A DNA stretch of 64,000 nt from the NCBI GenBank assembly GCA_000403495.2, contig KE159799.1:514937-578936 (forward strand), written 5' to 3'. The stretch's first letter is position 1. Each line of letters begins with the position of its first letter. A program made the translations under genes and the position numbers. The notes under the pieces are model-generated. The model worked only from the letters and a program-made list of their open reading frames with translations. It made no database searches and was not told the DNA's origin. Positions 1 to 64,000 of this stretch are shown here, in pieces. Origin of the DNA: Lachnospiraceae bacterium 10-1 (GTDB taxonomy: Bacteria; Bacillota; Clostridia; Lachnospirales; Lachnospiraceae).

Positions 1-162
1 TTTGTTTCCGATTGCTTCATGAACACAGTTGACTACATTGCCGCCCGCTCTTGTGTAGCTGATATTGGTTGCAAGCTCAATATACTGCTTTTTCCCATTC
101 CAACCTTCTCTTGCCACTTTCTTTCCACTCTTCAGGGCTTCCAGTGCTTCTCCAAAATTCAT
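1..162 (-). CDS. DUF2829 / Tad2-family protein, N-terminal part
   Basis: The first 54 codons of a minus-strand gene run off the left edge of the window. The start ATG (160-162) follows a strong AGAGGAGG ribosome site at about 170-178. The N-terminus reads [20 protein letters not shown] followed by W-N-G-K, the hallmark opening of DUF2829 proteins. Members of that family include Tad2, a phage protein that sequesters the cyclic-ADP-ribose signal of Thoeris anti-phage defence. The gene sits downstream of the head genes, as accessory anti-defence genes often do. The family call is good; Thoeris inhibition by this member is inferred, and the C-terminal half is not visible. Confidence 0.75.
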
Positions 163-241
163 GCTCAGATCCTCCTCTCTTATTTTTGTATACAAAAAGA
201 GCCATGCATCTCTGCACAGCCCTTCATTGCTTAAAATATTA

Positions 242-1459
242 TTATTTTTCCTTTTCATTTGTCTTGGTTTCTTTGTATTGTTTTTTAATCTCTTCCCATT
301 TCTCAGGATTGTTATATTTAATTTCCTGAAAATCTTCAAATGATTTTCCGGCTTTCTTTCCCATTACACTCCGATACCTTTCATATTGCTTTTTATCTGA
401 AGAATGGTTTTTTATCTTCTTTTCCGCTGCCAGTGCCTTGGGATTGTTTGCTATGTTTTTTTTATACCACTCATTATAATTCATGGTTGCCGGTACTTTT
501 TTCCATTCTTCTTTTTCCGGATCCCATGCATCCCTTTTTAACTTCTTTTTCAGCTCTTCATCCATATGGATCATTGTGGTTGATCTGCAAAATGGATGCA
601 TAGGGTTCATATTTACACCCGGTTTTGCGTCCTCTATCTTGAATGTTTTCCCATCCAATTCCCTGCAAATCTTTGAAGTTTTCAAATCCAATGTTGCAAC
701 AAAATCATATTCTTCTGATTTGCACTCCTTATATGCCGCAAGCTGCATCTGCCCTGAAATGAAATTGCTCTCAGTTCTCACAAGCCTCCGGGCCTCAAAG
801 GCTCCCGCTGCATACTTATTGGCGATCTCCCTAGCCATTTCCTCCTCACCTTTTCCAGTAAGGAGCCCAATGAGCATCTGCTCCTTCAAATCAGCAGCCA
901 CTCCCTTGGTATTTTTCCATATTCTTTGAGAATAATTTGCCCCGCTCCATTTTGATTCCAAAAGCAAGGCCACCGTTTTGGGATCTACCGCCGAAAAACT
1001 AAATTGAAAACCAACTCTTTTCTGCACATTATAAATTTCCCGGTAATAGGAATTTGTTGCCAGGTCAACATAATGTGAAGTTGTGACTTTCTTTTCCTGC
1101 TCAAATACTTCCTGCATCATGTGATCTACTTCTGCCTGAAGCTGCTCCAATCTCTCAATGCGGGCCCGGTATGCACCGCTTTCTATCTCTGCCAATAGAT
1201 CGGCATTCTTTGGATCTTGTGCAAGGGCCTTTTTTAGCTCTTCTATGTCTGTTTTATTTCTCAAAGTGTTAAGGAGCCGCTTTGCCTCCGCATCCGTCAA
1301 ATTGTGCTTTGTTTTAAATTTATTATATATCTCCTCAATTTCATAATTCAGATGCCGGGAAGCCTTTGCATATATGTCTGCCAGTTCCTTTGATACCGTT
1401 TCAGCGTCCTCCATGTATTCAAACATGTTTTGTGCCTGCCGGTTTTCCCAATATCCCAC
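242..1459 (-). CDS. phage minor head / head morphogenesis protein (MuF / SPP1 gp7 family)
   Basis: 405 residues. The N-terminal two thirds are helical and charged. The C-terminal part (about 260-300) carries the MuF signature: a Cys-containing I-C-R-E-L-D-G-K segment, then [15 protein letters not shown]. In tailed phages this protein sits inside the capsid near the portal and helps procapsid assembly or DNA ejection. It starts 5 nt downstream of the portal gene stop, the usual portal-MuF order. The Arg/Thr-rich CRSTT ending replaces the commoner CRCT, so one metal-like Cys of the motif is missing. Confidence 0.88.
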
Positions 1460-1464
1460 TCAGA

Positions 1465-2955
1465 TCACCCCTTGCTTCCTGCTGCCTGCTGCTTCTCCTT
1501 TTCCTCTTCAGCCTCTTCTTTGGGTTCCTCTTTGGCCTCCCCATCCGGATCGGTTTCTTCCTCCTCAGGCTCCTCTTCCTCTCCAAATTCAGGCGGCTCA
1601 TTGGCTCCCATTCCAAAAAGCTCCTGCTGCCGCTTTACCTCTTCGGCCTTTTGCTTTGTAACCTCTTCAATCTCATAATCCGGATCTTCCACAAATGGCA
1701 GGAGCTTCAGCAGCGTTTTGGCCGATACATTATCTTTCAGATTAGCCACAATCTGAGCCAGTTCCAGGAGATTTTTAGGCAATGCCCGGCTGAAGGTTGC
1801 CATGATTGAGCCCGCCTCCATGAGAATGGCCTTCATGCTGAGGAAATTGCAGTATAGCCGGATCCTCTTCCTGAGGCCCTTTTTATACTGCCTTTCCTTT
1901 ACCTTCGTGATCATTTCCAGGCCCAGGAGCTTATACTCCATAGCCACACCGGACACATTACCGGCAAAATTTTCATCCATGAAGTTGGGCACATGGCTGA
2001 AATTGTAAATATCTTCTTTTATGGCCTTCCTGAGCACCTCTGCCCCGTTTTCGTCCATTTGCCTGCTCAGGTATTCCGCTTTTGCGTCCTCAGGCAGTTC
2101 CAGGAGCTTATTCTCTCTCAGCTTCTTTTGTGCCTCCGTGGTTTCCTCTTCGTCATCCCCTAAAATAGCCCCATACAAAACAAGCACCGCATCAATGAAT
2201 TGCTCTTTATCATTGATCCGGTCACTCATTAAAGTGTTGTATGCGTCTATCAAAGGGATCTGCTGCTCAAAATCCCCTATTGCCTCCTTATTGTTCAGAT
2301 ATTCTATGATCTGAGGTTCACCAAAATAATGCTGCACCGGCTCCTCTGTCACAAGTTGGGAAATATCTGATCCGCTGTCAAGAATATTCAGCACATATGT
2401 ATAGTTGGCTGTGCTCACCGTGGCCACATATGTATATGTATCCTGCACAGAGTTCTTTTTCTTGTAGTAGTACACCCCACAGAGCTCATTTTCTTCTATG
2501 GTGTCATCCACCACTATGAAGGTGGATAATGGAGAGATATTCTTGGAAACGGGGGCCGCCTCTCCCTCCTTCGTGTACACATATTCATAAGCTAACCCAT
2601 AAATGCTCATATCTAGGGCATTATCCGCATCCACGTCATCCACATTGGCATTGTCAAAGGCCGTGAGTAACGGATCAATGTTCTGCTCCCCACTGTTTGA
2701 GTATGTGACCGGGTTCCCCATGAAGTACCCCGTGGCCGTGTCTGAAATATCTTTGGCATGGTTGCATGTTACTTTGCTATTGGGTGCCTCCTTCTCCCGC
2801 TTCCGCTCCTCAATTTTATGGTGCCCATCATAATACCTTTTATTTTTCAGCAGGCGGGCCATCATGCCCTCATGCTTCTTTACCAACGTGAGAATAATGC
2901 TTTTATTTAGGTTTCTTTCGTCAAATTGTTCTGCCGGATATGTAAAACGTTCCAC
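1465..2955 (-). CDS. phage portal protein (SPP1 gp6-like)
   Basis: 496 residues when started at GTG 2955, chosen because AGGAGG (2962-2967) lies 6 nt upstream; an upstream ATG frame from 3027 would read through the terminator hairpin. The portal forms the dodecameric ring at the capsid vertex through which terminase packages DNA. It has the family layout: an N-terminal K-N-K-R-Y-Y-D-G-H segment, a central A-T-G-Y-F-M-G-N-P-V stretch and a long helical C-terminus. The tail (about 440-496) is an extreme Glu/Lys-rich low-complexity region. It is placed between terminase and the MuF protein, with an HNH gene inserted upstream. Confidence 0.9.
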   Translation of the reverse strand: MERFTYPAEQFDERNLNKSIILTLVKKHEGMMARLLKNKRYYDGHHKIEERKREKEAPNSKVTCNHAKDISDTATGYFMGNPVTYSNSGEQNIDPLLTAFDNANVDDVDADNALDMSIYGLAYEYVYTKEGEAAPVSKNISPLSTFIVVDDTIEENELCGVYYYKKKNSVQDTYTYVATVSTANYTYVLNILDSGSDISQLVTEEPVQHYFGEPQIIEYLNNKEAIGDFEQQIPLIDAYNTLMSDRINDKEQFIDAVLVLYGAILGDDEEETTEAQKKLRENKLLELPEDAKAEYLSRQMDENGAEVLRKAIKEDIYNFSHVPNFMDENFAGNVSGVAMEYKLLGLEMITKVKERQYKKGLRKRIRLYCNFLSMKAILMEAGSIMATFSRALPKNLLELAQIVANLKDNVSAKTLLKLLPFVEDPDYEIEEVTKQKAEEVKRQQELFGMGANEPPEFGEEEEPEEEETDPDGEAKEEPKEEAEEEKEKQQAAGSKG

Positions 2956-2971
2956 TTCAATCCCTCCTAAC

Positions 2972-2999
2972 AAAAAGAGAGCCCTATTCAGGGGCTCTC
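2972..2999 (-). terminator. intrinsic terminator at the end of the HNH gene
   Basis: Eight-bp GAGAGCCC/GGGCTCTC stem (2977-2984 with 2992-2999), six-base loop and a TTTTT run on the minus strand. The HNH stop codon lies in the stem-loop. The portal gene starts only about 17 nt beyond, so read-through or a separate promoter is needed for late expression. Confidence 0.7.
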
Positions 3000-3592
3000 C
3001 TACTTCTCCACATTGCTTTATTTGCACAACTTCTTGAGCAATATCTTACTTTTTTAAATTTATTAGTTAAAAATTCCTTTCCGCAAATTACACATACTCT
3101 AGTAACATTATCTAGCCCGCTTTTTCTCCTCCATTTACTCCTGCAAGCATTGGAACAAAATTTATTATTTCCATGGTATTGCGTTTCATATTCTTTTCCG
3201 CACATTTCGCAAATTAAAGTTCTTTTTCCTGAAAATGTTTCCATCGCATGTTTTGAATGCCACTCTTTCCCCTCCTTGCTTTTGTGCCAATCCTTTGCCG
3301 CTTCAACCGCTTTTGCAAAATTTTTTCTCCCTTCTCCTGGGTGTTCATCATGCCATTTTTGACTATGCATGGATTGATGTTTTCCGGCCTTAATCATTTC
3401 AAGGTTTGATATGTCATTATTTGCTTTATCTTCATCCTTATGGTGTATATCATACCCTTTTGGAATAGGCCCATTGTAAAATTCCCATACATATCTATGC
3501 ATCCGCTTTTCTATTGTGGAATTTAGATAATACCCGGTTTTATCATCCCTTGTGAATTTCAGGCCGTTAAAATATTGGTATTTGCTGCTCAT
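2984..3592 (-). CDS. free-standing HNH endonuclease with two zinc-ribbon repeats
   Basis: 202 residues. An N-terminal HNH nuclease domain reads H-H-K-D-E-D-K-A-N-N-D-I-S-N-L-E (about 51-66), preceded by W-E-F-Y-N-G-P-I-P-K-G-Y. Two C-terminal zinc-finger modules follow: C-E-M-C...C-S-N-A-C (about 130-150) and C-V-I-C...C-S-R-S-C (about 168-192). This architecture is typical of phage homing endonucleases. It lies between terminase and portal, ends in its own terminator, and overlaps the upstream 85-aa gene by 4 nt. Both its more A/T-rich base use and its position suggest a homing gene inserted into the packaging cluster. Confidence 0.88.
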   Translation of the reverse strand: MSSKYQYFNGLKFTRDDKTGYYLNSTIEKRMHRYVWEFYNGPIPKGYDIHHKDEDKANNDISNLEMIKAGKHQSMHSQKWHDEHPGEGRKNFAKAVEAAKDWHKSKEGKEWHSKHAMETFSGKRTLICEMCGKEYETQYHGNNKFCSNACRSKWRRKSGLDNVTRVCVICGKEFLTNKFKKVRYCSRSCANKAMWRSRRAPE

Positions 3593-3846
3593 TTTGCTTT
3601 CCTCTGCTCTGCAATTTTCATAATTTCGGCCATTACTTCAGATTGATTGGTTAAATAATTTAGGAACATGAATGATCTCATGCAATGCATATAATCATCC
3701 TGATCTGCCCTTCCTAATGCTATTTTATTCAAACTATCAGCCATCTTGTTTAACATGAGGCTCATTGTGTATATGGCTTCATTTTCCGATTTCTTATTTG
3801 CTTCCGTGTTATTCCCTTTCGGTCTAAATTCAATTACTTTACTCAT
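3589..3846 (-). CDS. small phage protein, unknown function
   Basis: 85 residues, mostly helical, with repeated Met/Asn-rich segments and no recognised motif. A good ribosome site (AAAGGAGATAACT) precedes the ATG at 3846. The stop overlaps the HNH start by 4 nt, so the two are probably co-transcribed. It lies between the ribbon-helix-helix gene and the HNH gene, a small accessory block inside the late operon. I do not recognise its family. Confidence 0.65.
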   Translation of the reverse strand: MSKVIEFRPKGNNTEANKKSENEAIYTMSLMLNKMADSLNKIALGRADQDDYMHCMRSFMFLNYLTNQSEVMAEIMKIAEQRKAK

Positions 3847-3926
3847 AGTTATCTCCTTTCAAATTATGCTTGAAAGAAGTTCCATTCTGCTCTATAATGT
3901 GTACAGAAGGAAACTTCTGATATGGA

Positions 3927-3964
3927 GCAATCGTGATACCGTCCAAAGTGAAACGATTGCTCTT
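3927..3964. other. hairpin downstream of the ribbon-helix-helix gene
   Basis: Perfect 9-bp GAGCAATCG/CGATTGCTC inverted repeat with a 20-nt loop. On the minus strand it starts 6 nt after the RHH stop but lacks a T-run. On the plus strand it is followed by TTATTTTTT and could stop antisense transcription. It may also stabilise the 3-prime end of the RHH transcript. Confidence 0.45.
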
Positions 3965-3969
3965 ATTTT

Positions 3970-4146
3970 TTACCTATCTTTTACCTCTTCATAGACCTTC
4001 TCAATTCCCTTTCTAACAATATCTGATTTTGATAAACCAGTTTTTTCACAGCAAAATTCTAAAAGTTCAACTTCCCTATCAGAAAGCCTTATTCTATATT
4101 GATTGTTTTTGGGGTCTTTTGTTGGCCTGCCTGTTCTTGGTGACAC
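3970..4146 (-). CDS. ribbon-helix-helix (Arc/CopG-type) regulator, GTG start
   Basis: 58 residues starting at GTG 4146 with AAAGGAGG about 6 nt upstream. The sequence opens VSPRTGRPTKDPKNNQYRIR and continues L-S-D-R-E, then E-K-T-G-L-S-K-S-D-I-V-R-K-G-I. This is the basic beta strand, helix, and L-S-x-S-x-I-V-R-x-G second helix of ribbon-helix-helix DNA-binding proteins. Its own promoter sits just upstream (4178-4206), wrapped in a perfect inverted repeat, so it is probably an autorepressor that may also tune neighbouring late genes. It is easily missed because of its size and GTG start. Confidence 0.8.
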   Translation of the reverse strand: MSPRTGRPTKDPKNNQYRIRLSDREVELLEFCCEKTGLSKSDIVRKGIEKVYEEVKDR

Positions 4147-4161
4147 TTTTTTCCTCCTTTC

Positions 4162-4206
4162 TTTTGGCTACACATAAATTATATATTTTGCGTAGCCAAA
4201 AGTCAA
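4162..4206 (-). promoter_or_regulatory. promoter with inverted-repeat operator for the RHH gene
   Basis: On the minus strand TTGACT (4201-4206), a 17-bp spacer and TATAAT (4178-4183) form a near-consensus sigma-A promoter. A perfect 10-bp inverted repeat, TTTTGGCTAC (4162-4171) and GTAGCCAAAA (4192-4201), overlaps the spacer and flanks the -10. The -35 overlaps the terminase stop codon (4203-4205). The layout predicts repression by the RHH protein encoded immediately downstream. Confidence 0.8.
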
Positions 4207-5474
4207 TAGTGAATCCCTAATTTCTTTTTTTCTCTTATTTTCGCTTTTTTGTTCATTATTTCGTCAGATATTGCATACCTGGTACAGTCAAGAAAATGGT
4301 TGTCTTTATCAGGGTATGATCCTTTGAAATTTCCGTTTTTATCCTTTTCCAGTTCATATGAGGAAAATTCACGGGCTGCATTCGGGCACCTCACCGGATC
4401 AATAACAATATAATCCAAATCATTGGCCAGGTAATTGATCCCAAAATCAACGGATCCGGGCCCCTTTTTTGCCGGGTACACCCTCAGGCCTAACTCATTG
4501 AAGGAGGATATGGAGCGGGGTTCCTCGCTGTCTGCTATGATGATCTTGTTATCAGGATTTAGCTTCTTAATCTCCTCCACAGCCTTCCGGGTTTTTAGGT
4601 TCACCTGGTAGATCTCAGCAAAGATGTAAAGCCGCCTCTGCTTCTTATTCAGGTGCATTCTTCCAAATGCAAGCGGATCCGCCGCAAAACCAAAATCCAG
4701 GCCTTGCTTAATCTTATCAAAGATCGCTATCTCTTCATCCGTGATCTCCCTCAGAATCACATTATCAAATACTTTTCCACCGGTTCCAGTAGCCTCTCCC
4801 AGGTACTCATGCCGGTATGCCATTCTTTTCCGCTTTTTGAGCTCTTCAGCCTCAATGAAAAATTGCTCTCCCAACCAACTCCTGGGCACTGTCAAATAGG
4901 TGGAATGGCTGCACAGCGTATCCTCCCGCACCTGAAGCACATCCTGATTTACCCATGAATTGAGGCTCTTTGGCGGGTTCCATGTGTAAAATACCACATA
5001 CTTATCACCGCCACGCATTAAGGACTGGTTTATTTTTCTTTCATCTTCATCCCCTTCAAACTCAGCCCTTTCCTCATACCATATGTATTTAAAATAGCCC
5101 TTCCTCAGTTTGATTGACTTGGACTTGTTAGGATCATCACAGCCCCTAAATACAATCCTTTGCCCTGTTGGCTTATAGGTTAGCCTCAGGGGGGAGAGGG
5201 TTATTTTCCATAAGTGGCTTACTTCCAGGGCATCTATGGCCCACAAAAGCTGCTCAAAAACGCTCTCAGCCAGGGTATTGCCCACCTTCCTGAAACAAGC
5301 GGCATTCGCATTGGGATCCTGCATCATGCCGTAAATTATTTCCAGGCTCACAAATGAGGATTTAGTGGAGCCTCTGCCTCCGTATAGCTTATAGTGGGTA
5401 TGTTTACCCTCCAAAATATCCCAATGAATATCATAGAATTGTGGTGCAATGAGATCAGATAGTCTAATCTCCAT
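4203..5474 (-). CDS. phage terminase large subunit (PBSX/Terminase_3 type)
   Basis: 423 residues. This is the ATP-driven DNA packaging motor and headful nuclease. The Walker A loop G-G-R-G-S-T-K-S-S is at 32-40. A Walker B-like W-Y-E-E-R-A-E-F follows, then the nuclease start G-L-D-F-G-F-A-A-D-P and a second acidic cluster I-A-D-S-E-E-P. The 11-nt overlap with the small subunit gene and the portal downstream are the standard packaging order. Its 3-prime end carries the -35 of the RHH promoter. Confidence 0.93.
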   Translation of the reverse strand: MEIRLSDLIAPQFYDIHWDILEGKHTHYKLYGGRGSTKSSFVSLEIIYGMMQDPNANAACFRKVGNTLAESVFEQLLWAIDALEVSHLWKITLSPLRLTYKPTGQRIVFRGCDDPNKSKSIKLRKGYFKYIWYEERAEFEGDEDERKINQSLMRGGDKYVVFYTWNPPKSLNSWVNQDVLQVREDTLCSHSTYLTVPRSWLGEQFFIEAEELKKRKRMAYRHEYLGEATGTGGKVFDNVILREITDEEIAIFDKIKQGLDFGFAADPLAFGRMHLNKKQRRLYIFAEIYQVNLKTRKAVEEIKKLNPDNKIIIADSEEPRSISSFNELGLRVYPAKKGPGSVDFGINYLANDLDYIVIDPVRCPNAAREFSSYELEKDKNGNFKGSYPDKDNHFLDCTRYAISDEIMNKKAKIREKKKLGIHY

Positions 5475-5913
5475 TCGGTGCCCTTGGTATATCGTTTATA
5501 ATGGTGACGGGCTCTAATTTCCCGGTGATCTCCTGCTTATCCACAAATAGCCGGTATCTTTTTCCCAATAGCTCTGCCGCCTTGGTTCTGTCCTGAAGGG
5601 AAGGATCCAAATCAAATTGATCCCGCTCCTCTCCTCTCATTACCCTTGTGAGATATTGCAGCACCTCCTCAGCGCTTGCCACCCTTTTTTCTTCCAGTTC
5701 TGCAAGCCGCAAATCTATATATTCTTTTAGGTAAGGTTTTGTCAGGTTTTCGCTTCCCATGGCTTTTGCCGTTTTTTCAGAATATCCGGCCAGTTTTGCG
5801 GCCTCCGTGGCATTCAGCGTGGTAATGTAATGATCACAGAATGCCGCTTGCTTTTCGCTCATTAGCCTCTTCAGTTCCTTCATTCTCTCCATCTGCTGCC
5901 CTTCCATGCTCAT
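5464..5913 (-). CDS. phage terminase small subunit
   Basis: 149 residues from ATG 5913 (GGAAGGAAG upstream). The DNA-recognition subunit shows the Terminase_2 signature: L-M-S-E-K-Q-A-A-F-C-D-H-Y, N-A-T-E-A-A-K-L-A-G-Y-S-E-K-T-A and the V-L-Q-Y-L-T-R-V-M-R-G-E segment. It binds pac/cos DNA and presents it to the large subunit. Its 5-prime end overlaps the preceding gene by 80 nt; internal ATG codons at residues 8, 11 and 18 would reduce the overlap. Confidence 0.9.
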   Translation of the reverse strand: MSMEGQQMERMKELKRLMSEKQAAFCDHYITTLNATEAAKLAGYSEKTAKAMGSENLTKPYLKEYIDLRLAELEEKRVASAEEVLQYLTRVMRGEERDQFDLDPSLQDRTKAAELLGKRYRLFVDKQEITGKLEPVTIINDIPRAPNGD

Positions 5914-6127
5914 TCACTTCCTTCCACTTGTCTGCCAGGTATTTCAGCAGCTTCACCTTACTGAAGAAAACCTCTCCATCCCGGTTCGGGTGCTCTTCCC
6001 ATAAAATCAACTTTGTGCATAGCCGCCCTTGGCTCTCTGAATAAAATTGCTGAGTATTTATCTTGTATACAATGCCCTGCTGCCTCAGGGCCTTCAGTAA
6101 ATTATTGATTTTCCCTTGTACGTTCAC
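5834..6127 (-). CDS. small phage protein at the head of the late operon
   Basis: 97 residues from GTG 6127, chosen because AAAGGAGG lies about 7 nt upstream; the longer ATG frame would run through a terminator hairpin. The sequence is basic and looks like a small winged-helix protein (Q-G-K-I-N-N-L-L-K-A-L-R-Q-Q-G-I-V-Y-K-I), so a DNA-binding role near the terminase is possible but unproven. It is the first gene after the late promoter/terminator region and overlaps the small terminase gene by 80 nt. Confidence 0.6.
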   Translation of the reverse strand: MNVQGKINNLLKALRQQGIVYKINTQQFYSESQGRLCTKLILWEEHPNRDGEVFFSKVKLLKYLADKWKEVNEHGRAADGENEGTEEANERKASGIL

Positions 6128-6150
6128 CCTTCCCCCTCCTTTGCACACGA

Positions 6151-6182
6151 AAAAGGCACCCACGCACAGAGGCGGGATGCCC
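6151..6182 (-). terminator. intrinsic terminator between late promoter and late genes
   Basis: On the minus strand GGCATCCC (6174-6181) pairs with GGGTGCC (6155-6161) with one bulged T, followed by TTTTT. It lies about 50-80 nt downstream of the presumed late start point and upstream of all packaging genes, like the lambda tR-prime arrangement. Confidence 0.6.
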
Positions 6183-6238
6183 TTTCCTTCAGGTTTCAAT
6201 TCATAAGGGGATAAGCCAACAAATTTTCACCTGATAGC

Positions 6239-6244
6239 ATTATA
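6239..6244 (-). promoter_or_regulatory. candidate late promoter (-10 only)
   Basis: TATAAT on the minus strand, with no -35 match at 16-18 bp (ACAATT at 17 bp). It is positioned between the RinA/ArpU-like gene and the packaging genes. A good -10 with a poor -35 fits an activator-dependent late promoter. Confidence 0.45.
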
Positions 6245-6275
6245 GATCATTTAAAATGAGAATTGTGAGAAACTT

Positions 6276-6734
6276 TCATTTTTTTCTCTTTTTCTTTTCC
6301 GGGTGTTCCTTCAGGTACTTAGTGAGCAGCTTCTCCGGGTATGTCCGATCACAGTTCATGGCGGCGGCCACTTTATCCCAGGAGAGCCCCTCTTCATACC
6401 TCAGGCTTATAATTCTCCGGATCCTGCTGTCATTTATGCTCTTTATGTACTGAGATATTTTAAACTCTGCATCCACCGCCTGCTGCCGCCGCTTCAGCAA
6501 AAGGAGCTCACTTTCTGTCAACTCCCTCCGGCGCTTCCGGCTTCCTTTATTGTCTACCCCGGTTATTGTCTTGGTTGTGCGTACATACGGAAAATCGGGC
6601 ATGGAAGCCTGCACTCTATCTGTCACTTTTCCCACCCTTTGCTCCTGCATTTTTTCAACCTTGGCATCCAACTCCTGGATCTCTTTCCTGAGATCCAATA
6701 ATTGCTCTAACTCACTTTTAGTCACCCTCAGCAC
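6276..6734 (-). CDS. RinA/ArpU-like late transcription regulator
   Basis: 152 residues. A coiled-coil N-terminus (L-L-D-L-R-K-E-I-Q-E-L-D-A-K-V) is followed by a basic linker and a C-terminal sigma-region-4-like helix-turn-helix: R-R-I-I-S-L-R-Y-E-E-G-L-S-W-D-K-V-A-A-A, then M-N-C-D-R-T. Proteins of this build at the early/late boundary of Firmicutes phages switch on packaging and morphogenesis genes. It is the last early gene, directly upstream of the candidate late promoter. It ends in a poly-Lys/Arg tail. The exact family (RinA, ArpU or DUF1492) cannot be settled by eye. Confidence 0.75.
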   Translation of the reverse strand: MLRVTKSELEQLLDLRKEIQELDAKVEKMQEQRVGKVTDRVQASMPDFPYVRTTKTITGVDNKGSRKRRRELTESELLLLKRRQQAVDAEFKISQYIKSINDSRIRRIISLRYEEGLSWDKVAAAMNCDRTYPEKLLTKYLKEHPEKKKRKK

Positions 6735-6737
6735 CTC

Positions 6738-7118
6738 CTAATTGAACGGGAGCCCTTCATATTCTTCAGGCGCTTCCATGTAGCCGCCTGCTGCCGGGCC
6801 GGTGTTCCCCTGCTTCCCGTCACAGAATGTAAAGCCTTCACAGATAAACTCTGTATAATATATCTTGTTTCCATTCTTTTCATAGGAGCCGCTTTCTGCC
6901 CTGGCACAAATTCCGATCCTCATGCCTCTCTTCAGGTGCTTCTCAACAAATTCACCTCTGCCGCCCAATGCTTTGAAGGTGAGAAAATCTGCCGCCCGCT
7001 CCTTTGTCGGTCTGTCTACTGCCAGGGTAAACCTTGCCACACATACCGGCTTTTCACCCTGGCTATATCTCACTTCCGGATCCCTTGTGAGCCTCCCTAT
7101 GAAATTACAGCTATTCAT
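6738..7118 (-). CDS. ssb: single-stranded DNA-binding protein
   Basis: 126 residues, OB fold. The start MNSCNFIGRLTRDPEVRYSQ is classic for SSB, then V-A-R-F-T-L-A-V-D-R and a central F-L-T-F-K-A-L-G-G-R-G-E-F-V-E-K. The usual Lys-Lys-Gly segment is M-R-I-G-I-C. It ends in an acidic tip E-E-Y-E-G-L-P-F-N, the partner-recruiting tail. It coats ssDNA during phage replication, consistent with an HUH replication protein in the same operon. Confidence 0.95.
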   Translation of the reverse strand: MNSCNFIGRLTRDPEVRYSQGEKPVCVARFTLAVDRPTKERAADFLTFKALGGRGEFVEKHLKRGMRIGICARAESGSYEKNGNKIYYTEFICEGFTFCDGKQGNTGPAAGGYMEAPEEYEGLPFN

Positions 7119-7440
7119 TGCCCACTTCCTCCTCTCTTATAACTTTTTCCTCTTTCACATTACTCAGAGGAATACAAAAAGTGCCCTGAGGTTCCCATTC
7201 CTTCCAGTGCTCCTCAAATTCTTCAAAAGAATCGTACAAGCACATGCCCGCCTCTGTTTCTGTTTTATACATGGTTTCCATCACGGCTCTTTCCGATTCT
7301 TCCGGCCAACTGTAAAGGTGCCATGATTCGTGATTGTCATAATCCCACAATGAGAGGAGCAGGGTGTGGCCATCTATTGGCCACCCGGTTCCGCTCACCT
7401 TCCCCTCAATAATTTTGGGCATATAGTTCCGCATAGTCAT
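7111..7440 (-). CDS. hypothetical phage protein
   Basis: 109 residues from ATG 7440, chosen because it overlaps the upstream HD gene stop in an ATGA junction with AAGGGGG just before it; a longer frame would run back into the HD gene. The sequence is aromatic and acidic (W-H-L-Y-S-W-P-E-E-S-E-R-A) with no motif I know. It overlaps the ssb start by 8 nt, so it is translationally coupled on both sides. Confidence 0.6.
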   Translation of the reverse strand: MTMRNYMPKIIEGKVSGTGWPIDGHTLLLSLWDYDNHESWHLYSWPEESERAVMETMYKTETEAGMCLYDSFEEFEEHWKEWEPQGTFCIPLSNVKEEKVIREEEVGNE

Positions 7441-8012
7441 ACCCCCTTGATCTTGGTTGCTATCATATCCGCTGTATGAGTATAGAGCACATTCGGGCAC
7501 CGTTTCACAGCTTCCGTGTAAAACTTCCACTCTTTACTGTCTGTAAAAGCTCCCATGTGATACCGGATACAGAGCTTTTCTTCCACCGTGAGATCAATGT
7601 GCCCCATGAGCATGATCAGGCTCTTATCTCCATGCCCTGGCCACAGCGCCTCCTCATTCCATACCGCCTGCCCTGGCCCATATACCGGCCCGCCGCCCTG
7701 GTCTACTGATACAATCTCCTGCTGTATCACATAATCATCCATTTTACACACATCATGCAGCATACCCACCACGGCGGGGCTCTCTTTCCTCTGCCACTTC
7801 AGGCCCAATCTATCAGTAAGCATGATCAGCTCATGTGTTACCTGAAGGCTGTGATCGAATAGTGAGCCCTCATAGGAAGCATGGTGCTTCATGGAAGCCG
7901 GGGCCGTATAATACCCCACTTCCTCCAACCAATCCAGGAGCCTGCTGCCGCCCACATTCTCAAAAAACTGCTGCATGATAATCTTTTTACTTTCCATTTT
8001 CAGCTCTTCCAA
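7437..8012 (-). CDS. HD-domain phosphohydrolase
   Basis: 191 residues from TTG 8012 (AGGAGG 7 nt upstream). HD signature: H-H-A-S-Y-E-G-S-L-F-D-H-S near 43-55, then V-V-G-M-L-H-D-V-C-K (H86-D87), the metal-binding pair, and an H-Y/H-T-H-T-A-D-M ending. The family hydrolyses phosphoesters of nucleotides or cyclic nucleotides with divalent metal. In a phage early operon a role in nucleotide pools or in removing host second messengers is plausible; the substrate is unknown. Confidence 0.8.
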   Translation of the reverse strand: MEELKMESKKIIMQQFFENVGGSRLLDWLEEVGYYTAPASMKHHASYEGSLFDHSLQVTHELIMLTDRLGLKWQRKESPAVVGMLHDVCKMDDYVIQQEIVSVDQGGGPVYGPGQAVWNEEALWPGHGDKSLIMLMGHIDLTVEEKLCIRYHMGAFTDSKEWKFYTEAVKRCPNVLYTHTADMIATKIKGV

Positions 8013-8023
8013 TTTCTTCCCTC

Positions 8024-8152
8024 CTATTTCTTCTCAGTCAATGCCTTGGCCACCGCTATGAATAGCGCTATCAGAATCATAAGCACCAGGGCCGCCAATA
8101 CAATCAGGCACCCGGCCCCTATCATTTTCAGAATCGTCCACATGATTTCCAT
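8024..8152 (-). CDS. 42-aa single-pass membrane protein overlapping the upstream gene
   Basis: Starts at ATG 8152 after a strong GAGGAGGAGAG ribosome site. It opens MEIMWTILKMIGAGCLIVLA and continues with a further 14 hydrophobic residues before a short charged tail K-A-L-T-E-K-K. A single transmembrane helix of roughly 27 residues is clear. It overlaps the 124-aa frame (8034-8408) by 119 nt in another frame. The good ribosome site and membrane pattern support it as real. Function is unknown; too little is visible to call it a holin. Confidence 0.6.
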   Translation of the reverse strand: MEIMWTILKMIGAGCLIVLAALVLMILIALFIAVAKALTEKK

Positions 8153-8408
8153 TTCGCTCTCCTCCTCTCATAAATTCTGCCGCCGCCATGATCTCCCTTC
8201 TCAGTTCTTCCATGCCTGCCGCCGCATTTAAAGCCGCCTCATGGACTTGGCGGGCCATTTCCTTCAACCCTTCTCCTGCTGCCCTCTGCACCTCTCTCAG
8301 GCGCTCATGGAGCAGCTCAGGCCAGTGCTCTGCCCACCATGCCTCATACTGCTCCGGGTTCATTCCATATATTTTTTTGAATTGCTTTCTTTTCTGCCTC
8401 CTATTCAA
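8034..8408 (-). CDS. hypothetical phage protein
   Basis: 124 residues from TTG 8408, which has GGGAGG 6 nt upstream and overlaps the YopX-like gene stop; the longer ATG frame begins deep inside that gene. The N-terminus is basic (N-R-R-Q-K-R-K-Q-F-K-K-I-Y-G-M). The middle is a long helix (E-R-L-R-E-V-Q-R-A-A-G-E-G-L-K-E-M). The last 39 codons overlap the small membrane protein in another frame and may be less constrained. No family recognised. Confidence 0.55.
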   Translation of the reverse strand: MNRRQKRKQFKKIYGMNPEQYEAWWAEHWPELLHERLREVQRAAGEGLKEMARQVHEAALNAAAGMEELRREIMAAAEFMRGGERNGNHVDDSENDRGRVPDCIGGPGAYDSDSAIHSGGQGID

Positions 8409-8871
8409 TGGCCGCCTCCCTTCTTGGATCCATGAAGCGCTCCCTCTGCTCCCTGAGGAGCTTTTGCATTTTCTCCTCAAACCTATGGCCCAATACCTTG
8501 CAATCAGGAGAGGCGCTGAAGGAAATGCTCAGGCCTCCATGCTCAGGATCGCCGGTGTCAAAATTGATTAAATACCCACATTCCTCCTTATCATATTCCA
8601 CAGTACCAGTGAGCCACCGCCTGCCATCCTCCCAATCCCGCACCTTTACCACATCACCCTCATAGATCTCATGGCCTTCCATATCCTTCCGGCCAATTTG
8701 AAACATGATACAGCCGGGCCCCATTCGGATCATGCCCTCCCATCTCATATTCCTCAGATCAATTCCGAACACTACCCCATCCCGGTTCAGCAGATAACGG
8801 AAAGTATTCTCTGTTACGTCCTCCGGCATGAGCATTTTGCCATCCTGCCATATTCTGAATTTATGCCCCAT
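8401..8871 (-). CDS. YopX-family phage protein
   Basis: 156 residues. Opens with K-F-R-I-W-Q-D-G-K-M-L-M and contains the YopX core: M-F-Q-I-G-R-K-D-M-E-G-H-E-I-Y-E-G-D-V-V-K and a following strand-rich G-T-V-E-Y-D segment. YopX proteins are common in phages of Firmicutes and named after Bacillus phage SPbeta; their function is not established. The 11-nt overlap with the preceding gene shows operon membership. Confidence 0.85.
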   Translation of the reverse strand: MGHKFRIWQDGKMLMPEDVTENTFRYLLNRDGVVFGIDLRNMRWEGMIRMGPGCIMFQIGRKDMEGHEIYEGDVVKVRDWEDGRRWLTGTVEYDKEECGYLINFDTGDPEHGGLSISFSASPDCKVLGHRFEEKMQKLLREQRERFMDPRREAAIE

Positions 8872-9649
8872 GTTGCCTCCTGCTGCCGGGCTTCAACTTT
8901 TCAGGCCATTCCTGGATCAATGGCTCTCCCCACACATCTGATAGACTATCTTTCATAAATACCGGCTTTTTGTTTTCCCTGCATAACTTCACTATATCCT
9001 CTATCCACTCTCTTTCCGGTATGGCCTTCCCTTTTCTGTTTCCGGTTTCTGCTCCGATAATTACCCAATCAATTTGCCTAAAGAGTATATTGTGCTTTTC
9101 AGGCTGAAGATCTTCCAGTATTGGCTCCATGCTTACAAAAGTGTTAGCCCCTGCCGGTAAATTATTAAAAAGGTGTGCCTCACTTTCTTTTGTTATGCTT
9201 ACTCCGTACCACATATTTTCACAGAGAGGTACATGGTATTGACAGTATCTCTTTACATTTTTGGTTAGAAATAAATAATTGTGTTGTGTGGCCCTCTCAC
9301 ATGCCTCAAATACTGCATCTATCCACACATCCGGCACCCAATCCCCAAACAGATCCGCCATTGAGCACACAAATATATTGCGGCCTCTCTTCTTTTCATA
9401 ATCACTCAGCCTTTTTATGTGTAATGTTGGTGTGAATTTTTCCGGGTATGGATTAGACGTTTTATAGGCCACCTCCACACATAACTCACCATTCCGGCCC
9501 TTTACCGTCTTTATGTCCGATCCGTCAATTCTGAGAAAATCTCCAAATCTTGCGGCCATCCTTCTTGCATAACAATACTTGCAATCATGGTAACAACCTG
9601 TGACCGGGTTCCAGGTACTTTCTGCCCATTCTATCCTTGTTTTTTCCAT
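8861..9649 (-). CDS. phage Gp37/Gp68 family (DUF5131) radical-SAM-like protein
   Basis: 262 residues. The N-terminus reads E-W-A-E-S-T-W-N-P-V-T-G-C-Y-H-D-C-K-Y-C-Y, giving C19-x3-C23-x2-C26, the 4Fe-4S cluster motif of radical SAM enzymes and the hallmark of this phage family. Further conserved parts are F-V-C-S-M-A-D-L-F-G, V-S-I-T-K-E and V-I-I-G-A-E-T-G. The reaction is unknown; a DNA or nucleotide modification role is often suspected. It lies with SSB, HD hydrolase and methyltransferases. Confidence 0.88.
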   Translation of the reverse strand: MEKTRIEWAESTWNPVTGCYHDCKYCYARRMAARFGDFLRIDGSDIKTVKGRNGELCVEVAYKTSNPYPEKFTPTLHIKRLSDYEKKRGRNIFVCSMADLFGDWVPDVWIDAVFEACERATQHNYLFLTKNVKRYCQYHVPLCENMWYGVSITKESEAHLFNNLPAGANTFVSMEPILEDLQPEKHNILFRQIDWVIIGAETGNRKGKAIPEREWIEDIVKLCRENKKPVFMKDSLSDVWGEPLIQEWPEKLKPGSRRQHGA

Positions 9650-9658
9650 TTCTGCCTC

Positions 9659-10402
9659 CTATCTGTAAAAATTGTGATTGCCTACTGTCTTTATGTATTC
9701 CAAATTTTCAGAGTGCTAGGTGTTCTCCCCATTGTATACAGCTTCAAAATATAGGGCCCCTTCACTTTCATCCCATTTATCAATGAGCACCATATCCAGG
9801 GCGGCCCAACACTCTGCATTAGGCTCCACCCGGTCAAACCGGCCATTTTCTACCGGTGTAAACTGCCCATCCTCAAAAATTACCTCCTCTATGGTATCCG
9901 GGAAGGCGCTGCTTTCTTCTCTATTCAGCACCACCCGGATCACCATTGCCTTCCCTTCTATGCACTCACCCTCTGCTTCAGCCATTGCAAGGCGGGCCAA
10001 AAGGTACTCATTGCGGGAATTTCCGGATCCTGATCGGGTTTCCTGAATAGGCTCCTGCTGTGCCCTCTCAGGCCCCGTGGCCTTATGAGGGAGCTCTCCG
10101 GCCTCCGTTTCCTGCTGAATCTCTTCCACTGGCACCTCCACCGGCTCCTCTGCTGCCATTATTTTGCATATTATGGCCGCCGCAATCAGAATGGCCGCAA
10201 ATATTACTGCTGCCCTCCTGGCCGCTCTCAGCCTCTTCCTCCGGATCCTCCGCTTTTTCTTCGCATATGCTACACGCAAAGAATGGCTCCCGGCTTCCCT
10301 TAATGAAAAAGCCTTTGCATTTCCCGCTTGCGTCCTTCTCTGCCCTCTTGCATTTCTCTCCCAGGAGCGGCTCTCCCGGACTTGAATCGGGTAACTTTTC
10401 AT
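9659..10402 (-). pseudogene. SleB-like cell-wall hydrolase interrupted by an in-frame TAG
   Basis: Residues 1-228 end at TAG 9716-9718. They comprise a basic N-terminus, one membrane helix (about 64-84), a Pro/Glu linker and a Hydrolase_2 (SleB C-terminal) domain with L-A-M-A-E-A-E-G-E, M-V-I-R-V-V-L-N-R and F-E-D-G-Q-F-T-P-V. In the same frame after the TAG come 18 more codons, H-S-E-N-L-E-Y-I-K-T-V-G-N-H-N-F-Y-R, the expected end of this domain, with a stop at 9659-9661. A TGG-to-TAG change at a conserved Trp explains it. Other genes of this prophage use TAG as a genuine stop, so genome-wide recoding is unlikely. Confidence 0.75.
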
Positions 10403-10629
10403 TGCAAATCCCCTCCAATGCTTTCACTACTGCTGCCCCCTTCAAATTTTGTGAGCTCCATCTCCTGCTTCTCCTCATTAAACTGGATACTCAGGAAGGT
10501 TTTGCATTGCAGGCAGCGCCCGGCTCCCTGGTTGATCCCCATTTCCATGAATATACTTTTGCAGATCCACATCTCCCTCCCGCACTCCGGGCATATTCCT
10601 TTATACCTTGGCCTTTTGTCCTGCTCCAT
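10399..10629 (-). CDS. small zinc-ribbon protein
   Basis: 76 residues. Two Cys pairs, C-P-E-C near 14-17 and C-L-Q-C near 40-43, suggest a four-Cys zinc ribbon followed by an acidic, Ser-rich tail. The start ATG is 10629. It overlaps the SleB-like gene by 4 nt, so it belongs to the early operon. Such small ribbons often bind nucleic acid or partner proteins; nothing more specific can be seen. Confidence 0.65.
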   Translation of the reverse strand: MEQDKRPRYKGICPECGREMWICKSIFMEMGINQGAGRCLQCKTFLSIQFNEEKQEMELTKFEGGSSSESIGGDLQ

Positions 10630-10641
10630 TGTTTGCGCCTC

Positions 10642-10854
10642 TCAATCTATTTCTTTCTTATCAACTGTTAAAGTCGGGTTTACCAGTTTGATCCACTCTA
10701 TTGGTATTTTCCCATTATTTTCTCTCAGCAGATCATTGATCCCTTGTGCTGCTTCCTCTTTTGTCACATACTGCTCAAATGAAAATTCTATTCTTACCGC
10801 TTTAGACACATAATCATCCAAAACTACCGGCACCGGATTTTTATATTTTCCCAA
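10642..10854 (-). CDS. hypothetical phage protein
   Basis: 70 residues starting M-G-K-Y-K-N-P-V-P-V-V-L-D, with a charged helix (Y-V-T-K-E-E-A-A-Q-G-I-N-D-L) and an I-P-I-E-W-I-K-L-V-N ending. AAGGAGGAATAAA precedes the ATG. It sits 12 nt upstream of the zinc-ribbon gene. Unrecognised family. Confidence 0.6.
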   Translation of the reverse strand: MGKYKNPVPVVLDDYVSKAVRIEFSFEQYVTKEEAAQGINDLLRENNGKIPIEWIKLVNPTLTVDKKEID

Positions 10855-10893
10855 TTTTATTCCTCCTTAAAATTTGCTTGCTTATCCCCTTAT

Positions 10894-10923
10894 AATCCCA
10901 CCGCCGCAAAAGGCGGCGGGATT
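10894..10923 (-). other. strong GC-rich hairpin after the DUF6273 gene
   Basis: AATCCCGCCGCC pairs with GGCGGTGGGATT (one G-T wobble) around a six-base loop. No T-run follows on either strand, so it is more likely an mRNA end stabiliser or processing site than a terminator. Confidence 0.5.
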
Positions 10924-10931
10924 GATATTGA

Positions 10932-11555
10932 TTATTTTTTGATACTGAAGCAGACGGGCACCCGGAGAGCGTAGGAGCAACTGCTGCCGTTGGCAATGCC
11001 ATCGTAGTTGACATTGCAGGCATGGGTAGAATGGCCCGCACACACAGACAGCAGCCACCAGTCGGCCCTCTCTCCATCCTTGTCAAATTTCACCCGGTTC
11101 CTGGAATCCTTGAAGAGCTCAAACTGCTGCCCCTCCTCCACTTCAGAGGCCCAACTATCGCCAAATACTTCAAATTCAGACGGGAGCCACAGCTTCAGCA
11201 TGAAGCGCTCCTCTTTCCCTTCCACAATCTGAAGGCACTCCCTCTCACTGATCACCGCCTTCAGCTCCTCAGGCAGGATCTCCCACACTCCCTCATTCAG
11301 ATACCGGCATAAATCCGATTCTTTAAAGCCTCCGGTGTTTCTCCCGTTCCCATTCCACACCACACGCTCAGCCAGGAGATCCTTGCTTACAAATTTCACC
11401 TCTTCCTCTGTAATATCTGCCACCACATACACCATTTTCTGCCCGGTGAGCAGATTATCAGAGATTTCATCCCCTACTTTCAAAGAGCCTGCTGCTGCCA
11501 GTTCCTTCACCTTGGCCCAATTTGTTTCCTCTGTTCTTTTCCTTGTGATTTCCAT
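10932..11555 (-). CDS. DUF6273-type phage protein
   Basis: 207 residues from ATG 11555 with AAGGAGG upstream; a longer frame to 11,669 overlaps the next gene and lacks a ribosome site. The second half is typical of DUF6273: W-N-G-N-G-R-N-T-G-G-F-K-E-S-D-L-C-R-Y-L, L-K-L-W-L-P-S-E-F-E-V-F-G, W-W-L-L-S-V-C-A-G-H and Y-A-L-R-V-P-V-C-F. The domain is frequent in Clostridia phages and bacterial surface proteins with a formylglycine-like fold; function unknown. The hairpin at 10,894 follows its stop. Confidence 0.75.
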   Translation of the reverse strand: MEITRKRTEETNWAKVKELAAAGSLKVGDEISDNLLTGQKMVYVVADITEEEVKFVSKDLLAERVVWNGNGRNTGGFKESDLCRYLNEGVWEILPEELKAVISERECLQIVEGKEERFMLKLWLPSEFEVFGDSWASEVEEGQQFELFKDSRNRVKFDKDGERADWWLLSVCAGHSTHACNVNYDGIANGSSCSYALRVPVCFSIKK

Positions 11556-11586
11556 ATGTTTCTTATCCTCCTTATATTTTCTCAGG

Positions 11587-11901
11587 CTATTGGCCGCCTG
11601 CTGCCTTCTGTAATTCTTCCAGGGTTTTCTCTGCTTCCTTATCCTCTGCCCCTGCTGCCACAAGCGCAATATGGATCGCCCTCAGCTTTGCCTCTCCAAT
11701 CCCTTTTATTTTCCGTATTTCTTCCAGTGCCGTGGGGAGATTGAAGGAAGAAGCCGCCTGCTGCCGCCCGGCCTCATATCCTGCTGTATATCCCCGCTCA
11801 TAATATCCGGCAATATGGCTCTCCATGGTGCTGTGATCCATTTTCCGGATCCGGTCAAATTCTTTCCGGTTTACCTCAACCGCCTTTTTCTTCTTGGCCA
11901 T
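11587..11901 (-). CDS. small helix-hairpin-helix protein
   Basis: 104 residues. A basic N-terminus (A-K-K-K-K-A-V-E-V), a Gly/Tyr helix (G-Y-Y-E-R-G-Y-T-A-G-Y-E-A-G) and a clear helix-hairpin-helix I-R-K-I-K-G-I-G-E-A-K-L-R-A-I near 62-76, a non-specific DNA-binding motif. It lies between the methyltransferase and DUF6273 genes. A DNA-binding accessory role is inferred. Confidence 0.65.
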   Translation of the reverse strand: MAKKKKAVEVNRKEFDRIRKMDHSTMESHIAGYYERGYTAGYEAGRQQAASSFNLPTALEEIRKIKGIGEAKLRAIHIALVAAGAEDKEAEKTLEELQKAAGGQ

Positions 11902-11913
11902 CCCGCTGCCCTC

Positions 11914-13284
11914 CTATGCAAATTTGATCTGCTCTTCGCTACAATCGATCCTCATGTGTGGTATCCGCTCCCCTATTTTCAAGTATCCGCAGTTTGCTTC
12001 TACCAATTTCTGAGCCATAATTGGCACCACACTATTTCCGATTCTCGCCACCTGCTCCTTCACCGGATACCGCTTGAAATTTATATCACGGTCAATTATG
12101 TAATCAGGTGGGAAGCCCTGCATGATCTTCAGCTCCTCCGGCTTCAGCATTCTCAAAAATATATCATTCAGAACATACTTCTCACCGTTCAGCTCCACAA
12201 TGGCGCTCACCAGGCCAAAACGATCCTTTGTCGTAATCGTTCCCAATGGGTTGCTCAATGTCTGCCCGCACCCGGCCCCGTAATATTTGATCAAAAATGC
12301 AGTTATCAGGCCAAAATGCCCCGGTGAGGTTGTGATTGTGTGAAGCGGCTCATTGCACCCCTGCCCGATCCCTGATTTATAGAATTTTGTTACAAAGGCC
12401 GTTACTAGGCCATACCGGTTGCTTGTGTCAATGGTTTTTATGGGCTCTTTGAGTGTCTGCCCCCTTGCATCCCCTTCTTTCTGCTCCCCGTGATACTGAA
12501 TCAGAAAAGCATAGGCTTCACTGTTTTTCACTTCATAGGGATGCGGATTATTCACCACATACTTCAGAAAACCATTGGCAATCCGCTTCATTGTGGCCTC
12601 TGCAAGCGGCTTTTTCCGGTCAAATATGCTTTTTCCCAAATCCGACCAATCAATATATTTCCCGCATTCCTCCCAGGGCTTCAAGCCGCCTGCTGCCCCT
12701 TTTGCATGTGTGGGCTCCGGCCAAATTATTTCCCGGCCATCCCTCCTGAAAATTGCATACCATCGCCGCCTCGTTGTGGGGGCTCCATAATCTGCCGCCA
12801 CCAGTTCCCTACTGTCAAACTGATAGCCTAACCCTTTCATGGCATTTATAAACTTTTGATAGTCCTCACCTTCCCGCTCCTTTATCGGGCGGCCATTGTC
12901 ATCCAGTGGCCCCCATTTCTGAATCTCTTCCACATTCTCCATAATAACCACATCCGGCCTGATTGCTTTTGCATGTTTATATACTGCCCATGGCAGAATC
13001 CTCAGCCCCTTTTTTCGTGGTTGTGATCCCTTTGCTTTGCTGTGACTTGTGCAGTCAGGGCTTGCCCACATAAGGGAAACATGCCGGCCATTTACATACT
13101 TTTTCAGATTTACCTCAAAAATATCCTCTGTCAGGTGTGTGGTGGTGGGATGGTTTACTGTGTGCATTCTGATCGCCTCCGGATCGTGATTGATTGCTAT
13201 ATCCACAGTTCTCCCTAATGCCATTTCAATTCCCACGCTTGCACCGCCACCGCCTGCAAATGCGTCAACTAACAGATCTCTCAT
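11914..13284 (-). CDS. DNA (cytosine-5) methyltransferase
   Basis: 456 residues when started at ATG 13284 (a further ATG lies at 13296). C5-methylase motifs in order: I, D-A-F-A-G-G-G-G-A-S near the N-terminus; IV, A-S-P-D-C with catalytic Cys78; VI, I-M-E-N-V; and C-terminal M-Q-G-F-P-P-D-Y and A-R-I-G-N-S-V-V-P. Internal repeats of the type L-I-x-Y-G... and P-L-x-T-I-T-T fit the target-recognition region. It probably methylates phage DNA to evade host restriction; no partner nuclease is nearby. It overlaps the adenine methyltransferase stop by about 20 nt. Confidence 0.9.
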   Translation of the reverse strand: MRDLLVDAFAGGGGASVGIEMALGRTVDIAINHDPEAIRMHTVNHPTTTHLTEDIFEVNLKKYVNGRHVSLMWASPDCTSHSKAKGSQPRKKGLRILPWAVYKHAKAIRPDVVIMENVEEIQKWGPLDDNGRPIKEREGEDYQKFINAMKGLGYQFDSRELVAADYGAPTTRRRWYAIFRRDGREIIWPEPTHAKGAAGGLKPWEECGKYIDWSDLGKSIFDRKKPLAEATMKRIANGFLKYVVNNPHPYEVKNSEAYAFLIQYHGEQKEGDARGQTLKEPIKTIDTSNRYGLVTAFVTKFYKSGIGQGCNEPLHTITTSPGHFGLITAFLIKYYGAGCGQTLSNPLGTITTKDRFGLVSAIVELNGEKYVLNDIFLRMLKPEELKIMQGFPPDYIIDRDINFKRYPVKEQVARIGNSVVPIMAQKLVEANCGYLKIGERIPHMRIDCSEEQIKFA

Positions 13285-13849
13285 TCTTCTCACCATCTAA
13301 TTTTCCGACTTCATTCCCCCAACAATCCCAACCGCTGATATTTTGCCGGGCAAAAAGCTCTATGTAATTCAGATCATCACCCATGAGCTCCTTGATCTTC
13401 TTTCGCACAATTCCCGGCTTTTGGGAATGCTCTTTTATAGTTGCCTCTATAATCTGGCTTACACTATTGCTCTTTCTGCTTGGCTTCCCCCTTACACCAA
13501 TAAAGCAGGCCTCTGTGTTCCCTCTAGTCCACCGGCCCAAACCGAAAAACTTTTGCCCGTTTTTCTTATTCAGTTTTATCCACTGAAAACCTATGGTTTT
13601 ATACTTGAATCCCCATGCCTCCATGAGCTCAATGCCTTCCTTCAGCATTGGGTATGTGATCCACATGAAAATTACACAATCCTTTGCCGCCAATTCCTTC
13701 ACGGGAAGATCCTTTATATCCTGAATTTTCATGGTGTCATAATGGAGAGCACATGCTCCATTGCATTTTCTATCCTGGTATCTCCACGGCGGATCTGCAT
13801 AAATCACATCATACTTTTTCGCCGGGGAGAAAATATCTATTTCAGCCAT
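13265..13849 (-). CDS. MT-A70-family DNA adenine methyltransferase
   Basis: 194 residues from ATG 13849 (AGGAGG 9 nt upstream). It has the catalytic D-P-P-W at 19-22, followed by F-M-W-I-T-Y-P, G-F-K-Y-K-T-I-G-F-Q-W-I-K and the C-terminal Y-I-E-L-F-A-R that closes the Rossmann fold. The family transfers methyl from AdoMet to N6 of adenine. Paired with the C5 methyltransferase, it likely gives the phage a two-type modification shield. Confidence 0.9.
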   Translation of the reverse strand: MAEIDIFSPAKKYDVIYADPPWRYQDRKCNGACALHYDTMKIQDIKDLPVKELAAKDCVIFMWITYPMLKEGIELMEAWGFKYKTIGFQWIKLNKKNGQKFFGLGRWTRGNTEACFIGVRGKPSRKSNSVSQIIEATIKEHSQKPGIVRKKIKELMGDDLNYIELFARQNISGWDCWGNEVGKLDGEKNERSVS

Positions 13850-13859
13850 GCCTTTCCTC

Positions 13860-14132
13860 CTATCTGAGCCAGGTTTCAGCAATCACCGGATCCTCTCCCT
13901 CTGTCCGGGTGAGCCGTGTTGTGAATCCTGCTGCCCTTATATCTTTTCTTATTTCCTGAAGCGTTTCCCTCTTAATGAGCGTATTTGTGGGCAGATTCCT
14001 GGCCCCTTCCCACACCCTGGCCACATAGGCATCCGGGTAGTCTTTGGGATTTTTATACACCGTTATCACTGGAAAACTCAGATCCGAAAAATCCACCTGC
14101 CTCAGGCTCTCCATGAGCTTCTCCTGCTGCAT
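13860..14132 (-). CDS. hypothetical phage protein
   Basis: 90 residues. Predicted strands (F-P-V-I-T-V-Y-K-N-P-K-D-Y-P-D) and a basic helix (E-T-L-Q-E-I-R-K-D-I-R-A-A-G-F). The opening F-P-V-I-T-V-Y-K-N-P plus D-x-P-x-x-Y-V-A-R-V-W resembles small phage proteins of unknown role found before methyltransferases. It overlaps the upstream HNH-like gene by 80 nt unless the Met at residue 7 is the start. Confidence 0.6.
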   Translation of the reverse strand: MQQEKLMESLRQVDFSDLSFPVITVYKNPKDYPDAYVARVWEGARNLPTNTLIKRETLQEIRKDIRAAGFTTRLTRTEGEDPVIAETWLR

Positions 14133-14475
14133 CCTCTTCCTCCTCTAAATAGTTCTTTTCAAATTCCTGCATCCATTTCTCATGCCCATACTTGGCTTCA
14201 AAAGCCCTCTGTGCAATCTGCTTCAGCTTCCGATCCACCTCTGCATTATTGTGGGGAGCCTCCGGCCCATACTCATGGTGACGCTCAGCGCACATATAAC
14301 CCCACAGCCCATAATGCTCTGCTTTCTTCCTGAAGGCACCAAACCGGCCATATATAAAATGGTGCTTATGCAGGCCGGTGTGCTTCAGCTCTCCATAATA
14401 TCCACGCTTTTCAGCTTCCTCCCTGCACAAATAGCACTCCCTGATCCGGGTGTCCTGAATGATACTCTTAGCCAT
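14053..14475 (-). CDS. HNH-like zinc-binding phage protein
   Basis: 140 residues. C-Y-L-C near 14-17 and H-K-H-H-F-I-Y-G near 36-43, then C-A-E-R-H-H-E-Y-G-P near 61-70, give the metal-ligand spacing of degenerate HNH/His-Me proteins common in Firmicutes phages near the recombination genes. Catalysis is not certain because the second His-Asn region is unclear. It overlaps the next gene by 8 nt. Confidence 0.65.
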   Translation of the reverse strand: MAKSIIQDTRIRECYLCREEAEKRGYYGELKHTGLHKHHFIYGRFGAFRKKAEHYGLWGYMCAERHHEYGPEAPHNNAEVDRKLKQIAQRAFEAKYGHEKWMQEFEKNYLEEEEDAAGEAHGEPEAGGFFGSEFSSDNGV

Positions 14476-14983
14476 TGAGCACCTCCCTGAGTTCCTTCAC
14501 AATCTCCTCCTCCGCATAGGCCGCCTGATCTTCTGAATAAATCACCGCCATATTTGCTATGGTGATAGGAATGCCCCACTCCTTGGCCTTCAGGAGCTCT
14601 CCTTTCATTCCCTCTGAAATGTTGGTGAAGATCCTCAGCTCCCCGCAATCCTTCAGGAGCTCCAATCCAATCCTCATGCCTGCTGCCCGCTGTGATTTCA
14701 CATCATCATTGAGCACCTGGGCATAGAACAAATGAGGGCAAATGGGGATCTTTCCCTCTTCAATCACTGTCATGCAAAAGAATTTTGCAAGCTCCAAATT
14801 TGTGGCCTTATCTCCCCTGCTGCCATATTGTGAGCATATATAAACCCTCTCCATGCTCTCCTCTTTTTCCAGTTCCCTGAGCTTCTCCTCTGCCTCATGG
14901 TTGCTCATGCTGTACTTGGGCCCTCTCAGCCTCAGCAGCTCCTCAGCCGCCTGCCCTGCTGCCCTCATGGTTTTCTCTGTCAT
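14468..14983 (-). CDS. DUF4406-like nucleoside-deoxyribosyltransferase-fold protein
   Basis: 171 residues from ATG 14983 (GGAAGGAGAGAAGCA upstream). The core R-V-Y-I-C-S-Q-Y-G-S-R-G-D, I-P-I-C-P-H-L-F-Y-A and C-G-E-L-R-I-F...I-S-E-G-M matches the fold of nucleoside 2-deoxyribosyltransferase-like proteins carried by many phages, probably acting on nucleotides or nucleotide signals. No catalytic assignment is safe. It lies in the early operon between RNase-H-like and HNH-like genes. Confidence 0.7.
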   Translation of the reverse strand: MTEKTMRAAGQAAEELLRLRGPKYSMSNHEAEEKLRELEKEESMERVYICSQYGSRGDKATNLELAKFFCMTVIEEGKIPICPHLFYAQVLNDDVKSQRAAGMRIGLELLKDCGELRIFTNISEGMKGELLKAKEWGIPITIANMAVIYSEDQAAYAEEEIVKELREVLNG

Positions 14984-14997
14984 TGCTTCTCTCCTTC

Positions 14998-15225
14998 CTA
15001 CCAACACGGCCTCACCGTGTAGGGATCCATAAAATCCAATTCATCCGGATCGGCATATGCTATTTGCACCCGGATTCCTGCCCGCACACATTCCACAATG
15101 GAATGTACCTCTGTAATGCTCCGGTAATTGTCAGCAATGGCCTCCATCACCGCATCGGCCACCTTCTCTGCTGCCTCCGTTACCTTCTCCCGCTCTCCTT
15201 CCATATTGGCCAGTACCGCCTCCAT
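14998..15225 (-). CDS. hypothetical phage protein
   Basis: 75 residues from ATG 15225 (AGAAGGAGAACC upstream). One long helix (L-A-N-M-E-G-E-R-E-K-V-T-E-A-A-E-K-V-A-D) then I-V-E-C-V-R-A-G-I-R-V-Q-I-A-Y-A. No recognised family. It is tightly packed between neighbours. Confidence 0.55.
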   Translation of the reverse strand: MEAVLANMEGEREKVTEAAEKVADAVMEAIADNYRSITEVHSIVECVRAGIRVQIAYADPDELDFMDPYTVRPCW

Positions 15226-15236
15226 GGTTCTCCTTC

Positions 15237-15689
15237 TTACTTCTCTGTATTCTTCCAACTCTCCAACTCCTTCCTGAGTTCTGATTGCATTACATTCTCA
15301 TATTCGTGGTGATCGTCTTTCAGGGTGTAGGTGTGGCCCTTCCCCTTTTCAATCAGCATTTTCCACAGCTCAGCATTCTTCACCGGCTTCCCCTTTGCAT
15401 TGATCCACCCGCTCTCCTGCCATTCCTTTGGCCACTCCTGCTGCATGGAGATCAAAATGTGGCTGCACTTGGTAAATACTAGGGCTCTGCATGGTTTTTT
15501 CAGAATGTAAAAGGCATTGATCATAGCCATAAGGTTCCCCTGGGTTTCTGTACCCTCTTTCACATGCACAAATCCCTGCCGGGTATCCAGGCGATCTCCT
15601 CTTTTGCATTCCACCAACCACATGGCCACCCCATCCCTCCTGGCCGGGCCTCTCCATGTGCTCTCAATGAATATGCTCACCTCATGCAT
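15237..15689 (-). CDS. RNase-H-fold phage protein
   Basis: 150 residues from ATG 15689. It opens with a strand-rich V-S-I-F-I-E-S-T-W-R-G-P and continues W-L-V-E-C. The later L-V-F-T-K-C-S-H-I-L and E-S-G-W-I-N-A-K-G-K-P-V-K-N-A-E-L-W-K resemble the RNase HI core in Clostridia phages; the D/E-E-D triad is not fully recognisable by eye. It may process RNA-DNA hybrids in replication. It overlaps the rep gene end by 8 nt. Confidence 0.6.
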   Translation of the reverse strand: MHEVSIFIESTWRGPARRDGVAMWLVECKRGDRLDTRQGFVHVKEGTETQGNLMAMINAFYILKKPCRALVFTKCSHILISMQQEWPKEWQESGWINAKGKPVKNAELWKMLIEKGKGHTYTLKDDHHEYENVMQSELRKELESWKNTEK

Positions 15690-16464
15690 CCCCTGAATCA
15701 CCTCCTGGATCAATCTTTCGCATGGTGTAGTGCTGATATGGGAGCCCCGTCACCGGGTTTTCACCATTCACAAGAGAATCCTTCACAATGTACCAACCTT
15801 TTTCCGGCTTTGGCTCCTTCCTCCACCTCCTGCTGTGAATCACTTCCTTTTGCGGCTGAGGTATGATCAGATTCCTACTCCTGGAATATGAGCAGCCCTC
15901 CTCCTCTTCCTTGCTTTCTTTTTTCACTATGTACTCAGCAAGATCCTCAAACTCCCCATCCTCATACAGCGGGTGGAAACTCTTGGATCCATATTGCCAA
16001 AACTTCAGCACCAGTTTTTTGGTGTTCAAATTCTGATCCGCTATATCCTCAATGATCAGGTGGTGGTGACATGCTCCTTGCTTCCCTCTCTCCGTGACAG
16101 CTATCCACTTGAAGGGGATCCCCGCCTTCTTGTATACCTTCCTCATATCAGACAAGAATTTTCTCAGTTGCTTCTTTGCCTCCTTAAAGGAGCCCGGCCT
16201 CTGCTCTTTCTTATAGCTCAGAATTAAATGCCAATCACCCTCATGGAAATTGGCCAGGATCAACCTCTGCACCTTTTTCTCTCTGTTCGTCTTATTCTGC
16301 CGATCTATGTCCTCAGGTGTCCTCTTTCTTTTTGGCCCCCTCTTCACTCCTGGGGCCCCATAATTACCCGGATAGTATTTTGCAATCTGCTTCACCCATC
16401 CCAGGTCATATATTTTTTTCCAGTACAAACCGTATATCACCCCCATCTTTAATATCTTGATCAA
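15682..16464 (-). CDS. HUH rolling-circle-type replication protein
   Basis: 260 residues (TTG start; the Met at residue 7 and a GTG at 9 are alternatives). Motifs run in order: strand W-H-L-I-L-S-Y (78-84); H-H-H-L-I-I-E-D with HxH at 133-135; and E-Y-I-V-K-K with the likely nicking Tyr178. This is the H-U-H plus Tyr layout of rolling-circle initiators found in many Clostridia prophages and mobilisable elements. It probably nicks an origin nearby, and SSB downstream fits ssDNA intermediates. A plus-strand small RNA unit lies just upstream. Confidence 0.8.
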   Translation of the reverse strand: MIKILKMGVIYGLYWKKIYDLGWVKQIAKYYPGNYGAPGVKRGPKRKRTPEDIDRQNKTNREKKVQRLILANFHEGDWHLILSYKKEQRPGSFKEAKKQLRKFLSDMRKVYKKAGIPFKWIAVTERGKQGACHHHLIIEDIADQNLNTKKLVLKFWQYGSKSFHPLYEDGEFEDLAEYIVKKESKEEEEGCSYSRSRNLIIPQPQKEVIHSRRWRKEPKPEKGWYIVKDSLVNGENPVTGLPYQHYTMRKIDPGGDSGDA

Positions 16465-16472
16465 GTGTTTAA

Positions 16473-16490
16473 CAAGGCCGAAAAGCCTTG
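16473..16490. other. short hairpin before rep
   Basis: CAAGGC/GCCTTG six-bp stem with CGAAAA loop, followed by ATTTT on the plus strand. It lies directly upstream of the rep start and could act in rep leader folding or as part of an origin. Confidence 0.4.
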
Positions 16491-16508
16491 ATTTTAGCGC
16501 CTTTTCAC

Positions 16509-16537
16509 TTGACTTGGATGCCCAAAAGTGATATACT
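16509..16537 (+). promoter_or_regulatory. plus-strand promoter of the small RNA
   Basis: TTGACT (16509-16514), 17-bp spacer, TATACT (16532-16537). It is close to consensus and opposed to every neighbouring gene. Confidence 0.65.
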
Positions 16538-16543
16538 GTTTTT

Positions 16544-16607
16544 AGGTGTAGTATGTCCTTAGGGCATATGTCGGGAGCAGATTTCTCAGATCTGCTCCCA
16601 TTTTTTT
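16544..16607 (+). ncRNA. putative small antisense RNA in the rep leader
   Basis: Transcription from the promoter at 16509-16537 would start near 16544 and meet a perfect 10-bp stem (16573-16582 with 16590-16599) followed by A and seven T residues, giving an RNA of about 64 nt. No closed reading frame fits inside it. It is complementary to the untranslated stretch between the 52-aa gene and rep, so it could control rep expression as countertranscript RNAs do in plasmids. Both promoter and terminator are visible; the function is inference. Confidence 0.55.
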
Positions 16608-16618
16608 ATGTAAACCAT

Positions 16619-16777
16619 TTACATCACCGCCACCTTCCTGGCAGGCATGGCCGGATCCGGATGGTTCTCCTTCTCCTGGCTCTCCACCCTTTTCCGGGCC
16701 ACCTGGATGCAGGCTTTGGTGAAGCGTTCCTCATACCCTTCTGAGAGGGTGATCTTCACCTTTACCTCCCGCCTCAT
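16619..16777 (-). CDS. 52-aa phage protein
   Basis: Starts at ATG 16777 and opens MRREVKVKITLSEGYEERFT, then K-A-C-I-Q-V-A-R-K-R-V-E, ending V-A-V-M. The start overlaps the preceding gene's stop (ATGA) and GGAGGTGGCC lies upstream. A strand followed by a basic helix gives it the look of a small DNA- or RNA-binding accessory protein. No family known to me. Confidence 0.6.
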   Translation of the reverse strand: MRREVKVKITLSEGYEERFTKACIQVARKRVESQEKENHPDPAMPARKVAVM

Positions 16778-16938
16778 GCCATGGCCACCTCCTTCTCTGC
16801 TTCTTTTGCAAGCTGAATACCAATGATAATGCTTTTAACATGTTGCCTCTCATTGGGTGACAGCATTCCATAAAGCTCTGCAAATTCCTTTGCATCGTCC
16901 ATCTCGGTTCTCTGAATCGGTTTCTCTTTCACTTTCAT
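16774..16938 (-). CDS. 54-aa phage protein
   Basis: Starts at ATG 16938 after GGAGGGAAAAGGC. It opens MKVKEKPIQRTEMDDAKEFA and continues L-Y-G-M-L-S-P-N-E-R-Q-H-V-K-S-I-I-I-G-I-Q, a helical pattern seen in small Clostridia phage proteins that follow the DUF2786 gene. The ATGA junction shows coupling to the 52-aa gene. Function unknown. Confidence 0.6.
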   Translation of the reverse strand: MKVKEKPIQRTEMDDAKEFAELYGMLSPNERQHVKSIIIGIQLAKEAEKEVAMA

Positions 16939-16950
16939 GCCTTTTCCCTC

Positions 16951-17475
16951 CTATCTGCTCTCTAATAATGGTGTAAAGCTCTTTTCCTGAAGGCCTGCCA
17001 TCATGGCCCACATTCTCTCTAATCGCTCCATTTCTTCCAGTGTTGGAAGCTCAGCCTCCTCTCCTGAATCCCCAAAAAGCCGGTGCTTTTGTATGAATGC
17101 CTCAAAGAGGAGCTCCTGCTCTTCCTTCAGCAAATCCCGGTAAAACTCAAATTCGATCCGGATCTGTATCTCCTGGGCTTTTGTGCATTCCACAATGAGA
17201 ATACTCCTGGAGCCCTGCCCATGCCTCCGGTGGTACTGCCCTTCTTTGTCATTCCTGGCCCGGTATACAATTTGAGAGAGCAACCGCCGCTCAAACTCTC
17301 CCCGGTATTTGATTTCATACCGGCTCACCCGATCCTCTTCAAGCTCCAACTGATCCACCCCATACTTTGCCATGAGTTGCTTCAGTTTCCTCTCTGCTCC
17401 TTCCCTCTCTCCTCCCACACCACGCTCTGCAAGGGCCTTCAGCTTTTGCAGGAGAGCCTTTTGCTTCTCATTCAA
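16951..17475 (-). CDS. DUF2786-domain phage protein
   Basis: 174 residues. The N-terminus L-L-Q-K-L-K-A-L-A-E-R-G-V-G-G-E-R-E-G-A followed by E-R-K-L-K-Q-L-M-A-K-Y-G-V is the DUF2786 signature. The middle has Y-R-A-R-N-D and an I-L-I-V-E-C strand, and the C-terminus is helical and acidic. The family is common in phages and of unknown function. It overlaps the upstream gene by 8 nt. Confidence 0.75.
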   Translation of the reverse strand: MNEKQKALLQKLKALAERGVGGEREGAERKLKQLMAKYGVDQLELEEDRVSRYEIKYRGEFERRLLSQIVYRARNDKEGQYHRRHGQGSRSILIVECTKAQEIQIRIEFEFYRDLLKEEQELLFEAFIQKHRLFGDSGEEAELPTLEEMERLERMWAMMAGLQEKSFTPLLESR

Positions 17476-17974
17476 TCTCTTTCCCTCCTGCTGCCCCTAT
17501 TGCTTCAAATTCCTCCTGCATTCCTGCGATCAAGCTATCATCTAATGAATTGAGAAGGGCCACGGCCTCTCCATGCCTTCCTTCAGTGATAAGCTGCACC
17601 GCCTTCTCTTCTACCTCTGCCCGGTGATCCATTTCTGCCTGCATACGTTTGATCAGGCCTATTTTTATATCAATTTTCCCCGTTGCTTCATAAAATGGGA
17701 GCCTATTTCCACATACCGGGCACCCTGCACCCGGCTCCACTTTGTAGAGCACCCACTGATCTCCCTGGGGCGCTTCCTCCTGCCCTTCTTTAGTGCATAT
17801 TGCCATCACATAATCTCCATTAAAGCTGCCGTTGTGAGAGTATCTGAGAAAATTTCCTACCTCTGCCAGGCTCAGCTTCCCCTCCTCTTTTTCCAATACC
17901 AATATACTGTTATCATGTGCATCCCGATCCCATACCGCCTCAATTTTCTCTGCTATTACTTCATTCTTTTTCAT
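17468..17974 (-). CDS. hypothetical phage protein with a Cys pair
   Basis: 168 residues from ATG 17974 (AGGAGG and AAGGGG upstream). It shows C-P-V-C-G-N-R-L-P-F-Y near the middle, a knuckle that may bind zinc, then a helical C-terminus V-E-E-K-A-V-Q-L-I-T-E-G. The N-terminal part is strand-rich (N-S-I-L-V-L-E-K-E-E-G). No family recognised. Confidence 0.6.
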   Translation of the reverse strand: MKKNEVIAEKIEAVWDRDAHDNSILVLEKEEGKLSLAEVGNFLRYSHNGSFNGDYVMAICTKEGQEEAPQGDQWVLYKVEPGAGCPVCGNRLPFYEATGKIDIKIGLIKRMQAEMDHRAEVEEKAVQLITEGRHGEAVALLNSLDDSLIAGMQEEFEAIGAAGGKEIE

Positions 17975-17978
17975 CCCC

Positions 17979-18374
17979 TTATGCCTCCTCAATCTCAATT
18001 CTAATTACTCTGTCTGTATATCTGCCCCTTCTCTGCCCTGGCCCGATCCGAAACTCTAACCCCATATCATTCAGAATGGTTATGGCTCTTCTTTCCTCTT
18101 CCTCTGAATATGGATTGAAAAACTTAGATTCCTTCCCGGATACTTCCGGGTATCCTAAAAGAATATTCAGGGTTTTCCCGTTGTCCTTTGTGTGCTCAAA
18201 TCCTGCTTTTCTCAGGGCCTCCCTGATTTCATCAACCCTGATCTTCCTGGCCGCCGCTCTCACCGTTTTCATAAAACTTTTTTCCACTTCCTGGAGCTTG
18301 CTTTCATCCACCTTCCTGATTGCGTTCAGGAGCTCCTCAATTTGTTCACTTCTCCTCATGGCTCTCCTCCTCAA
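17979..18374 (-). CDS. hypothetical early phage protein
   Basis: 131 residues, or 126 from the internal Met at residue 6. The N-terminal helix (S-E-Q-I-E-E-L-L-N-A-I-R-K-V) is basic-acidic. The C-terminus E-E-E-E-R-R-A-I-T-I-L-N-D-M-G-L-E-F ends in a Gly/Arg-rich strand. It overlaps the first early gene by 4 nt. Unknown function. Confidence 0.6.
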   Translation of the reverse strand: MRRRAMRRSEQIEELLNAIRKVDESKLQEVEKSFMKTVRAAARKIRVDEIREALRKAGFEHTKDNGKTLNILLGYPEVSGKESKFFNPYSEEEERRAITILNDMGLEFRIGPGQRRGRYTDRVIRIEIEEA

Positions 18375-18943
18375 TCCATTGCCTTTTCAAGAATTTGCTT
18401 CAGCTCTTCTCGGTGTGTAAAAAGCATTTTCTTACTTGTTTCTTTGTCGATCTCCCCATTCGTATAGGTTGTAATGCTATTGAGCAGCTCTTCCATGGCC
18501 TCAAATTCCTTTTTGTATGCCTTATCAAATGCCGCCTCTAATTCTGCATTTTCCGGCTCAGCCTGGTATGCTTCATCCGCTTTATTGGCGGCGGCCTCCA
18601 ACTCCTCAAATTTTTCCAGTTTCTTCAGCAATCCCTTCCCGCTTTTCTTCTCCCGTTCAAATCTGAAAAGAAAATCCTCTCCATCGTTGGTACAGCATCC
18701 GAAATAGTCATCTGTGCGGGTGAAATGGTACTCCACCCCATAAAACTGCTTTACCGCCAATTTGAAGATCTCAAATTGTGCAAATAACCGATCAATGTCT
18801 TTTCTCAGCCTCTTGTATTTCTCCGGCTCCTGCCACTGGCTTGTATGGCTCTTTTCTTCAAGGTAAAAATCTAATGCCTTTACCGTTTCAACCATCTGCC
18901 CGCCAAACTCCGTTTTTTCAAATCTTGCTTTCACTAATTTCAT
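18371..18943 (-). CDS. first gene of the early operon, unknown function
   Basis: 190 residues. Helical and charged, with a C-C pair (F-G-C-C-T-N-D-G) in the middle and an E-K-F-E-E-L-E-A-A-A-N-K-A-D coiled-coil stretch. The ATG (18943) is preceded by GGAGGGATAAGCC. Its position directly after the operator-controlled early promoter suggests an immediate-early product. No family recognised. Confidence 0.65.
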   Translation of the reverse strand: MKLVKARFEKTEFGGQMVETVKALDFYLEEKSHTSQWQEPEKYKRLRKDIDRLFAQFEIFKLAVKQFYGVEYHFTRTDDYFGCCTNDGEDFLFRFEREKKSGKGLLKKLEKFEELEAAANKADEAYQAEPENAELEAAFDKAYKKEFEAMEELLNSITTYTNGEIDKETSKKMLFTHREELKQILEKAMD

Positions 18944-18966
18944 GGCTTATCCCTCCATAATTATTT

Positions 18967-19056
18967 CATTGTGTTTATAGAATACCACAATGTGTTTAAA
19001 AGATCAATAGCTTTTCCTTGAAAATTATTGCAATGTGTTATTTTTCGTGTTATATT
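18967..19056. promoter_or_regulatory. divergent immunity region: early promoter, repressor promoter, operators
   Basis: Minus strand: TTGATC (19002-19007), 17 bp, TATTCT (18979-18984) drives the early genes. Plus strand: TTGCAA (19028-19033), 17 bp, TATATT (19051-19056) drives the repressor. A perfect inverted repeat CATTGTG...CACAATG (18967-18973 with 18986-18992) covers the early -10. Related CAATGTGTT half-sites recur at 18988-18996 and, on the repressor promoter, at 19031-19039. The site spacing would let one repressor close the early promoter and tune its own. Confidence 0.75.
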
Positions 19057-19076
19057 ATCCTCAGGAGGTGATTTTT

Positions 19077-19544
19077 TTGGATATTGGGGATAGAATTAAG
19101 CTCCTCAGAAAAAGGCTAAATATGAATCAGGCTGACTTTGCAACCCCTCTCGGCCTCAGACAGTCCACCATCGGAAATTATGAGAGCGGATCTAGGGGGA
19201 TAAGTGATGCAACCATATTGGCCATATGCAGAGAATATGGCGCTAGTGAGGAATGGCTTCGCACCGGCTCCGGTGAAATGTTTGCCACTGTTCCGGCCAC
19301 CGTAGTTTCTGAATTGGCCAGGGAGCACGATCTTGACGATATGGATCAGGCCATTATTGCTGAGTATTTGAAATTAGATAAGGGGAGCCGGGCTGTATTG
19401 AAAGATTACATAAAAAGAGTGTACCTTGCTTCAGATCCGGATGCTGCCATTGATAGAGAAGTGGCTGCATACCGCAAAGAATTGGAAGCTGAAAAAGGGG
19501 AAAAATCATCAGCCTTAGACACTATAAGAGAAAAAGAGGCTTAG
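19077..19544 (+). CDS. phage repressor (XRE helix-turn-helix)
   Basis: 155 residues from TTG 19077, chosen because AGGAGG lies 8 nt upstream and the longer frame lacks a ribosome site and would start inside the promoter. N-terminal HTH: R-I-K-L-L-R-K-R-L-N-M-N-Q-A-D-F-A, then L-R-Q-S-T-I-G-N-Y-E-S-G-S-R. The C-terminal half is helical and has no LexA-like protease motif, so induction probably goes through another route than RecA-stimulated self-cleavage. It faces the early operon across the operator region. Confidence 0.88.
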   Translation: MDIGDRIKLLRKRLNMNQADFATPLGLRQSTIGNYESGSRGISDATILAICREYGASEEWLRTGSGEMFATVPATVVSELAREHDLDDMDQAIIAEYLKLDKGSRAVLKDYIKRVYLASDPDAAIDREVAAYRKELEAEKGEKSSALDTIREKEA

Positions 19545-19562
19545 AATAGGGGGGATTGCTTA

Positions 19563-20141
19563 TTGAACGATAAAGCATATTTTATTATTACCCTTCTTTT
19601 CGGATGGTGTGGCGCTCACAAATTTATCCAAAAGAAGTACGGTATGGGCCTTCTGTATCTTGTTACTTTCGGATTGTTCGGACTTGGATGGGCCGCTGAC
19701 TGCTTCCGGGCCCTGCTGCCGGTGCTCCGTCATAAAAATGGTGCTCCTGCTGCCAGTGCTCAGCATGATAACATTGTGGATCAGCTCTGCCTCTCCCTGG
19801 ATCCTGAATTTGTTTCCTTCGTTCTGCCCATGATTAAGGCAGGGCTTTCATGGAATAGAATTGAGCAGGCTTACCGCTCTTCTTTTCCTGATTCAGAATG
19901 TGAGGATCTTGCCCTCAGAATCCAGTATGTTGAAAGTTATTACTCAAATTCTACTGAGATCGCAAGCCTGAAGGAATGCGGGGCCTCAAAGTATCGGATC
20001 ATTTCAATGCCCGATCATGAATTATGTGATATTTGTAAGAGATTCAAAGGCCGTACTTTTCCGGTATCCTCTGCAAGGATCGGCTACAACTGCCCGCCCT
20101 TCCACCTTGGATGCCGGTGTACCACCGTTATAGAAGAATAA
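19563..20141 (+). CDS. TM2-domain protein fused to a MuF-like C-terminal domain
   Basis: 192 residues from TTG 19563. Residues 1-52 form a TM2 membrane module (F-G-W-C-G-A-H-K-F-I-Q-K-K-Y-G-M-G and L-G-W-A-A-D). After a helical linker, residues 153-192 read C-D-I-C-K-R-F-K-G-R-T-F-P then I-G-Y-N-C-P-P-F-H-L-G-C-R-C-T. This is the same motif layout as the C-terminus of MuF head proteins, including the one at 242-1459. It lies 18 nt after the repressor gene, so it is expressed in lysogens. A membrane-anchored superinfection-exclusion role is inferred, not shown. Confidence 0.7.
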   Translation: MNDKAYFIITLLFGWCGAHKFIQKKYGMGLLYLVTFGLFGLGWAADCFRALLPVLRHKNGAPAASAQHDNIVDQLCLSLDPEFVSFVLPMIKAGLSWNRIEQAYRSSFPDSECEDLALRIQYVESYYSNSTEIASLKECGASKYRIISMPDHELCDICKRFKGRTFPVSSARIGYNCPPFHLGCRCTTVIEE

Positions 20142-20239
20142 TAAAAGCCCCGGTTTTCACCAGGGCCCCATGAGGTAATGCTCATGTATTCCGCAAAATA
20201 TATTGTAGCATTATCTCCGGGAGCTTTCAATCAGATTCC

Positions 20240-20261
20240 GGGCATTTTTATGCCCTTTTTT
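20240..20261 (+). terminator. intrinsic terminator directly before the integrase gene
   Basis: GGGCAT/ATGCCC stem with a TTTT loop and six T residues (20256-20261). The integrase ribosome site AGGAGA begins at 20263. It insulates int from the lysogenic repressor transcript. Confidence 0.75.
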
Positions 20262-20274
20262 AGGAGATAATAGC

Positions 20275-21855
20275 ATGAATTTTGGAATATATTGCAGAAA
20301 ATCATATTTTGTTGATACTTCAGAGAGCACACAGATGCAGCTCTCCATGTGTAAAAATCATATAGAGCAGCGCTTTCCTGAGGTTGATTCCCTCGCATTC
20401 TATGAAGATGATGGTTATGTGCGCTCAGATATGGATCGGCCCGGCATGAACCAACTGAAGGAAGATATTGCAGCAGGCCTCATTGATTGTGTGGTTATTT
20501 ACAAAATAGATCGGGTGTGCTCCGATATGATGGACTTTTGCACCTTCTACTCTTACCTGAAGGAGCATGAGATCAAATTTATCACTGTTCAGGATGGCAT
20601 TGATACCACCACACCCCTGGGAGAGGCCATGATGTACTTGGCTGTAATCTTTTCCGGCCTGGAAGTTCGCACAGATTCCCTCAGGATCACCGATAATATG
20701 AACCACCTGGCGGCAAGTGGCTTTTGGTGTGGGGGCCGGGCTCCCGTTGGCTATGATATTGCCACTATTGACCTGGGGGCAAAATCCCACAAAACGCTCA
20801 CATTCAATCAGGAAGAGATCGACTATAAAAACAATCTTATTGACATATTCTTAGAGAACGGCTTCAGCCTTCAGAGCATGGAAACATATTGCAAAAACAA
20901 CCGGATCACCTCTTTAAAAGGCAGCTTCCTCTCTACAACTCAGTTATACAACCTTTTCACCTCTCCTCATTGTGTTCAGGATACTCCGGCCATGTATGAC
21001 TATTTTGAAGCTAAAGGCTGCATGATTGATGAAAATTCCCCCCGTGAGAAGTGGGATGGCCAACATGGGATCATTGTATATGGCCGCACCATGGAAAAGC
21101 GGGTGAACGGCAAAAAGCGCCACTCCCTGGCACCGCCTGAGAAGTGGCGGGTGAGTATCGGCTTTCATAAGCCATATATGACGGATCAGCGCTTCTTTTC
21201 CATTATGGCCCAATTCGGGCATAATACTTTTTCAAAGGTTGCAAAGTATGATCTGCCGCTCCTGAAGGGTGTGCTCCGGTGCAAGTGTGGCCGCACCATG
21301 AGCATGAGCCGCAAGCAAAAAGTGGATGGCTCTGTTTCCACCTGGTACTATTGCCCCAAACGCATGAGGGCCGGTGCTGAGGCTTGCGACATGCGGCAAA
21401 TTAAGGCCGATCTACTGGATGGGAAGGTGTTGGACGTGTTCAAAGAAATACAGCACAACCCGGCCACCGTCAAAAAATACCTGAAGGACGGGAAAAAGCC
21501 TGCAAGGGATTCCTCTGCCTCTGTCCGGGCCCAAATGGAAACATGCCAGGAAAAGATCGGGAAGCTCACCGCCGCCCTGGCCGTGAATAATGAATCTGCT
21601 GCTGCAAAGTATATTATAGGGGAGATTGAAAAACTTGATATAGAATATAATACCCTCAAAAGCAAGCTGCTGAATTTTGCCGCTGAGGAAAGACGGGCCG
21701 CCGCCCAAATGAAGAGCGCTATGGAGAAAAGAGAGGCCATCATTCGGCTTTTGGATAATTTTGATAGTTTCACAGCAAATGAGAGGAATGAGATCGCCAA
21801 AAATGTGCTGAAGGAATGCACCTGGGATGGGGAAACGCTTTTTATTGTGCTTTAG
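20275..21855 (+). CDS. large serine recombinase (prophage integrase)
   Basis: 526 residues. The N-terminal resolvase domain has catalytic Ser10 in Y-C-R-K-S and the R-x-x-R-D-like V-R-S-D-M-D-R-P-G-M with V-V-I-Y-K-I-D-R. A recombinase domain follows. The zinc ribbon reads L-R-C-K-C-G-R-T-M...Y-Y-C-P...C-D-M near 336-371, with a coiled-coil C-terminus. It catalyses attP x attB integration through 2-bp staggered cuts; excision needs a directionality factor not identified here. The target gene is visible next door: tape measure of another phage. Confidence 0.95.
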   Translation: MNFGIYCRKSYFVDTSESTQMQLSMCKNHIEQRFPEVDSLAFYEDDGYVRSDMDRPGMNQLKEDIAAGLIDCVVIYKIDRVCSDMMDFCTFYSYLKEHEIKFITVQDGIDTTTPLGEAMMYLAVIFSGLEVRTDSLRITDNMNHLAASGFWCGGRAPVGYDIATIDLGAKSHKTLTFNQEEIDYKNNLIDIFLENGFSLQSMETYCKNNRITSLKGSFLSTTQLYNLFTSPHCVQDTPAMYDYFEAKGCMIDENSPREKWDGQHGIIVYGRTMEKRVNGKKRHSLAPPEKWRVSIGFHKPYMTDQRFFSIMAQFGHNTFSKVAKYDLPLLKGVLRCKCGRTMSMSRKQKVDGSVSTWYYCPKRMRAGAEACDMRQIKADLLDGKVLDVFKEIQHNPATVKKYLKDGKKPARDSSASVRAQMETCQEKIGKLTAALAVNNESAAAKYIIGEIEKLDIEYNTLKSKLLNFAAEERRAAAQMKSAMEKREAIIRLLDNFDSFTANERNEIAKNVLKECTWDGETLFIVL

Positions 21856-22335
21856 TTTTCCCTGAATTATTTTGATACCCTCAGCGATCTTCCGAAAGGA
21901 ACCGTTATTTTTAATGAAGCACAGACAAAAGAAATCTTCCAAAATAAAGCGGATACTATGGGCAGCGTTTCTGCAAGCGGCTCTACAGGACAAAGCATTC
22001 CCGGAAAACCCACTCTTCCTCCGCCTCAGCGCCCTGCCTTTTTGGTGCAGCAGGAATTGCAGGAAGAATGCCTTGCAAAAACAGGCAACATTACGGATAA
22101 AATTTTATCTCCCCTAAATATGCTTTCCCGCAATTGGAAAGACATGGCCGGCCTGACAGGAAACATAAATCATATCAATCACAATGGACAAAACCAGTCT
22201 GTCAATGTAGGCGGCATCAATATCACCTGTCCCGGCGTTACCAGTCAGGAAGTGGCCAGACAGTTAGGGACAGAATTAAATCATATTTTCAGCGGATTCC
22301 ATAACTATGCAGACCAGCAAAGCAGAGTCAGATAA
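21856..22335 (+). pseudogene. tape-measure protein, C-terminal 159 codons (split by prophage 1)
   Basis: Reads in frame from the base after the integrase stop: L-N-Y-F-D-T-L-S-D-L-P-K-G-T-V-I-F-N-E-A, then Q-T-K-E-I. That is the tape-measure tail motif in which K/P-x-G-T-V-I-F-N-x-x-Q-T precedes the end of the protein. It closes with V-G-G-I-N-I-T-C-P-G and H-N-Y-A-D-Q-Q-S-R-V-R. The tape measure sets tail length and is threaded down the tail tube. The N-terminal part would be rejoined only when prophage 1 excises. Confidence 0.75.
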
Positions 22336-22367
22336 ATCACAAATCATTTATAAGAAAGGCTGTAAAA

Positions 22368-22625
22368 ATGGATTTTAAAACAGAACTTTTAAACGCAATC
22401 CAGATCATGGTAAACAGGAAACTTGACGACTACAAAGCAGACCGCACCTACAAATCTGTAGTAAAAAGCATTACCCAAAAAGGATACATAGTATTGGATG
22501 AAGCAGGCAGTGAACGTATTGTTCCCTGCTGCATTCCCAATCTAACGCTCAAGGCCGGACAAAACGTCTGGCTTAAAGAGCCTATGGGAGATCTGAAAGG
22601 TCTGCATATTTGCGGCATTTTATAA
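22368..22625 (+). CDS. small tail protein
   Basis: 85 residues. A helix (L-L-N-A-I-Q-I-M-V-N-R-K-L-D-D-Y) is followed by strand-rich V-K-S-I-T-Q-K-G-Y-I-V-L-D and N-L-T-L-K-A-G-Q-N-V-W-L-K-E-P, an SH3/OB-like small barrel. Small proteins with this V-W-L/V-K ending lie between tape measure and distal tail genes in Clostridia phages and are probably tail hub components. Function inferred from place only. Confidence 0.6.
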   Translation: MDFKTELLNAIQIMVNRKLDDYKADRTYKSVVKSITQKGYIVLDEAGSERIVPCCIPNLTLKAGQNVWLKEPMGDLKGLHICGIL

Positions 22626-22657
22626 CAAAAATTTACTGAAAAAGGAGGTGAGCAAAC

Positions 22658-23875
22658 ATGGCCAAACCCTATATTCAAAAAATAACTCCATTTGATGCCG
22701 ACAAAGATTATGAAATCTCTTTATCATGGACCGGAAGCCGCGCCCATGCAAACAGAATCATCATCTACGATAATGATACCAACAACATTTTGTTTGATGA
22801 TACGGTGTCTTCCTTTGCACTTAAACATACGATTCCCGCTTATACCCTGACCAATGGCAAAAAATATGTAATTCAGGCGCAAACCTATGACGTGGAAAAC
22901 CTCCCTTCTCCCCTGTCAGACAAGGTTTTGTTTTTTACCTTTGAAACGCCTGCGTTTTATTTTAACAATCTTCCTGAAAATCACAGGATTACAAATGCCT
23001 CTTTTTCGGCTTCTCTTACCTATCATTCCCCTGATTGGGAAGACATCAGCACCTATGTGTTTTCCCTTTATGACTCTACCAAAAAGCTGCTGCTTTCCAG
23101 CAGCCCGCTGACAGATTCCTTTGATATCAGCTATACCTATCGGGGACTTGAAAACAATACCGTCTACTATATCAAATGTACAGGGGTTACGGTTAACGGA
23201 ATGGAGCTGGATACCGGCTATCAGGAAATAAGTGTTAAATACGAAAACCCAAATGCCTACTCAAGAATCTACAGTACCGCCATCCCCTCGCAGGGGTGTG
23301 TACAGGTTGCCACGAATCTGATCATTATTCAATATAATGGGACGGAAACCTTCGAATACCCGGATGGAATGATTGACCTTAGAGACAAAACTCTATATTA
23401 TGACGAGGGATTTTTGATTGAAAACGACTTTACACTGCTGATTCGGGGCACACATCTCTGGCAGAATGCGGACATTCTCAAAATGAGCAGCAAAAAAGCT
23501 TCTCTGACGCTAAGCTCCCATATTTACAGCGGCGGAAAGCTCCGTTTTAAACTGCTTGTTCCAAATGGAGTGAGCAGTTATTTATTATATTCCAAAGAGC
23601 AGGTTTTTGAAAATGAAGATATGGTCACAATTGCGGTGAGGAAAAAAGAGAATATCTATCAGCTAAAGGTTTTTGTCTCTCCCGGCTTTTCTCCGGAGGG
23701 TAATCTGTGGTATGGCACACAGCGTCCTGATCCTGCCCTAATAAAGATTTATGACAGTTGGATTGATACAGAAGGTTCCACCCATGTTGTTTACAAAGAA
23801 TCTTTTACTACCTTTTTAGGAGAAACAGAACCCGTAAATACAGTAACAAGCGACCTATGGTTAGGAGGTGATTAA
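22658..23875 (+). CDS. distal tail protein with fibronectin-III-like repeats
   Basis: 405 residues, ATG preceded by AAAGGAGGTGAG. Repeated beta-sandwich units show Y-E-I-S-L-S-W-T-G, A-Y-T-L-T-N-G-K-K-Y-V-I-Q-A-Q and Y-R-G-L-E-N-N-T-V-Y-Y-I-K. The C-terminal third looks like a jelly-roll with W-Y-G-T-Q-R-P-D. It ends S-D-L-W-L-G-G-D, a motif shared with later proteins of this operon. A structural role at the tail tip is likely. Confidence 0.65.
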   Translation: MAKPYIQKITPFDADKDYEISLSWTGSRAHANRIIIYDNDTNNILFDDTVSSFALKHTIPAYTLTNGKKYVIQAQTYDVENLPSPLSDKVLFFTFETPAFYFNNLPENHRITNASFSASLTYHSPDWEDISTYVFSLYDSTKKLLLSSSPLTDSFDISYTYRGLENNTVYYIKCTGVTVNGMELDTGYQEISVKYENPNAYSRIYSTAIPSQGCVQVATNLIIIQYNGTETFEYPDGMIDLRDKTLYYDEGFLIENDFTLLIRGTHLWQNADILKMSSKKASLTLSSHIYSGGKLRFKLLVPNGVSSYLLYSKEQVFENEDMVTIAVRKKENIYQLKVFVSPGFSPEGNLWYGTQRPDPALIKIYDSWIDTEGSTHVVYKESFTTFLGETEPVNTVTSDLWLGGD

Positions 23876-23880
23876 GGCGC

Positions 23881-24810
23881 ATGTTTTTATGTGGAAGTAA
23901 TTTCGTTGGAGGAGCACTGGCATGTGCCATTACTCCTACCAGCATAGAACCAATTCATTATGTTGAGCTGAAAAACGGAGTCTATGATGATCTGTATCTC
24001 AGCAAAGCAGTCGATTTTGAACTTACAGATACCTGCCCTAATGAATGGAACTTTGACACCATACTTTGGGCAAAATTTAACGGAAATGCCAATGCAGGAA
24101 ATGTTGACTGGAATCTGGAAACCACTTCCCACCTTATTTTAAAAAGCAGAAATGAAGGAGAATTTAAATGGAAAACCATTGCAGTAAAAGAAATTCATTC
24201 TACCGACGATTTTGTAATCAATTATCCTGATTACTTTATTGCCTCCGGCCAGACAGTGGAATATGCGGTGGTAAATGTTTTATATGGCGCAGAAGGCAAC
24301 TACGCAACCACAAAAATCACGCCAAAATTCAGTCAGATGTTTTTAATTGAAAATGGAGTTGTGTGGGGAACGGAAATCACAGACGGAAACTGCAACACTA
24401 CCCGCTGTATTCCCTCTTCCACTGTGGAACTGCTAAACAGCCGCTATCCCATTTTTATCAGAAACACTCTTGCTAATTATGACACCGGAAACTGCACAGG
24501 CTCATTTGTGCCTCTAATGGATGAGGCTGGCTGTGATCTGGCCTATGACGACCAGCACGATTATCAGCGGATCAGATATCAGAAAGAGTTTATGGATTTT
24601 CTGGCGGATGGAATCCCAAAGATACTGAAACTGCCTGATGGCAGGCTTTGGATTATCCAGGTAACACCCAGTCCTTCCGACAGCGCAAAAACCAGATATA
24701 ATGACAGGGAAATTTCCTGGTCATGGGTTGAAATTGGAGATGTCAACTCAGAGGAAGATCTATATTACCTGGGATTTTCTGAGGTGTCCCCGGAATGGTG
24801 GAATAAATAA
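23881..24810 (+). CDS. distal tail structural protein
   Basis: 309 residues, 5 nt after the previous gene. N-terminal V-E-L-K-N-G-V-Y-D-D-L-Y-L-S-K-A-V-D-F is followed by fibronectin-like strands (D-Y-F-I-A-S-G-Q-T-V-E-Y-A-V) and a helical-aromatic end (W-S-W-V-E-I-G-D). The layout resembles distal-tail/adaptor proteins of Clostridia siphophages, where it would join the tail tube to the receptor complex. It overlaps the next gene start by one base. Confidence 0.6.
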   Translation: MFLCGSNFVGGALACAITPTSIEPIHYVELKNGVYDDLYLSKAVDFELTDTCPNEWNFDTILWAKFNGNANAGNVDWNLETTSHLILKSRNEGEFKWKTIAVKEIHSTDDFVINYPDYFIASGQTVEYAVVNVLYGAEGNYATTKITPKFSQMFLIENGVVWGTEITDGNCNTTRCIPSSTVELLNSRYPIFIRNTLANYDTGNCTGSFVPLMDEAGCDLAYDDQHDYQRIRYQKEFMDFLADGIPKILKLPDGRLWIIQVTPSPSDSAKTRYNDREISWSWVEIGDVNSEEDLYYLGFSEVSPEWWNK

Positions 24811-26636
24811 TGGCGGACCAAATTACCCAGGAAGATCTGGTTTTAGTACTTTCTCAATCCGCATCTCCACGGCTTGACCTGAAAATTGAAGTTTTAGACC
24901 AGAATCAAAAAATCATGGAAACCATTCATGGGGTGGTAACTGGCAGTATGTCTGTTTCCGGAGAATCGGAGGTAAGGCGTACTGCCAGCCTGACCGTCCA
25001 GCCAACCATAACCGAAAAACTAAAGCTTACCGAAGACAGTCTGCTTTGGCTTAATAAAGATATCCGTATTTTTATCGGCCTGTATAACTGCAGAACCAAA
25101 CAATATAAATATTATCCTTTAGGGTACTATGTCTACACTGATACCTCAGGCTCCTATGATGCTGTATCTAACAGTCTTTCCATTAACTGTGCCGATTTCA
25201 TGAAAAAACTGGATGGCACAAAAAACGGACAATTAGGCCCACTGCTGATCAGCTATCCGGCGTACAAAGAAAATACAGAAACAGGGGAAGTGATAGAATA
25301 CTATACCATACGCGGTGCAGTGATTGAAACTCTGGAAAATCTGGCACATATCACCAAGCATCGAATTGACGATATTGGCGAATACAAGGCTATGCCTGAA
25401 TACAATGACTCCTGGCAGCAATACCGGGAGGAAAATGAAACCTGGAATGCCATCCCTTTTGATCAGGAATTTTCTTCAGGATGCAGTGTGCTGTCCATTT
25501 TAACTGCCTTCCGGGATCTGTACCCTAACTATGAAATGTTCTTTGATATGGATACCAACACATTTATCTGCCAGCTTAAGCCTATGTGCTATGAGGATGA
25601 CCTATACCTGGACAACAGCTTTTTACAAAAGGTGTTGATCTCTGAAAGCACTTCCGTCGACATGACCTCGGTCAGAAACATTTGCGAAGTGTGGGGAAAG
25701 GTGATAGAAACTGACTTTTACAGTGAAGAATGCACCTATTCCAATCATACTTATTCTGCTTCTATTGCCGGATATGAAGACGGGTATTTTAACGGAGACG
25801 TAATTGCCTTAAAAATCCCGGCTGCAAATCAGGCAGGCTCACAGCTCAACATCAATCAGTTGGGAGCTGTTCCCATCTGCAGCGAGGCAGATGACACACC
25901 TATTGCAGAAAATGAACTAAAGTCCGGTAATGTTTATGCTTTTAAAATAAAAAGAAGCCGCCCTTCACAAGCTAAACCATCAGCTAAATCAACTGTTAAT
26001 TTAGCTGCTAATAAAGCAGGCGGGGGCAAACAGGATGTAATAAAAGCTTATCTACTGGGACAATGGCAGGTACATGCCCTGAATGTTTTAACAAACGGAA
26101 GAAAAAGTGGAAAACATGTATCTGACTCCCACGGACAGGAATATGAATTATACTCCAAAGAATATTTTCAAAAGTTCTATAACTGCCAAAGAGTAGATAT
26201 GACGATTATCCCCAATTCCCCTTTTGTGGTAGAAAAGCTTGGTGAAATACCTGACATCAAAACAGGAAGCGAATATGAAAATATTACTTCTGATGATCTG
26301 GCAGCAGACAGAGCCAAATGGGAAAACTGGAAAAACTGCCGGCTCACAGATCATATCACCATTACAACCGCTCTCCTGCCCTTCCTTGATGTAAACAAAA
26401 AAATATCCTATAAACCCAGTGATTCGGACAGGGAGTATCAATACATTATCAGCTCCATTTCCCATGATTTTTCAGGCTATACCACCACAATAACCATGTA
26501 CCGTTTTTATCCTTTGTATGAAACACTGCTTAAGGAAGCCGGTACTCATAAGGTTTTATCCGAATTCAGTCATGGGGTTTTAAGTAAGTACACCCATGAT
26601 GAACTTGCTGCAGTTATCAGCGAAGAAGAACTATAG
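24810..26636 (+). CDS. tail hub/baseplate protein (DUF5048-like)
   Basis: 608 residues. The N-terminus has S-P-R-L-D-L-K-I-E-V-L-D and S-G-E-S-E-V-R-R-T-A-S-L-T-V. Then comes Y-Y-P-L-G-Y-Y-V-Y-T-D, the Dit/Tal-type sequence in which an early-tail fold starts the hub. Later, L-S-I-N-C-A-D and I-L-T-A-F-R-D-L-Y-P-N-Y-E-M-F-F fit a gp27-like hub ring, and Y-I-I-S-S-I-S-H-D-F-S closes it. This is probably the tail hub to which the fibres bind. No peptidase motif seen. Confidence 0.7.
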   Translation: MADQITQEDLVLVLSQSASPRLDLKIEVLDQNQKIMETIHGVVTGSMSVSGESEVRRTASLTVQPTITEKLKLTEDSLLWLNKDIRIFIGLYNCRTKQYKYYPLGYYVYTDTSGSYDAVSNSLSINCADFMKKLDGTKNGQLGPLLISYPAYKENTETGEVIEYYTIRGAVIETLENLAHITKHRIDDIGEYKAMPEYNDSWQQYREENETWNAIPFDQEFSSGCSVLSILTAFRDLYPNYEMFFDMDTNTFICQLKPMCYEDDLYLDNSFLQKVLISESTSVDMTSVRNICEVWGKVIETDFYSEECTYSNHTYSASIAGYEDGYFNGDVIALKIPAANQAGSQLNINQLGAVPICSEADDTPIAENELKSGNVYAFKIKRSRPSQAKPSAKSTVNLAANKAGGGKQDVIKAYLLGQWQVHALNVLTNGRKSGKHVSDSHGQEYELYSKEYFQKFYNCQRVDMTIIPNSPFVVEKLGEIPDIKTGSEYENITSDDLAADRAKWENWKNCRLTDHITITTALLPFLDVNKKISYKPSDSDREYQYIISSISHDFSGYTTTITMYRFYPLYETLLKEAGTHKVLSEFSHGVLSKYTHDELAAVISEEEL

Positions 26637-26649
26637 AAAGGAGATCAAA

Positions 26650-27234
26650 GTGGCTACATACACGATTTATAAAAGTCTGGAAAAACCAGTCAGCACAGAG
26701 CGGTATAATGTGAACGTGGCAAATAAAAACTGTGATGTAATTGACGCAGAGCTTCATAAACTTGACTTAAAAAATGAAAGTCAGGATAACCTGCTGGCAA
26801 CAAAAGAAGCCCTAAACGCAAAAGCTGACCAGTCCCTGCTGGATGCTCATACCGGCAATACCGTCATCCATGTAAGCACATCCGATAAGGATAACTGGAA
26901 TGCTGCCAGTGTCCATGCGGATTCTGCCCACGCCCGCATAGATGCATCAAAGACAGAACCTTCAGAAATAAATGGCAACATTATGCTAAATGGCATTGAA
27001 ACCACTGTTTACACCCATCCCTCCGGCCCCAATCCCCATAATGTCTCAAAAGAAGACATTGGACTTGGTAATGTGGAAAATAAAAATTCCGCTGCTATAA
27101 GAGACGAATTAACAAAGGAAAATGTAATTGCCGCATTGGGTTACACGCCCTCTGTAACAGATGGCGGCGGCATCTCTTACTCCGATTCAGAACCAGACGT
27201 ACTATCTTCCGGTATGACCTGGATCGGCAATTAA
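26650..27234 (+). CDS. tail fibre / baseplate attachment protein
   Basis: 194 residues from GTG 26650 (AAAGGAG upstream). It opens V-A-T-Y-T-I-Y-K-S-L-E-K-P. Coiled segments A-L-N-A-K-A-D-Q-S and H-V-S-T-S-D-K-D-N-W-N are followed by the fibre repeat H-P-S-G-P-N-P-H-N-V-S-K-E-D-I-G-L-G-N-V, shared by many tail fibres. It ends S-G-M-T-W-I-G-N. It is likely the shaft between hub and receptor-binding protein. Confidence 0.7.
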   Translation: MATYTIYKSLEKPVSTERYNVNVANKNCDVIDAELHKLDLKNESQDNLLATKEALNAKADQSLLDAHTGNTVIHVSTSDKDNWNAASVHADSAHARIDASKTEPSEINGNIMLNGIETTVYTHPSGPNPHNVSKEDIGLGNVENKNSAAIRDELTKENVIAALGYTPSVTDGGGISYSDSEPDVLSSGMTWIGN

Positions 27235-27242
27235 TTATGAAA

Positions 27243-27262
27243 AAAACGAACTTGTTCGTTTT
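27243..27262. other. perfect palindrome between tail genes
   Basis: AAAACGAAC/GTTCGTTTT with a two-base centre, followed by TTGC. It probably folds as a weak terminator or attenuator between the fibre shaft gene and the following small gene. Confidence 0.45.
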
Positions 27263-27337
27263 GCAAATCTTATGCCTGTACAATACGCAAAGCTTGTATG
27301 AAAGTTTGCACGGCAATGGCAGAAATGGAGGAAAATT

Positions 27338-27667
27338 ATGACAGAATTTTCAAACGAATTTAGCAGCTTTCCTTCCGGGAAGATTACAAAACACAACTTT
27401 AAAAATATTGACGACAGCATTGCATCCGTAATTAATCAGATCAATTCCCTGCGCAGTCAGGGATTATACAATCAGGCTGCCCGCATTATTGAGAATAACT
27501 CTGATGTGTTATCTCAATATATTGCTGACGCTTCCACTTTCAGAACCTGGGAGGAAGAAATATATAATACCCAGATCTATGCAAAGCAGCAACAGCAATC
27601 CATCTATTTTGATGACCAGGAGCCTGACTGCATTGATGGAGACGTCTGGCTTGGAGGTGATGCTTAG
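27338..27667 (+). CDS. small tail protein with C-terminal D-x-W-L-G-G motif
   Basis: 109 residues, ATG preceded by AATGGAGGAAAATT. Helical body (N-F-K-N-I-D-D-S-I-A-S-V-I-N-Q-I-N-S-L) with repeated Q-A-A-R-I-I-E-N-N-S. It ends C-I-D-G-D-V-W-L-G-G-D-A, like the 405-aa tail protein. It overlaps the next gene by one base. Possibly an assembly adaptor or chaperone for the receptor-binding protein; unproven. Confidence 0.6.
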   Translation: MTEFSNEFSSFPSGKITKHNFKNIDDSIASVINQINSLRSQGLYNQAARIIENNSDVLSQYIADASTFRTWEEEIYNTQIYAKQQQQSIYFDDQEPDCIDGDVWLGGDA

Positions 27668-27987
27668 TGTTATGTAACCCAGTATCTTACTACCCGGAAA
27701 AAATTGATGAAATGACTTTTTTTCAGGACAATAACATTGAAAATGCGGAAATCATCCACACCTATAACAATTTAATTTCACAAGGCAGCTACAACACCGC
27801 AAATGATTTTATCAGCAAACAGGATGGTATTTATGGCTTTTTTGCTGATTTTCTTAACCTCATTGAAAACCGTATCTACAATCTTCAGGCTTATCTTCTG
27901 CAAAAGCCTCCGAAAAAGCAGCCCTTTGCTACTTTTGATGAGGAAAAAGAACTTCCTGCTATAGATGTAGATACTATTTGGATTTAA
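27667..27987 (+). CDS. small tail protein, paralogue of the preceding gene
   Basis: 106 residues from GTG 27667, overlapping the preceding stop (TAG/GTG). A helical body with A-E-I-I-H-T-Y-N-N-L-I-S-Q-G-S-Y-N-T-A matches the arrangement of its upstream neighbour (S-Q-G-L-Y-N-Q-A), so the pair looks like a tandem duplication. It ends D-V-D-T-I-W-I. Role probably shared with the neighbour. Confidence 0.6.
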   Translation: MLCNPVSYYPEKIDEMTFFQDNNIENAEIIHTYNNLISQGSYNTANDFISKQDGIYGFFADFLNLIENRIYNLQAYLLQKPPKKQPFATFDEEKELPAIDVDTIWI

Positions 27988-28057
27988 ATATGATTGTATA
28001 CAGTCCTTGGAGAGGGACGATAAACACTACTACTTTATCATACAAGGAGAATAGAAA

Positions 28058-28687
28058 ATGGCAGTTAATGAAACAATTGTAACTGGTAGAAAATTTAGAA
28101 AATGCATTGATGCAGCAACCAAAGCATGGCAGAGGATATCCTTCTGGACCAAGTCATCTGACGTAGAATTTGAGGACGGAAAAAATGCAGAGACAAAATT
28201 GGGCGCTATTGACGGAATTACGGATAGTTTAGAGGATACTTCATCACGTATGGCCGCAAGTGCAAAGGCAGTTAGTACTTTAAATAATAATTTAGGCGGA
28301 TGCCAGCTTGTGCAGGAAGGAAATGATTTCTATATCGTAGGTGCTGATTCAGTGCGAAAAAAATTGGGTAGTGCATTATATCATCTTGGTAAAACAAAGG
28401 CCAACATACAGACGGGGAAACCATCTGCTACATCAACGACTTTTAATGTGTCTGCAATAAGCGGATATCAAAATTTTACCATAGATAATTTTATTGCATC
28501 AGCAAGTGGATATGGATTATGTGTAGCAGGCGCTGGATATTATGCATCTGTTTCAAAGTCCTACAATGCCAGCACTGGTGTACTTACCATAAATACACCT
28601 GCGACCTATTTTGCACAAATTAATGGTTATACAATGTTGTTAGGTATAGATGTCTATTTATGCACTGGTGATATTTTAAAATTATAA
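28058..28687 (+). CDS. phage receptor-binding protein with switchable C-terminus
   Basis: 209 residues (CAAGGAGA upstream). Residues 1-74 are constant: S-F-W-T-K-S-S-D-V-E-F-E-D-G-K-N-A-E-T-K joins to a coiled-coil S-A-K-A-V-S-T. The recombination site then begins at Leu75 as L-N-N-N-L-G-G. Residues 82-209 are the currently expressed cassette (C-Q-L-V-Q-E-G-N-D-F-Y-I...V-S-A-I-S-G-Y-Q-N), a beta-rich tip likely to touch the receptor. Its stop is only 8 nt from the convergent silent cassette A. Confidence 0.85.
   Translation: MAVNETIVTGRKFRKCIDAATKAWQRISFWTKSSDVEFEDGKNAETKLGAIDGITDSLEDTSSRMAASAKAVSTLNNNLGGCQLVQEGNDFYIVGADSVRKKLGSALYHLGKTKANIQTGKPSATSTTFNVSAISGYQNFTIDNFIASASGYGLCVAGAGYYASVSKSYNASTGVLTINTPATYFAQINGYTMLLGIDVYLCTGDILKL
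28281..28301 (+). repeat. recombination site S1 (expressed copy)
   Basis: 21-bp TAAATAATAATTTAGGCGGAT inside the receptor-binding gene, coding for L-N-N-N-L-G-G. It contains TAAAT/ATTTA inverted arms around AATA. Site S2 carries the same 21 bases in opposite orientation. Confidence 0.85.
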
Positions 28688-28695
28688 TTCCTGTT

Positions 28696-29076
28696 CTAAA
28701 ACATACCATCAGGATATATAAGTGTACCGGCACTGCTGTTAATATATTCTGGCCCGGCTTTAGTAGTTATTGTTTGTCCGGATTTTAAATTAAACTGGTA
28801 TAAAAACGACTGTTGACCATTATAAGACTGATATCCAATACGTTTACTACTACCGGTAGTCGTAAAAATTATACCATCATAGGTTCCGGTAGATGCGTAT
28901 GACCAAAAAAACAAATAGGCAACTCCGTCTCTTATGGCTTTATATGTACCTAAATTTACAGTTTTATAGGTATAGGTGCTACTAAAAGGGATCACTGTAT
29001 CAGCACCCGGCTTTCTGTATCCTGGCTTTCCGTCTGCAGTTTCACCGAAGGAATATCCGCCTAAATTATTATTTAG
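28696..29076 (-). other. silent C-terminal cassette A
   Basis: Open frame without its own start. From site S2 it reads L-N-N-N-L-G-G-Y-S-F-G-E-T-A-D-G-K, then P-G-Y-R-K-P-G-A-D-T-V and a beta-rich tip ending T-L-I-Y-P-D-G-M-F. It lies convergent to the expressed cassette. Inversion between S1 and S2 would fuse it in frame to the constant N-terminus. A translation start at an internal ATG (28995) is less likely than expression by inversion. Confidence 0.8.
29055..29075 (-). repeat. recombination site S2
   Basis: Exact 21-bp copy of S1 in inverted orientation, in frame with cassette A. Inversion of the 0.8-kb S1-S2 segment exchanges the two tips. Confidence 0.85.
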
Positions 29077-29095
29077 CCATATATCACTTTTGAAA

Positions 29096-29136
29096 CAAAA
29101 AGAAGAACAGAAATAATCATTCTGTTCTTCTTTTTG
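29096..29136. terminator. bidirectional terminator after the recombinase gene
   Basis: 17-bp perfect stem CAAAAAGAAGAACAGAA/TTCTGTTCTTCTTTTTG with a 7-nt loop. T-runs on both strands let it end both recombinase and tail transcripts. Confidence 0.8.
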
Positions 29137-29152
29137 TATATTATATACTCAT

Positions 29153-30172
29153 TTACCCAGCATATATATTATGTATATATGATATTTTATCATATGATTT
29201 TGCCAAATAATGTTTTTGAGTAGTTTCAAATGAAGAATGTCCTAAAATGTCTTGAATAATTGTCGGATCTACTCCTTTTTTATTTAAATCACTTGCTAAC
29301 CATCGTCTAAAACAATGTACTGTAATATCTGGCAGCCCAATTCTGGTTCCTATCTTTTTTATTATTTGATTTATTGTGTCTTTACTTATTTTTCCATATG
29401 GTTTTTTTAATGAACAAAAAAGGTATGAACTAACATTCTGCCCTCTCTCGAACAAATATTCCTGCAAATGTTTTTTACATCTGATAGAAAATGGAACAAT
29501 TCTGTCTTTTCCTCCCTTTCCATGTATAATCATTGTCTTTTTATCCCAATCCACTTCTGATAATAATATATTGCTCACTTCACTTACTCTTAGACCAGTT
29601 GAGATAAGCAAATCAATTATTGCCAGCTCACGCTTATTGATACATGCATCTCTCATGGACTCTATTTCATAGTCTGTATAAAATCTCTTATATTTTAAGT
29701 CTTCTTTAATTCTAGGAATTTTCTTCACTGGGTTTTTTGCTATATACTCTTCATCTTCCATAAACTGAAAAAACACATTAAGATTTCTCCGACAATTATT
29801 CGCTGTAGTTTTACTAACAGATTTCTCATAATATAAAAGATATCTTCGTATGTCATCTGTCGTAATATTAGCCAAATCCTTATTATGATAAAAATCAACC
29901 AACGAAGAAATGCTATAAGTGTACTGTTCTAAAGAACTATCCTTTATTCCTCCCATTTTTTTGCATCCAATAAAATTTTTAATAATAAGAGAATTATTAC
30001 TTGCATCAACAGAAAGCATATTTTCAGAAGATATAAAATCAATGTTAGAAAAAACATTAGTAAGAATGTTAATAGATTGCGTCATTTGAATATTGTCAAA
30101 ATGCATTTCTTCCCCAATCATCCTTACAGCTACCTTAAATAAATAATCTTTGTCAATTTTTTTACCCAACAT
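29153..30172 (-). CDS. tyrosine recombinase of the receptor-binding shufflon
   Basis: 339 residues from ATG 30172, which has AAGGAGG about 10 nt upstream; the longer frame to 30,238 would start inside the promoter. The SAM-like core-binding domain spans about 75-150. Catalytic residues are visible: R195 (S-T-G-L-R-V-S-E), K219 (H-G-K-G-G-K-D-R), H286/R289 (H-C-F-R-R), H312 (G-H-S-S) and Y322 (K-H-Y). Its place among four inverted/direct 21-bp sites and cassette ends argues for DNA inversion rather than integration, like Rci of R64. Expression is probably SOS-controlled through the LexA box in its promoter. Confidence 0.88.
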   Translation of the reverse strand: MLGKKIDKDYLFKVAVRMIGEEMHFDNIQMTQSINILTNVFSNIDFISSENMLSVDASNNSLIIKNFIGCKKMGGIKDSSLEQYTYSISSLVDFYHNKDLANITTDDIRRYLLYYEKSVSKTTANNCRRNLNVFFQFMEDEEYIAKNPVKKIPRIKEDLKYKRFYTDYEIESMRDACINKRELAIIDLLISTGLRVSEVSNILLSEVDWDKKTMIIHGKGGKDRIVPFSIRCKKHLQEYLFERGQNVSSYLFCSLKKPYGKISKDTINQIIKKIGTRIGLPDITVHCFRRWLASDLNKKGVDPTIIQDILGHSSFETTQKHYLAKSYDKISYIHNIYAG

Positions 30173-30209
30173 ATATAATTGCCTCCTTACATAAGTGTGT
30201 GTAAAACTT

Positions 30210-30238
30210 ATTATATATCGAACATTTGTTCGATTCAA
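30210..30238 (-). promoter_or_regulatory. recombinase promoter with consensus LexA box
   Basis: Minus strand TTGAAT (30233-30238), 17-bp spacer, TATAAT (30210-30215). The spacer holds CGAACAAATGTTCG (30219-30232), an exact match to the Gram-positive LexA/DinR box CGAAC-N4-GTTCG. LexA bound there would block RNA polymerase; RecA-driven LexA cleavage would release it. Confidence 0.85.
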
Positions 30239-30291
30239 GTTTTTTTCAACATATTTATGACTTTTTATTAATTAATATCTTTGTTAACAAG

Positions 30292-30663
30292 TTAAATAAT
30301 AATTTAGACGGCAAAGCAAATGGTGCATTTGTTGTTTTAACTGGTACTACACATACAGTTGCCGGACAACAAACAAGCCAAAATTATCCAAGCGGATTTA
30401 ATCAAAATAATTGTGCAATTGCAGGTGTTATGGTAAAACTTGGGCAAAATTGGTATTTTGGTAATTACAGTTCGGGTTATACTTACATAAATGCTCAAGT
30501 TATACTTAGTAGCCAGGTTGGCATTATACCAGCCTCTGGATGGACAAACTGTCAATATAAAATAGTTTTTTCTATAAAAAGGTTGATTATCTCAAAAAGC
30601 CTTGATTTACGGGCATACAAGCAGGATTTCAAGCTAAAAATACTACCAATTTACTACTTTTGA
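30292..30663 (+). other. silent C-terminal cassette B (3-prime end altered by the inserted element)
   Basis: From S3 it reads L-N-N-N-L-D-G-K-A-N-G-A-F-V-V-L-T-G-T, later Y-P-S-G-F-N-Q-N-N-C-A-I-A and W-T-N-C-Q-Y-K-I-V-F-S-I-K, a beta-rich tip like the others. No start codon of its own. After about codon 97 the frame enters the left end of the mobilizable element and stops at 30,661-30,663, so its last residues are not original. Confidence 0.75.
30293..30313 (+). repeat. recombination site S3
   Basis: TAAATAATAATTTAGACGGCA, matching S1 at 18 of 21 positions, with coding sense L-N-N-N-L-D-G. Same orientation as S1, at the head of cassette B. Confidence 0.75.
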
Positions 30664-30664
30664 G
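30641..30664. repeat. left arm-type integrase repeats
   Basis: TACTAC (30641-30646) followed by TTACTACTTTTGAG (30651-30664). The same TTACTACTTTTGAG recurs near the right end, consistent with Int N-terminal arm binding (DR2-like). Confidence 0.55.
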
Positions 30665-31270
30665 GGAAAGAGCCTTGATATGTTACCCGGAACCCTGCAA
30701 GCCCAAAGACCAGATATCTGATAAAAAGCCACAATGAAAAGGCAAAAACAAAACGTAGCGTGTCAAGGGGCAAGCGGAGCGATACGCCGTAGGGCAACCC
30801 TTGACACAGCGGACGCAGGCCAAAGAAGAATGGAAAAAGAGGGAATGAAAAGACGCATTATCTTTCATTCCCTCTTGATTGTGTTTTTTGCTGTTTTCCG
30901 TTAATATAACCCCTTGCTAAATTTATACAGTGGCGGTATAATAAAAAAACGAGATAGATAATAAAAGGCAGGATGTAGGGAACGCCAATTCCCTACACCC
31001 CTATGCAGGAGAAGCGACCTCCCACACAGCATATTATGCGCCAATTCAAGTATAGCGAATTTTCCACACTATTTCAAGTGGAAAACCAGCGTGTATTTGG
31101 ATTTGTGGTGCTGTATTTTCAGCGGTGTAGGAAAGAAAAATCCTGCACCGCTTTCTTATTGTTTATCTCGGCAGATTGGCAGAGGGGCATAAACCTATGC
31201 CCTCTCTGCTGAACTGTTCGGGATTTTTCGCTTGTTGTTTTAAAATTTACAAAAAGAGAGGTAATCATGT
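30665..31270. other. non-coding left-end region of the mobilizable element
   Basis: No convincing gene. It holds a 10-bp inverted repeat GTGTCAAGGG/CCCTTGACAC (30760-30769 with 30798-30807), a candidate origin of transfer or replication. A 14-bp terminator stem AAGAGGGAATGAAA/TTTCATTCCCTCTT lies at 30837-30876 with a TTTTTT run. A promoter TTGCTA (30914-30919), 17 bp, TATAAT (30937-30942) reads right. Further hairpins follow at about 30974-30998, 31124-31156 and 31178-31212, forming a structured leader before the secreted-protein gene. Confidence 0.6.
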
Positions 31271-32299
31271 ATGAAAAAAACTGTTTTAATGAAAGTGTTA
31301 GCCGGAGTTTTGTCTGTCGGCATAACAGCGGCTGGTGCGGTAGGTCTGAATATGTCTTCTACGGCTGACGTTTCCGCAGACAATGAGCCTGTTGCAGAGG
31401 CATCTGCTGACACAGAGACCGAAGATTCTGTGCCGGTGGATGACGACAAACAAGGCGAAAGGGCAGAGAAAGAGAACACGCCTGATGTCCAGTCTGATGA
31501 AGATAAGCAGCTTCTTCTGGCATCCGCAGACACGGAAGACGGCAAGCAGACAGAGGTTCCTGTACAGTCCGTTAAGGTATCCGACAGCAAAAAAAACGCT
31601 ACAGCTGCTAACTCCGTGGTACAGTCAACCACAAAGCCCGACAGCACTGCTGTGGCGGGCAATAACATAACGGCTTCTGAAAAGACACAGACTGCAAACA
31701 CTGATACGACAGCAGTTGAGAAAGAAGCCGCTGGAAATACAGCCGCTGAGAAAGAAGGGGCTGAAAAGGCAGAGGCTGAAAGACTTGCAGCAGAGCAGGC
31801 AAAGAAAGAAGCTGCAGAGAAAGAGGCAGCTGAAAAGGCAGCAGCTGAGAAAGCAGCCGCTGAAAAGGCAGAGGCTGAGAGACTTGCAGCTGAAAAAGCA
31901 GCAGCTGAGAAAGCAGCCGCTGAAAAGGCAGCCGCTGAAAAGGCAGCAGCAGAGAAAGCAGCAGCAGAGAAAGCAGCAGCAGAGCAGGCAGCAAGAGAAG
32001 AAGCAGCAAGACTTGAGGCTGAAAGACTTGCAGCTGAACAGGCAGAGGCTGAAAGACTTGCAGCTGAAAAGGCTGAGGCTGAAAGACTTGAGGCTGAGCA
32101 GGCAGCACAAAAGGATAAAGACAGTATCGTGGTTCAGGGTGGAGAAGATACGCTTGTACTGGGTGGCGAGCAGCAGAAAGTGGCTCACTATCACTGCAAC
32201 TGCGGTCATTCCACAACCGATTATGATGCATTGAAACAGCATATGAAACAGCATGCTCTTAACGGTGACAGAAACAGCTACTGCACAACCTACGAATAA
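31271..32299 (+). CDS. secreted Ala/Glu/Lys-repeat protein with C-terminal Cys/His finger
   Basis: 342 residues. A signal peptide (M-K-K-T-V-L-M-K-V-L-A-G-V-L-S) runs to about residue 33. A Thr/Asp-rich region is followed by about 120 residues of A-A-E-K/A-E-R-L heptads (about 160-280), TolA-like and probably a long helix. The C-terminus V-A-H-Y-H-C-N-C-G-H...H-M-K-Q-H is a C2H2-type finger. There is no LPxTG anchor. Such proteins are cargo of gut Firmicutes mobile elements; function unknown. The repeat DNA gives long but spurious frames on the other strand. Confidence 0.75.
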   Translation: MKKTVLMKVLAGVLSVGITAAGAVGLNMSSTADVSADNEPVAEASADTETEDSVPVDDDKQGERAEKENTPDVQSDEDKQLLLASADTEDGKQTEVPVQSVKVSDSKKNATAANSVVQSTTKPDSTAVAGNNITASEKTQTANTDTTAVEKEAAGNTAAEKEGAEKAEAERLAAEQAKKEAAEKEAAEKAAAEKAAAEKAEAERLAAEKAAAEKAAAEKAAAEKAAAEKAAAEKAAAEQAAREEAARLEAERLAAEQAEAERLAAEKAEAERLEAEQAAQKDKDSIVVQGGEDTLVLGGEQQKVAHYHCNCGHSTTDYDALKQHMKQHALNGDRNSYCTTYE

Positions 32300-32465
32300 A
32301 TACCATAAGAGTGACAGCAGAAACATCCTGTTCCTGCTGTTGCTTTTTTGGGGAATTTTCTTTTTCCGGCCCACATACGCGGGCCAGTCTTCCCGGGGAC
32401 AATCCCCCGTCCCTTCTAAAACATATGTATACAGAAAAATAAATTTTCTACAAAGGAGACAAGAT

Positions 32466-33107
32466 ATGAACAAAAAAGAAATTTTAGACTGTTTATCTGA
32501 AAAGAAAAGACTAACGGCGCCTGTTGCCACAGCAGAAAATAACGTGAGAGCCGCCGAGAGCAATTATGAAAAAGCACGTAAAAAATGGAAATGGGGGATA
32601 GTTATATCAATAGTCTTTTTGATTCTTTATATTCTGTTTTTTCTGTCAGGTGACAGGGGGCTATTTTCCTTTGACGAACACCATGTTTTGCAGGCCGGTG
32701 GTCTTGGCGGGATTATTCTTTTTGGGGGAATTTTATTTCTTTTACTATATGTAAAAAGCCTGCTTTATACAAATCCGGCAGAAAAGAAGCTGGTAGAAGC
32801 ACAGAATATTCTCAGACAGGAAAAAAGTAAGCCGGATTATATAAACGGTTCAAAAAATTTCCCTGCGAAATTTTACAACTATTCTGACCTTTTTCGCCTG
32901 TGGAATATTATTAATGAAGGAAGAGCCGAAAGTTTAAAAGAAGCGTATAACCTGTTAGAAACGCAACAGTTCCAGCAAGACCAGATGGCAATTCAGGAAG
33001 ATATCAGACGCTTGCAGCAGGAAACAGCAACTACATCAAAGATAAATGCCGCCGCTTCTGTAGTAACGGCATATAACACCGCCAAAACAGCAAGAAGATT
33101 AAGATGA
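32466..33107 (+). CDS. membrane protein of the mobilizable element
   Basis: 213 residues from ATG 32466 (AAAGGAGACAAGAT upstream). A helical N-terminus (E-K-K-R-L-T-A-P-V-A-T-A-E-N-N-V) is followed by two transmembrane segments near 52-70 and 83-105. Then comes a soluble domain with F-Y-N-Y-S-D-L-F-R-L-W-N and a C-terminal coiled coil. It lies just after the secreted repeat protein and is probably co-transcribed. No family recognised. Confidence 0.65.
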   Translation: MNKKEILDCLSEKKRLTAPVATAENNVRAAESNYEKARKKWKWGIVISIVFLILYILFFLSGDRGLFSFDEHHVLQAGGLGGIILFGGILFLLLYVKSLLYTNPAEKKLVEAQNILRQEKSKPDYINGSKNFPAKFYNYSDLFRLWNIINEGRAESLKEAYNLLETQQFQQDQMAIQEDIRRLQQETATTSKINAAASVVTAYNTAKTARRLR

Positions 33108-33574
33108 TAAGCTGAAAGCGGTAAAAGGTTTATTCAATTTTTTATTTCTTCTTACTATAAAAGAGAGGGGTTTTTCACAATCCACTCTCTTTTACATTTC
33201 CTTTATCAATCCACTATATTTCAACCTTAATCATTTTTATATTATATGAATGACTCAGACATACGTCTGAGTCACCACGGGGATATCCCCGTTCCCCTTT
33301 TTTCTTTTGATAAAAAATTACTTCTCAATTTTCCTCTGTCTACCTTCCCATCTTCTTAACCTCTATCTAATGTAATGTTAACATTTTAGGGAAAGTTGTC
33401 AAGCGATTTGTCCAAAATTTAATAAAAATTTAATAAATTCCATCTTGAAATGATGGTTTCGGTAGTAATGAACACTACCGCCCCGCAGTTGCAAATGCGG
33501 AAAACGTCACTGACAAATCAGGGTACCCGCCTATAAGAGAAAGTATTATGATGCGCATCATATAGAGTATCTAT
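33108..33574. other. intergenic region with stacked hairpins
   Basis: No gene seen. It contains an AAAAGAGAG/CTCTCTTTT terminator at about 33160-33194, a perfect GACTCAGAC/GTCTGAGTC hairpin (33252-33273) followed by CGGGGATATCCCCG and a T-run, a CGGTAGT/ACTACCG stem (33461-33482) and the palindrome ATGATGCGCATCAT just before the XRE gene, which could be its operator. Confidence 0.5.
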
Positions 33575-33973
33575 ATGATTAAAGAACGATTAAGACAACA
33601 GATGTTTTTACACCGTGAAAAACTGGGCCTAAAACAGCGTGAAGTTGCCGAGTTACTTGGCAAGTCTGAAAAGACTTATCAACGGCTGGAATCCACTGGC
33701 CGTGGCCTGTCTGATATTTTTGACATCCTCGAAATCTTTCAGGTATTGCATTTTTCCACTACAGAAATTGTTAACGTTCTGGGGTTCCCGCCGCTCACAT
33801 TAAGTGAAGTGACGGAACTTTATCAGGACGAAGAAATCCTGAAAAGCATACGAGAAAACGCTATATGCTCCACTATCCGTCAGACGTGTGGAAAAATGGA
33901 AACAAGTACAATAGAACGTCTGATTTTTACCCTGATGAAAGAACAATGCCAAAGGAAAGGGAACTCTGCCTGA
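33575..33973 (+). CDS. XRE-family regulator of the element
   Basis: 132 residues. Helix-turn-helix near 12-40: L-G-L-K-Q-R-E-V-A-E-L-L-G-K-S-E-K-T-Y-Q, then R-L-E-S-T-G-R-G. The C-terminal part is helical with an E-I-V-N-V-L-G-F-P-P-L segment. It is the first gene of the transfer/replication block, likely controlling it. The ribosome site is weak, which may keep expression low. Confidence 0.75.
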   Translation: MIKERLRQQMFLHREKLGLKQREVAELLGKSEKTYQRLESTGRGLSDIFDILEIFQVLHFSTTEIVNVLGFPPLTLSEVTELYQDEEILKSIRENAICSTIRQTCGKMETSTIERLIFTLMKEQCQRKGNSA

Positions 33974-34100
33974 GTTTCCCTTCCTCCATGCGGGGTTCAG
34001 GCGATAAATGCCTTATACTGCGAAGTGGGAAAAAAAGCGGGGTATGCTACCATATCAATGTAACCTAAAACAAATTCAATTTAGAAGGGAGACAAAAGAA

Positions 34101-34454
34101 ATGGCATTAAAGAAATTAAACCAGTTTTTAAGATTTGACTACGAGGAATTTTCCAAAGACAAGGTGCTTCAGGTCACTGGCATAAGTGAATGGACGGATT
34201 TCAACACCAAAGCCCACATGGGAATCAAACTTGAAACGACTATTGTCAAGGACAACACCCTGTATAAGCAGAAAGACGGGGAAAACGTCACGAACCGTTA
34301 TGAGAAGCTGACCATAAAGGTGCGTAAGGACGTAAACATCCCGATGAATGCCTTTGTGGTGCCTGTCAATGCGGCCGCTACCGTGTACGGGGATTACCGC
34401 AACCAGCTGTCAATAACTGCTGACGATGTCCGGGTACTTACACCGAACAAGTAA
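34101..34454 (+). CDS. DUF961 protein (Tn916 Orf22/23-like, YdcP family)
   Basis: 117 residues from ATG 34101 (AGAAGGGAGACAAAAGAA upstream). It has V-L-Q-V-T-G-I-S-E-W-T-D-F, K-L-E-T-T-I-V-K-D-N and Y-E-K-L-T-I-K-V-R-K-D, the beta-rich DUF961 core always found just before the FtsK-like gene in Tn916-family elements. Relatives such as HelP in ICEBs1 are helicase processivity factors in other families; this one's activity is unproven. Confidence 0.85.
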   Translation: MALKKLNQFLRFDYEEFSKDKVLQVTGISEWTDFNTKAHMGIKLETTIVKDNTLYKQKDGENVTNRYEKLTIKVRKDVNIPMNAFVVPVNAAATVYGDYRNQLSITADDVRVLTPNK

Positions 34455-34473
34455 GTGAAGGGAGTGAACCATT

Positions 34474-35832
34474 ATGAACCATTATAAGAAGGGAGTCAGG
34501 TATTTTTCCCCCGCCGCTTGGATTCTTGCGGCGGGGGGATTTCTCCTCTTTTACTCAGCCTTTTTAGGACTGATGAAATATCTGAACCATTCGGACGTGT
34601 TCAGCCTGAACCTCTATCTCGTGAAAGCCTCTGCCATATCCATGGCAATGGCGGCTGCCCTGCTCACGCTGTCGCTTGCCCTGCATATTAAGGGCGGTGC
34701 CGAAAAGCAGATAGAACACCGTGTAAAAAAGAGGCTGTATGACCCAGTGTATGGGAACCCGCTCAGCTTCCGGGAAAGGGAACTGCTCCCGCCCGTCAGG
34801 TGCCGGAGGCTCAACAGCACAACATTTGAAATCTCTGTCAGGGCTGTTTCATGCACAGTAGAAAATTTACTGAACATTGCGCCGGTCATATCGTCTTCCC
34901 TGAACGGGAAATACGGGAAGTATGCGGTTGTCAGCTGTGAAGCGGACGAAGCCTTTAACCGGGTGGCTTACCGGATTGAAGACGTGCTGGCCGACAGGAG
35001 CCTGACGGTGAATTCCGTGGAAGGGCTGAAATCGCCGGACAAAACGAAAATCCCGATTGACATGGAAACCTTTATCGACCTGAAAACCTCCGGCAGTATC
35101 CTGGTCGCCGGGAAGACAAGGAGCGGGAAGACCACGGGCACCATTACAATCCTGCTTCCGCTCTTACTGTGCGGACGTGATAAGTATGATTCCAATATCT
35201 TCATCATTGACCCGAAATTGGCGGAACTGTCAATGCTCCCCCATGTTGTGGCCGTAAATCCCAACGGGGATGTCGAACCAGTCATAGCGTTGATGGAAGA
35301 ATTTGAATCTACGAGAAAGACCCGGCAGGCAGTATTGAACCGACGTTCACAGGAGACCGGTAATGCCGTGAAATGGTGGGATGCCGGGATGCACCCCAGC
35401 ATCCTGTTCATTGATGAATATGTGGCATTAAAAAGCCTTTTCCCAAAGTCTGCCAGAGGGAACGGGGGATTCAATATATCTGATTTTGAAAGTTTACTGA
35501 AACGCATTATAACCATGGGGGCGTCTGCCGGGTGCTTTGTCATCATCTCCATTGCGGAAGCGTCAGTGGAGGAAGGCGGCCTGCCGTCCATGTTAAAGTC
35601 AGCAATGACAACCAAAATCCTGTTCAAGCCTACGGTGGAGGAAGCCCGGCTTATCTGGAACAGTGAACGGCTAAGGACCTTTAATGCGGGGCGTGCATAT
35701 AGAGCCGGAGATTGCCTGTTTTCCTCCACGGACGGCATACACGACACGCCAGGGTATCTGCATTTCCCGAACATGGAGTTTGAAGTTTATGCGGAACTGG
35801 GAAGGCTTCTGGAGGAATACTACGCTTCGTAA
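34474..35832 (+). CDS. FtsK/SpoIIIE-like ATPase (Tn916 Orf21-like coupling protein)
   Basis: 452 residues. Two transmembrane helices near 14-34 and 52-70 are followed by the motor domain. Walker A G-K-T-R-S-G-K-T is at 213-220, I-I-D-P-K-L-A-E-L at 244-252 and Walker B I-L-F-I-D-E at 310-315. The protein would bring nicked element DNA to a helper conjugation pore. Immediate linkage to the DUF961 and Rep genes is the Tn916 order. Confidence 0.88.
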   Translation: MNHYKKGVRYFSPAAWILAAGGFLLFYSAFLGLMKYLNHSDVFSLNLYLVKASAISMAMAAALLTLSLALHIKGGAEKQIEHRVKKRLYDPVYGNPLSFRERELLPPVRCRRLNSTTFEISVRAVSCTVENLLNIAPVISSSLNGKYGKYAVVSCEADEAFNRVAYRIEDVLADRSLTVNSVEGLKSPDKTKIPIDMETFIDLKTSGSILVAGKTRSGKTTGTITILLPLLLCGRDKYDSNIFIIDPKLAELSMLPHVVAVNPNGDVEPVIALMEEFESTRKTRQAVLNRRSQETGNAVKWWDAGMHPSILFIDEYVALKSLFPKSARGNGGFNISDFESLLKRIITMGASAGCFVIISIAEASVEEGGLPSMLKSAMTTKILFKPTVEEARLIWNSERLRTFNAGRAYRAGDCLFSSTDGIHDTPGYLHFPNMEFEVYAELGRLLEEYYAS

Positions 35833-36004
35833 GAATGAAGATTCACCACGATTCCGGCCTGCCGGAATCGTGGTGTCAGTGTCAGTTTCTAAAAAAACTG
35901 TTGTTTTCTGGCGGTGGGCTTGTTATACCGCCAGAAAACCAAAGTGTCAGAGTGTCAGGAACGTTCGGAAACACAGGAAAATCAGGGGAAGGAGTGACAC
36001 CGGA

Positions 36005-37234
36005 ATGTCAGACAAAGAAAACTGCCGTGTCAGGTCTAAAAACATGATGTACACACAGCAGATAAGGCACCTGCCAGTCGGAAGCACAGACCAGCTAGTC
36101 AGCCGGGTGAAAAAGATGGCACCGAAGAGATATGCACTGATTGTGCATGACAGTGATGTCAATGAACAGGGGGAACCCGCAGAAGACCATGTACACGTGA
36201 TGCTGTCCTTTGAGAATGCCCGCTCCATTAACAGCATTGCAAAGGAACTGGGAGACGAGCCGCAGTCCATTGAAATGTGGAAAGGAAAAGCGGAAAACGG
36301 CTATTCTTACCTTATCCACGCCACAAAAGATTCTGGAAACAAATACCAGTACCCCCCGTCAAGAGTCATAGCGAATTTCAATTATCAGGAAGAGATAAAG
36401 AGAATCACGGAAGAGGTTGAGCGAAGCAGGCAGACGGCAAACAGTAAAATCCTGCTGGATTCCCTCTATAAAGGGGAAATCTCGAAAGAGGAACTGGAAA
36501 AACGGTTAAGCGGCAGCCAGTACGGGAGAATGAGACGCCAGATTGAGGATGTGTGGTGCAAGCACCTGCAATTTCAGGCGGCTAAATGGCGGGAAGAAAT
36601 GAAAAAGAGTGGGAAACGGATAAAAGTCATATGGATTAGCGGAGAAGCGGGAACAGGAAAAACAAGTTTAGCCAAAGAATACGCCGAAAAGTCAGGCCGC
36701 CCCTACTTCATCACGGGAAGCAGCCGGGATATTTTCCAGAATTACTCCGGCGAGCATACCATAATCCTTGACGAGTTTCGGGCTGACATGATGAAATACC
36801 CGGATTTGCTGCGCATACTTGACCCTTTCGGTAGTCAGGTCATGGCACCGTCCAGATACAATGACAAGCCTCTGGCCTGTGACCTGATTCTCATTACATC
36901 ACCATATAATCCGGTAGAATTTTACCGGCAGCTGTTTAGCCGGGCTCCCGCAAATTTTGTTGACAGTCTGGAACAGTTATTGAGAAGAATTTCACTGACC
37001 ATTGAAATGGACGCATCCCATATCAGGGCGGTTGAATATGACAAAGAGGCAGAGGCTTACCGGGCTGTGGATAACGCCGAAAAGGAAAACAGATATTCCA
37101 GACATTACCGGGAACAGGACAGCACCGCCAGCAACCCCAAAGAACTGTTTGAATCCATGTTCCGTGAGGCTCCATGCGTGGAACCCGGCAGTCTTGCTTC
37201 TGTAGGGAAGGAGGGAGATAATGAACAGGACTGA
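36005..37234 (+). CDS. replication initiator/relaxase: HUH nuclease fused to SF3 helicase
   Basis: 409 residues from ATG 36005 (AAGGAGTGACACC upstream; a longer frame overlaps the FtsK gene). N-terminal HUH motif D-H-V-H-V-M-L-S with His62/His64; Y-S-Y-L-I-H-A-T-K carries the likely nicking Tyr (100 or 102). The C-terminal helicase has Walker A G-E-A-G-T-G-K-T at 213-220 and Walker B I-I-L-D-E at 253-257. This CRESS-like build occurs in plasmid Reps and replaces the usual Tn916 MobT relaxase. It probably both replicates and mobilises the excised circle. Confidence 0.85.
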
Positions 37235-37424
37235 TGTTCCCATCTGGGAAAAGTACACGCTTACCATTGAGGAAGCGTCCAAGTATTTCCGTATCGGGGA
37301 AAACAAGCTGCGCAAACTTGCAGGGGAAAACCCCACGGCAGACTGGATATTCTTAAACGGCAACCGCATCCAGATTAAGCGGAAACAGTTTGAAAAAATC
37401 ATTGACACACTGGACGCAATTTAG
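37221..37424 (+). CDS. xis: excisionase (Tn916 Xis family)
   Basis: 67 residues, overlapping the rep end by 14 nt; GGAGGGAGATA precedes the ATG. Winged-helix MerR-like signature: [16 protein letters not shown], then N-K-L-R-K-L and an [10 protein letters not shown] end. It bends the element's ends so Int excises rather than integrates. Placed just before int as in Tn916. Confidence 0.9.
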
Positions 37425-37440
37425 CCAAAAACAGTGAAAA

Positions 37441-37485
37441 AGAGCCCTGAATGTGCTATAATAGATATAAGCATATCAGGGCTCT
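37441..37485 (+). promoter_or_regulatory. hairpin with internal -10 between xis and int
   Basis: A perfect inverted repeat AGAGCCCTGA (37441-37450) / TCAGGGCTCT (37476-37485) followed by TTT acts as a terminator for the upstream transcript. The loop contains TGTGCTATAAT, an extended -10 (TATAAT 37457-37462), so int may have its own start inside the loop. Confidence 0.55.
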
Positions 37486-37511
37486 TTCCGACACGGAAAG
37501 GAGCAGAAACA

Positions 37512-38708
37512 ATGTCGGAAAAAAGACGTGATAATCAAAACCGCATTTTGCGTTCAGGAGAGAGCCAGAGAAAAGACGGGAGATATGCTTACAAATATAC
37601 CGATATTTTGGGCAAAGTGAGATTTGTCTATGCATGGAAGCTGGTACCCACGGACAAAACCCCGGCCGGGAAGCGAGACGGCATATCCCTCCGGGAAAAG
37701 GAAAAAGAGATACGGAAAGACTTTGAAGACGGGATAGACACAGTTGGAAAGAAAATGACCGTCTGCGACCTTTACGCAAAGCAGATACGGCACCACGGGA
37801 ACGTAAGGCATAACACCACAAAGGGGCGTGAACGGCTGATGAAGCTGCTGGAAGCGGATAAGCTCGGTTCCTGCCCTATTGACAGCGTGAAGCCGTCTGA
37901 TGCGAAAGAATGGGCGCTGCGCATGAAAGAAAAGGGGATGTCCTACAAGACCATAAGCAATGACAAGCGTTCCTTAAAAGCTGCGTTCTATACGGCGATA
38001 CAGGACGACTGCATCAGGAAGAACCCCTTTGACTTCCAGCTAAACACCGTGATTAAGGATGACACGGAGCCGAAAGTACCCCTCACAGCAAAGCAGGAAG
38101 AAAGCCTTTTATCCTTTATGCAAAGTGACAGCGTCTACCGGAAATACCGTGACGAGGTTATCATACTGCTGGGAACGGGGCTTCGGGTTTCCGAACTCTG
38201 CGGGCTGACCGAAACCGACCTTGACTTTGAAGAACGGGTAATCCATGTAGACCATCAGCTTTTACGGAGTGCAGAGACCGGGTACTACATAGAGAAGCCA
38301 AAAACACAGAGCGGCATCAGGCAGATTCCAATGAGTAAAAAAGTATATGAAGCGTTGGGGCGTGTGTTGAAGAACCGCAGGGGAGCGAAAACGGCCACGG
38401 TTGACGGTTACAGCAATTTCCTTTTCCTTAACCGGAACGGTTTCCCGAAAACGGCGGCCAGCTATGACAGTATGTTCCGGGGGCTTGCGGAGAAGTACAA
38501 CAAAAGCCATGAGGAAGCGTTACCCAGAGTAATGACCCCGCACACCTTACGCCATACGTTCTGTACCAACTTGGCCAATGCAGGCATGAACCCCAAAGCG
38601 TTACAGTATATCATGGGGCATTCCAACATCACTATGACACTGAACTATTACGCACACGCAACATTCGCTTCCGCAAGGGCTGAAATGGAAAGGCTGATTG
38701 CAGTATAG
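37512..38708 (+). CDS. int: tyrosine integrase of the mobilizable element (Tn916 family)
   Basis: 398 residues from ATG 37512 (GAAAGGAGCAGAAACA upstream). An N-terminal arm-binding domain (R-D-N-Q-N-R-I-L-R-S-G-E-S-Q-R-K-D-G-R-Y) is followed by a core-binding domain. Catalytic residues: R225 (G-L-R-V-S-E), K264, H344/R347 (H-T-L-R-H-T-F), H370 (G-H-S-N-I) and Y380 (N-Y-Y-A-H). It carries out integration and, with Xis, excision. The arm-type repeats at both element ends are its expected N-domain sites. Confidence 0.93.
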   Translation: MSEKRRDNQNRILRSGESQRKDGRYAYKYTDILGKVRFVYAWKLVPTDKTPAGKRDGISLREKEKEIRKDFEDGIDTVGKKMTVCDLYAKQIRHHGNVRHNTTKGRERLMKLLEADKLGSCPIDSVKPSDAKEWALRMKEKGMSYKTISNDKRSLKAAFYTAIQDDCIRKNPFDFQLNTVIKDDTEPKVPLTAKQEESLLSFMQSDSVYRKYRDEVIILLGTGLRVSELCGLTETDLDFEERVIHVDHQLLRSAETGYYIEKPKTQSGIRQIPMSKKVYEALGRVLKNRRGAKTATVDGYSNFLFLNRNGFPKTAASYDSMFRGLAEKYNKSHEEALPRVMTPHTLRHTFCTNLANAGMNPKALQYIMGHSNITMTLNYYAHATFASARAEMERLIAV

Positions 38709-39075
38709 CCGCAGAAGGCTTTACTACTTTTTTACTACTTTTGAGAGGGAAAACCTGAAAAGTTATGAGGGTATATGTGAACTTCTCCCCATATCTAAGA
38801 TGCCGGAAAAGCCCAAAAATACGGGCTATACCGATATATAAGAACTTCTAAAGAGATAATCTAAAATCACCTATAATTTTATATAAATATCTTTGATATT
38901 TTACTGTGTTATGTTAAAGTAAGCTCCGTATAAATCAGCAAAATAGGGAAAATTGTAGCTGTATATCCTGCTGTTCTATATGGAATTTGTTTTGATCCAA
39001 CCTGTATACAGGTAACTTTTATTGAAGAAATAAAGGGTTGAATTTACTTTTGCATTAGGCCAATAATATTTTAAC
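38709..39075. other. right end of the element and spacer before cassette C
   Basis: Two tandem arm-type repeats lie at 38721-38730 and 38732-38745 (TTACTACTTT; second copy extends to TTTTGAG). GAGATAATC (38853-38861) is the inverted partner of the left-end GATTATCTC. From about 38,873 to 39,075 an A/T-rich stretch without a gene separates the element from cassette C. Confidence 0.55.
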
Positions 39076-39378
39076 TTATAGCTGCTTGACATTCGTAACT
39101 TCAATATATACAGGAACCGCAGACCAATTTCCACCAACACCATTTAACTTGCGCACAGTAGATTTACTTTTTAGTCTAAAATTCTCAAAAATAAATTTAA
39201 CTTCCATCAAAGAATCTGCATACTTTGAATTGCCTGTATTTAATTGTGTTACTTGAATTACAGTAAATTCAAAATTCCCACTACTAAAAGGGAATACTGT
39301 ATCAGCACCTGGCTTTCTGTATCCTGGCTTCCCGTCAGCAGTTTCACCGAAGGAATAGCCTCCTAAATTATTATTTAA
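39076..39378 (-). other. silent C-terminal cassette C
   Basis: From site S4 it reads L-N-N-N-L-G-G-Y-S-F-G-E-T-A-D-G-K, P-G-Y-R-K-P-G-A-D-T-V-F-P-F-S, then a new tip (F-E-F-T-V-I-Q-V-T-Q...W-S-A-V-P-V-Y-I-E-V-T) ending K-Q-L. The first 28 or so residues are nearly the same as cassette A; the remainder differs. It has no start codon and is in frame with the recombination site. Confidence 0.78.
39357..39377 (-). repeat. recombination site S4
   Basis: TAAATAATAATTTAGGAGGCT on the minus strand; the first 16 bases match S1 exactly. Inverted relative to S1 and S3. Confidence 0.78.
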
Positions 39379-39429
39379 TTTACTAAAATCATAATTATGC
39401 CTCTTGGCAGGCTTCCGTAGGAAAAATTT

Positions 39430-39459
39430 AGGAACTCTAATACTATAAGAGCTCCTTTT
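39430..39459. terminator. weak terminator-like hairpin at the prophage edge
   Basis: GGAACTCT/AGAGCTCC imperfect stem followed by TTTT on the plus strand, outside the last recombination site. Confidence 0.4.
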
Positions 39460-39531
39460 GAAATGCTTTTAATTAAAAATTAGTCAAATATCCACACATG
39501 CATTATCATTTATTTCCGGAAAATGCTTGAC

Positions 39532-40317
39532 TCAATCCTTTAACTTAAATATTCTTTCCGTGTTCTTTCTGGCATTCTCCACTAATACCTCTTCTGCAAC
39601 CTTCATATATTTTGCTAAATCTTTAACCACATATTTAATATTCTGGGGTACATTTGTCCTGTCAAGACCAGGAACGTTTTTAGGCGTCAGATAAGGTGCA
39701 TCAGTCTCCACCAGAATCCGATCCAGAGGAATCAATCGTACAGCTTCCCTCAATTCTTTCCCACGTCGTTCATCACAAATCCATCCGGTAATTCCGATTG
39801 AGAAGCCCATTGACAAATATCTGTCCAATGTTGCCTTATCTCCAGTAAAGCAATGTACAACAGATTTTTTACAAATATCAGGATGCTTTTTGAACCTCTT
39901 TATAAAATCATCTGCTGCACTCCTCTCATGCAAAAATAATGGCTTATCTAATTTCTCTGCAAGAACAATATGTTTTTCCAGACATCTTACCTGATTTTCT
40001 TTTGTAGAAAACATTCTATCATAGTCTAAACCACATTCCCCAACTGCAACTATCTTATTATTTTCAGATAAAATTTTCTCAATTTTTTGAAAGTCTTCCT
40101 GCTTTGCCTGGTCCGCATTATGAGGATGTATTCCTGCGGTTCCAAAAACTTCATGTCTTTTTACAAATTCATCAATTTTACTATTTTCTTTTGAATCTGT
40201 TCCAGTTAAAATACAACATACTCCACTATCTGCTGCATCCTTAATTATTTTTTCAGGTTCCGGAAATTGCCTGCAAAATAAATTTAATCCTATATCATAA
40301 TATTTTGTATCATGCAT
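39532..40317 (-). CDS. TatD-family metal-dependent hydrolase
   Basis: 261 residues from ATG 40317. Metal-site motifs of TatD DNases: G-I-H-P-H-N-A-D, V-A-V-G-E-C-G-L-D-Y, L-F-L-H-E-R, V-V-H-C-F-T-G and V-E-T-D-A-P-Y-L-T-P. The N-terminal D-I-G-L-N-L-F replaces the usual D-x-H-x-H with D-I-G-L-N, so the first metal ligand pair is altered, as in some divergent TatD paralogues. It is likely a 3-prime exonuclease/deoxyribonuclease or related phosphodiesterase. First host gene after the prophage. Confidence 0.85.
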   Translation of the reverse strand: MHDTKYYDIGLNLFCRQFPEPEKIIKDAADSGVCCILTGTDSKENSKIDEFVKRHEVFGTAGIHPHNADQAKQEDFQKIEKILSENNKIVAVGECGLDYDRMFSTKENQVRCLEKHIVLAEKLDKPLFLHERSAADDFIKRFKKHPDICKKSVVHCFTGDKATLDRYLSMGFSIGITGWICDERRGKELREAVRLIPLDRILVETDAPYLTPKNVPGLDRTNVPQNIKYVVKDLAKYMKVAEEVLVENARKNTERIFKLKD

Positions 40318-40401
40318 AATCTTTATTCCTTCTTGCCTTTCCCTTTGCAAAATGTTCCGCTTAAAACTAAATTTTCCGTATATAAAATAATAAAGAGACA
40401 T

Positions 40402-40745
40402 CGCATTCTATAGTAAATAGATCATAGATGCAGCATCCCATTTATGCTAATTTTTATATCCGGCCTTTTTCATTTTTTGCTCAAATTCCTCTTCACTCAC
40501 TGCTCATGCCTGTCGTGTGAACCACCTCCTTTTCAATTTCTGATCCGGATGGAATTGCATACTCTCTCGTTTTCTCCCGTAAAATGCCAATTATCTCTTA
40601 ATTTTATTATATTCTTTCAACCAGCTTTTATCAATTTGTTTCTATTCGGAACATTCTAAAATAATTCTAAAAGCTAAGCATAGTGCGATTTGAAAAAATG
40701 CAGAAAAAAACCACTCTTGGATTTACAAGAATGGTTTTTTCTATA
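40402..40745 (-). other. gene-poor stretch between tatD and tRNA-Pro
   Basis: On the minus strand a promoter TTGATA (40629-40634), 17 bp, TATAAT (40606-40611) faces tatD. Below it, after AAGGAGG, a 17-codon frame (GTG 40500 to stop 40447) reads S-E-E-E-F-E-Q-K-M-K-K-A-G-Y-K-N. It may be a mini-gene, a leader peptide or a decayed gene start. No larger gene is seen. Confidence 0.4.
40704..40740 (-). terminator. terminator after tRNA-Pro
   Basis: AAAAAACCA-TCTTG with CAAGA-TGGTTTTTT arms around a GATTTA loop, with T/A runs on both sides; six nt from the tRNA 3-prime end. Confidence 0.7.
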
Positions 40746-40818
40746 TCGGAGTGACAAGACTTGAACTTGCGGCCTCTACTTCCCTAAAGTAGCGCTCTAC
40801 CACCTGAGCCACACCCCG
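40746..40818 (-). tRNA. tRNA-Pro (anticodon AGG)
   Basis: Full cloverleaf: acceptor CGGGGTG/CACTCCG, D arm G-C-T-C-A-G-G-T-G-G-T-A-G-A-G-C, anticodon stem CTACT/AGTAG with loop TTAGGGA (anticodon AGG), and T arm containing GTTCAAGTC. The CCA end is not encoded. A34 would be edited to inosine only if a TadA enzyme accepts it. Own promoter upstream. Confidence 0.9.
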
Positions 40819-40831
40819 AAACGCAAGTTAT

Positions 40832-40860
40832 ATTATATATGGTATTAATAATAAAATCAA
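40832..40860 (-). promoter_or_regulatory. promoter of tRNA-Pro
   Basis: TTGATT (40855-40860), 17 bp, TATAAT (40832-40837) on the minus strand, about 14 nt before the tRNA 5-prime end. Confidence 0.75.
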
Positions 40861-40965
40861 GCCCTATTTTCAATTTTCATAACTTATTTTTTCCGGCATC
40901 AGCTTTATACTCTCCAGGTCTTCTTTTATCAGCCAGTTCTGATTTTTTAAGATACATTCTGCCCT

Positions 40966-41970
40966 CTATCTTACTCCCTTGTCATAAGGAATTCCTTCTG
41001 CCCTGGGCGCCCTTGAGTTCTTAGATGTAAGCGCCAGCACAACTAACGTTACTACATAGGGCAGCATACCATAAACATATGTGCTTATCCCCAGTTCCGC
41101 TAACAAATATACTCCATCATTATTAATGTCAAGTGTGCTGAAGCAGGCAGCAATACATTTAAGCAGACCAAACAAAAAACCCGCCGCTGCAATATTTAGC
41201 GGCTTCCAGTTGCCAAATATCATAACTGCCAGTGCCAGAAATCCAAACCCTGCAACATCACCCGTCGAAGCGCCATTTGATGTTGTCAGCGTATAAATAA
41301 AGCCTCCCATACCTGCCAGTGCCCCGCCAATTGTTGTACCAACGTATCTCATTATGTACACATTGATTCCCACACTGTCCGCCGCCTGGGGATGTTCGCC
41401 ACAGGCACGCAGTCTTAAACCGAATTTTGTAGTATATAATAGAATTGACAACAAAATATAAATAGCAATTCCTATATAATTTGTTAAATAAAATTTATCC
41501 AAAAATACGGAGCCAATGGTGCCTAAGTCAGAAGATCTTGAAAATCCTAAGTCTGTCTTAAAGATCATAAACCATGACGGTGCATCATATGCCAAATTAA
41601 GAGTTCCCTGATTAAATAACAAATTGATCAGAAACAATACGATTGCAGGTGCCAATAAGTTAAGCGCCATTCCACCTATCGTCTGATCCGCCTTCATGGT
41701 AACTGCCGAAAAGCTGAGCAGCAGAGAAAATACTGCCCCCACAAATGCAGTGAGCAAAAGTGTCAGCAAAAGCAAAGCCTGTGCATTTTCTTTATCCCAT
41801 CCGCCTAGCTGCATGGAGCGTACAAACCATGCACCTACAAATGCCCCCATTATCATAATACCTTCCAGTGCAAGATTAATCACTCCGCTTCGCTCAGAAA
41901 ACACACCTCCTAATGCAATCAGAATCAATGGAACAAAAAATATGAATGTCTGTTGTAATAAGAATGTCAT
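40966..41970 (-). CDS. nucleoside ABC transporter permease (NupQ/YufQ type)
   Basis: 334 residues with about nine hydrophobic segments, starting F-L-L-Q-Q-T-F-I-F-F-V-P-L-I-L. The G-V-F-S-E-R-S-G-V-I-N-L-A-L-E-G signature is that of BPD_transp_2 permeases for nucleosides, as is the G-E-H-P-Q-A-A-D-S-V-G-I motif. With the neighbouring permease it makes the membrane channel for nucleosides delivered by the BMP lipoprotein. The 4-nt overlap with its partner gene implies coupled translation. Last gene of the operon. Confidence 0.92.
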   Translation of the reverse strand: MTFLLQQTFIFFVPLILIALGGVFSERSGVINLALEGIMIMGAFVGAWFVRSMQLGGWDKENAQALLLLTLLLTAFVGAVFSLLLSFSAVTMKADQTIGGMALNLLAPAIVLFLINLLFNQGTLNLAYDAPSWFMIFKTDLGFSRSSDLGTIGSVFLDKFYLTNYIGIAIYILLSILLYTTKFGLRLRACGEHPQAADSVGINVYIMRYVGTTIGGALAGMGGFIYTLTTSNGASTGDVAGFGFLALAVMIFGNWKPLNIAAAGFLFGLLKCIAACFSTLDINNDGVYLLAELGISTYVYGMLPYVVTLVVLALTSKNSRAPRAEGIPYDKGVR

Positions 41971-43151
41971 TGCTGTACCTCCTTTTTTCTCTTTCTACTG
42001 CTTAACATGTCCTGAAAAAATTTAGTAAAGGCACATAAATATACAATTGCTGCAATGATAATGTCTGCATTGTATTTATTAAACACTGTCAGGTTTCCAA
42101 GCTGGCTGCCTGAAATATCAAGATATGCCATAAATAGTCCTGCAAAGATACACCCCACCGGATTACAGCTTGCCAAAAGTGCAACAGGTATACCATTGAT
42201 CCCCACCGCCGGCAGTGACATTGACGTATGCCAGTAAAATTCCACATTACCGCTCAGGTAATATAATGCTGCACCTGCCGCTGCCAAACCTCCTGATAAC
42301 GCCATAGATAATACGATATTTCTTTTTTCGTTCATACCTGCCATCCTGGCAGCATTTTTATTGCTCCCACAGGAACGCAGTTCAAATCCTAATACGGACT
42401 TTGTAATCATAAAGTAACAAATCACTGCAAATGTAATTGCTGCTAATATCCCAAGATTGACGCTGCTGCTGCCAAATAATGTATTCAGTCCGGCCTTCAC
42501 TGTAGAAACACCATTGGTACTTAATTTAAGTGTATACCCGCTTTTCCCATAATCAACCTGATTAATAAAGCTGCTTCCGTCAAAAAGCATAGTCACAAGA
42601 TTTGCCGCAATCCAGTTGGTCATTATACAGGTAATCACTTCGTTTACATTCAAAAAAGCTTTGAATAATCCCGGAATGCATCCCCACAATGCGCCTGCTG
42701 CCACAGCGACTGCAAAGGCTGCTATCCATACAATCCATGCCGGCACTACTTCAGTGTCAATGGATAGTCCCACTATAATAGCCGCTGCTGTTCCTGCCAG
42801 ATACTGCCCTGCTGCGCCAATATTAAACAATCCCGTCTTGTATGCCAGGGCTACGGACAATCCTGTCATGATAAGGGGTGTTGCACGGAACAGCATGTCT
42901 CCTATCAGCTTTCCGTTTATACCAAACATTAACCTGCCGCTTTCACTTTTTCCCAGATTAAACACCCCTGCAAGCATTACACGAAACCCGTCAAATGCCG
43001 AAGAAAAACTGATATTGCTTATGCACAATGCAGTAATAAAAAGAAGAATTCCGCCAAAGACAAATCCAATTAAGATTGAAATAAAAGAAGCAGATACCCG
43101 CTTTGTGCCTTCATTATTAATATCAAATATATTTTTTAAATATTTAGGCAT
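41967..43151 (-). CDS. nucleoside ABC transporter permease (NupP/YufP type)
   Basis: 394 residues from ATG 43151 (GAAAGGAACAAAGATC upstream). Multiple membrane segments with Y-K-T-G-L-F-N-I-G-A-A-G-Q (the paired permease version of the E-R-S-G motif) and R-S-C-G-S-N-K-N-A-A-R-M-A-G-M, the EAA-like coupling loop that docks on the ATPase. Overlaps the ATPase gene by 8 nt. Confidence 0.92.
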   Translation of the reverse strand: MPKYLKNIFDINNEGTKRVSASFISILIGFVFGGILLFITALCISNISFSSAFDGFRVMLAGVFNLGKSESGRLMFGINGKLIGDMLFRATPLIMTGLSVALAYKTGLFNIGAAGQYLAGTAAAIIVGLSIDTEVVPAWIVWIAAFAVAVAAGALWGCIPGLFKAFLNVNEVITCIMTNWIAANLVTMLFDGSSFINQVDYGKSGYTLKLSTNGVSTVKAGLNTLFGSSSVNLGILAAITFAVICYFMITKSVLGFELRSCGSNKNAARMAGMNEKRNIVLSMALSGGLAAAGAALYYLSGNVEFYWHTSMSLPAVGINGIPVALLASCNPVGCIFAGLFMAYLDISGSQLGNLTVFNKYNADIIIAAIVYLCAFTKFFQDMLSSRKRKKEVQQ

Positions 43152-44703
43152 GATCTTTGTTCCTTTCTGCCGGAGTATCTCTTTTTGCACCGGCCATGTA
43201 AAGTCCAAGTTCTTCCGGGGTGGTTTCTTCAGGGTTCAATTCACCTACTATTTCTCCCTCATACATAACAAGTATTCTGTCAGACAGATCCATCACTTCA
43301 TCCAGTTCAAAAGAAACCAGCAAAACAGCTTTTTCATTATTTCTTTGATTGATAATCTGGTTGTGTATGTATTCTATCGCCGCCACATCCAGTCCTCTTG
43401 TAGGGTGTACCGCAATAAGCAGGTCATCATCTTTATTGATTTCACGGGCAATAATTGCTTTCTGCTGATTTCCTCCTGACATACTTCTTGCCGGAGTTTC
43501 CGCCCCCTTGCCAGCCCTTACATCAAAGGATGCGATCAAACCATCCGCATGCTCCCGCTCTATTTTCCTGTCAATGAATCCTTTCTCATTAAATGGCTTT
43601 TTATAGTAATTGTGTAAAATCAGATTGTCTTCCAGAGAAAAATCCAGAACCAGTCCATACTTATGCCTGTCCTCCGGAATACAGCTCATTCCGGCAATGC
43701 CTCTTTCCCTTATGGAAACATTTGATATATCTTTCTCATTCAGCAAGACTTTTCCGCCTGTCAGCTTATCAATCCCTGTCAGTCCATAAACCAGTTCGCT
43801 CTGTCCATTTCCATCAATGCCTGCAATACAAACTACTTCCCCCTGACGAATTTCCATGCTCACATTTTTAACCGCATCCGCTTTATGATAATGACTTGCT
43901 ACTGACATATTTTCAACTTTAAGAACAGTTTTTCCGGGCTTTAAATCTTTTTTGTCCACATGAAATGAAACGCTGCGGCCTACCATCATGGATGTCAGCT
44001 CTTCTTTTGTCGTCTCATTTACATTTACCGTTCCAATGTATTTGCCTTTCCGCAGTACGGAACATCTGTCGGCAGCCTCCATAATTTCATTGAGCTTATG
44101 GGTAATAAATAATATACTTTTGCCTTCAGCCGCCAGATTTTTCATAATTTTAATTAATTCGGAAATTTCCTGCGGCGTCAACACCGCAGTAGGTTCATCA
44201 AAGATTAATATTTCATTTTCACGATACAGCATTTTAAGTATCTCCACACGCTGCTGCATTCCCACCAAAATATCCTCAACAGCGGCATCAACGTCCACTT
44301 TCAGTCCATACTTTGAAGACAGCTCCATTACTTTCTTTTTTGCCTGTTTTTTTTGAAGAAAGCCAAGCTTATTGGGTTCTATTCCCAAAATAATATTTTC
44401 CAGCACAGTAAAGCACTCCACTAACTTAAAATGCTGGTGAACCATGCCTATTCCAAGCCGGTTTGCATCATTTGGATTTTTAATATGCACACATTCACCG
44501 TCTTTTCTGATTTCTCCCTCTTCCGGCTGATACAAGCCAAATAAAACACTCATCAGTGTGGATTTTCCTGCACCATTCTCCCCTAAAAGTGCATGAATTT
44601 CTCCCTTTTTCAATTGTATCGTTATATGGTCATTGGCTTTAATTCCCGGAAAAGTCTTCGTAATGTCTATCATTTCTATTGCATATTCACCAGCCATCTT
44701 CAA
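43144..44703 (-). CDS. nucleoside ABC transporter ATP-binding protein (NupO/YufO type)
   Basis: 519 residues, two fused ABC domains. Domain 1: Walker A G-E-N-G-A-G-K-S at 41-48, signature region V-G-M-Q-Q-R-V-E, Walker B L-I-F-D-E-P. Domain 2: degenerate P-loop G-I-D-G-N-G-Q-S-E-L and signature M-S-G-G-N-Q-Q-K. This asymmetric build is typical of ribose/nucleoside importers. It powers uptake with the two permeases downstream. Confidence 0.94.
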   Translation of the reverse strand: MKMAGEYAIEMIDITKTFPGIKANDHITIQLKKGEIHALLGENGAGKSTLMSVLFGLYQPEEGEIRKDGECVHIKNPNDANRLGIGMVHQHFKLVECFTVLENIILGIEPNKLGFLQKKQAKKKVMELSSKYGLKVDVDAAVEDILVGMQQRVEILKMLYRENEILIFDEPTAVLTPQEISELIKIMKNLAAEGKSILFITHKLNEIMEAADRCSVLRKGKYIGTVNVNETTKEELTSMMVGRSVSFHVDKKDLKPGKTVLKVENMSVASHYHKADAVKNVSMEIRQGEVVCIAGIDGNGQSELVYGLTGIDKLTGGKVLLNEKDISNVSIRERGIAGMSCIPEDRHKYGLVLDFSLEDNLILHNYYKKPFNEKGFIDRKIEREHADGLIASFDVRAGKGAETPARSMSGGNQQKAIIAREINKDDDLLIAVHPTRGLDVAAIEYIHNQIINQRNNEKAVLLVSFELDEVMDLSDRILVMYEGEIVGELNPEETTPEELGLYMAGAKRDTPAERNKDHA

Positions 44704-44737
44704 GTCCCTGCCCTTTACATTTTTCGCAAATATCTAT

Positions 44738-45883
44738 TTATTCTACAAATTCAACCGTAACATTGCTGAAAGTCTCTGTTCCGCCAAGAAATCCTTCAAA
44801 GTCATAGCTCACCTTATAGGTACCGTCGATAATTCCCTTAGTCAGTGCGTCGTAATCCTCTTGCGTAAACTTTTCAAATCTGGATGTTTCCATAGGAAGT
44901 CCTGTTGCATTTTCCTCAATGCCCAGCCAGGTATCTCCCTGTACCTCTTCCCATTTGTTTTCAAAATATTTTGTCAGTGCAAGATTAACGGATGCTTCCA
45001 ATCCCTTTAAGGAAGATGTAATAACTGTTTCTGAATCTTTCGACTGATCAACGTCTCCACCTATGGTATATCCATTGTTTGCTGCGGCTGCTGCAAATAC
45101 ACTGTTACACATAGTTCCGCCATATGGCATAACTAATTCCGTTCCTTGGGCAAACCATCCATTCACCATAGTCTGCAGGGAATCAGATGCAGAATATGCC
45201 TCTCCATACAAATAGCTGTATTTGATGGTTACATTAACTCCCATTTCAGCAGCTGCTGCATTTGCACCCTGTACGAAACCATAACCACATCTGTTTACCG
45301 CAGGGTTTCCACCACCGCCTCCGCCACAGAATCCAAGCTTTGTGAGTCCATCCTTTACTACCGAATAACCAGCCATGAACCCTGACTGCTCCTCATGATA
45401 GTAAATTCCTGCCACATTTTCTAATCCTACATCCCATCCGTCAATAAAAACAAATTTTACTTCCGGATGTTCCGTTGCAGCCTGATATAACGCTTCGTAC
45501 TGCATATAGCCCGGCGTTACTATGATTTCTGCCCCATTATCAATTGCTGCAATCATAGCATCATATCTGTCACTGTCAGTTGCTTCATTTCCATTTGCCG
45601 GCTGATAATATTTGTAAGAATATCCCTTTTCACTTGCAAAGCATTTTACACCATTCCATGTGCCTTCATTAAAATTGCCATCTTTTAACTGTGCCACATC
45701 AGTTACCATTGCAACTACATATTTGCCATCTTCTGATTCCATTGTGTCGCTGATATCATCGGCTGTTATTTCACCTTCCGGCTTCTGCTCCGAAGCGTCT
45801 TCCTTTTTGCTGCCGCAGGCGGTAACGCCTGCCACAAGCATAACTGCCAACAGCACTGACAAAATCCCTTTTCTTTTCTTCAT
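44738..45883 (-). CDS. BMP-family nucleoside-binding lipoprotein
   Basis: 381 residues. The signal peptide ends in lipobox V-T-A-C with Cys23 lipidated. BMP fold: V-A-M-V-T-D-V-A-Q-L-K-D-G-N-F-N, then Y-H-E-E-Q-S-G-F-M-A-G-Y and G-F-C-G-G-G-G-G-G. The protein captures nucleosides outside the membrane (PnrA/TmpC/Med family) for the ABC transporter genes that follow. An acidic linker (K-K-E-D-A-S-E-Q-K-P) follows the Cys. GGAGGAAACGAAT precedes the ATG. Confidence 0.93.
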   Translation of the reverse strand: MKKRKGILSVLLAVMLVAGVTACGSKKEDASEQKPEGEITADDISDTMESEDGKYVVAMVTDVAQLKDGNFNEGTWNGVKCFASEKGYSYKYYQPANGNEATDSDRYDAMIAAIDNGAEIIVTPGYMQYEALYQAATEHPEVKFVFIDGWDVGLENVAGIYYHEEQSGFMAGYSVVKDGLTKLGFCGGGGGGNPAVNRCGYGFVQGANAAAAEMGVNVTIKYSYLYGEAYSASDSLQTMVNGWFAQGTELVMPYGGTMCNSVFAAAAANNGYTIGGDVDQSKDSETVITSSLKGLEASVNLALTKYFENKWEEVQGDTWLGIEENATGLPMETSRFEKFTQEDYDALTKGIIDGTYKVSYDFEGFLGGTETFSNVTVEFVE

Positions 45884-45911
45884 ATTCGTTTCCTCCTTTG
45901 ATTTTCTTTCC

Positions 45912-46982
45912 TTAAATTAGTGCCTGATTAATAATCGGTCCTGCTTCATAATATGCATACAGGTTAGTAGGAACAAAAATTCCTCTGTCAGTGACTACTC
46001 CGTCACACAGCTTGGGCGGTGTAATGTCAAATGCAGGATAAAATCCCTTTACTCCTTCCATTGTTAATTTCGTTCCCATAGACTCCATTACCAGCTGCGG
46101 ATCTCTTTCCTCAATCGTAACCGAATCAATATTGGGATGGGACAAATTCGGCGTTCCTGTAACATAATATGGTATGCCCCAATATTGACATCCTAATGCA
46201 ATTTGAAATGTACCAATTTTATTAACTACATAACCGTCCATTGTTATCACATCGGCCGCAGAAGTAAACACGTCTACTTTTTTGGCTTTTAAAACATAAG
46301 CCGGCATATTGTCCGTAATAACAGTCACATCAAATCCCATGTCACAGCCTACACTGGCAGTCAGCCTTGCTCCCTGATAATAGGGTCTTGTCTCCGCACA
46401 GATCATTTTAATTTCTTTTCCCTGCCGGCGGCATGCAGTCAGCATTGTTCCTATAATTGTTTCTCCAAAACACTGCGTCATTACAGTACCGCCATCAGGT
46501 ATTTTTTCTGCCAGATAGCGCCCTGTAGGCATATATTTCTTATAGGTATCATTAATATAGTTAAATGCATATTCCTGCAATGCATCAACAAGCTGTTGTC
46601 CTGCCCTGCCTTCCTGTAAGCATTTTTCGGCTGCTTCCATGGCGCCGCCTGTAACAAGCTGCATTTTTTCGGAAGTTGTGGGCCTGGCATGTGACAGTGC
46701 ATACTCTGCCTTTTTCAGATATTCCCTGATCTCATCAATGCTCTTTTGCCTGACTTCATAGGCTGCCAGCGCCATCCCCATTGCTGCCGCTGTATAAGGC
46801 CCCGCACTTTGCGTCACCATATCTGCAATTGCCTGTGCAACTTCTGTGTAAGAGCGGCATACTACAAATTCTGTTTTCACAGGATAAATTCTCCGGTCCA
46901 GAATCCTTACACAGCCGTCCTCATACCATGCAACATTTTCATATTGAAGCAAAAACCCCATTCCTTCATCTGCTCTTTTCAT
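45912..46982 (-). CDS. MtnA-like aldose-1-phosphate isomerase
   Basis: 356 residues from ATG 46982 (AAAGGGG 10 nt upstream). Family features of 5-methylthioribose-1-phosphate / ribose-1,5-bisphosphate isomerases: V-M-T-Q-C with Cys171, A-E-T-R-P-Y-Y-Q-G-A-R-L-T at 196-208, and M-D-G-Y-V-V-N-K-I-G-T with Asp249. Cys and Asp are the acid/base pair in MtnA. No methionine-salvage partners (MtnK, MtnB/C/D) are nearby; instead it sits with a nucleoside phosphorylase and a class II aldolase. Conversion of ribose-1-phosphate (or a 5-deoxy analogue) to the ribulose-1-phosphate is inferred. Confidence 0.82.
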   Translation of the reverse strand: MKRADEGMGFLLQYENVAWYEDGCVRILDRRIYPVKTEFVVCRSYTEVAQAIADMVTQSAGPYTAAAMGMALAAYEVRQKSIDEIREYLKKAEYALSHARPTTSEKMQLVTGGAMEAAEKCLQEGRAGQQLVDALQEYAFNYINDTYKKYMPTGRYLAEKIPDGGTVMTQCFGETIIGTMLTACRRQGKEIKMICAETRPYYQGARLTASVGCDMGFDVTVITDNMPAYVLKAKKVDVFTSAADVITMDGYVVNKIGTFQIALGCQYWGIPYYVTGTPNLSHPNIDSVTIEERDPQLVMESMGTKLTMEGVKGFYPAFDITPPKLCDGVVTDRGIFVPTNLYAYYEAGPIINQALI

Positions 46983-47009
46983 ACTAACCATACCCCTTTC
47001 ACAAATTTT

Positions 47010-47435
47010 TTACCTTTTCTCCTTCTGCAATATTTGCGAACTGAATGCAACAGGCTGAAGTTCACATAAAGTATACTCCTTATACTCTTTTGGTGTTTTG
47101 GCCAGAAAAATTTTAAATGTATTGTAATCACAAAATTCCATCATCACCTGCCGGCAGATTCCGCATGGCGGAAAATAATCCAGCTCTTTAGCCTTCTCAT
47201 GTCCCCCAACAACAGCAATTGCGCTAAATTTCCGTTCCCCTTCGCTGACTGCTTTAAAAAAAGCGGTTCTCTCAGCACAGTTCGTTGGTCCATATGCTAT
47301 ATTTTCAATATTGCATCCCGTATACACTTTACCATTTTCAGCAAGAAGTGCAGCTCCCACCTTATGACGGGAATAAGGAGCATATGCCTGCTTTCTTGCC
47401 TCAAATGCGGTAAGAATCAATTCATCCCTTTTCAT
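47010..47435 (-). CDS. cdd: cytidine deaminase
   Basis: 141 residues, the normal length of tetrameric zinc Cdd. Substrate loop A-Y-A-P-Y-S-R-H-K-V-G-A-A-L; zinc ligands in C-A-E-R-T-A (Cys53 with catalytic Glu) and P-P-C-G-I-C-R-Q. It converts cytidine/deoxycytidine to uridine, feeding the uridine-phosphorylase-like enzyme of the operon. The start has a GGAGGAGCCGG ribosome site. Confidence 0.95.
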   Translation of the reverse strand: MKRDELILTAFEARKQAYAPYSRHKVGAALLAENGKVYTGCNIENIAYGPTNCAERTAFFKAVSEGERKFSAIAVVGGHEKAKELDYFPPCGICRQVMMEFCDYNTFKIFLAKTPKEYKEYTLCELQPVAFSSQILQKEKR

Positions 47436-47454
47436 CCGGCTCCTCCCAGTTTTT

Positions 47455-48096
47455 CTATTTCATCCTTTGGCGAAAAATTTCCAACTGTTCTTCCGGAATC
47501 TCTCCAACTGTTCCCACCGTACTTGCAAGGTAATAGATACGCGCGGCATCTTCTATGTAAACTGCTGTTATATATGCACTTTCAATCTCTTCACCAATTG
47601 CAACTGCTCCATGATTTTTTAAAAGGCACCCCTTTCTCCCCTCTAATGCCTTAACAGCTTCTATCCCTACTTTTTCGTCGCCTGGAAGGGCAAACCCTGC
47701 CACCTGGACAGTATCTCCAATAGAGGGCAGCATTTCCACTAAAATCATTGGGATTGGCATATTGGCAACTGCAAATGTCGTGGCATAAGGAGAATGAGTA
47801 TGCACCACCGCTTTTATCTCTTTACGCTCTTTATAAATATTGGTATGCAGCTTCCATTCGGAAGAGGGCTGATGCTTTCCCTCCAGCACAGTGCCATCCA
47901 TTGTAATGACAACCATATCTTCACAGGTCATATTTTCATAGGGAATGCTGCTTGGGGTAATATAAATACAGTCATTTTCATCATCATAGATACTAAGGTT
48001 GCCGCTGGTACCTGCAAACAGCTTATTCTCATAAGCTTTCTTTGTATATGTAAGCAGTATTTCCCTGTAGTTTTGTTTGTTCATTCTTTTTTCCAA
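47455..48096 (-). CDS. class II (zinc) aldolase, FucA/AraD superfamily
   Basis: 213 residues (a second ATG at residue 5). Zinc ligands V-V-H-T-H-S-P-Y-A (His-x-His) and K-N-H-G-A-V; catalytic Glu in P-S-S-E-W-K-L-H; phosphate loop G-T-S-G-N-L-S. These give the aldolase rather than epimerase pattern and resemble L-fuculose-1-phosphate aldolase. In this operon the expected substrate is ribulose-1-phosphate or a 5-deoxy analogue, cut to dihydroxyacetone phosphate and an aldehyde. Substrate is inferred from context. Confidence 0.85.
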   Translation of the reverse strand: MEKRMNKQNYREILLTYTKKAYENKLFAGTSGNLSIYDDENDCIYITPSSIPYENMTCEDMVVITMDGTVLEGKHQPSSEWKLHTNIYKERKEIKAVVHTHSPYATTFAVANMPIPMILVEMLPSIGDTVQVAGFALPGDEKVGIEAVKALEGRKGCLLKNHGAVAIGEEIESAYITAVYIEDAARIYYLASTVGTVGEIPEEQLEIFRQRMK

Positions 48097-48109
48097 CCTT
48101 TCAATCTCA

Positions 48110-48955
48110 TCACTTCATAATATCCGGACAAAGATATTTTTTCCCCTGTTTTCTTTTTTCTTTATCCCATCTTGTAAGAATATGGATAGCTTCCGCACCT
48201 ACCAGACAGGCTCTTGCCTCGCCTCCATCTTCATATGCCTCCCCTGTTTCCCTCTGCACAATAACTGATGCGCACATGCCTGCCCGAAGGCCAAACAAAC
48301 GGGACAATGTAAATAACGCTGCACCCTCCATATCATAGTTTAAAACATTGGCAGACTGCAGATCTTTATAAAGGGCATCCGCATCCTGCCGCTTATAACC
48401 GCCAAAGCTGGCTCTTGACTGTCCAGCATAGAAGGATGCTGTGGTACAGCCCACTCCCACATGATACTTAAAGCCAAGATTTTCACATGCCTGAATTAAT
48501 GCCATAACCACCTCCGGAGATGCTGCCGAAGGATATTCCTCCATCACATACTGGCGGCTTGTTCCATCAAGTCTCACATTACAGTCATTAATGATAATAT
48601 CGCCTATTTGAATCCCTTTTTGTATTGCCCCTGTGGTGCCTACTCTTATAAAGGTATTAACCCCTGCCGCTGCCATTGTTGTAAGGGGGAGTTCTAAATT
48701 AGGGCCTCCCATTCCTGTGGACATGGCGGTAAGCGGTGTTCCTTTATATGCTCCGGTACAAGCCCTGTAACCTCTGTTTAAGTCGTATTCTTTTGATGTC
48801 CCTTCATCCCACTGCCCTGCCATTAAGCTGATCCGGCGGGGATTGCCCGGAAGCAGTGCATATTCCCCCATATCAGGCACTGTAAATCCTTCTGTTGCTA
48901 TACCGCCTGTTTCCGCATCACTAAGCCCCTGGCGCGCTTTTTCAATATCTTTCAT
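48110..48955 (-). CDS. uridine/purine nucleoside phosphorylase (PNP_UDP_1 family)
   Basis: 281 residues. Phosphate and base pocket motifs: L-L-P-G-N-P-R-R, M-S-T-G-M-G-G-P-N-L-E, R-V-G-T-T-G-A-I-Q and N-Y-D-M-E-G-A-A-L-F-T-L, the closing ribose-binding M-E motif. It most resembles uridine phosphorylase. It releases ribose-1-phosphate from a nucleoside. First gene of the operon, directly below the -10/-35 at 49021-49050. Base preference cannot be read by eye. Confidence 0.88.
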   Translation of the reverse strand: MKDIEKARQGLSDAETGGIATEGFTVPDMGEYALLPGNPRRISLMAGQWDEGTSKEYDLNRGYRACTGAYKGTPLTAMSTGMGGPNLELPLTTMAAAGVNTFIRVGTTGAIQKGIQIGDIIINDCNVRLDGTSRQYVMEEYPSAASPEVVMALIQACENLGFKYHVGVGCTTASFYAGQSRASFGGYKRQDADALYKDLQSANVLNYDMEGAALFTLSRLFGLRAGMCASVIVQRETGEAYEDGGEARACLVGAEAIHILTRWDKEKRKQGKKYLCPDIMK

Positions 48956-49020
48956 TTGTCAATACCTCCTCTTTTACTTACTTAACTTATATATAAACTT
49001 AACATCACTGCTTGTTTTTG

Positions 49021-49107
49021 ATTATAACACCAACATTCATCTTTAGTCAAATACTTTTGTGGTTTTTTGTTGTTTTCACTCAATATTTTAAATGTTTTTG
49101 TTGTTTT
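49021..49107. promoter_or_regulatory. nucleoside-operon promoter with two putative DeoR boxes
   Basis: Minus strand TTGACT (49045-49050), 18 bp, TATAAT (49021-49026) for the operon. Upstream of it two exact TTTTTGTTGTTTT repeats (49064-49076 and 49095-49107) sit 31 bp apart, three helix turns. They lie between this promoter and the divergent regulator promoter and are the best candidates for DeoR-family binding. Confidence 0.65.
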
Positions 49108-49140
49108 ATGTGACATTAAATTGCTTTTCTTCTAAATTTA

Positions 49141-49169
49141 TTGATAATCATGTAAAAAGATGGTATAAT
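49141..49169 (+). promoter_or_regulatory. promoter of the DeoR-family gene
   Basis: TTGATA (49141-49146), 17 bp, TATAAT (49164-49169), about 45 nt before the TTG start. Confidence 0.75.
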
Positions 49170-49212
49170 AATCCACAACAATGTTCATTAATCTATATTA
49201 GGAGGCAGGAAT

Positions 49213-50070
49213 TTGTTACCAATAGAACGCAAAGATATAATCAGAGACATGGTTTATGAAAAGAAAACAGTAAGTGTTTTAGAGTTATCGGAATACTTCG
49301 GCGTTAGTCCGGAAACCATCCGGAGAGACATTAGCGCATTGGACAGTGAGGGAATATTAACCAAAACATACGGCGGCGCAAAGTTCAAAACACAGGTAAG
49401 TAAAAAAATACCTACAAAATCTCTGCTTCATATTATGTCCCAAAGGAAAAATGCAATGGCATATGAAGCCTCAAAATATATACAGCAAAATGACTGTATC
49501 TTTATGGGATACTCCACTACTGTATTGGCATTGTGTTCCCACATCCCCGATATGCCTCTTACTATTGTTACCAATTCTTTACCTGTAATACAGTTCTTTG
49601 CCGAATACAAATCCGTACGTTTGGAAAATATCGGTGGAACCTACATCAGCAGTTACGATGCATTCAGTAGTTTCCACGCTATAGAATCTCTTGAACGTTA
49701 CAGTTTTGACAAGGCTTTTTTGTCTTGTCAGGCAGTGGATTTCGGAAGGGGAATGTGCGACCAGAACGACATGATATGCGGCCTGCAGCAGAAAGTATTA
49801 GAAGTGTCCAATCAGGTATATTTGATTGCTGATAACAGTAAAATTAACCAGCGTGCATTTTTATCCTATGGAGATTTATCAAAAATCAGCGAATTAATAA
49901 CGGATGCTGTTCCTTCTATTGATGTACAGCAGCAGTTACTTTCTTTAAAGATTCCTTATACCGTAGCAAATATTCCAGCTCAGGAATCCGCAGAAGTTAA
50001 ATATGAAGAAAAGTCTCAGGAAACACTTCCGCAAGAGACGCCCTCAATCGAACAGGAGGCTGACCATTAG
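49213..50070 (+). CDS. DeoR-family transcriptional regulator
   Basis: 285 residues from TTG 49213 (GGAGG 7 nt upstream). N-terminal winged HTH: V-S-V-L-E-L-S-E-Y-F-G-V-S-P-E-T-I-R-R-D (residues 19-38), followed by the S-A-L-D-S-E-G-I-L linker. The sugar-phosphate sensor domain has M-G-Y-S-T-T-V-L-A, I-G-G-T-Y and D-N-S-K-I. Divergent from the nucleoside operon, it likely represses it and is released by a phosphorylated sugar. The C-terminal Glu/Pro tail after about 265 is atypical. Confidence 0.9.
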   Translation: MLPIERKDIIRDMVYEKKTVSVLELSEYFGVSPETIRRDISALDSEGILTKTYGGAKFKTQVSKKIPTKSLLHIMSQRKNAMAYEASKYIQQNDCIFMGYSTTVLALCSHIPDMPLTIVTNSLPVIQFFAEYKSVRLENIGGTYISSYDAFSSFHAIESLERYSFDKAFLSCQAVDFGRGMCDQNDMICGLQQKVLEVSNQVYLIADNSKINQRAFLSYGDLSKISELITDAVPSIDVQQQLLSLKIPYTVANIPAQESAEVKYEEKSQETLPQETPSIEQEADH

Positions 50071-50084
50071 CTGGTCAGCCTCCT
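50054..50084. terminator. bidirectional terminator between deoR-type gene and pepD
   Basis: 13-bp perfect stem AGGAGGCTGACCA/TGGTCAGCCTCCT; the regulator stop codon is in the loop and a T-rich tract follows on the plus strand. Confidence 0.8.
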
Positions 50085-50109
50085 GCTCTGTTTTATTTAT
50101 ATCTGCGCA

Positions 50110-51609
50110 TCATAATTCTTCTAAAAGCTGAATCAGATAATTCCATACTCTGCCTGCTGAGGATATACTGAGTTCTTCCTTGGCCGTATGAATATTTTTC
50201 ATATCCGGCCCTATGGATACGCAGTCAAGACCAGATATCTTATCTGCCAGCAGCCCGCATTCCACTCCTGCATGAATAGCTCTGATTTCAGGCTCCTTTT
50301 GATAAAGATTCTTATACACCTCTACCATCCTGCTTCTAAGCGGGGAATCCTTCCGGTACGCCCAGCCTGGATAAACACCGGTCACTTCCATATCGGCTCC
50401 TGCCAGATAAGCCAGGCTTTCAAGTCTGCCTATCAATGCAATTTTAGCGCTTTCTAAAGCACTTCGCACTGATATGCCAATACTTACTCTTTTGCCTTCC
50501 ATAAAAATCTGACCAGGATTTAGAGATGTCTCCACCATGCCCGGCATGTCCCTGCTCATTGCCTGCACTCCATAGGGAAGTGAATTAATAAGACTGATCA
50601 GTATTTTGCTTTCTTCCCTGTCAATCACTTCTTCATCTTCTGTCTTGCAGGTACTCACCTCAATTCTTACGCCGCTGTCTTTATCTGCCAATTCTATTTT
50701 CAGTTCCTGATCCAGTTTTTCACAAACAGTCTTTAATAAAAGGATGCATTCCTTCTCCATGTCCTCCCCGCGTACTGCCTGCAGTAATCCGTCTTCCTTT
50801 TCATATTTTGTAATCAATATTTTGGCCTTTGCCTGGACAGGTATGGCATTGTCTGCAACGCCGCCCTTTACATCCACAAGATAAAGCTCCATCTTTTCCA
50901 GCAGTCTATTCAGGGTTCTACCTAAAAGACAAATAGCATTTCCTCTTTCTCTGTGGATTTCCTCACCGGAATGGCCTCCCTGCAGCCCACATACATTAAT
51001 CTCACAGCTTACGCCGCGCTGTATGGAAATTTCAGAATCAAAGTGCAGATCCACCCTGGCTCCTCCGGCACAGCTTGACAAAAAAATCCCTTCTTCCTCA
51101 GAATCCAGATTTACAAGCTGCTTTGCCTTCAAAGGGGTTACATCCAATGCCCTTGCCCCATCCATTCCAACTTCTTCATCTACGGTAATCACCAGTTCAA
51201 TTCTTGGATGCTTATATCCTGTTCCATCTAATAATGCCAGCCCATAAGCAACTGCAATTCCATCATCACCGCCAAGACTGGTTCCATCCGCCATCAGCCT
51301 GTCCCCATCCACTACCAGCTTAAGTCCGTCTTTTTCCATATCAATAGGCGCACCCGGTTCTTTTACTGCCACCATATCCATATGTCCCTGGAGCATCACT
51401 GGTGCATGATTCTCATAACCGGCAGATGCCTCTTTAATAATAATCACATTTCCTGCTTCATCCTGATAGTACTCCAGTTTTCTTTCACGTGCAAACTCTG
51501 CCAGATAGTTGCTGATCCCCTCTGTGTTCCCTGATCCATGAGGAATCCTGCATATTTCTTCAAAAAAGTAAAAAACATTTTTGGGTTCTAAATGTTCAAG
51601 TGCTCTCAT
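50110..51609 (-). CDS. pepD: aminoacyl-histidine dipeptidase (M20C, PepD)
   Basis: 499 residues, the normal PepD length. Opening I-C-R-I-P-H-G-S-G-N-T; zinc motifs L-Q-G-H-M-D-M-V, G-G-D-D-G-I-A, V-D-E-E-V-G-M-D-G, L-D-S-E-E-E-G and the C-terminal H-A-G-V-E-C-G-L. It cleaves dipeptides such as carnosine-type Xaa-His in the cytosol. It stands as a single gene with the terminator at 50,054 after it. Confidence 0.93.
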   Translation of the reverse strand: MRALEHLEPKNVFYFFEEICRIPHGSGNTEGISNYLAEFARERKLEYYQDEAGNVIIIKEASAGYENHAPVMLQGHMDMVAVKEPGAPIDMEKDGLKLVVDGDRLMADGTSLGGDDGIAVAYGLALLDGTGYKHPRIELVITVDEEVGMDGARALDVTPLKAKQLVNLDSEEEGIFLSSCAGGARVDLHFDSEISIQRGVSCEINVCGLQGGHSGEEIHRERGNAICLLGRTLNRLLEKMELYLVDVKGGVADNAIPVQAKAKILITKYEKEDGLLQAVRGEDMEKECILLLKTVCEKLDQELKIELADKDSGVRIEVSTCKTEDEEVIDREESKILISLINSLPYGVQAMSRDMPGMVETSLNPGQIFMEGKRVSIGISVRSALESAKIALIGRLESLAYLAGADMEVTGVYPGWAYRKDSPLRSRMVEVYKNLYQKEPEIRAIHAGVECGLLADKISGLDCVSIGPDMKNIHTAKEELSISSAGRVWNYLIQLLEEL

Positions 51610-51669
51610 ACTGCTCCCTTCCTAAACAACAGATGCCTGCTTCGCAAGCTGTCCTTATGAAAATGTTTA

Positions 51670-51710
51670 AAAAGACCTTACTTCCGCCTGTTTGCGGGAA
51701 TAAGATCTTT
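51670..51710 (-). terminator. terminator of infC-rpmI-rplT
   Basis: Long stem AAAGATCTTATTCCCGC with GCGGAAGTAAGGTCTTT (few mismatches), AAACAG loop and TTTT on the minus strand, 26 nt past the rplT stop. Confidence 0.75.
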
Positions 51711-51735
51711 TGTCTGCTTTTTCTATCAATTATAA

Positions 51736-52092
51736 TTATGCGATTTTGCTTTTTGCAAGTTCTGCAAGGCTCTTGAAACCTTCTGCATCATTTACTGCCA
51801 TTTCTGCAAGCATCTTTCTGTTAATGTCAACCTCTGCAAGCTTAAGTCCATACATAAACTTGCTGTAAGATAATCCATTCAGCCTTGCAGCAGCATTGAT
51901 ACGTGCAATCCAAAGCTGTCTGAACTGGCGCTTTTTCTCTTTACGTCCTGCGTAGGAAGAAGCCAACGCTCTCATCACTGACTGCTTTGCTACTCTGTAC
52001 TGTTTGCTTCTGGCTCCTCTGTAGCCCTTTGCAAGTTTCAATACTCTATTATGTTTCTTTCTGGCATTCATGCCGCCTTTAATTCTTGCCAT
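51736..52092 (-). CDS. rplT: 50S ribosomal protein L20
   Basis: 118 residues, full length: [27 protein letters not shown] and [13 protein letters not shown]. Essential for early 50S assembly, and in Firmicutes L20 also represses its own operon by binding the leader upstream of infC. Confidence 0.98.
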
Positions 52093-52140
52093 GTCTTATA
52101 ATCCTCCTTACGACTCATTACTATACATTACCATTATTTC

Positions 52141-52338
52141 TTATAAATAAGGTAAAATCTTCTTCATATTTTTAACATTAGTCTTGTCTGTCATTGCAGG
52201 CTGTCTTAAATTTCTTTTTCTCTTGGTCGTCTTTTTTGCTAAGATATGGCTTTTGTAAGCTTTACTTCTTTTTAATTTACCTGTTCCTGTAGCTTTAAAA
52301 CGCTTTGCAGCCGCTTTGCTTGTTTTCATTTTGGGCAT
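52141..52338 (-). CDS. rpmI: 50S ribosomal protein L35
   Basis: 65 residues: [28 protein letters not shown] and T-K-R-K-R-N-L-R. Normal length, in the invariant infC-rpmI-rplT order. Confidence 0.98.
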
Positions 52339-52413
52339 AACTAATTCCTCCTATATCCTTAAATATTTTCTGCCGACAGGCTCGTCCTCCTGTCATCTAT
52401 TTTAACTGGCAGG

Positions 52414-52920
52414 CTAACGCTTTTCAGTTAAAAACATTGACATACTTCTCCCCTCTACCTTGGGAGCTTTTTCAACTACGCAAATATCAGAAAGGGCTTC
52501 TGCAAAATCATCTAAAATATGTTTGCTGTTGGCCATATGCGCCATTTCTCTTCCCCGGAATCTTAAAGTCACTTTAACTCTGTCCCCTTTGGTGATGAAT
52601 TTTCTGGCCGCATTCATCTTTGTATTTAGATCATTGGTATCAATATTAGGAGACAACCGAATTTCCTTAATTTCAATTGTTTTCTGTTTCTTTCTGGCTT
52701 CTTTCTCCTTGCGTGTCTGTTCATATTTAAACTTGCCATAATCAACAAGCTTACATACAGGCGGTTTCGCTGTAGGCGCAATTTTCACAAGATCAACTCC
52801 CGCTTCCTCTGCCATCTGCAACGCCTCTCTTGAAGACATGATTCCCAACTGTTCACCATTTTCTCCAACAACACGTACTTCCTTATCTCTGATCTGTTCG
52901 TTAATGAATAATTCGCTAAT
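52414..52920 (-). CDS. infC: translation initiation factor IF-3 (AUU start)
   Basis: 168 residues from ATT 52918-52920, which has GGGGAGGA 7 nt upstream. The first internal ATG (52848) would delete the N-terminal domain stretch L-F-I-N-E-Q-I-R-D-K-E-V-R-V-V. Rare AUU initiation is the known autoregulatory feature of infC: IF-3 rejects its own start. C-domain motifs K-E-I-R-L-S-P-N-I and V-K-V-T-L-R-F-R-G-R-E are intact. Confidence 0.95.
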   Translation of the reverse strand: MSELFINEQIRDKEVRVVGENGEQLGIMSSREALQMAEEAGVDLVKIAPTAKPPVCKLVDYGKFKYEQTRKEKEARKKQKTIEIKEIRLSPNIDTNDLNTKMNAARKFITKGDRVKVTLRFRGREMAHMANSKHILDDFAEALSDICVVEKAPKVEGRSMSMFLTEKR

Positions 52921-53118
52921 GGCTGTATCCTCCCCTGCATAAAAAAATGGATAGCATAACTATCCACTAATCATCTGCTTAAGCTGCACATGCATATGCC
53001 TGTAAAAGCACTGCATAAAAGCTTTTTGCTATGAACACCTGTAAGCCTGATTGCCACAGGGTGAGAGTGGATACTCTGCTTGAATGTCTGCATACTTACC
53101 GCATGCTTTTATACTCTA
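52921..53118 (-). ncRNA. ribosomal L20-type leader of the infC operon
   Basis: About 190-nt leader with several helices. It ends in a TGGATAG/CTATCCA terminator stem (52948-52966) followed by TTTTTTT just before the infC ribosome site. This matches the known attenuation leader upstream of infC-rpmI-rplT in Firmicutes, in which L20 stabilises the terminated fold. The promoter is TTGACA (53136-53141), 17 bp, TAGAGT (53113-53118). Confidence 0.75.
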
Positions 53119-53148
53119 ACATCTGAGTGCCCAAATGTCAAGATATTT

Positions 53149-53880
53149 TCATAAATTGTCAAGCAACTTTTTCAAATTTTCAGAAAGGCTATTATCTATG
53201 TATCCATGAAAACAGTTTTCATGATGTTTTCTAAAAGAGTAATAGTTATTGTTATAATGGCTTATTAAATGATTAATATTATTTGGAACAGGAATAGCTT
53301 TATCCAATATTTTTTGAGCAATATCATCATTTAAGTCCATCGGACTTCCCCATCCATAATTTAATTTATGTTTTGGATTATTTTCATATATTCGTATGTC
53401 TAATCTATGCTTATGTACTTCTATATCTTCAACGTCGGAAAGGTTGAACAAGCACACATCAAAAACTTGTAATCCATTGTTTAACGAACCTCTTAAAAAA
53501 GTATTACCAAACAATGGATTGGCTGCTATACTTATCACAAATAAATTATTTAAATAGGAATATGCTAATAAAGAAGAACTTTTATTTTCGATTTCGAATA
53601 CCTGCTTTGGATTAGGTGAAACTTTCGAAACTTTTACTAAGATAGTTTTTATGAAAAGCCGCTCATCTTTTGTCAAACGTGAATCATTTAACATTTGTTC
53701 TATATAATAATTAGGGGCTAATTGTATACCAGCAAATTTTTTATCAAAGTATATCGTATTCAATATCTTAGATTTTTTAAGTTCTTTTATAAGTACTATC
53801 AGCTTTCGTATATGAGCAATTGCCTCATATGTCGTTTCTGATTGACAATGTATTGCCAAATCATTTATCACAAATTCCAT
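53149..53880 (-). CDS. third gene of the DUF262/AAA cassette, unknown family
   Basis: 243 residues, A/T-rich like its partners. N-terminal helix (A-H-I-R-K-L-I-V-L-I-K-E-L-K-K-S), a strand-rich middle with Y-S-Y-L-N-N-L-F-V-I-S-I-A-A-N-P-L and a C-terminal helix bundle. No catalytic motif is obvious. It starts 8 nt after the AAA gene, so it belongs to the same operon. If the cassette is defensive, this may be the effector or the specificity part; that is speculation. Confidence 0.55.
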   Translation of the reverse strand: MEFVINDLAIHCQSETTYEAIAHIRKLIVLIKELKKSKILNTIYFDKKFAGIQLAPNYYIEQMLNDSRLTKDERLFIKTILVKVSKVSPNPKQVFEIENKSSSLLAYSYLNNLFVISIAANPLFGNTFLRGSLNNGLQVFDVCLFNLSDVEDIEVHKHRLDIRIYENNPKHKLNYGWGSPMDLNDDIAQKILDKAIPVPNNINHLISHYNNNYYSFRKHHENCFHGYIDNSLSENLKKLLDNL

Positions 53881-53888
53881 ATAACCTC

Positions 53889-54971
53889 CTATAGCAATTC
53901 TGTAAGAGCATTATCCCATTCATCAAAAAATCCTTCCGGCCAGTAGTCTAAGCTTCCATCATCTAAAATAGCAGGTGCATATACATTTGTATTAAATGCC
54001 CCTGAAACATGTTCCCTGTCAAAAAATAACACCTGCATAGCATCTGTAGAAACCTTTTTATCTTTTACAGCAATTCTTATTCCATTTAGAATATGGTCAC
54101 TATGAGTTTCAACAATTATCTGTATGCCAGCATTTGCAACGACAGCTAACAATTCACCAATCTGTCGTTGAGCTTTGGGATGAAGATGGCACTCTGGATT
54201 TTCAATAATAACCAAATCTCCAGGCTGGGCTTTCAGCAAAGCAACAATTACAGGTAAAATATAAGTAATTCCAAACCCAACATTAATCGGTCGATATTCA
54301 TTACTGCTATTGTTTTCACCCTTTTCTTGATATCGAAGACTTATTGAATCTGCTTTCAATATTTCCTGAATATTAAAATTAAATCCGTGAAATAATTTAT
54401 TTATCCAATAATTTGTTTGATAAATAAGCCCAGCCGGAACATTAAATACACGAAGTAACTCATATATTGGCTCACTGCCGTACAAACTCAAATAACTAAA
54501 TACTTTTTCTCCATGGATGCCCAAATTACGACTGTAATTTATTGCTGAATATATATTTTGAGGAACAATTCTGTCAGCAGCAATATATTCAAACGTCTCT
54601 TTAAAAATATTGAACATTTCAAATTCGCAGTCTATCATTGTTACCGCCGAAATCAGATTTCTATTAGCTTCATAAGGCATGTCAATGGAAAGCTTACCTT
54701 CTGCTGTATTACTGATGTTTACTTTAATTTCAGATCCTTCAGTGTATTCATTAATAATATCACTAGAATTTCCCAAATTAATATAGTCACCAGATATAAT
54801 TATTTTATCTAGATTGTGATATTTATCATATGACTGCTTTAACAATAAAAAAACTTGAATAACTGTTGATTTACCACAACCATTCTGCCCAGCTAATACA
54901 GTTAGATTTTTTAAGGGAATTGCACAGTTATTAAAGCATTTAAAATTTAATAAAGAAATATTTTTAATCAT
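53889..54971 (-). CDS. AAA ATPase with DUF3696 C-terminus
   Basis: 360 residues. SMC/OLD-like N-terminus L-L-N-F-K-C-F; Walker A G-Q-N-G-C-G-K-S at 28-35; I-I-E-N-P-E-C-H-L-H-P Walker B/D-loop; V-E-T-H-S-D-H-I-L H-loop. The C-terminal D-Y-W-P-E-G-F-F-D-E-W is the DUF3696 signature. Such ATPases regulate an associated effector in many defence cassettes. Overlaps the DUF262 gene by 4 nt (ATGA). Confidence 0.82.
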   Translation of the reverse strand: MIKNISLLNFKCFNNCAIPLKNLTVLAGQNGCGKSTVIQVFLLLKQSYDKYHNLDKIIISGDYINLGNSSDIINEYTEGSEIKVNISNTAEGKLSIDMPYEANRNLISAVTMIDCEFEMFNIFKETFEYIAADRIVPQNIYSAINYSRNLGIHGEKVFSYLSLYGSEPIYELLRVFNVPAGLIYQTNYWINKLFHGFNFNIQEILKADSISLRYQEKGENNSSNEYRPINVGFGITYILPVIVALLKAQPGDLVIIENPECHLHPKAQRQIGELLAVVANAGIQIIVETHSDHILNGIRIAVKDKKVSTDAMQVLFFDREHVSGAFNTNVYAPAILDDGSLDYWPEGFFDEWDNALTELL

Positions 54972-56257
54972 TTATTTAGCACCTCATCAATAATTTGATT
55001 TACTGTTTCCAGTCTTCGCTTCACACTATTATATTTTGCAGTGTTAATATCAGAACTATACGTATGATTTTGCAAGGTTTCAACAAACAAATTTAAAACA
55101 ATTTTTTTGTTTTCTTTCAGTTTAATTTGTTCCTCTTCAGTTAAATTTGATAAACCAATAGACCAACTTTCAAAAAGCGCTACATTAATTGGGTTTCTCT
55201 TAACTGGCGGTATTCCGGAAATTCTTCTAAACGCATATTCACCAAATATATTGTATGCACAATTCATTGAACGTATAAATATCTCTTTAATTTCTTTAAT
55301 TTGCTTTTCTGTACAATCATTTAAATACTCCATAGTCTGATTCAGAAAAACTTCTATGGAAGCCCCGCACTGCTTGAACTGATCTATTCCCAAATATTTA
55401 AATCCCATGTATCTTAAAATAAACTCTCTATCCAGCATTCGATCAGAGGGAATTGAATTAGCTGTAGCATTTTTAAATTCAACTGTTTCTGAAAGTGCTT
55501 TAAGTAATTTTGTTGCCGCTCCCTGATATAAAGCATGACGTATCTCTTGATTTTCTAATTTTAATCCAGGTGTGTTAATCCTTTTAAAAATATTAAACTT
55601 TATATTAAATGGAGTGCCTGGCATTAACAGATATAAAGATAATTGAGTTTCGTCAATCCTTCTAATATATGAACGGGGAAGTGCATCATATCCACATCCA
55701 TTATAATCTGAAAAATATTCCAATCCAGTAAGTTTAAATGATTTATCAATAATAAACTCCTTCAAACTAGATAAACGCTGTAAACCATCAATCACAAGCC
55801 AATAGTCATCATCTGTTCCGTCAAAGTACAATGGTGGAATAGGAATTCTCAGCATCAATGATTCTATAAATTGACTTTTTGTTTCATCATCCCATAAACT
55901 TCTTTTTCTCTGAAAATCTGTGTCCAAATTTATTTCATTATGTTTTAGTCGATTGATAATACCTTCAATACTTAAGGGTTTTTGTTGGATCAATATTTTA
56001 TTTGAGTCAAGAATTCGTTGTGTATTGGATGCAGTTGTTTCATCATCTTCTACGATAGTAATAAATTGAAACTGCAAGTAATCAACAACATCAGAATATG
56101 CATCGGGCATTCCTTTTTCATTCAGCCAATGCATAATTGTCACGCTCTGGAGAGAACCCTTTGTATGTGCAATTTTAACCAAACTGTCAATATCCTCCTG
56201 TAGCTTTTGAGGAAGAACCATTGGAGAAGGATTAAATAACATATTTAAAAAACTCAT
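54968..56257 (-). CDS. DUF262 (GmrS-like ParB-fold) protein
   Basis: 429 residues from ATG 56257. N-terminal DUF262 motifs: L-D-T-D-F-Q-R-K-R-S-L-W near 112-122 and V-I-D-G-L-Q-R-L-S-S-L near 155-165, the D-G-Q-R nucleotide-hydrolysing/DNase active region of the ParB/Srx fold. Later F-K-R-I-N-T-P-G-L-K-L is also conserved. Members include the GmrSD modification-dependent nuclease and BrxU. No DUF1524 HNH partner is seen here; the following ATPase and 243-aa protein replace it. Confidence 0.82.
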   Translation of the reverse strand: MSFLNMLFNPSPMVLPQKLQEDIDSLVKIAHTKGSLQSVTIMHWLNEKGMPDAYSDVVDYLQFQFITIVEDDETTASNTQRILDSNKILIQQKPLSIEGIINRLKHNEINLDTDFQRKRSLWDDETKSQFIESLMLRIPIPPLYFDGTDDDYWLVIDGLQRLSSLKEFIIDKSFKLTGLEYFSDYNGCGYDALPRSYIRRIDETQLSLYLLMPGTPFNIKFNIFKRINTPGLKLENQEIRHALYQGAATKLLKALSETVEFKNATANSIPSDRMLDREFILRYMGFKYLGIDQFKQCGASIEVFLNQTMEYLNDCTEKQIKEIKEIFIRSMNCAYNIFGEYAFRRISGIPPVKRNPINVALFESWSIGLSNLTEEEQIKLKENKKIVLNLFVETLQNHTYSSDINTAKYNSVKRRLETVNQIIDEVLNK

Positions 56258-56336
56258 AGTAAATTCGCCTTTCTTTCCAAGTTTAAACTTTACGTGACAA
56301 TACATAATAATATTACTAAAAATATCAAAGCACGGT

Positions 56337-57044
56337 TCAATTCACATCATGAAACTGTCTGAAATTTTTCTCTACATTGGCCAGATGCTCATACATCATC
56401 CTGCCTGCCTTTTCCTTATCATGATCAAGCAGGGCGGACATGATCTCCTGATGAAAATAAGTTGCCTTATCTATCTGTTCATCATTCTTACTGGATTCTC
56501 TTTGATGTATGTCAATTGATGCATGGATCGTCTCGATAAACTTTATAAAGATTTCATTGTGAGAGCCTTTTGCAATAGAAAGATGAAACATTTTATCCAT
56601 TTCATATTTCTTTTTTATGTTTTCAGAAGAAGCTTCCCCTTTGCAATATCTTTCCCGTTCCTTTAAATAAAACTGCACCATATCCAGTTCTTCTTTTGTT
56701 GCGTTTTCCGCACACAAACGGGCTGCTTCTGTTTCCATGATTTTTCTTAATTGTATCATCTCTAAAACCGGCGTATCATCAAGCAGCGAAATGCTTCTTA
56801 AGGTAGAAGCAAGAATATCAGGATTATATTCATTAATAAAAGAACCCTCGCCATGTCTGGTAACCACAAGTCCTACTGCCGATAATGAGCGCAGAGCTTC
56901 CCGAATCGAAATTCTGGAAACTCCATATTCCTCAGCCATTTCCGCTTCCGTGGGAAGCTTATCTCCCGGAGATAATTTTTTATTTTGTATATCTTCAATG
57001 ATTGAATCTACAATACTGTCGCTGACGCTTTTCCGCTGTATCAT
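56337..57044 (-). CDS. FadR-type GntR regulator
   Basis: 235 residues. Winged HTH: L-P-T-E-A-E-M-A-E-E-Y-G-V-S-R-I-S-I-R-E-A, L-R-S-L, then G-L-V-V-T-R-H-G-E-G-S-F. The C-terminal FCD domain has D-x-x-F-H-L-S-I-A and H-Q-E-I-M-S-A-L metal-site His. It probably senses a sugar acid or intermediate of the adjoining TctABC/epimerase/transketolase operon, whose last gene ends upstream at 57,213. Confidence 0.9.
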   Translation of the reverse strand: MIQRKSVSDSIVDSIIEDIQNKKLSPGDKLPTEAEMAEEYGVSRISIREALRSLSAVGLVVTRHGEGSFINEYNPDILASTLRSISLLDDTPVLEMIQLRKIMETEAARLCAENATKEELDMVQFYLKERERYCKGEASSENIKKKYEMDKMFHLSIAKGSHNEIFIKFIETIHASIDIHQRESSKNDEQIDKATYFHQEIMSALLDHDKEKAGRMMYEHLANVEKNFRQFHDVN

Positions 57045-57084
57045 GTGTAAAAAATCCTTTCATGATAAAAATGTAAGTAATGTC

Positions 57085-57135
57085 TGGTACCGACCATAAA
57101 TCACAGTCATCCTCTTCCCATTAATGCTCATTATA
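57085..57135 (-). promoter_or_regulatory. promoter and operator of the FadR-type gene
   Basis: TATAAT (57130-57135) preceded by TGA, with poor -35. The inverted repeat TGGT-ACCG-ACCA (57085-57096), a FadR-family half-site pair, lies downstream of the start in the leader, consistent with autoregulation. Confidence 0.55.
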
Positions 57136-57212
57136 TCATATATAAAAGGAATGTTCACGAATTTTTAAATGATTTTTTCAACCACTTATTATTTTATAAA
57201 AGAACTAAACAT

Positions 57213-58133
57213 CTATAATCTTTCGTATGCCTCTAATATCCCTGCTACATTTAGCTTAAAGTAATCCTGTAATGTTTCCCTGGTTCCTGATCTTCCAAAA
57301 CAGTCCTTAATTCCCACTCTCTGCATTCTGGCAGTTCCTTCCTGTGCTATGATTTCTGAAACCGCGCTTCCCAGACCTCCAATCACATTATGGTCTTCCG
57401 CAGTAATGATTTTTCCGGTTTTCCGTGCATATTTCTTTATCAGTTCTTCATCTATCGGTTTCACACATGCCAAATCAAGAACAGCAGTGCTTACCCCTTT
57501 TTCCTCCAGTACTGCCGCCGCTTTTAAAGCCTCCGGTACCAGATCCCCCACTGCAGCAATTGTCAAATCAGTTCCATCTTTCAGCACATTTCCTTTCCCT
57601 ATGGCAAATTCCGGCTTTTCCTGATAAACAGTTTCCGCTGCCAGACGTCCCATACGAATATAAACCGGTCCATCATGACAAATTGCCGCTTCCACCGCTG
57701 CATATACGCTTTTTTCATCACAAGGAACAATCACTGTCATATTGGGAATGGTGCGCATCAAAGAAATATCTTCAATACACTGATGGGATGCCCCGTCTTC
57801 ACCGATCAGTACGCCGCTGTGGGTTGCTCCTATAATCACATGCAGATTAGGATATGCAATGGAATTTCTGATCTGCTCATAAGCACGTCCGGCTGCAAAC
57901 ATTGCGAAAGTGCTTGCAAATACTGTTTTTCCACATGCAGCCATTCCTGCCGCTGTTGTCATCATATCCCCTTCCGAAATTCCCATGTTAAAAAACCGGT
58001 TGGGAAATTCTTTTTGAAATACCAAAGTTTGTGTTGCTTTTGCAAGATCTGCATCCAATACAAAAAAATCATACTTCTTTCCAAATTCTGCAAGAGACTT
58101 TCCATAAGCTTCCCTTGTTGATAAATTCCCCAT
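57213..58133 (-). CDS. transketolase, C-terminal (pyrimidine-binding and C) half
   Basis: 306 residues. Conserved S-T-R-E-A-Y-G-K, F-F-N-M-G-I-S-E-G-D-M (catalytic Glu contacting thiamine diphosphate), F-A-S-T-F-A-M-F, G-E-D-G-A-S-H-Q and the C-domain I-T-A-E-D-H-N-V-I-G-G-L-G-S. This is half of a split transketolase as in many anaerobes; partner gene lies 3 nt upstream. It moves two-carbon ketol units between sugar phosphates. Last gene of the operon. Confidence 0.93.
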   Translation of the reverse strand: MGNLSTREAYGKSLAEFGKKYDFFVLDADLAKATQTLVFQKEFPNRFFNMGISEGDMMTTAAGMAACGKTVFASTFAMFAAGRAYEQIRNSIAYPNLHVIIGATHSGVLIGEDGASHQCIEDISLMRTIPNMTVIVPCDEKSVYAAVEAAICHDGPVYIRMGRLAAETVYQEKPEFAIGKGNVLKDGTDLTIAAVGDLVPEALKAAAVLEEKGVSTAVLDLACVKPIDEELIKKYARKTGKIITAEDHNVIGGLGSAVSEIIAQEGTARMQRVGIKDCFGRSGTRETLQDYFKLNVAGILEAYERL

Positions 58134-58136
58134 ATC

Positions 58137-58973
58137 CTATAAACCTCCCTGCCTTTTCAAGTCCTCCATCGCTGTTTTAAACTGCTGCTCATCAGGAGCC
58201 GCACCATGCCATCCGGCCTGATTTTCCATAAAAGAAATTCCTTTTCCTTTCGTGGTTTTACATACTATCACTGTAGGACTTTCTTTTAATGCTTTTGCCT
58301 TCTCTACTGCCTGATCAATTGCTGCAATATCATGCCCGTTCACCTCAAGCACCTTCCATCCAAATGCCTGAAATTTATCAGAAACAGGCGCCACATTCAT
58401 AACATCTTCTACTTTGCCATCAATCTGCAGCCCATTGCAATCAACAAAAAGTGTAAGATTGTCCAATTTGTAATGAGCCGCAGTCATTGCCGCTTCCCAT
58501 ATCTGTCCTTCCTGAAGTTCCCCATCTCCGCAAATACAGTATACTCTGTAATCCTTTTTGTCTGCTTTTGCAGCCATTGCCATTCCATTAGCTGCCGAAA
58601 GCCCCTGGCCAAGGGAGCCGGTAGACATATCCACTCCCGGAATTTTGTCCCTGCTTGGATGTCCCTGAAGAAAACTGTCAATCCTCCGCAATTTTTTTAG
58701 TTCCTCCTTTTCAAAAAAACCACGAAGAGCAAGAGCCGCATAATAAGCCGGTGCTGCATGGCCTTTGGAAAGCACAAACCGATCCCTGTTTTCATCTTCC
58801 ATATGGGAAGGATCCACCTTCATCTGCTTAAAAAATAAAACCGCCAAAATATCACATATGGATAAGGAGCCTCCCGGATGGCCGCTTTGGGCACAATAAA
58901 CTGCCTCCACCACAAGCTGTCTTATTTGATTTGACATACTGTATAATTCTTTATCATTCAACTTTGTAAACAT
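58137..58973 (-). CDS. transketolase, N-terminal (diphosphate-binding) half
   Basis: 278 residues from ATG 58973 (AGGAGAAAAAAGG upstream). S-G-H-P-G-G-S-L-S, L-S-K-G-H-A-A-P-A-Y-Y, S-T-G-S-L-G-Q-G-L-S, and the ThDP motif G-D-G-E-L-Q-E-G-Q-I-W-E-A. With the downstream half it forms the active heterotetramer. In this operon it would link the pentulose-5-phosphate made by the epimerases to the non-oxidative pentose phosphate pathway. Confidence 0.93.
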   Translation of the reverse strand: MFTKLNDKELYSMSNQIRQLVVEAVYCAQSGHPGGSLSICDILAVLFFKQMKVDPSHMEDENRDRFVLSKGHAAPAYYAALALRGFFEKEELKKLRRIDSFLQGHPSRDKIPGVDMSTGSLGQGLSAANGMAMAAKADKKDYRVYCICGDGELQEGQIWEAAMTAAHYKLDNLTLFVDCNGLQIDGKVEDVMNVAPVSDKFQAFGWKVLEVNGHDIAAIDQAVEKAKALKESPTVIVCKTTKGKGISFMENQAGWHGAAPDEQQFKTAMEDLKRQGGL

Positions 58974-58990
58974 CCTTTTTTCTCCTATGT

Positions 58991-59833
58991 TCATTCCTGA
59001 CATACGCTCTTTTTCCGCCTCATCAATTTGAAAAATTCTGCGCCACACACTGCGCACTCATCCGGAAACACCTTATCTGCCAGTGCCTCCAGACAAAGAT
59101 ATCCTTCATATCCTGCCTTATTCAGCATATGGTAATAGGCTTCCATATCCAAATGCCCCATAGAAGGCGCCAGGCGGTTAGAATCCAGAAAATGAATATG
59201 TTTTGTAAAGGGCAGTGCATTTAACAGTTCACTGCCTATATCCACGTCCTCAATATTCATATGAAAAGTGTCCAGCATCAGATACATTGGAAGTCCGGTT
59301 CTTTTTAGAAAGTCCATTCCTTCCCTTACTGAATTAATTGTATTAATTTCATAACGATTGATAGGCTCAATAAGAAGTGCAACGCCCAAAGGCTGCGCAA
59401 GGTCTAAAAGCTCCCGGCAGGATGCCGAAAACCGTTCTTCAAAGGCTTCTAACGGTTCTCCTGGCAGTTTATTGCCCCGAACAAGTCCCAGCGATACCAT
59501 ACCATCTGTCTCTCCTGCAAGGTGTATGATTTCTCCGATTCTCTGTACCGCTTCCTTTCTGATTTCAGAATTTATATCTCCCAGAAATAACCCTTCCCCT
59601 GCCAGCGCCGCAGGCATAATTGCCCCAATTCCAAGCTGGTAGTGCCTAAGCAGCTGCAAGGTTTTTTGAGTTGTCTTATCAAATGGATCACGAACAAACA
59701 GATCCACCCCGTCATATCCCAATTCCTTAATCCGCTTAATATTTTTTTCTGTTCCCCCTGAAAACAACGCAGGCATTCCCTGGGGCCTTTCAAAAACCGA
59801 AAGTGATACTGATGTTTTCAACCTTACTCCCAT
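58991..59833 (-). CDS. TIM-barrel sugar-phosphate isomerase/epimerase
   Basis: 280 residues from ATG 59833 (a longer upstream frame has no ribosome site). Xylose-isomerase-like barrel: G-Y-D-G-V-D-L-F-V, A-E-T-D-G-M-V-S-L-G, L-I-E-P-I-N-R-Y-E and M-L-D-T-F-H-M-N, metal-binding Glu/Asp/His of L-xylulose-5-phosphate 3-epimerase (UlaE/SgbU) and hydroxypyruvate isomerase relatives, then H-F-L-D-S-N-R and C-L-E-A. Stands next to a UlaF-like epimerase, so 3-epimerisation is a reasonable guess. Confidence 0.82.
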   Translation of the reverse strand: MGVRLKTSVSLSVFERPQGMPALFSGGTEKNIKRIKELGYDGVDLFVRDPFDKTTQKTLQLLRHYQLGIGAIMPAALAGEGLFLGDINSEIRKEAVQRIGEIIHLAGETDGMVSLGLVRGNKLPGEPLEAFEERFSASCRELLDLAQPLGVALLIEPINRYEINTINSVREGMDFLKRTGLPMYLMLDTFHMNIEDVDIGSELLNALPFTKHIHFLDSNRLAPSMGHLDMEAYYHMLNKAGYEGYLCLEALADKVFPDECAVCGAEFFKLMRRKKSVCQE

Positions 59834-59879
59834 CTGCCCGCCTTTACGGGCACTCAAATTAAATTCCTCTGCACTTATT

Positions 59880-60581
59880 TTACTTGGACTGATAAAAATA
59901 AGAATCTGCTCCATGCTTTCTGTGGAAATGTTTATCCAGAACAAACTGCTCCAAAGATTTTGGCTGTACTGCAATCATTTCAGTCAGATATGCCATTTTA
60001 GCCAGTTCCTCTAAAATTACACTGTTTTCCACTGCTGCCTGCGCATCTGTCCCCCAGGTAAAAGGACCATGCCCTGCAGCAAGTACGCCAAATACCTGCA
60101 TAGGATCTATACCGCGCTCTGTAAATGTGTCAACAATCATATTACCTGTATTTTTTTCATAGTTTCCTTCCACATCACAAGACTGCAAATCTCTTGTGCA
60201 GGGAATATTCCCATAAAAATGATCTCCATGAGTGGTTCCATAAGCAGGAATATCTCTTCTTGCCTGTGCCCAAGCCGCCGCATAAGTGGAATGGGTATGT
60301 GCCACTGCTCCTATGCCGGAAAATCTTTGATACAGCGCCAGATGAATATCCAGATCCACAGAAGGAAGCAGCTTTCCTTCCACTAAATTTCCTTCCAGAT
60401 CCGTAACTGACATATCCTCCGGTGTAAGAAGTTCGTATGCAATTCCTCTGGGTTTTATCACTACAAGCTTATTTTCCCTGTCAATAACACTTACATTTCC
60501 CCATGTATAAATAACAAGATTTCTTTTTACAAGTTCTAAGTTTGCCTCAAATACTTTCTTTTTCATCTCTTTTAAGTCCAA
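59880..60581 (-). CDS. L-ribulose-5-phosphate 4-epimerase-like (AraD/UlaF)
   Basis: 233 residues, the AraD length. T-W-G-N-V-S, I-K-P-R-G-I-A-Y, L-P-S-V-D-L-D-I-H, zinc ligands A-H-T-H-S-T-Y-A-A-A-W-A-Q, Y-G-T-T-H-G-D-H-F-Y-G and L-A-A-G-H-G-P-F-T-W-G. These are epimerase features, including the second His in the H-G-P-F loop, and separate it from the FucA-like aldolase at 47,455. It converts L-ribulose-5-P to D-xylulose-5-P, the transketolase donor. Confidence 0.9.
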   Translation of the reverse strand: MDLKEMKKKVFEANLELVKRNLVIYTWGNVSVIDRENKLVVIKPRGIAYELLTPEDMSVTDLEGNLVEGKLLPSVDLDIHLALYQRFSGIGAVAHTHSTYAAAWAQARRDIPAYGTTHGDHFYGNIPCTRDLQSCDVEGNYEKNTGNMIVDTFTERGIDPMQVFGVLAAGHGPFTWGTDAQAAVENSVILEELAKMAYLTEMIAVQPKSLEQFVLDKHFHRKHGADSYFYQSK

Positions 60582-60651
60582 GATGTTTTCCTCCTAATGT
60601 CTCTTTCCCGCTTGCGGCAGGTTTTTTGACTTTCCGCTATTATACTGCTCT

Positions 60652-61689
60652 TTAGCGGGTATAAATTGCAGCTTCATTCTTCTGTCTGTTGGCAGACAGA
60701 ATCATATCTCCTGCCTTCGTATGGATAATTCGGGCATTACTTGAACCAGCACCTGTTTCAATCAGTTCGGTTTCATAAACCTGCTGTTCTTTATTATAAA
60801 ATACCCTGTATAAATCCATATCCTTTTTTCTTGCTCCTATGATAAAGGAAGGCTGTCCTTCAAAGGTATCTGCATAGACCGCATGATAAAAATCAAGCTC
60901 TTTTGCATGTTCATACAGCTTTACTGCCATCCCGTCAACTTTTTTGTACACAGAAAAATGATCGCCATGAAAAGGACTTAAAATACCATATTCAAGGCAC
61001 CCGTCTCCATCCAAATCGTATGCACACACATCACTGACCGGAAAATCAAAAACCTGCTCAATTTCCCACTCTGCACCGGATTCAAAGGGCGGAGTAATCT
61101 TAAACACTCCATTTTTCGCTGCAATCAAAACTTTTGTTTCGCCATTTTCATAAATCCGGTTAAACCCATGATTCATAACAAGCCCATCTTTTAGTACAAA
61201 AGGAGTAACATTTACATCACCATCCAAATCAAAAGGAAGTTCCGCTGCAAGCAGCTTACCGGGATTTGACCAATCCTCTGGTGATGTCTTGCCCGAATGA
61301 ATGGTACATGCAATCAAGTACCTTATATTTCCTAATGTAACCACATCAAATCTATGTAAATAAGGAATATCGCAAACCTTAACCCTCTCAAAGGTGTTGT
61401 CCCGGTACCGGATAAGATAAATAGCGCTGTTCTCTGACTGGATCATGGTAAAGAATCCTGTAGAGGCAAAAAAGTATCCTTCCTTGTCCTCTACAGTGCA
61501 AATCGTCATGGTTCCGCCAAGTCCGTCCTTTTCCTCCCATATAACTTTCTTTTCCTCATATTCTTTTCCTGAATAAATGCTGAGGCTTCCATCTCCCTCT
61601 CCTGCAAACATAAGCTGTGTTTCTTCTCCAATTTGAAGTGCATTTACACTATAGCATTTATCAATCTGATCAATTATCTTTTTTTTCAT
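60652..61689 (-). CDS. beta-propeller-like protein (FG-GAP/VCBS type)
   Basis: 345 residues without signal peptide. Repeated strand blades with Asp-rich loops: G-D-G-S-L-S-I-Y-S-G, D-L-D-G-D-V-N-V-T-P, Y-D-L-D-G-D-G-C-L-E-Y-G-I-L. The D-x-D-G-D-G loops look like calcium/metal sites of FG-GAP propellers. Cytosolic by sequence. It overlaps tctA by 4 nt and lies within a sugar-acid operon, so it may be a lactonase-like or regulatory protein; unclear. Confidence 0.6.
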   Translation of the reverse strand: MKKKIIDQIDKCYSVNALQIGEETQLMFAGEGDGSLSIYSGKEYEEKKVIWEEKDGLGGTMTICTVEDKEGYFFASTGFFTMIQSENSAIYLIRYRDNTFERVKVCDIPYLHRFDVVTLGNIRYLIACTIHSGKTSPEDWSNPGKLLAAELPFDLDGDVNVTPFVLKDGLVMNHGFNRIYENGETKVLIAAKNGVFKITPPFESGAEWEIEQVFDFPVSDVCAYDLDGDGCLEYGILSPFHGDHFSVYKKVDGMAVKLYEHAKELDFYHAVYADTFEGQPSFIIGARKKDMDLYRVFYNKEQQVYETELIETGAGSSNARIIHTKAGDMILSANRQKNEAAIYTR

Positions 61690-63200
61690 CCCTGCTCCCG
61701 TCTGCCTTCTTCAACAGGCACTTTCTTCTTCCGTACTAAATTTAAAACCGCCAGTATGGCAGGTATGCCAACCGCCAGGGCGAAAAACAATGTTCCAATG
61801 GAAATCTGCTTTAAACACCCTCCAAAAGAGTTGTAATACATGATGCTTCTTCTTAAATTTGTTTCTACACTTGTTCCCAGCACGCTGGCAAGAATAAAAG
61901 GAGAAAGGGGATAACCATTTTTATCCAAAACATATCCTATTACAATAAAAAAGAACAAGGAAAACAAATCAAACATACTGTTTCTTATACTGATTACGCC
62001 AATGGCACAAAATACTGCTATAATAGGAAATAACAAATACTTTGGCACCTTAATAATCTGTGCCATAAAACGTATCGTGGAAATCTGAAACAAATACATT
62101 ACAATATTGGCCACAAAGACAATAAAAATTATTGTTTTGAACAATTCCGGCTGCCCCATACTAAGCATAGGACCTGCAGTAATTCCCTGCATTGCAATCG
62201 CGCCCATAATAATGGCCGTAACCGTATCTCCCGGAACGCCAAGAGCCAGCATTGGCACAAGGGCCCCGCCTGATGTTGCATTGTTTGCACTTTCACAGGA
62301 AAAGATTCCCGGTTCATATCCTGTACCAAACTTTTCCGGATGTTTTGAAGTTCTCTTTGCCTGCTCATAAGAAATCAGGCTTGCGGCTCCTCCTCCCATT
62401 CCCGGAAGAATACCGATAACCGTTCCTATAATGCTTCCCTGAATCATTACAAGAAAATTCTCTTTTATCTCATGAAGCTTTGGTATAAAAAAGATACGTT
62501 TTTCAATTTTAGCCGGCGTTACTTTTTCATTTATTTTTCCTATGTTATGGATAATTTCCGGTAATGCAAATATTCCTATAATAATAACCACCAAATCAAA
62601 TCCATTTTCCAACATAGCATTGCCAAAGGTGTAGCGTATTGCCACACTGTCTACCGGACTCATGCCTACCATTTTTACCAAAAGTCCCACCAGCATTGCA
62701 ATAAATGCTTTTATTCTTTTTCCGCTCAACAGGCTGCACACAAGACTTAATGCCAGAACCGCTGTCCCGAAGTATTCCCAAGGGCCAAATCCAATGGCCA
62801 TCTTTGAAAGCACAGGAGCCAAAAGCAATAAGACAATCGCACTAAACAAACCGCCAAATACAGAGGCAAATGCACCATAAGAAAGGGCATCCGTGGCTCT
62901 TCCTTTTTGCGTCATGGGATATCCGTCAAATGTGGTTGCAACGGATGCTGCCGTGCCGGGAATCTTCAAAAGAATTGCCGAAACAAGTCCTCCGGAAATA
63001 CTTCCCATATAAATTCCCATAATTAGCGCCATTGAAGGAATTACATCAAGAGTAAATGTTATGGGAAGCACTAATGCTACCGCAATCGGCCCATTTAAGC
63101 CCGGTATGCAGCCAAATACATTCCCGATCACTACACCCACAACAATCAGCAAAATGCATTGTGGGTTGATTACGTTTGCTACAATATTTAAAAAATCCAT
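61686..63200 (-). CDS. TTT-family transporter large membrane subunit (TctA)
   Basis: 504 residues from ATG 63200 (GGAGGTAAA upstream). Conserved G-C-I-P-G-L-N-G-P-I-A, S-I-S-G-G-L-V-S-A-I-L-L-K-I-P-G-T-A-A-S and G-I-L-P-G-M-G-G-G-A-A-S, the two Gly/Pro-rich hairpins of TctA, with about 11-12 membrane segments. It forms the sodium-coupled channel fed by TctC. The substrate is a carboxylate, here probably a sugar acid. Confidence 0.93.
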   Translation of the reverse strand: MDFLNIVANVINPQCILLIVVGVVIGNVFGCIPGLNGPIAVALVLPITFTLDVIPSMALIMGIYMGSISGGLVSAILLKIPGTAASVATTFDGYPMTQKGRATDALSYGAFASVFGGLFSAIVLLLLAPVLSKMAIGFGPWEYFGTAVLALSLVCSLLSGKRIKAFIAMLVGLLVKMVGMSPVDSVAIRYTFGNAMLENGFDLVVIIIGIFALPEIIHNIGKINEKVTPAKIEKRIFFIPKLHEIKENFLVMIQGSIIGTVIGILPGMGGGAASLISYEQAKRTSKHPEKFGTGYEPGIFSCESANNATSGGALVPMLALGVPGDTVTAIIMGAIAMQGITAGPMLSMGQPELFKTIIFIVFVANIVMYLFQISTIRFMAQIIKVPKYLLFPIIAVFCAIGVISIRNSMFDLFSLFFFIVIGYVLDKNGYPLSPFILASVLGTSVETNLRRSIMYYNSFGGCLKQISIGTLFFALAVGIPAILAVLNLVRKKKVPVEEGRREQG

Positions 63201-63227
63201 TTTACCTCCATTCCAAAGCACTTGTTT

Positions 63228-63707
63228 TTAGAAGTTTATAATCCCGCCAGGCAGCAGTACATTCAGCTTATTTACAAAAATATAATAGAGCACCGCCACT
63301 GAAATTAGTATTACCGGATATAAGATCAGCCCTTTTTTAACTGTTATTCTCTCTCCATATTGCTTTTTGTATAAAAAAGTCACTGCAATAATCAAAAATA
63401 AACTACTGCTTATTACGAAGCCGAGAGGTTTCATCAAAACCGCATACCCCAGAAACATCAAAAGGAAAATAAGCCTGCTGCCCTGAAAAATTTCCAGAAA
63501 ATGAAATTTTTTACCCAGTTCCTCCTTGCTTTTGCTTACCATTATAATTCGAATGGCAATAAACAGAAGCAGAATTATAATTACAATTCTGGGAAATAAT
63601 GCAGGCCCGCCGGATGAATCTATCCGGCTGACCTGAAACCCAAATGACATTCCAAACATTCCGACTCCTGCTGCTGCAAGAATTATCAGAAAAAATATTT
63701 CTCCCAC
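63228..63707 (-). CDS. TTT-family transporter small membrane subunit (TctB)
   Basis: 159 residues with four hydrophobic segments (I-F-F-L-I-I-L-A-A-A-G-V-G-M-F, G-P-A-L-F-P-R-I-V-I-I-I-L-L, L-I-F-L-L-M-F-L-G-Y and Y-P-V-I-L-I-S-V-A-V-L-Y), the TctB layout including the G-P-x-x-F-P-R motif. Sits between TctC and TctA. Confidence 0.85.
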   Translation of the reverse strand: MGEIFFLIILAAAGVGMFGMSFGFQVSRIDSSGGPALFPRIVIIILLLFIAIRIIMVSKSKEELGKKFHFLEIFQGSRLIFLLMFLGYAVLMKPLGFVISSSLFLIIAVTFLYKKQYGERITVKKGLILYPVILISVAVLYYIFVNKLNVLLPGGIINF

Positions 63708-63726
63708 TTAGAAGGCCTCCCTCCTT

Positions 63727-64000
63727 TTACTGTACAATCATTTCTGCTGCTTTTACAAAAGCTGCATAAGTTTCTTCCAATATTGCTGTGTGTTCTTCTG
63801 GTGTTGTATAGCAGGCGCCATAGCTGATTGCCTCTAATGCTGCAATACATTCCTCATCTTCTGCCGCCTGTTTTAAAAGATTGTTGACATAAGCAATTGC
63901 TGCCGGATCTGTTCCTTTAGGCGCCCAAATACCAAAATTCTGCTTCAAATATCCATAACCATCATATCCAAGTTTGCCCAATGTAGGGATATCTTCATAT
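63727..64000 (-). CDS. TTT-family solute-binding protein (TctC), C-terminal part
   Basis: The last 90 codons of the gene; the start lies beyond the right edge. I-P-T-L-G-K-L-G-Y-D-G-Y and W-A-P-K-G-T-D-P-A-A-I match the C-terminal lobe of TctC (bug receptor) proteins, followed by a helical end. In this position it would capture the carboxylate substrate for TctA/TctB. First visible gene of the operon. Confidence 0.85.
   Translation of the reverse strand, partial: YEDIPTLGKLGYDGYGYLKQNFGIWAPKGTDPAAIAYVNNLLKQAAEDEECIAALEAISYGACYTTPEEHTAILEETYAAFVKAAEMIVQ

What the first reader, a model, noticed from the sequence alone, without database searches (positions are those of the whole stretch)
28058..39378. 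Shufflon-like switch on a prophage receptor-binding protein, run by a tyrosine recombinase
Four copies of a site built on TAAATAATAATTTAG lie at 28281, 29055, 30293 and 39357. All encode L-N-N-N-L-(G/D)-G in frame. S1 is inside the expressed receptor-binding gene; S2, S3 and S4 head silent cassettes A, B and C, which lack start codons. S1/S2 and S3/S4 are inverted pairs with convergent cassettes, and a tyrosine recombinase gene sits between the pairs. Inversions would give at least four alternative fibre tips. Phage tail switching is classically done by serine invertases (Gin, Cin) on larger genes; a short A/T-rich site with a tyrosine enzyme recalls Rci of plasmid R64 but in a Clostridia prophage.
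Basis: partly seen in the sequence, partly recalled or inferred. Interest (0 to 1): 0.9.

Follow-up and report, generated by a model that had tools for sequence, protein, structure and literature searches.

The report
Self-shuffling phage-tail tip genes
A Clostridia-type bacterium carries a phage-tail gene cluster whose receptor-touching tip can probably be swapped among several spare versions by a dedicated DNA-flipping enzyme, perhaps switched on by DNA damage, and relatives show that such swaps have happened in nature.

Summary
In detail: four exact copies of TAAATAATAATTTAG (none in 100 shuffles) form two inverted pairs, each heading a fibre-tip frame, with a tyrosine recombinase between them. 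Comparisons support an inversion (shufflon) system. (1) A second species has the same element; its 99%-identical fibre N-terminus is joined exactly at the site to another tip, and a homologue of the tip expressed here lies silent downstream. (2) Near-identical viral contigs with a related recombinase switch partners at their sites. (3) Three relatives have similar arrays with the recombinase in the other orientation. A LexA-type box lies in the recombinase promoter and at the element's start, suggesting SOS control. In this strain a ~41-kb prophage splits the tape-measure gene and a Tn916-type element splits tip B. Tyrosine-recombinase shufflons on prophage receptor-binding proteins are already described in Actinobacteria (Rin: Bifidobacterium 2018, Eggerthella 2022), so this is a new variant of a known kind. 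No inversion has been seen within one culture.

The parts
28058..28687 (+). expressed tail-fibre/receptor-binding gene: constant N-terminus (28058-28280) plus variable tip
   Evidence: ORF; N-terminus conserved in relatives while tips differ
28281..28301 (+). site S1 (TAAATAATAATTTAGGCGGAT)
28280..28687 (+). expressed tip cassette E (135 aa)
   Evidence: 84% nt homologue lies silent in L052
28696..29076 (-). silent tip cassette A (126 aa), no start codon in frame upstream
29055..29075 (-). site S2
29095..29137 (.). hairpin with perfect 18-bp arms between cassette A and the recombinase, terminator-like
   Evidence: I10
29153..30172 (-). tyrosine recombinase gene, Xer-like, catalytic motifs present; the ORF tool extends it to 30238
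30219..30232 (.). LexA-type box between a -35-like TTGAAT and a -10-like TATAAT of the recombinase promoter (hexamers read by eye)
30293..30311 (+). site S3
30292..30590 (+). silent tip cassette B, first part, interrupted by the mobile element (end approximate)
30591..38885 (+). Tn916-type mobile element (FtsK-like 34474, Rep 35684, integrase 37434-38708); right end ~38880-38890, left end not resolved
39076..39378 (-). silent tip cassette C (100 aa), no start codon in frame upstream
39359..39378 (-). site S4
21876..22335 (+). 3' end of the tail element's tape-measure-like gene, downstream of the nested prophage
22368..27987 (+). tail genes of the element, including DUF5048 tail protein 24810-26636

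Best explanation
A shufflon on a tail-tip fibre gene. The adjacent Xer-like tyrosine recombinase recombines inverted ~15-21-bp sites that lie at the same codon of every cassette (L-N-N-N-L), so inversion replaces the fibre's C-terminal tip in frame while the N-terminus and its expression signals stay fixed. Four sites give 16 arrangements and four alternative tips, B being interrupted here. The carrier is most likely a headless, SPbeta-derived tail element (tailocin-like). A LexA-type box in the recombinase promoter and at the element's start suggests that tip shuffling and particle production are both de-repressed by DNA damage. Shown by sequence: sites, frames, recombinase, site-exact partner switching between related genomes, boxes, absence of head genes among the proteins scanned. 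Inferred: that this recombinase is the enzyme, that LexA binds, that particles form, and that the tips set target choice.
For: Sites above chance and in frame with open tips. L052, another species of the genus with the same right chromosomal flank: 95-98% identity through S1, 33% in the next 60 bp; the window's expressed tip (84% nt) is silent downstream behind its own site. L033, L034 and L036 (recombinases 77, 77, 73% identical) have 4, 4 and 7 sites at the homologous codons; L034 and L036 have their own core sequence, L033 the window's core with variants; in all three the recombinase faces the other way relative to the fibre. Viral contigs: L040's silent slot equals, inverted, the 106-bp head of L039's expressed tip (100%), fused within the site to L039's recombinase-side flank; L087, from the metagenome of L040, joins another tip at the site. 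L041 and L089 are 100% identical over 6475 bp and part just past the site. LexA-type boxes. Tail tube. No terminase, portal or capsid among 34 proteins (15 own, 10 G015, 9 G063) scanned with PHROGs.
Against: No inversion seen in one strain: the identical IMG/VR record L038, compared over window 21156-38235, has the same orientation. L052 contains runs of N of unknown nature, no recombinase of this family was found in its genome G018 (88% complete, E<=1e-30), and its silent tip has an apparent frameshift. L040 matches L039's expressed tip for only 106 bp, so that pair is not one clean inversion; leader-level gene conversion is possible. L089 could be a chimeric assembly. In this strain the tape-measure gene and cassette B are interrupted. 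The LexA pattern is not enriched genome-wide over its backwards control (5 rows against 7); the argument rests on position and conservation. Tube and fibre models are of low confidence (pLDDT 56 and 52).
Confidence: 0.86

Rival explanations
1. Tip diversity arises by homologous exchange through conserved flanks and shared leaders; the tyrosine recombinase is an unrelated integrase and the repeats are conserved coding sequence for a hinge.
For: A and C share a 97-bp leader; L033 cassettes share a 106-nt arm; the hinge peptide LNxNL is conserved; genus-wide homologous exchange of tail-fibre loci is reported for Pectobacterium tailocins (PMC13195805, passages).
Against: Copies head start-less or nearly start-less tips in both orientations around the recombinase in four loci (window, L033, L034, L036). 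Partner switching falls within or at the edge of the site in L052, L040 and L041/L089. The nested prophage and the mobile element have their own integrases.
Confidence: 0.09
2. The carrier is a true prophage, degraded or with head genes elsewhere, and the switch changes phage host range.
For: The same recombinase family and sites occur in viral contigs; polymerase, tube and tail protein have relatives in complete phages.
Against: No terminase, portal or capsid among 34 proteins scanned in three loci; by eye, the ORF maps of own, G015, G035 and G063 show tail and lysis genes between chromosomal-looking genes and no integrase of their own. Not every ORF was scanned.
Confidence: 0.27
3. The switch is a fossil: this locus no longer inverts and only its ancestors did.
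For: Tape measure split by a prophage, cassette B split by a mobile element, recombinase not found in L052/G018.
Against: Recombinase ORF intact with catalytic motifs and a promoter-like stretch; S1 and S2 still identical over 21 nt.
Confidence: 0.2

Closest known systems
Rin shufflon, Bifidobacterium dnaJ2 prophages (PMC6109161: passages and the shufflon section read in full)
   Same: Constant receptor-binding-protein N-terminus, several short tips headed by a short crossover site, XerD-like tyrosine recombinase, inversions seen between prophages and in virion and genome reads
   Different: 11-bp asymmetric site TTCCCTAACCC, recombinase at one end of the array, prophages of Actinobacteria that can be induced; here near-palindromic A/T sites, recombinase inside the array, headless-looking tail element in Clostridia, LexA-type box
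Rin shufflon, Eggerthella lenta prophage clade 1 (PMC8778435: passages)
   Same: Tyrosine recombinase next to small tip genes with short repeats that also lie inside the constant gene
   Different: 8-bp asymmetric repeat, actinobacterial prophages
Rci / R64 plasmid shufflon (recalled; cited in PMC5903667 and PMC2647930, passages)
   Same: Tyrosine recombinase (recalled), short repeats, multi-cassette inversion of a C-terminal tip
   Different: Acts on a pilus adhesin of a conjugative plasmid
Ein / carotovoricin, Pectobacterium (PMC13195805: passages, citing Nguyen 2001)
   Same: Tail-fibre inversion in a tailocin, conserved N-terminal half, altered target range
   Different: Invertase Ein (serine family by recall); Gram-negative plant pathogen
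Gin, Cin, Min (as described in PMC6109161)
   Same: Tail-fibre switching; Min has several cassettes
   Different: Serine recombinases
SPbeta/SPR-type phages
   Same: Homologous YonO-family polymerase and tail tube
   Different: Complete phages of about 125-137 kb among the rows listed; here a tail module only

Membership tests
multi-cassette DNA inversion system (shufflon) | several sites in both orientations heading partial genes, one joined to a constant expressed part | tested here: met
multi-cassette DNA inversion system (shufflon) | alternative arrangements with breakpoints at the sites | tested here: met
   between related genomes only: L052, L039/L040/L087, L041/L089
multi-cassette DNA inversion system (shufflon) | arrangements coexist in one clone and depend on the recombinase | not testable with these tools
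   no reads or cultures
tyrosine recombinase, Xer-like | Phage_integrase domain with catalytic residues | tested here: met
   PF00589 E 1.1e-33; motifs GLRVSE, GKGGKDR, HCFRRW, LGH...Y; XerC-like, XerA and XerD top the solved relatives
tyrosine recombinase, Xer-like | no N-terminal arm-binding domain | tested here: inconclusive
   no Pfam hit before the SAM-like domain (88-164 of the 360-residue frame), but an unassigned N-terminal stretch remains
Rin | recombinase homologous to Rin of Bb423phi1 | not tested
   Rin sequence not fetched; tblastn of phage records gave 6 hits, none named Bifidobacterium
tailocin | tail and lysis genes without head or packaging genes | tested here: met
   34 proteins of 3 loci, small ORFs and own tape-measure N-part not scanned; phrog_2729, filed under head and packaging, is the tail tube; phrog_6123 and phrog_2163, also filed there, hit two G015 proteins weakly
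tailocin | particles released that kill other strains | not testable with these tools
   needs culture
LexA/SOS regulon | box like that of lexA in the promoter | tested here: met
   regex matched the recombinase upstream of window, L035, L036 (3 of 5); L033 and L034 one base off by eye; lexA-yneA promoter has boxes of the same form
LexA/SOS regulon | LexA binding and induction by DNA damage | not testable with these tools
   needs experiment

The most novel reading that the evidence does not exclude
An SOS-triggered, self-diversifying siphophage-type tailocin: DNA damage de-represses both the tail-particle genes (with their own sigma-like factor and YonO-family polymerase) and a dedicated tyrosine invertase, so a clone about to lyse releases a mixture of tail particles with different tips. 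The same recombinase family also serves phages, where in one case (L089) the site lies in two convergent fibre genes, so that tips could be exchanged between two fibres.
Probability: 0.4. Interest if true: 0.78.

Novelty: new variant of a known kind. Interest (0 to 1): 0.6.

Why it matters
Tyrosine-recombinase shufflons on tail receptor-binding proteins are described in two groups of actinobacterial prophages (Rin). This adds a Clostridia lineage with several loci, natural junctions that confine the crossover to a few bases, a headless-looking carrier and a predicted link to the SOS response. It makes testable whether bacteria diversify the targeting of tail particles at the moment of release, and how such a recombinase avoids deleting its own gene: the fused site of L052 may be the scar of such a deletion.

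Tried and rejected
Alternative orientation in the identical IMG/VR record: same orientation over window 21156-38235, probably the same genome. More relatives by family: 1 of 397 genomes (own only) at E<=1e-75; in the rows shown at most 5 candidates were scored per genome. At E<=1e-30, 11 of 60 relatives match including own; the other ten genomes have 30-37% identical recombinases, not followed. Phage records: 6 hits at 30-35%, not followed. Fibre: no Pfam or PHROG hit and no significant solved relative. The fibre model was too poor to search. Other own-genome matches: C11 is a tail gene of another locus with a similar tip leader, C20 looks unrelated. Fibre N-terminus in viral contigs: only the own record. 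Of the 79 loci I compared only L087 and L089 (L088 and L092 are contigs already held; L090 and L091 end before the site; the rest, at most 55% identical, were not examined).

Considered and rejected: chance sites; the recombinase being the integrase of the prophage (own serine integrase at 20275-21855) or of the mobile element (own Tn916-type integrase at 37434).

Literature: searches, judged by titles and abstract starts. None listed a tyrosine-recombinase shufflon in a Clostridia tail element, or an SOS-controlled tail-fibre invertase; most subscription papers are not held. Read: PMC6109161 passages and one section; passages of PMC13195805, PMC5903667, PMC8778435, PMC8042965 and PMC2647930. 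PMC2647930 reports an Rci-like integrase gene in a Pseudomonas prophage. Others: listing only.
Full report
Observation. Each heads a frame L-N-N-N-L-(G/D)-G into a 100-135-residue tip; S1 is preceded by an ATG gene start, S2 and S4 by none, S3 by one TTG. Between the pairs lies a tyrosine recombinase (PF00589, 1.1e-33) with the usual catalytic motifs and a likely start at 30172, behind AGGAGG. Solved relatives found with a nine-sequence profile include XerC-like, XerA, XerD and XerH.

What surrounds it. The tail genes (about 22.3-28.7 kb) belong to an element that begins outside the window. By ORF map and family scans it holds sigma-like and GmrSD_N-like genes on the other strand (weak hits, scanned in G035), an RdRP/YonO-family polymerase, a protein of phrog_4051 (in G063 weakly like tail assembly chaperones), tail tube, holin, GH25 endolysin and tape measure. 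The polymerase motif DxDGD is present in own, G015 and G063, not in G035. A prophage of about 41 kb, on the minus strand, with a terminase-like ORF (by eye) and a serine integrase at 20275-21855, splits the tape-measure gene; in L052 that gene is continuous, giving the empty site. The right flank is chromosomal (TatD by eye). A Tn916-type mobile element with its own integrase, Rep and FtsK-like genes sits in cassette B; homology to its closest relatives ends at about 38880-38890, its left end is not resolved.

Headless element. I scanned 15 own, 10 G015 and 9 G063 proteins with PHROGs and found no terminase, portal or capsid. Three families filed under head and packaging were hit. phrog_2729 is the tail tube: the profile hits tail tube proteins at 4e-9, and Foldseek with a low-confidence model gives SPR and other tail tubes as best hits. 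phrog_6123 (5.7e-5) and phrog_2163 (4.5e-6) are weak hits of two G015 proteins. Small ORFs and the own tape-measure N-part were not scanned. Of six own tail proteins in the window, three had no PHROG hit, one an unknown-function family and two tail-related hits. A siphophage-type tailocin is likely, not proven.

Natural rearrangements. (a) A genus search with the fibre N-terminus matched in 6 of 37 genomes. L052 (G018) is the same element beside the same right-hand chromosomal gene. It matches the window at 95-98% through the site and at 33% in the next 60 bp, so it carries another tip; the window's expressed tip (84% nt; dN 0.13, dS 0.54 over 111 codons) lies silent downstream. It also has one palindromic site shared head to head by two tips, CCGCCTAAATTATAATTTAGGCGG. 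A wrong-orientation recombination of an S2-type with an S3-type site would leave this after deleting the recombinase, and G018 has no such recombinase at E<=1e-30; this is inference, and L052 contains runs of N. Within the stretches fetched, G015 and G030 have a fibre without these tips, G035 has an L033-like tip at the same codon, and none of the three has the recombinase; G030 has a 33% relative on another contig. (b) L033, L034 and L036 carry 4, 4 and 7 sites (LNNNL/LNNKL/VNNNL, LNNQL, LNSNL), and the recombinase lies on the fibre's strand, opposite to the window. In these three, the window and L052 I listed 23 site-frame pairs; 22 open frames of 90 residues or more, one of L052 only 23; five non-first sites besides S3 also have some possible start codon upstream. 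L035 is cut by its contig end; L037 matches only the C-terminal part of the recombinase. (c) Viral contigs with a 48-51% identical recombinase have two sites (L040 showed none there because its first half is missing). L029 is 100% identical to L039 over 5294 bp. L040 (99.3% on the recombinase side) has in its silent slot, inverted, the 106 bp that head L039's expressed tip, fused inside TTAAATTTGTG to L039's recombinase-side flank; beyond 106 bp the tip differs. L087, from the same metagenome as L040, is 97.9% identical to L039 over 4016 bp and switches tip at the site. L041 and L089 are 100% identical over 6475 bp and part just past the site, into the recombinase in one and a second, convergent fibre gene in the other; a chimeric assembly is not excluded.

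Regulation. The recombinase upstream reads TTGAAT, then CGAACAAATGTTCG inside a 17-bp spacer, then TATAAT (hexamers by eye). In the whole assembly CGAACNNNNGTTYG occurs at four places: here, at the start of the tail element, before what looks like a radical-SAM repair gene next to rarA, and apparently inside a coding stretch; the backwards control has 7 rows against 5, so the pattern alone is not enriched. The lexA-yneA promoter has boxes of this form. They also lie upstream of the recombinase in L035 and L036 by regex, and one base off in L034 and L033 by eye (the -35 of L033 is unclear), and at the element starts of G015, G035 and G063. The names yneA, rarA and TatD and the LexA consensus are recalled.

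Mechanism. Inversion between opposite sites gives 16 arrangements; each tip is in the expressed slot in 4 of 16, and the recombinase faces each way in 8. The natural junctions place the crossover inside the conserved core.

Novelty. [quoted passage not shown] Carotovoricin shows fibre inversion in a tailocin. What seems new, within the searches named under Tried and rejected, is the combination: tyrosine recombinase, headless-looking SPbeta-type tail, Clostridia, SOS-type box. That the host is of Lachnospiraceae or near is inferred from the titles of related records only.

Noticed in passing
window 1-21876 and about 19 kb upstream (L006/L007): A prophage of about 41 kb with a large serine integrase is inserted in the tape-measure gene of the tail element; L052 shows the empty site.
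   Followed up: partly
L006:7504-9942: YonO/RdRP-family single-subunit RNA polymerase heads the tail element; homologues head the same element in G015, G035 and G063, with a sigma-like and a GmrSD_N-like gene on the other strand in most of them.
   Followed up: partly
L089:4001-7266: Two convergent fibre genes with homologous N-terminal linkers both carry the recombination site, so tips could be exchanged between two fibres.
   Followed up: partly
L052:12126-12149: Perfectly palindromic site shared head to head by two tips, possibly the scar of a deletion that removed the recombinase.
   Followed up: partly
L034:2578-3318, L033:5076-5795, L035:378-1151: A ~250-aa gene (no Pfam hit for the L034 copy) lies between the first cassette pair and the recombinase in relatives but is not seen in the window; possibly a fibre chaperone.
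   Followed up: no
L008:4628-5176 (own genome, C11): A short tail gene of another locus carries a tip leader resembling cassettes A and C (GKPGY...GADTVIPFSS).
   Followed up: no
window 31271-32299: Mobile-element cargo: 342-aa protein with a long AEKAAAEK-type repeat.
   Followed up: no
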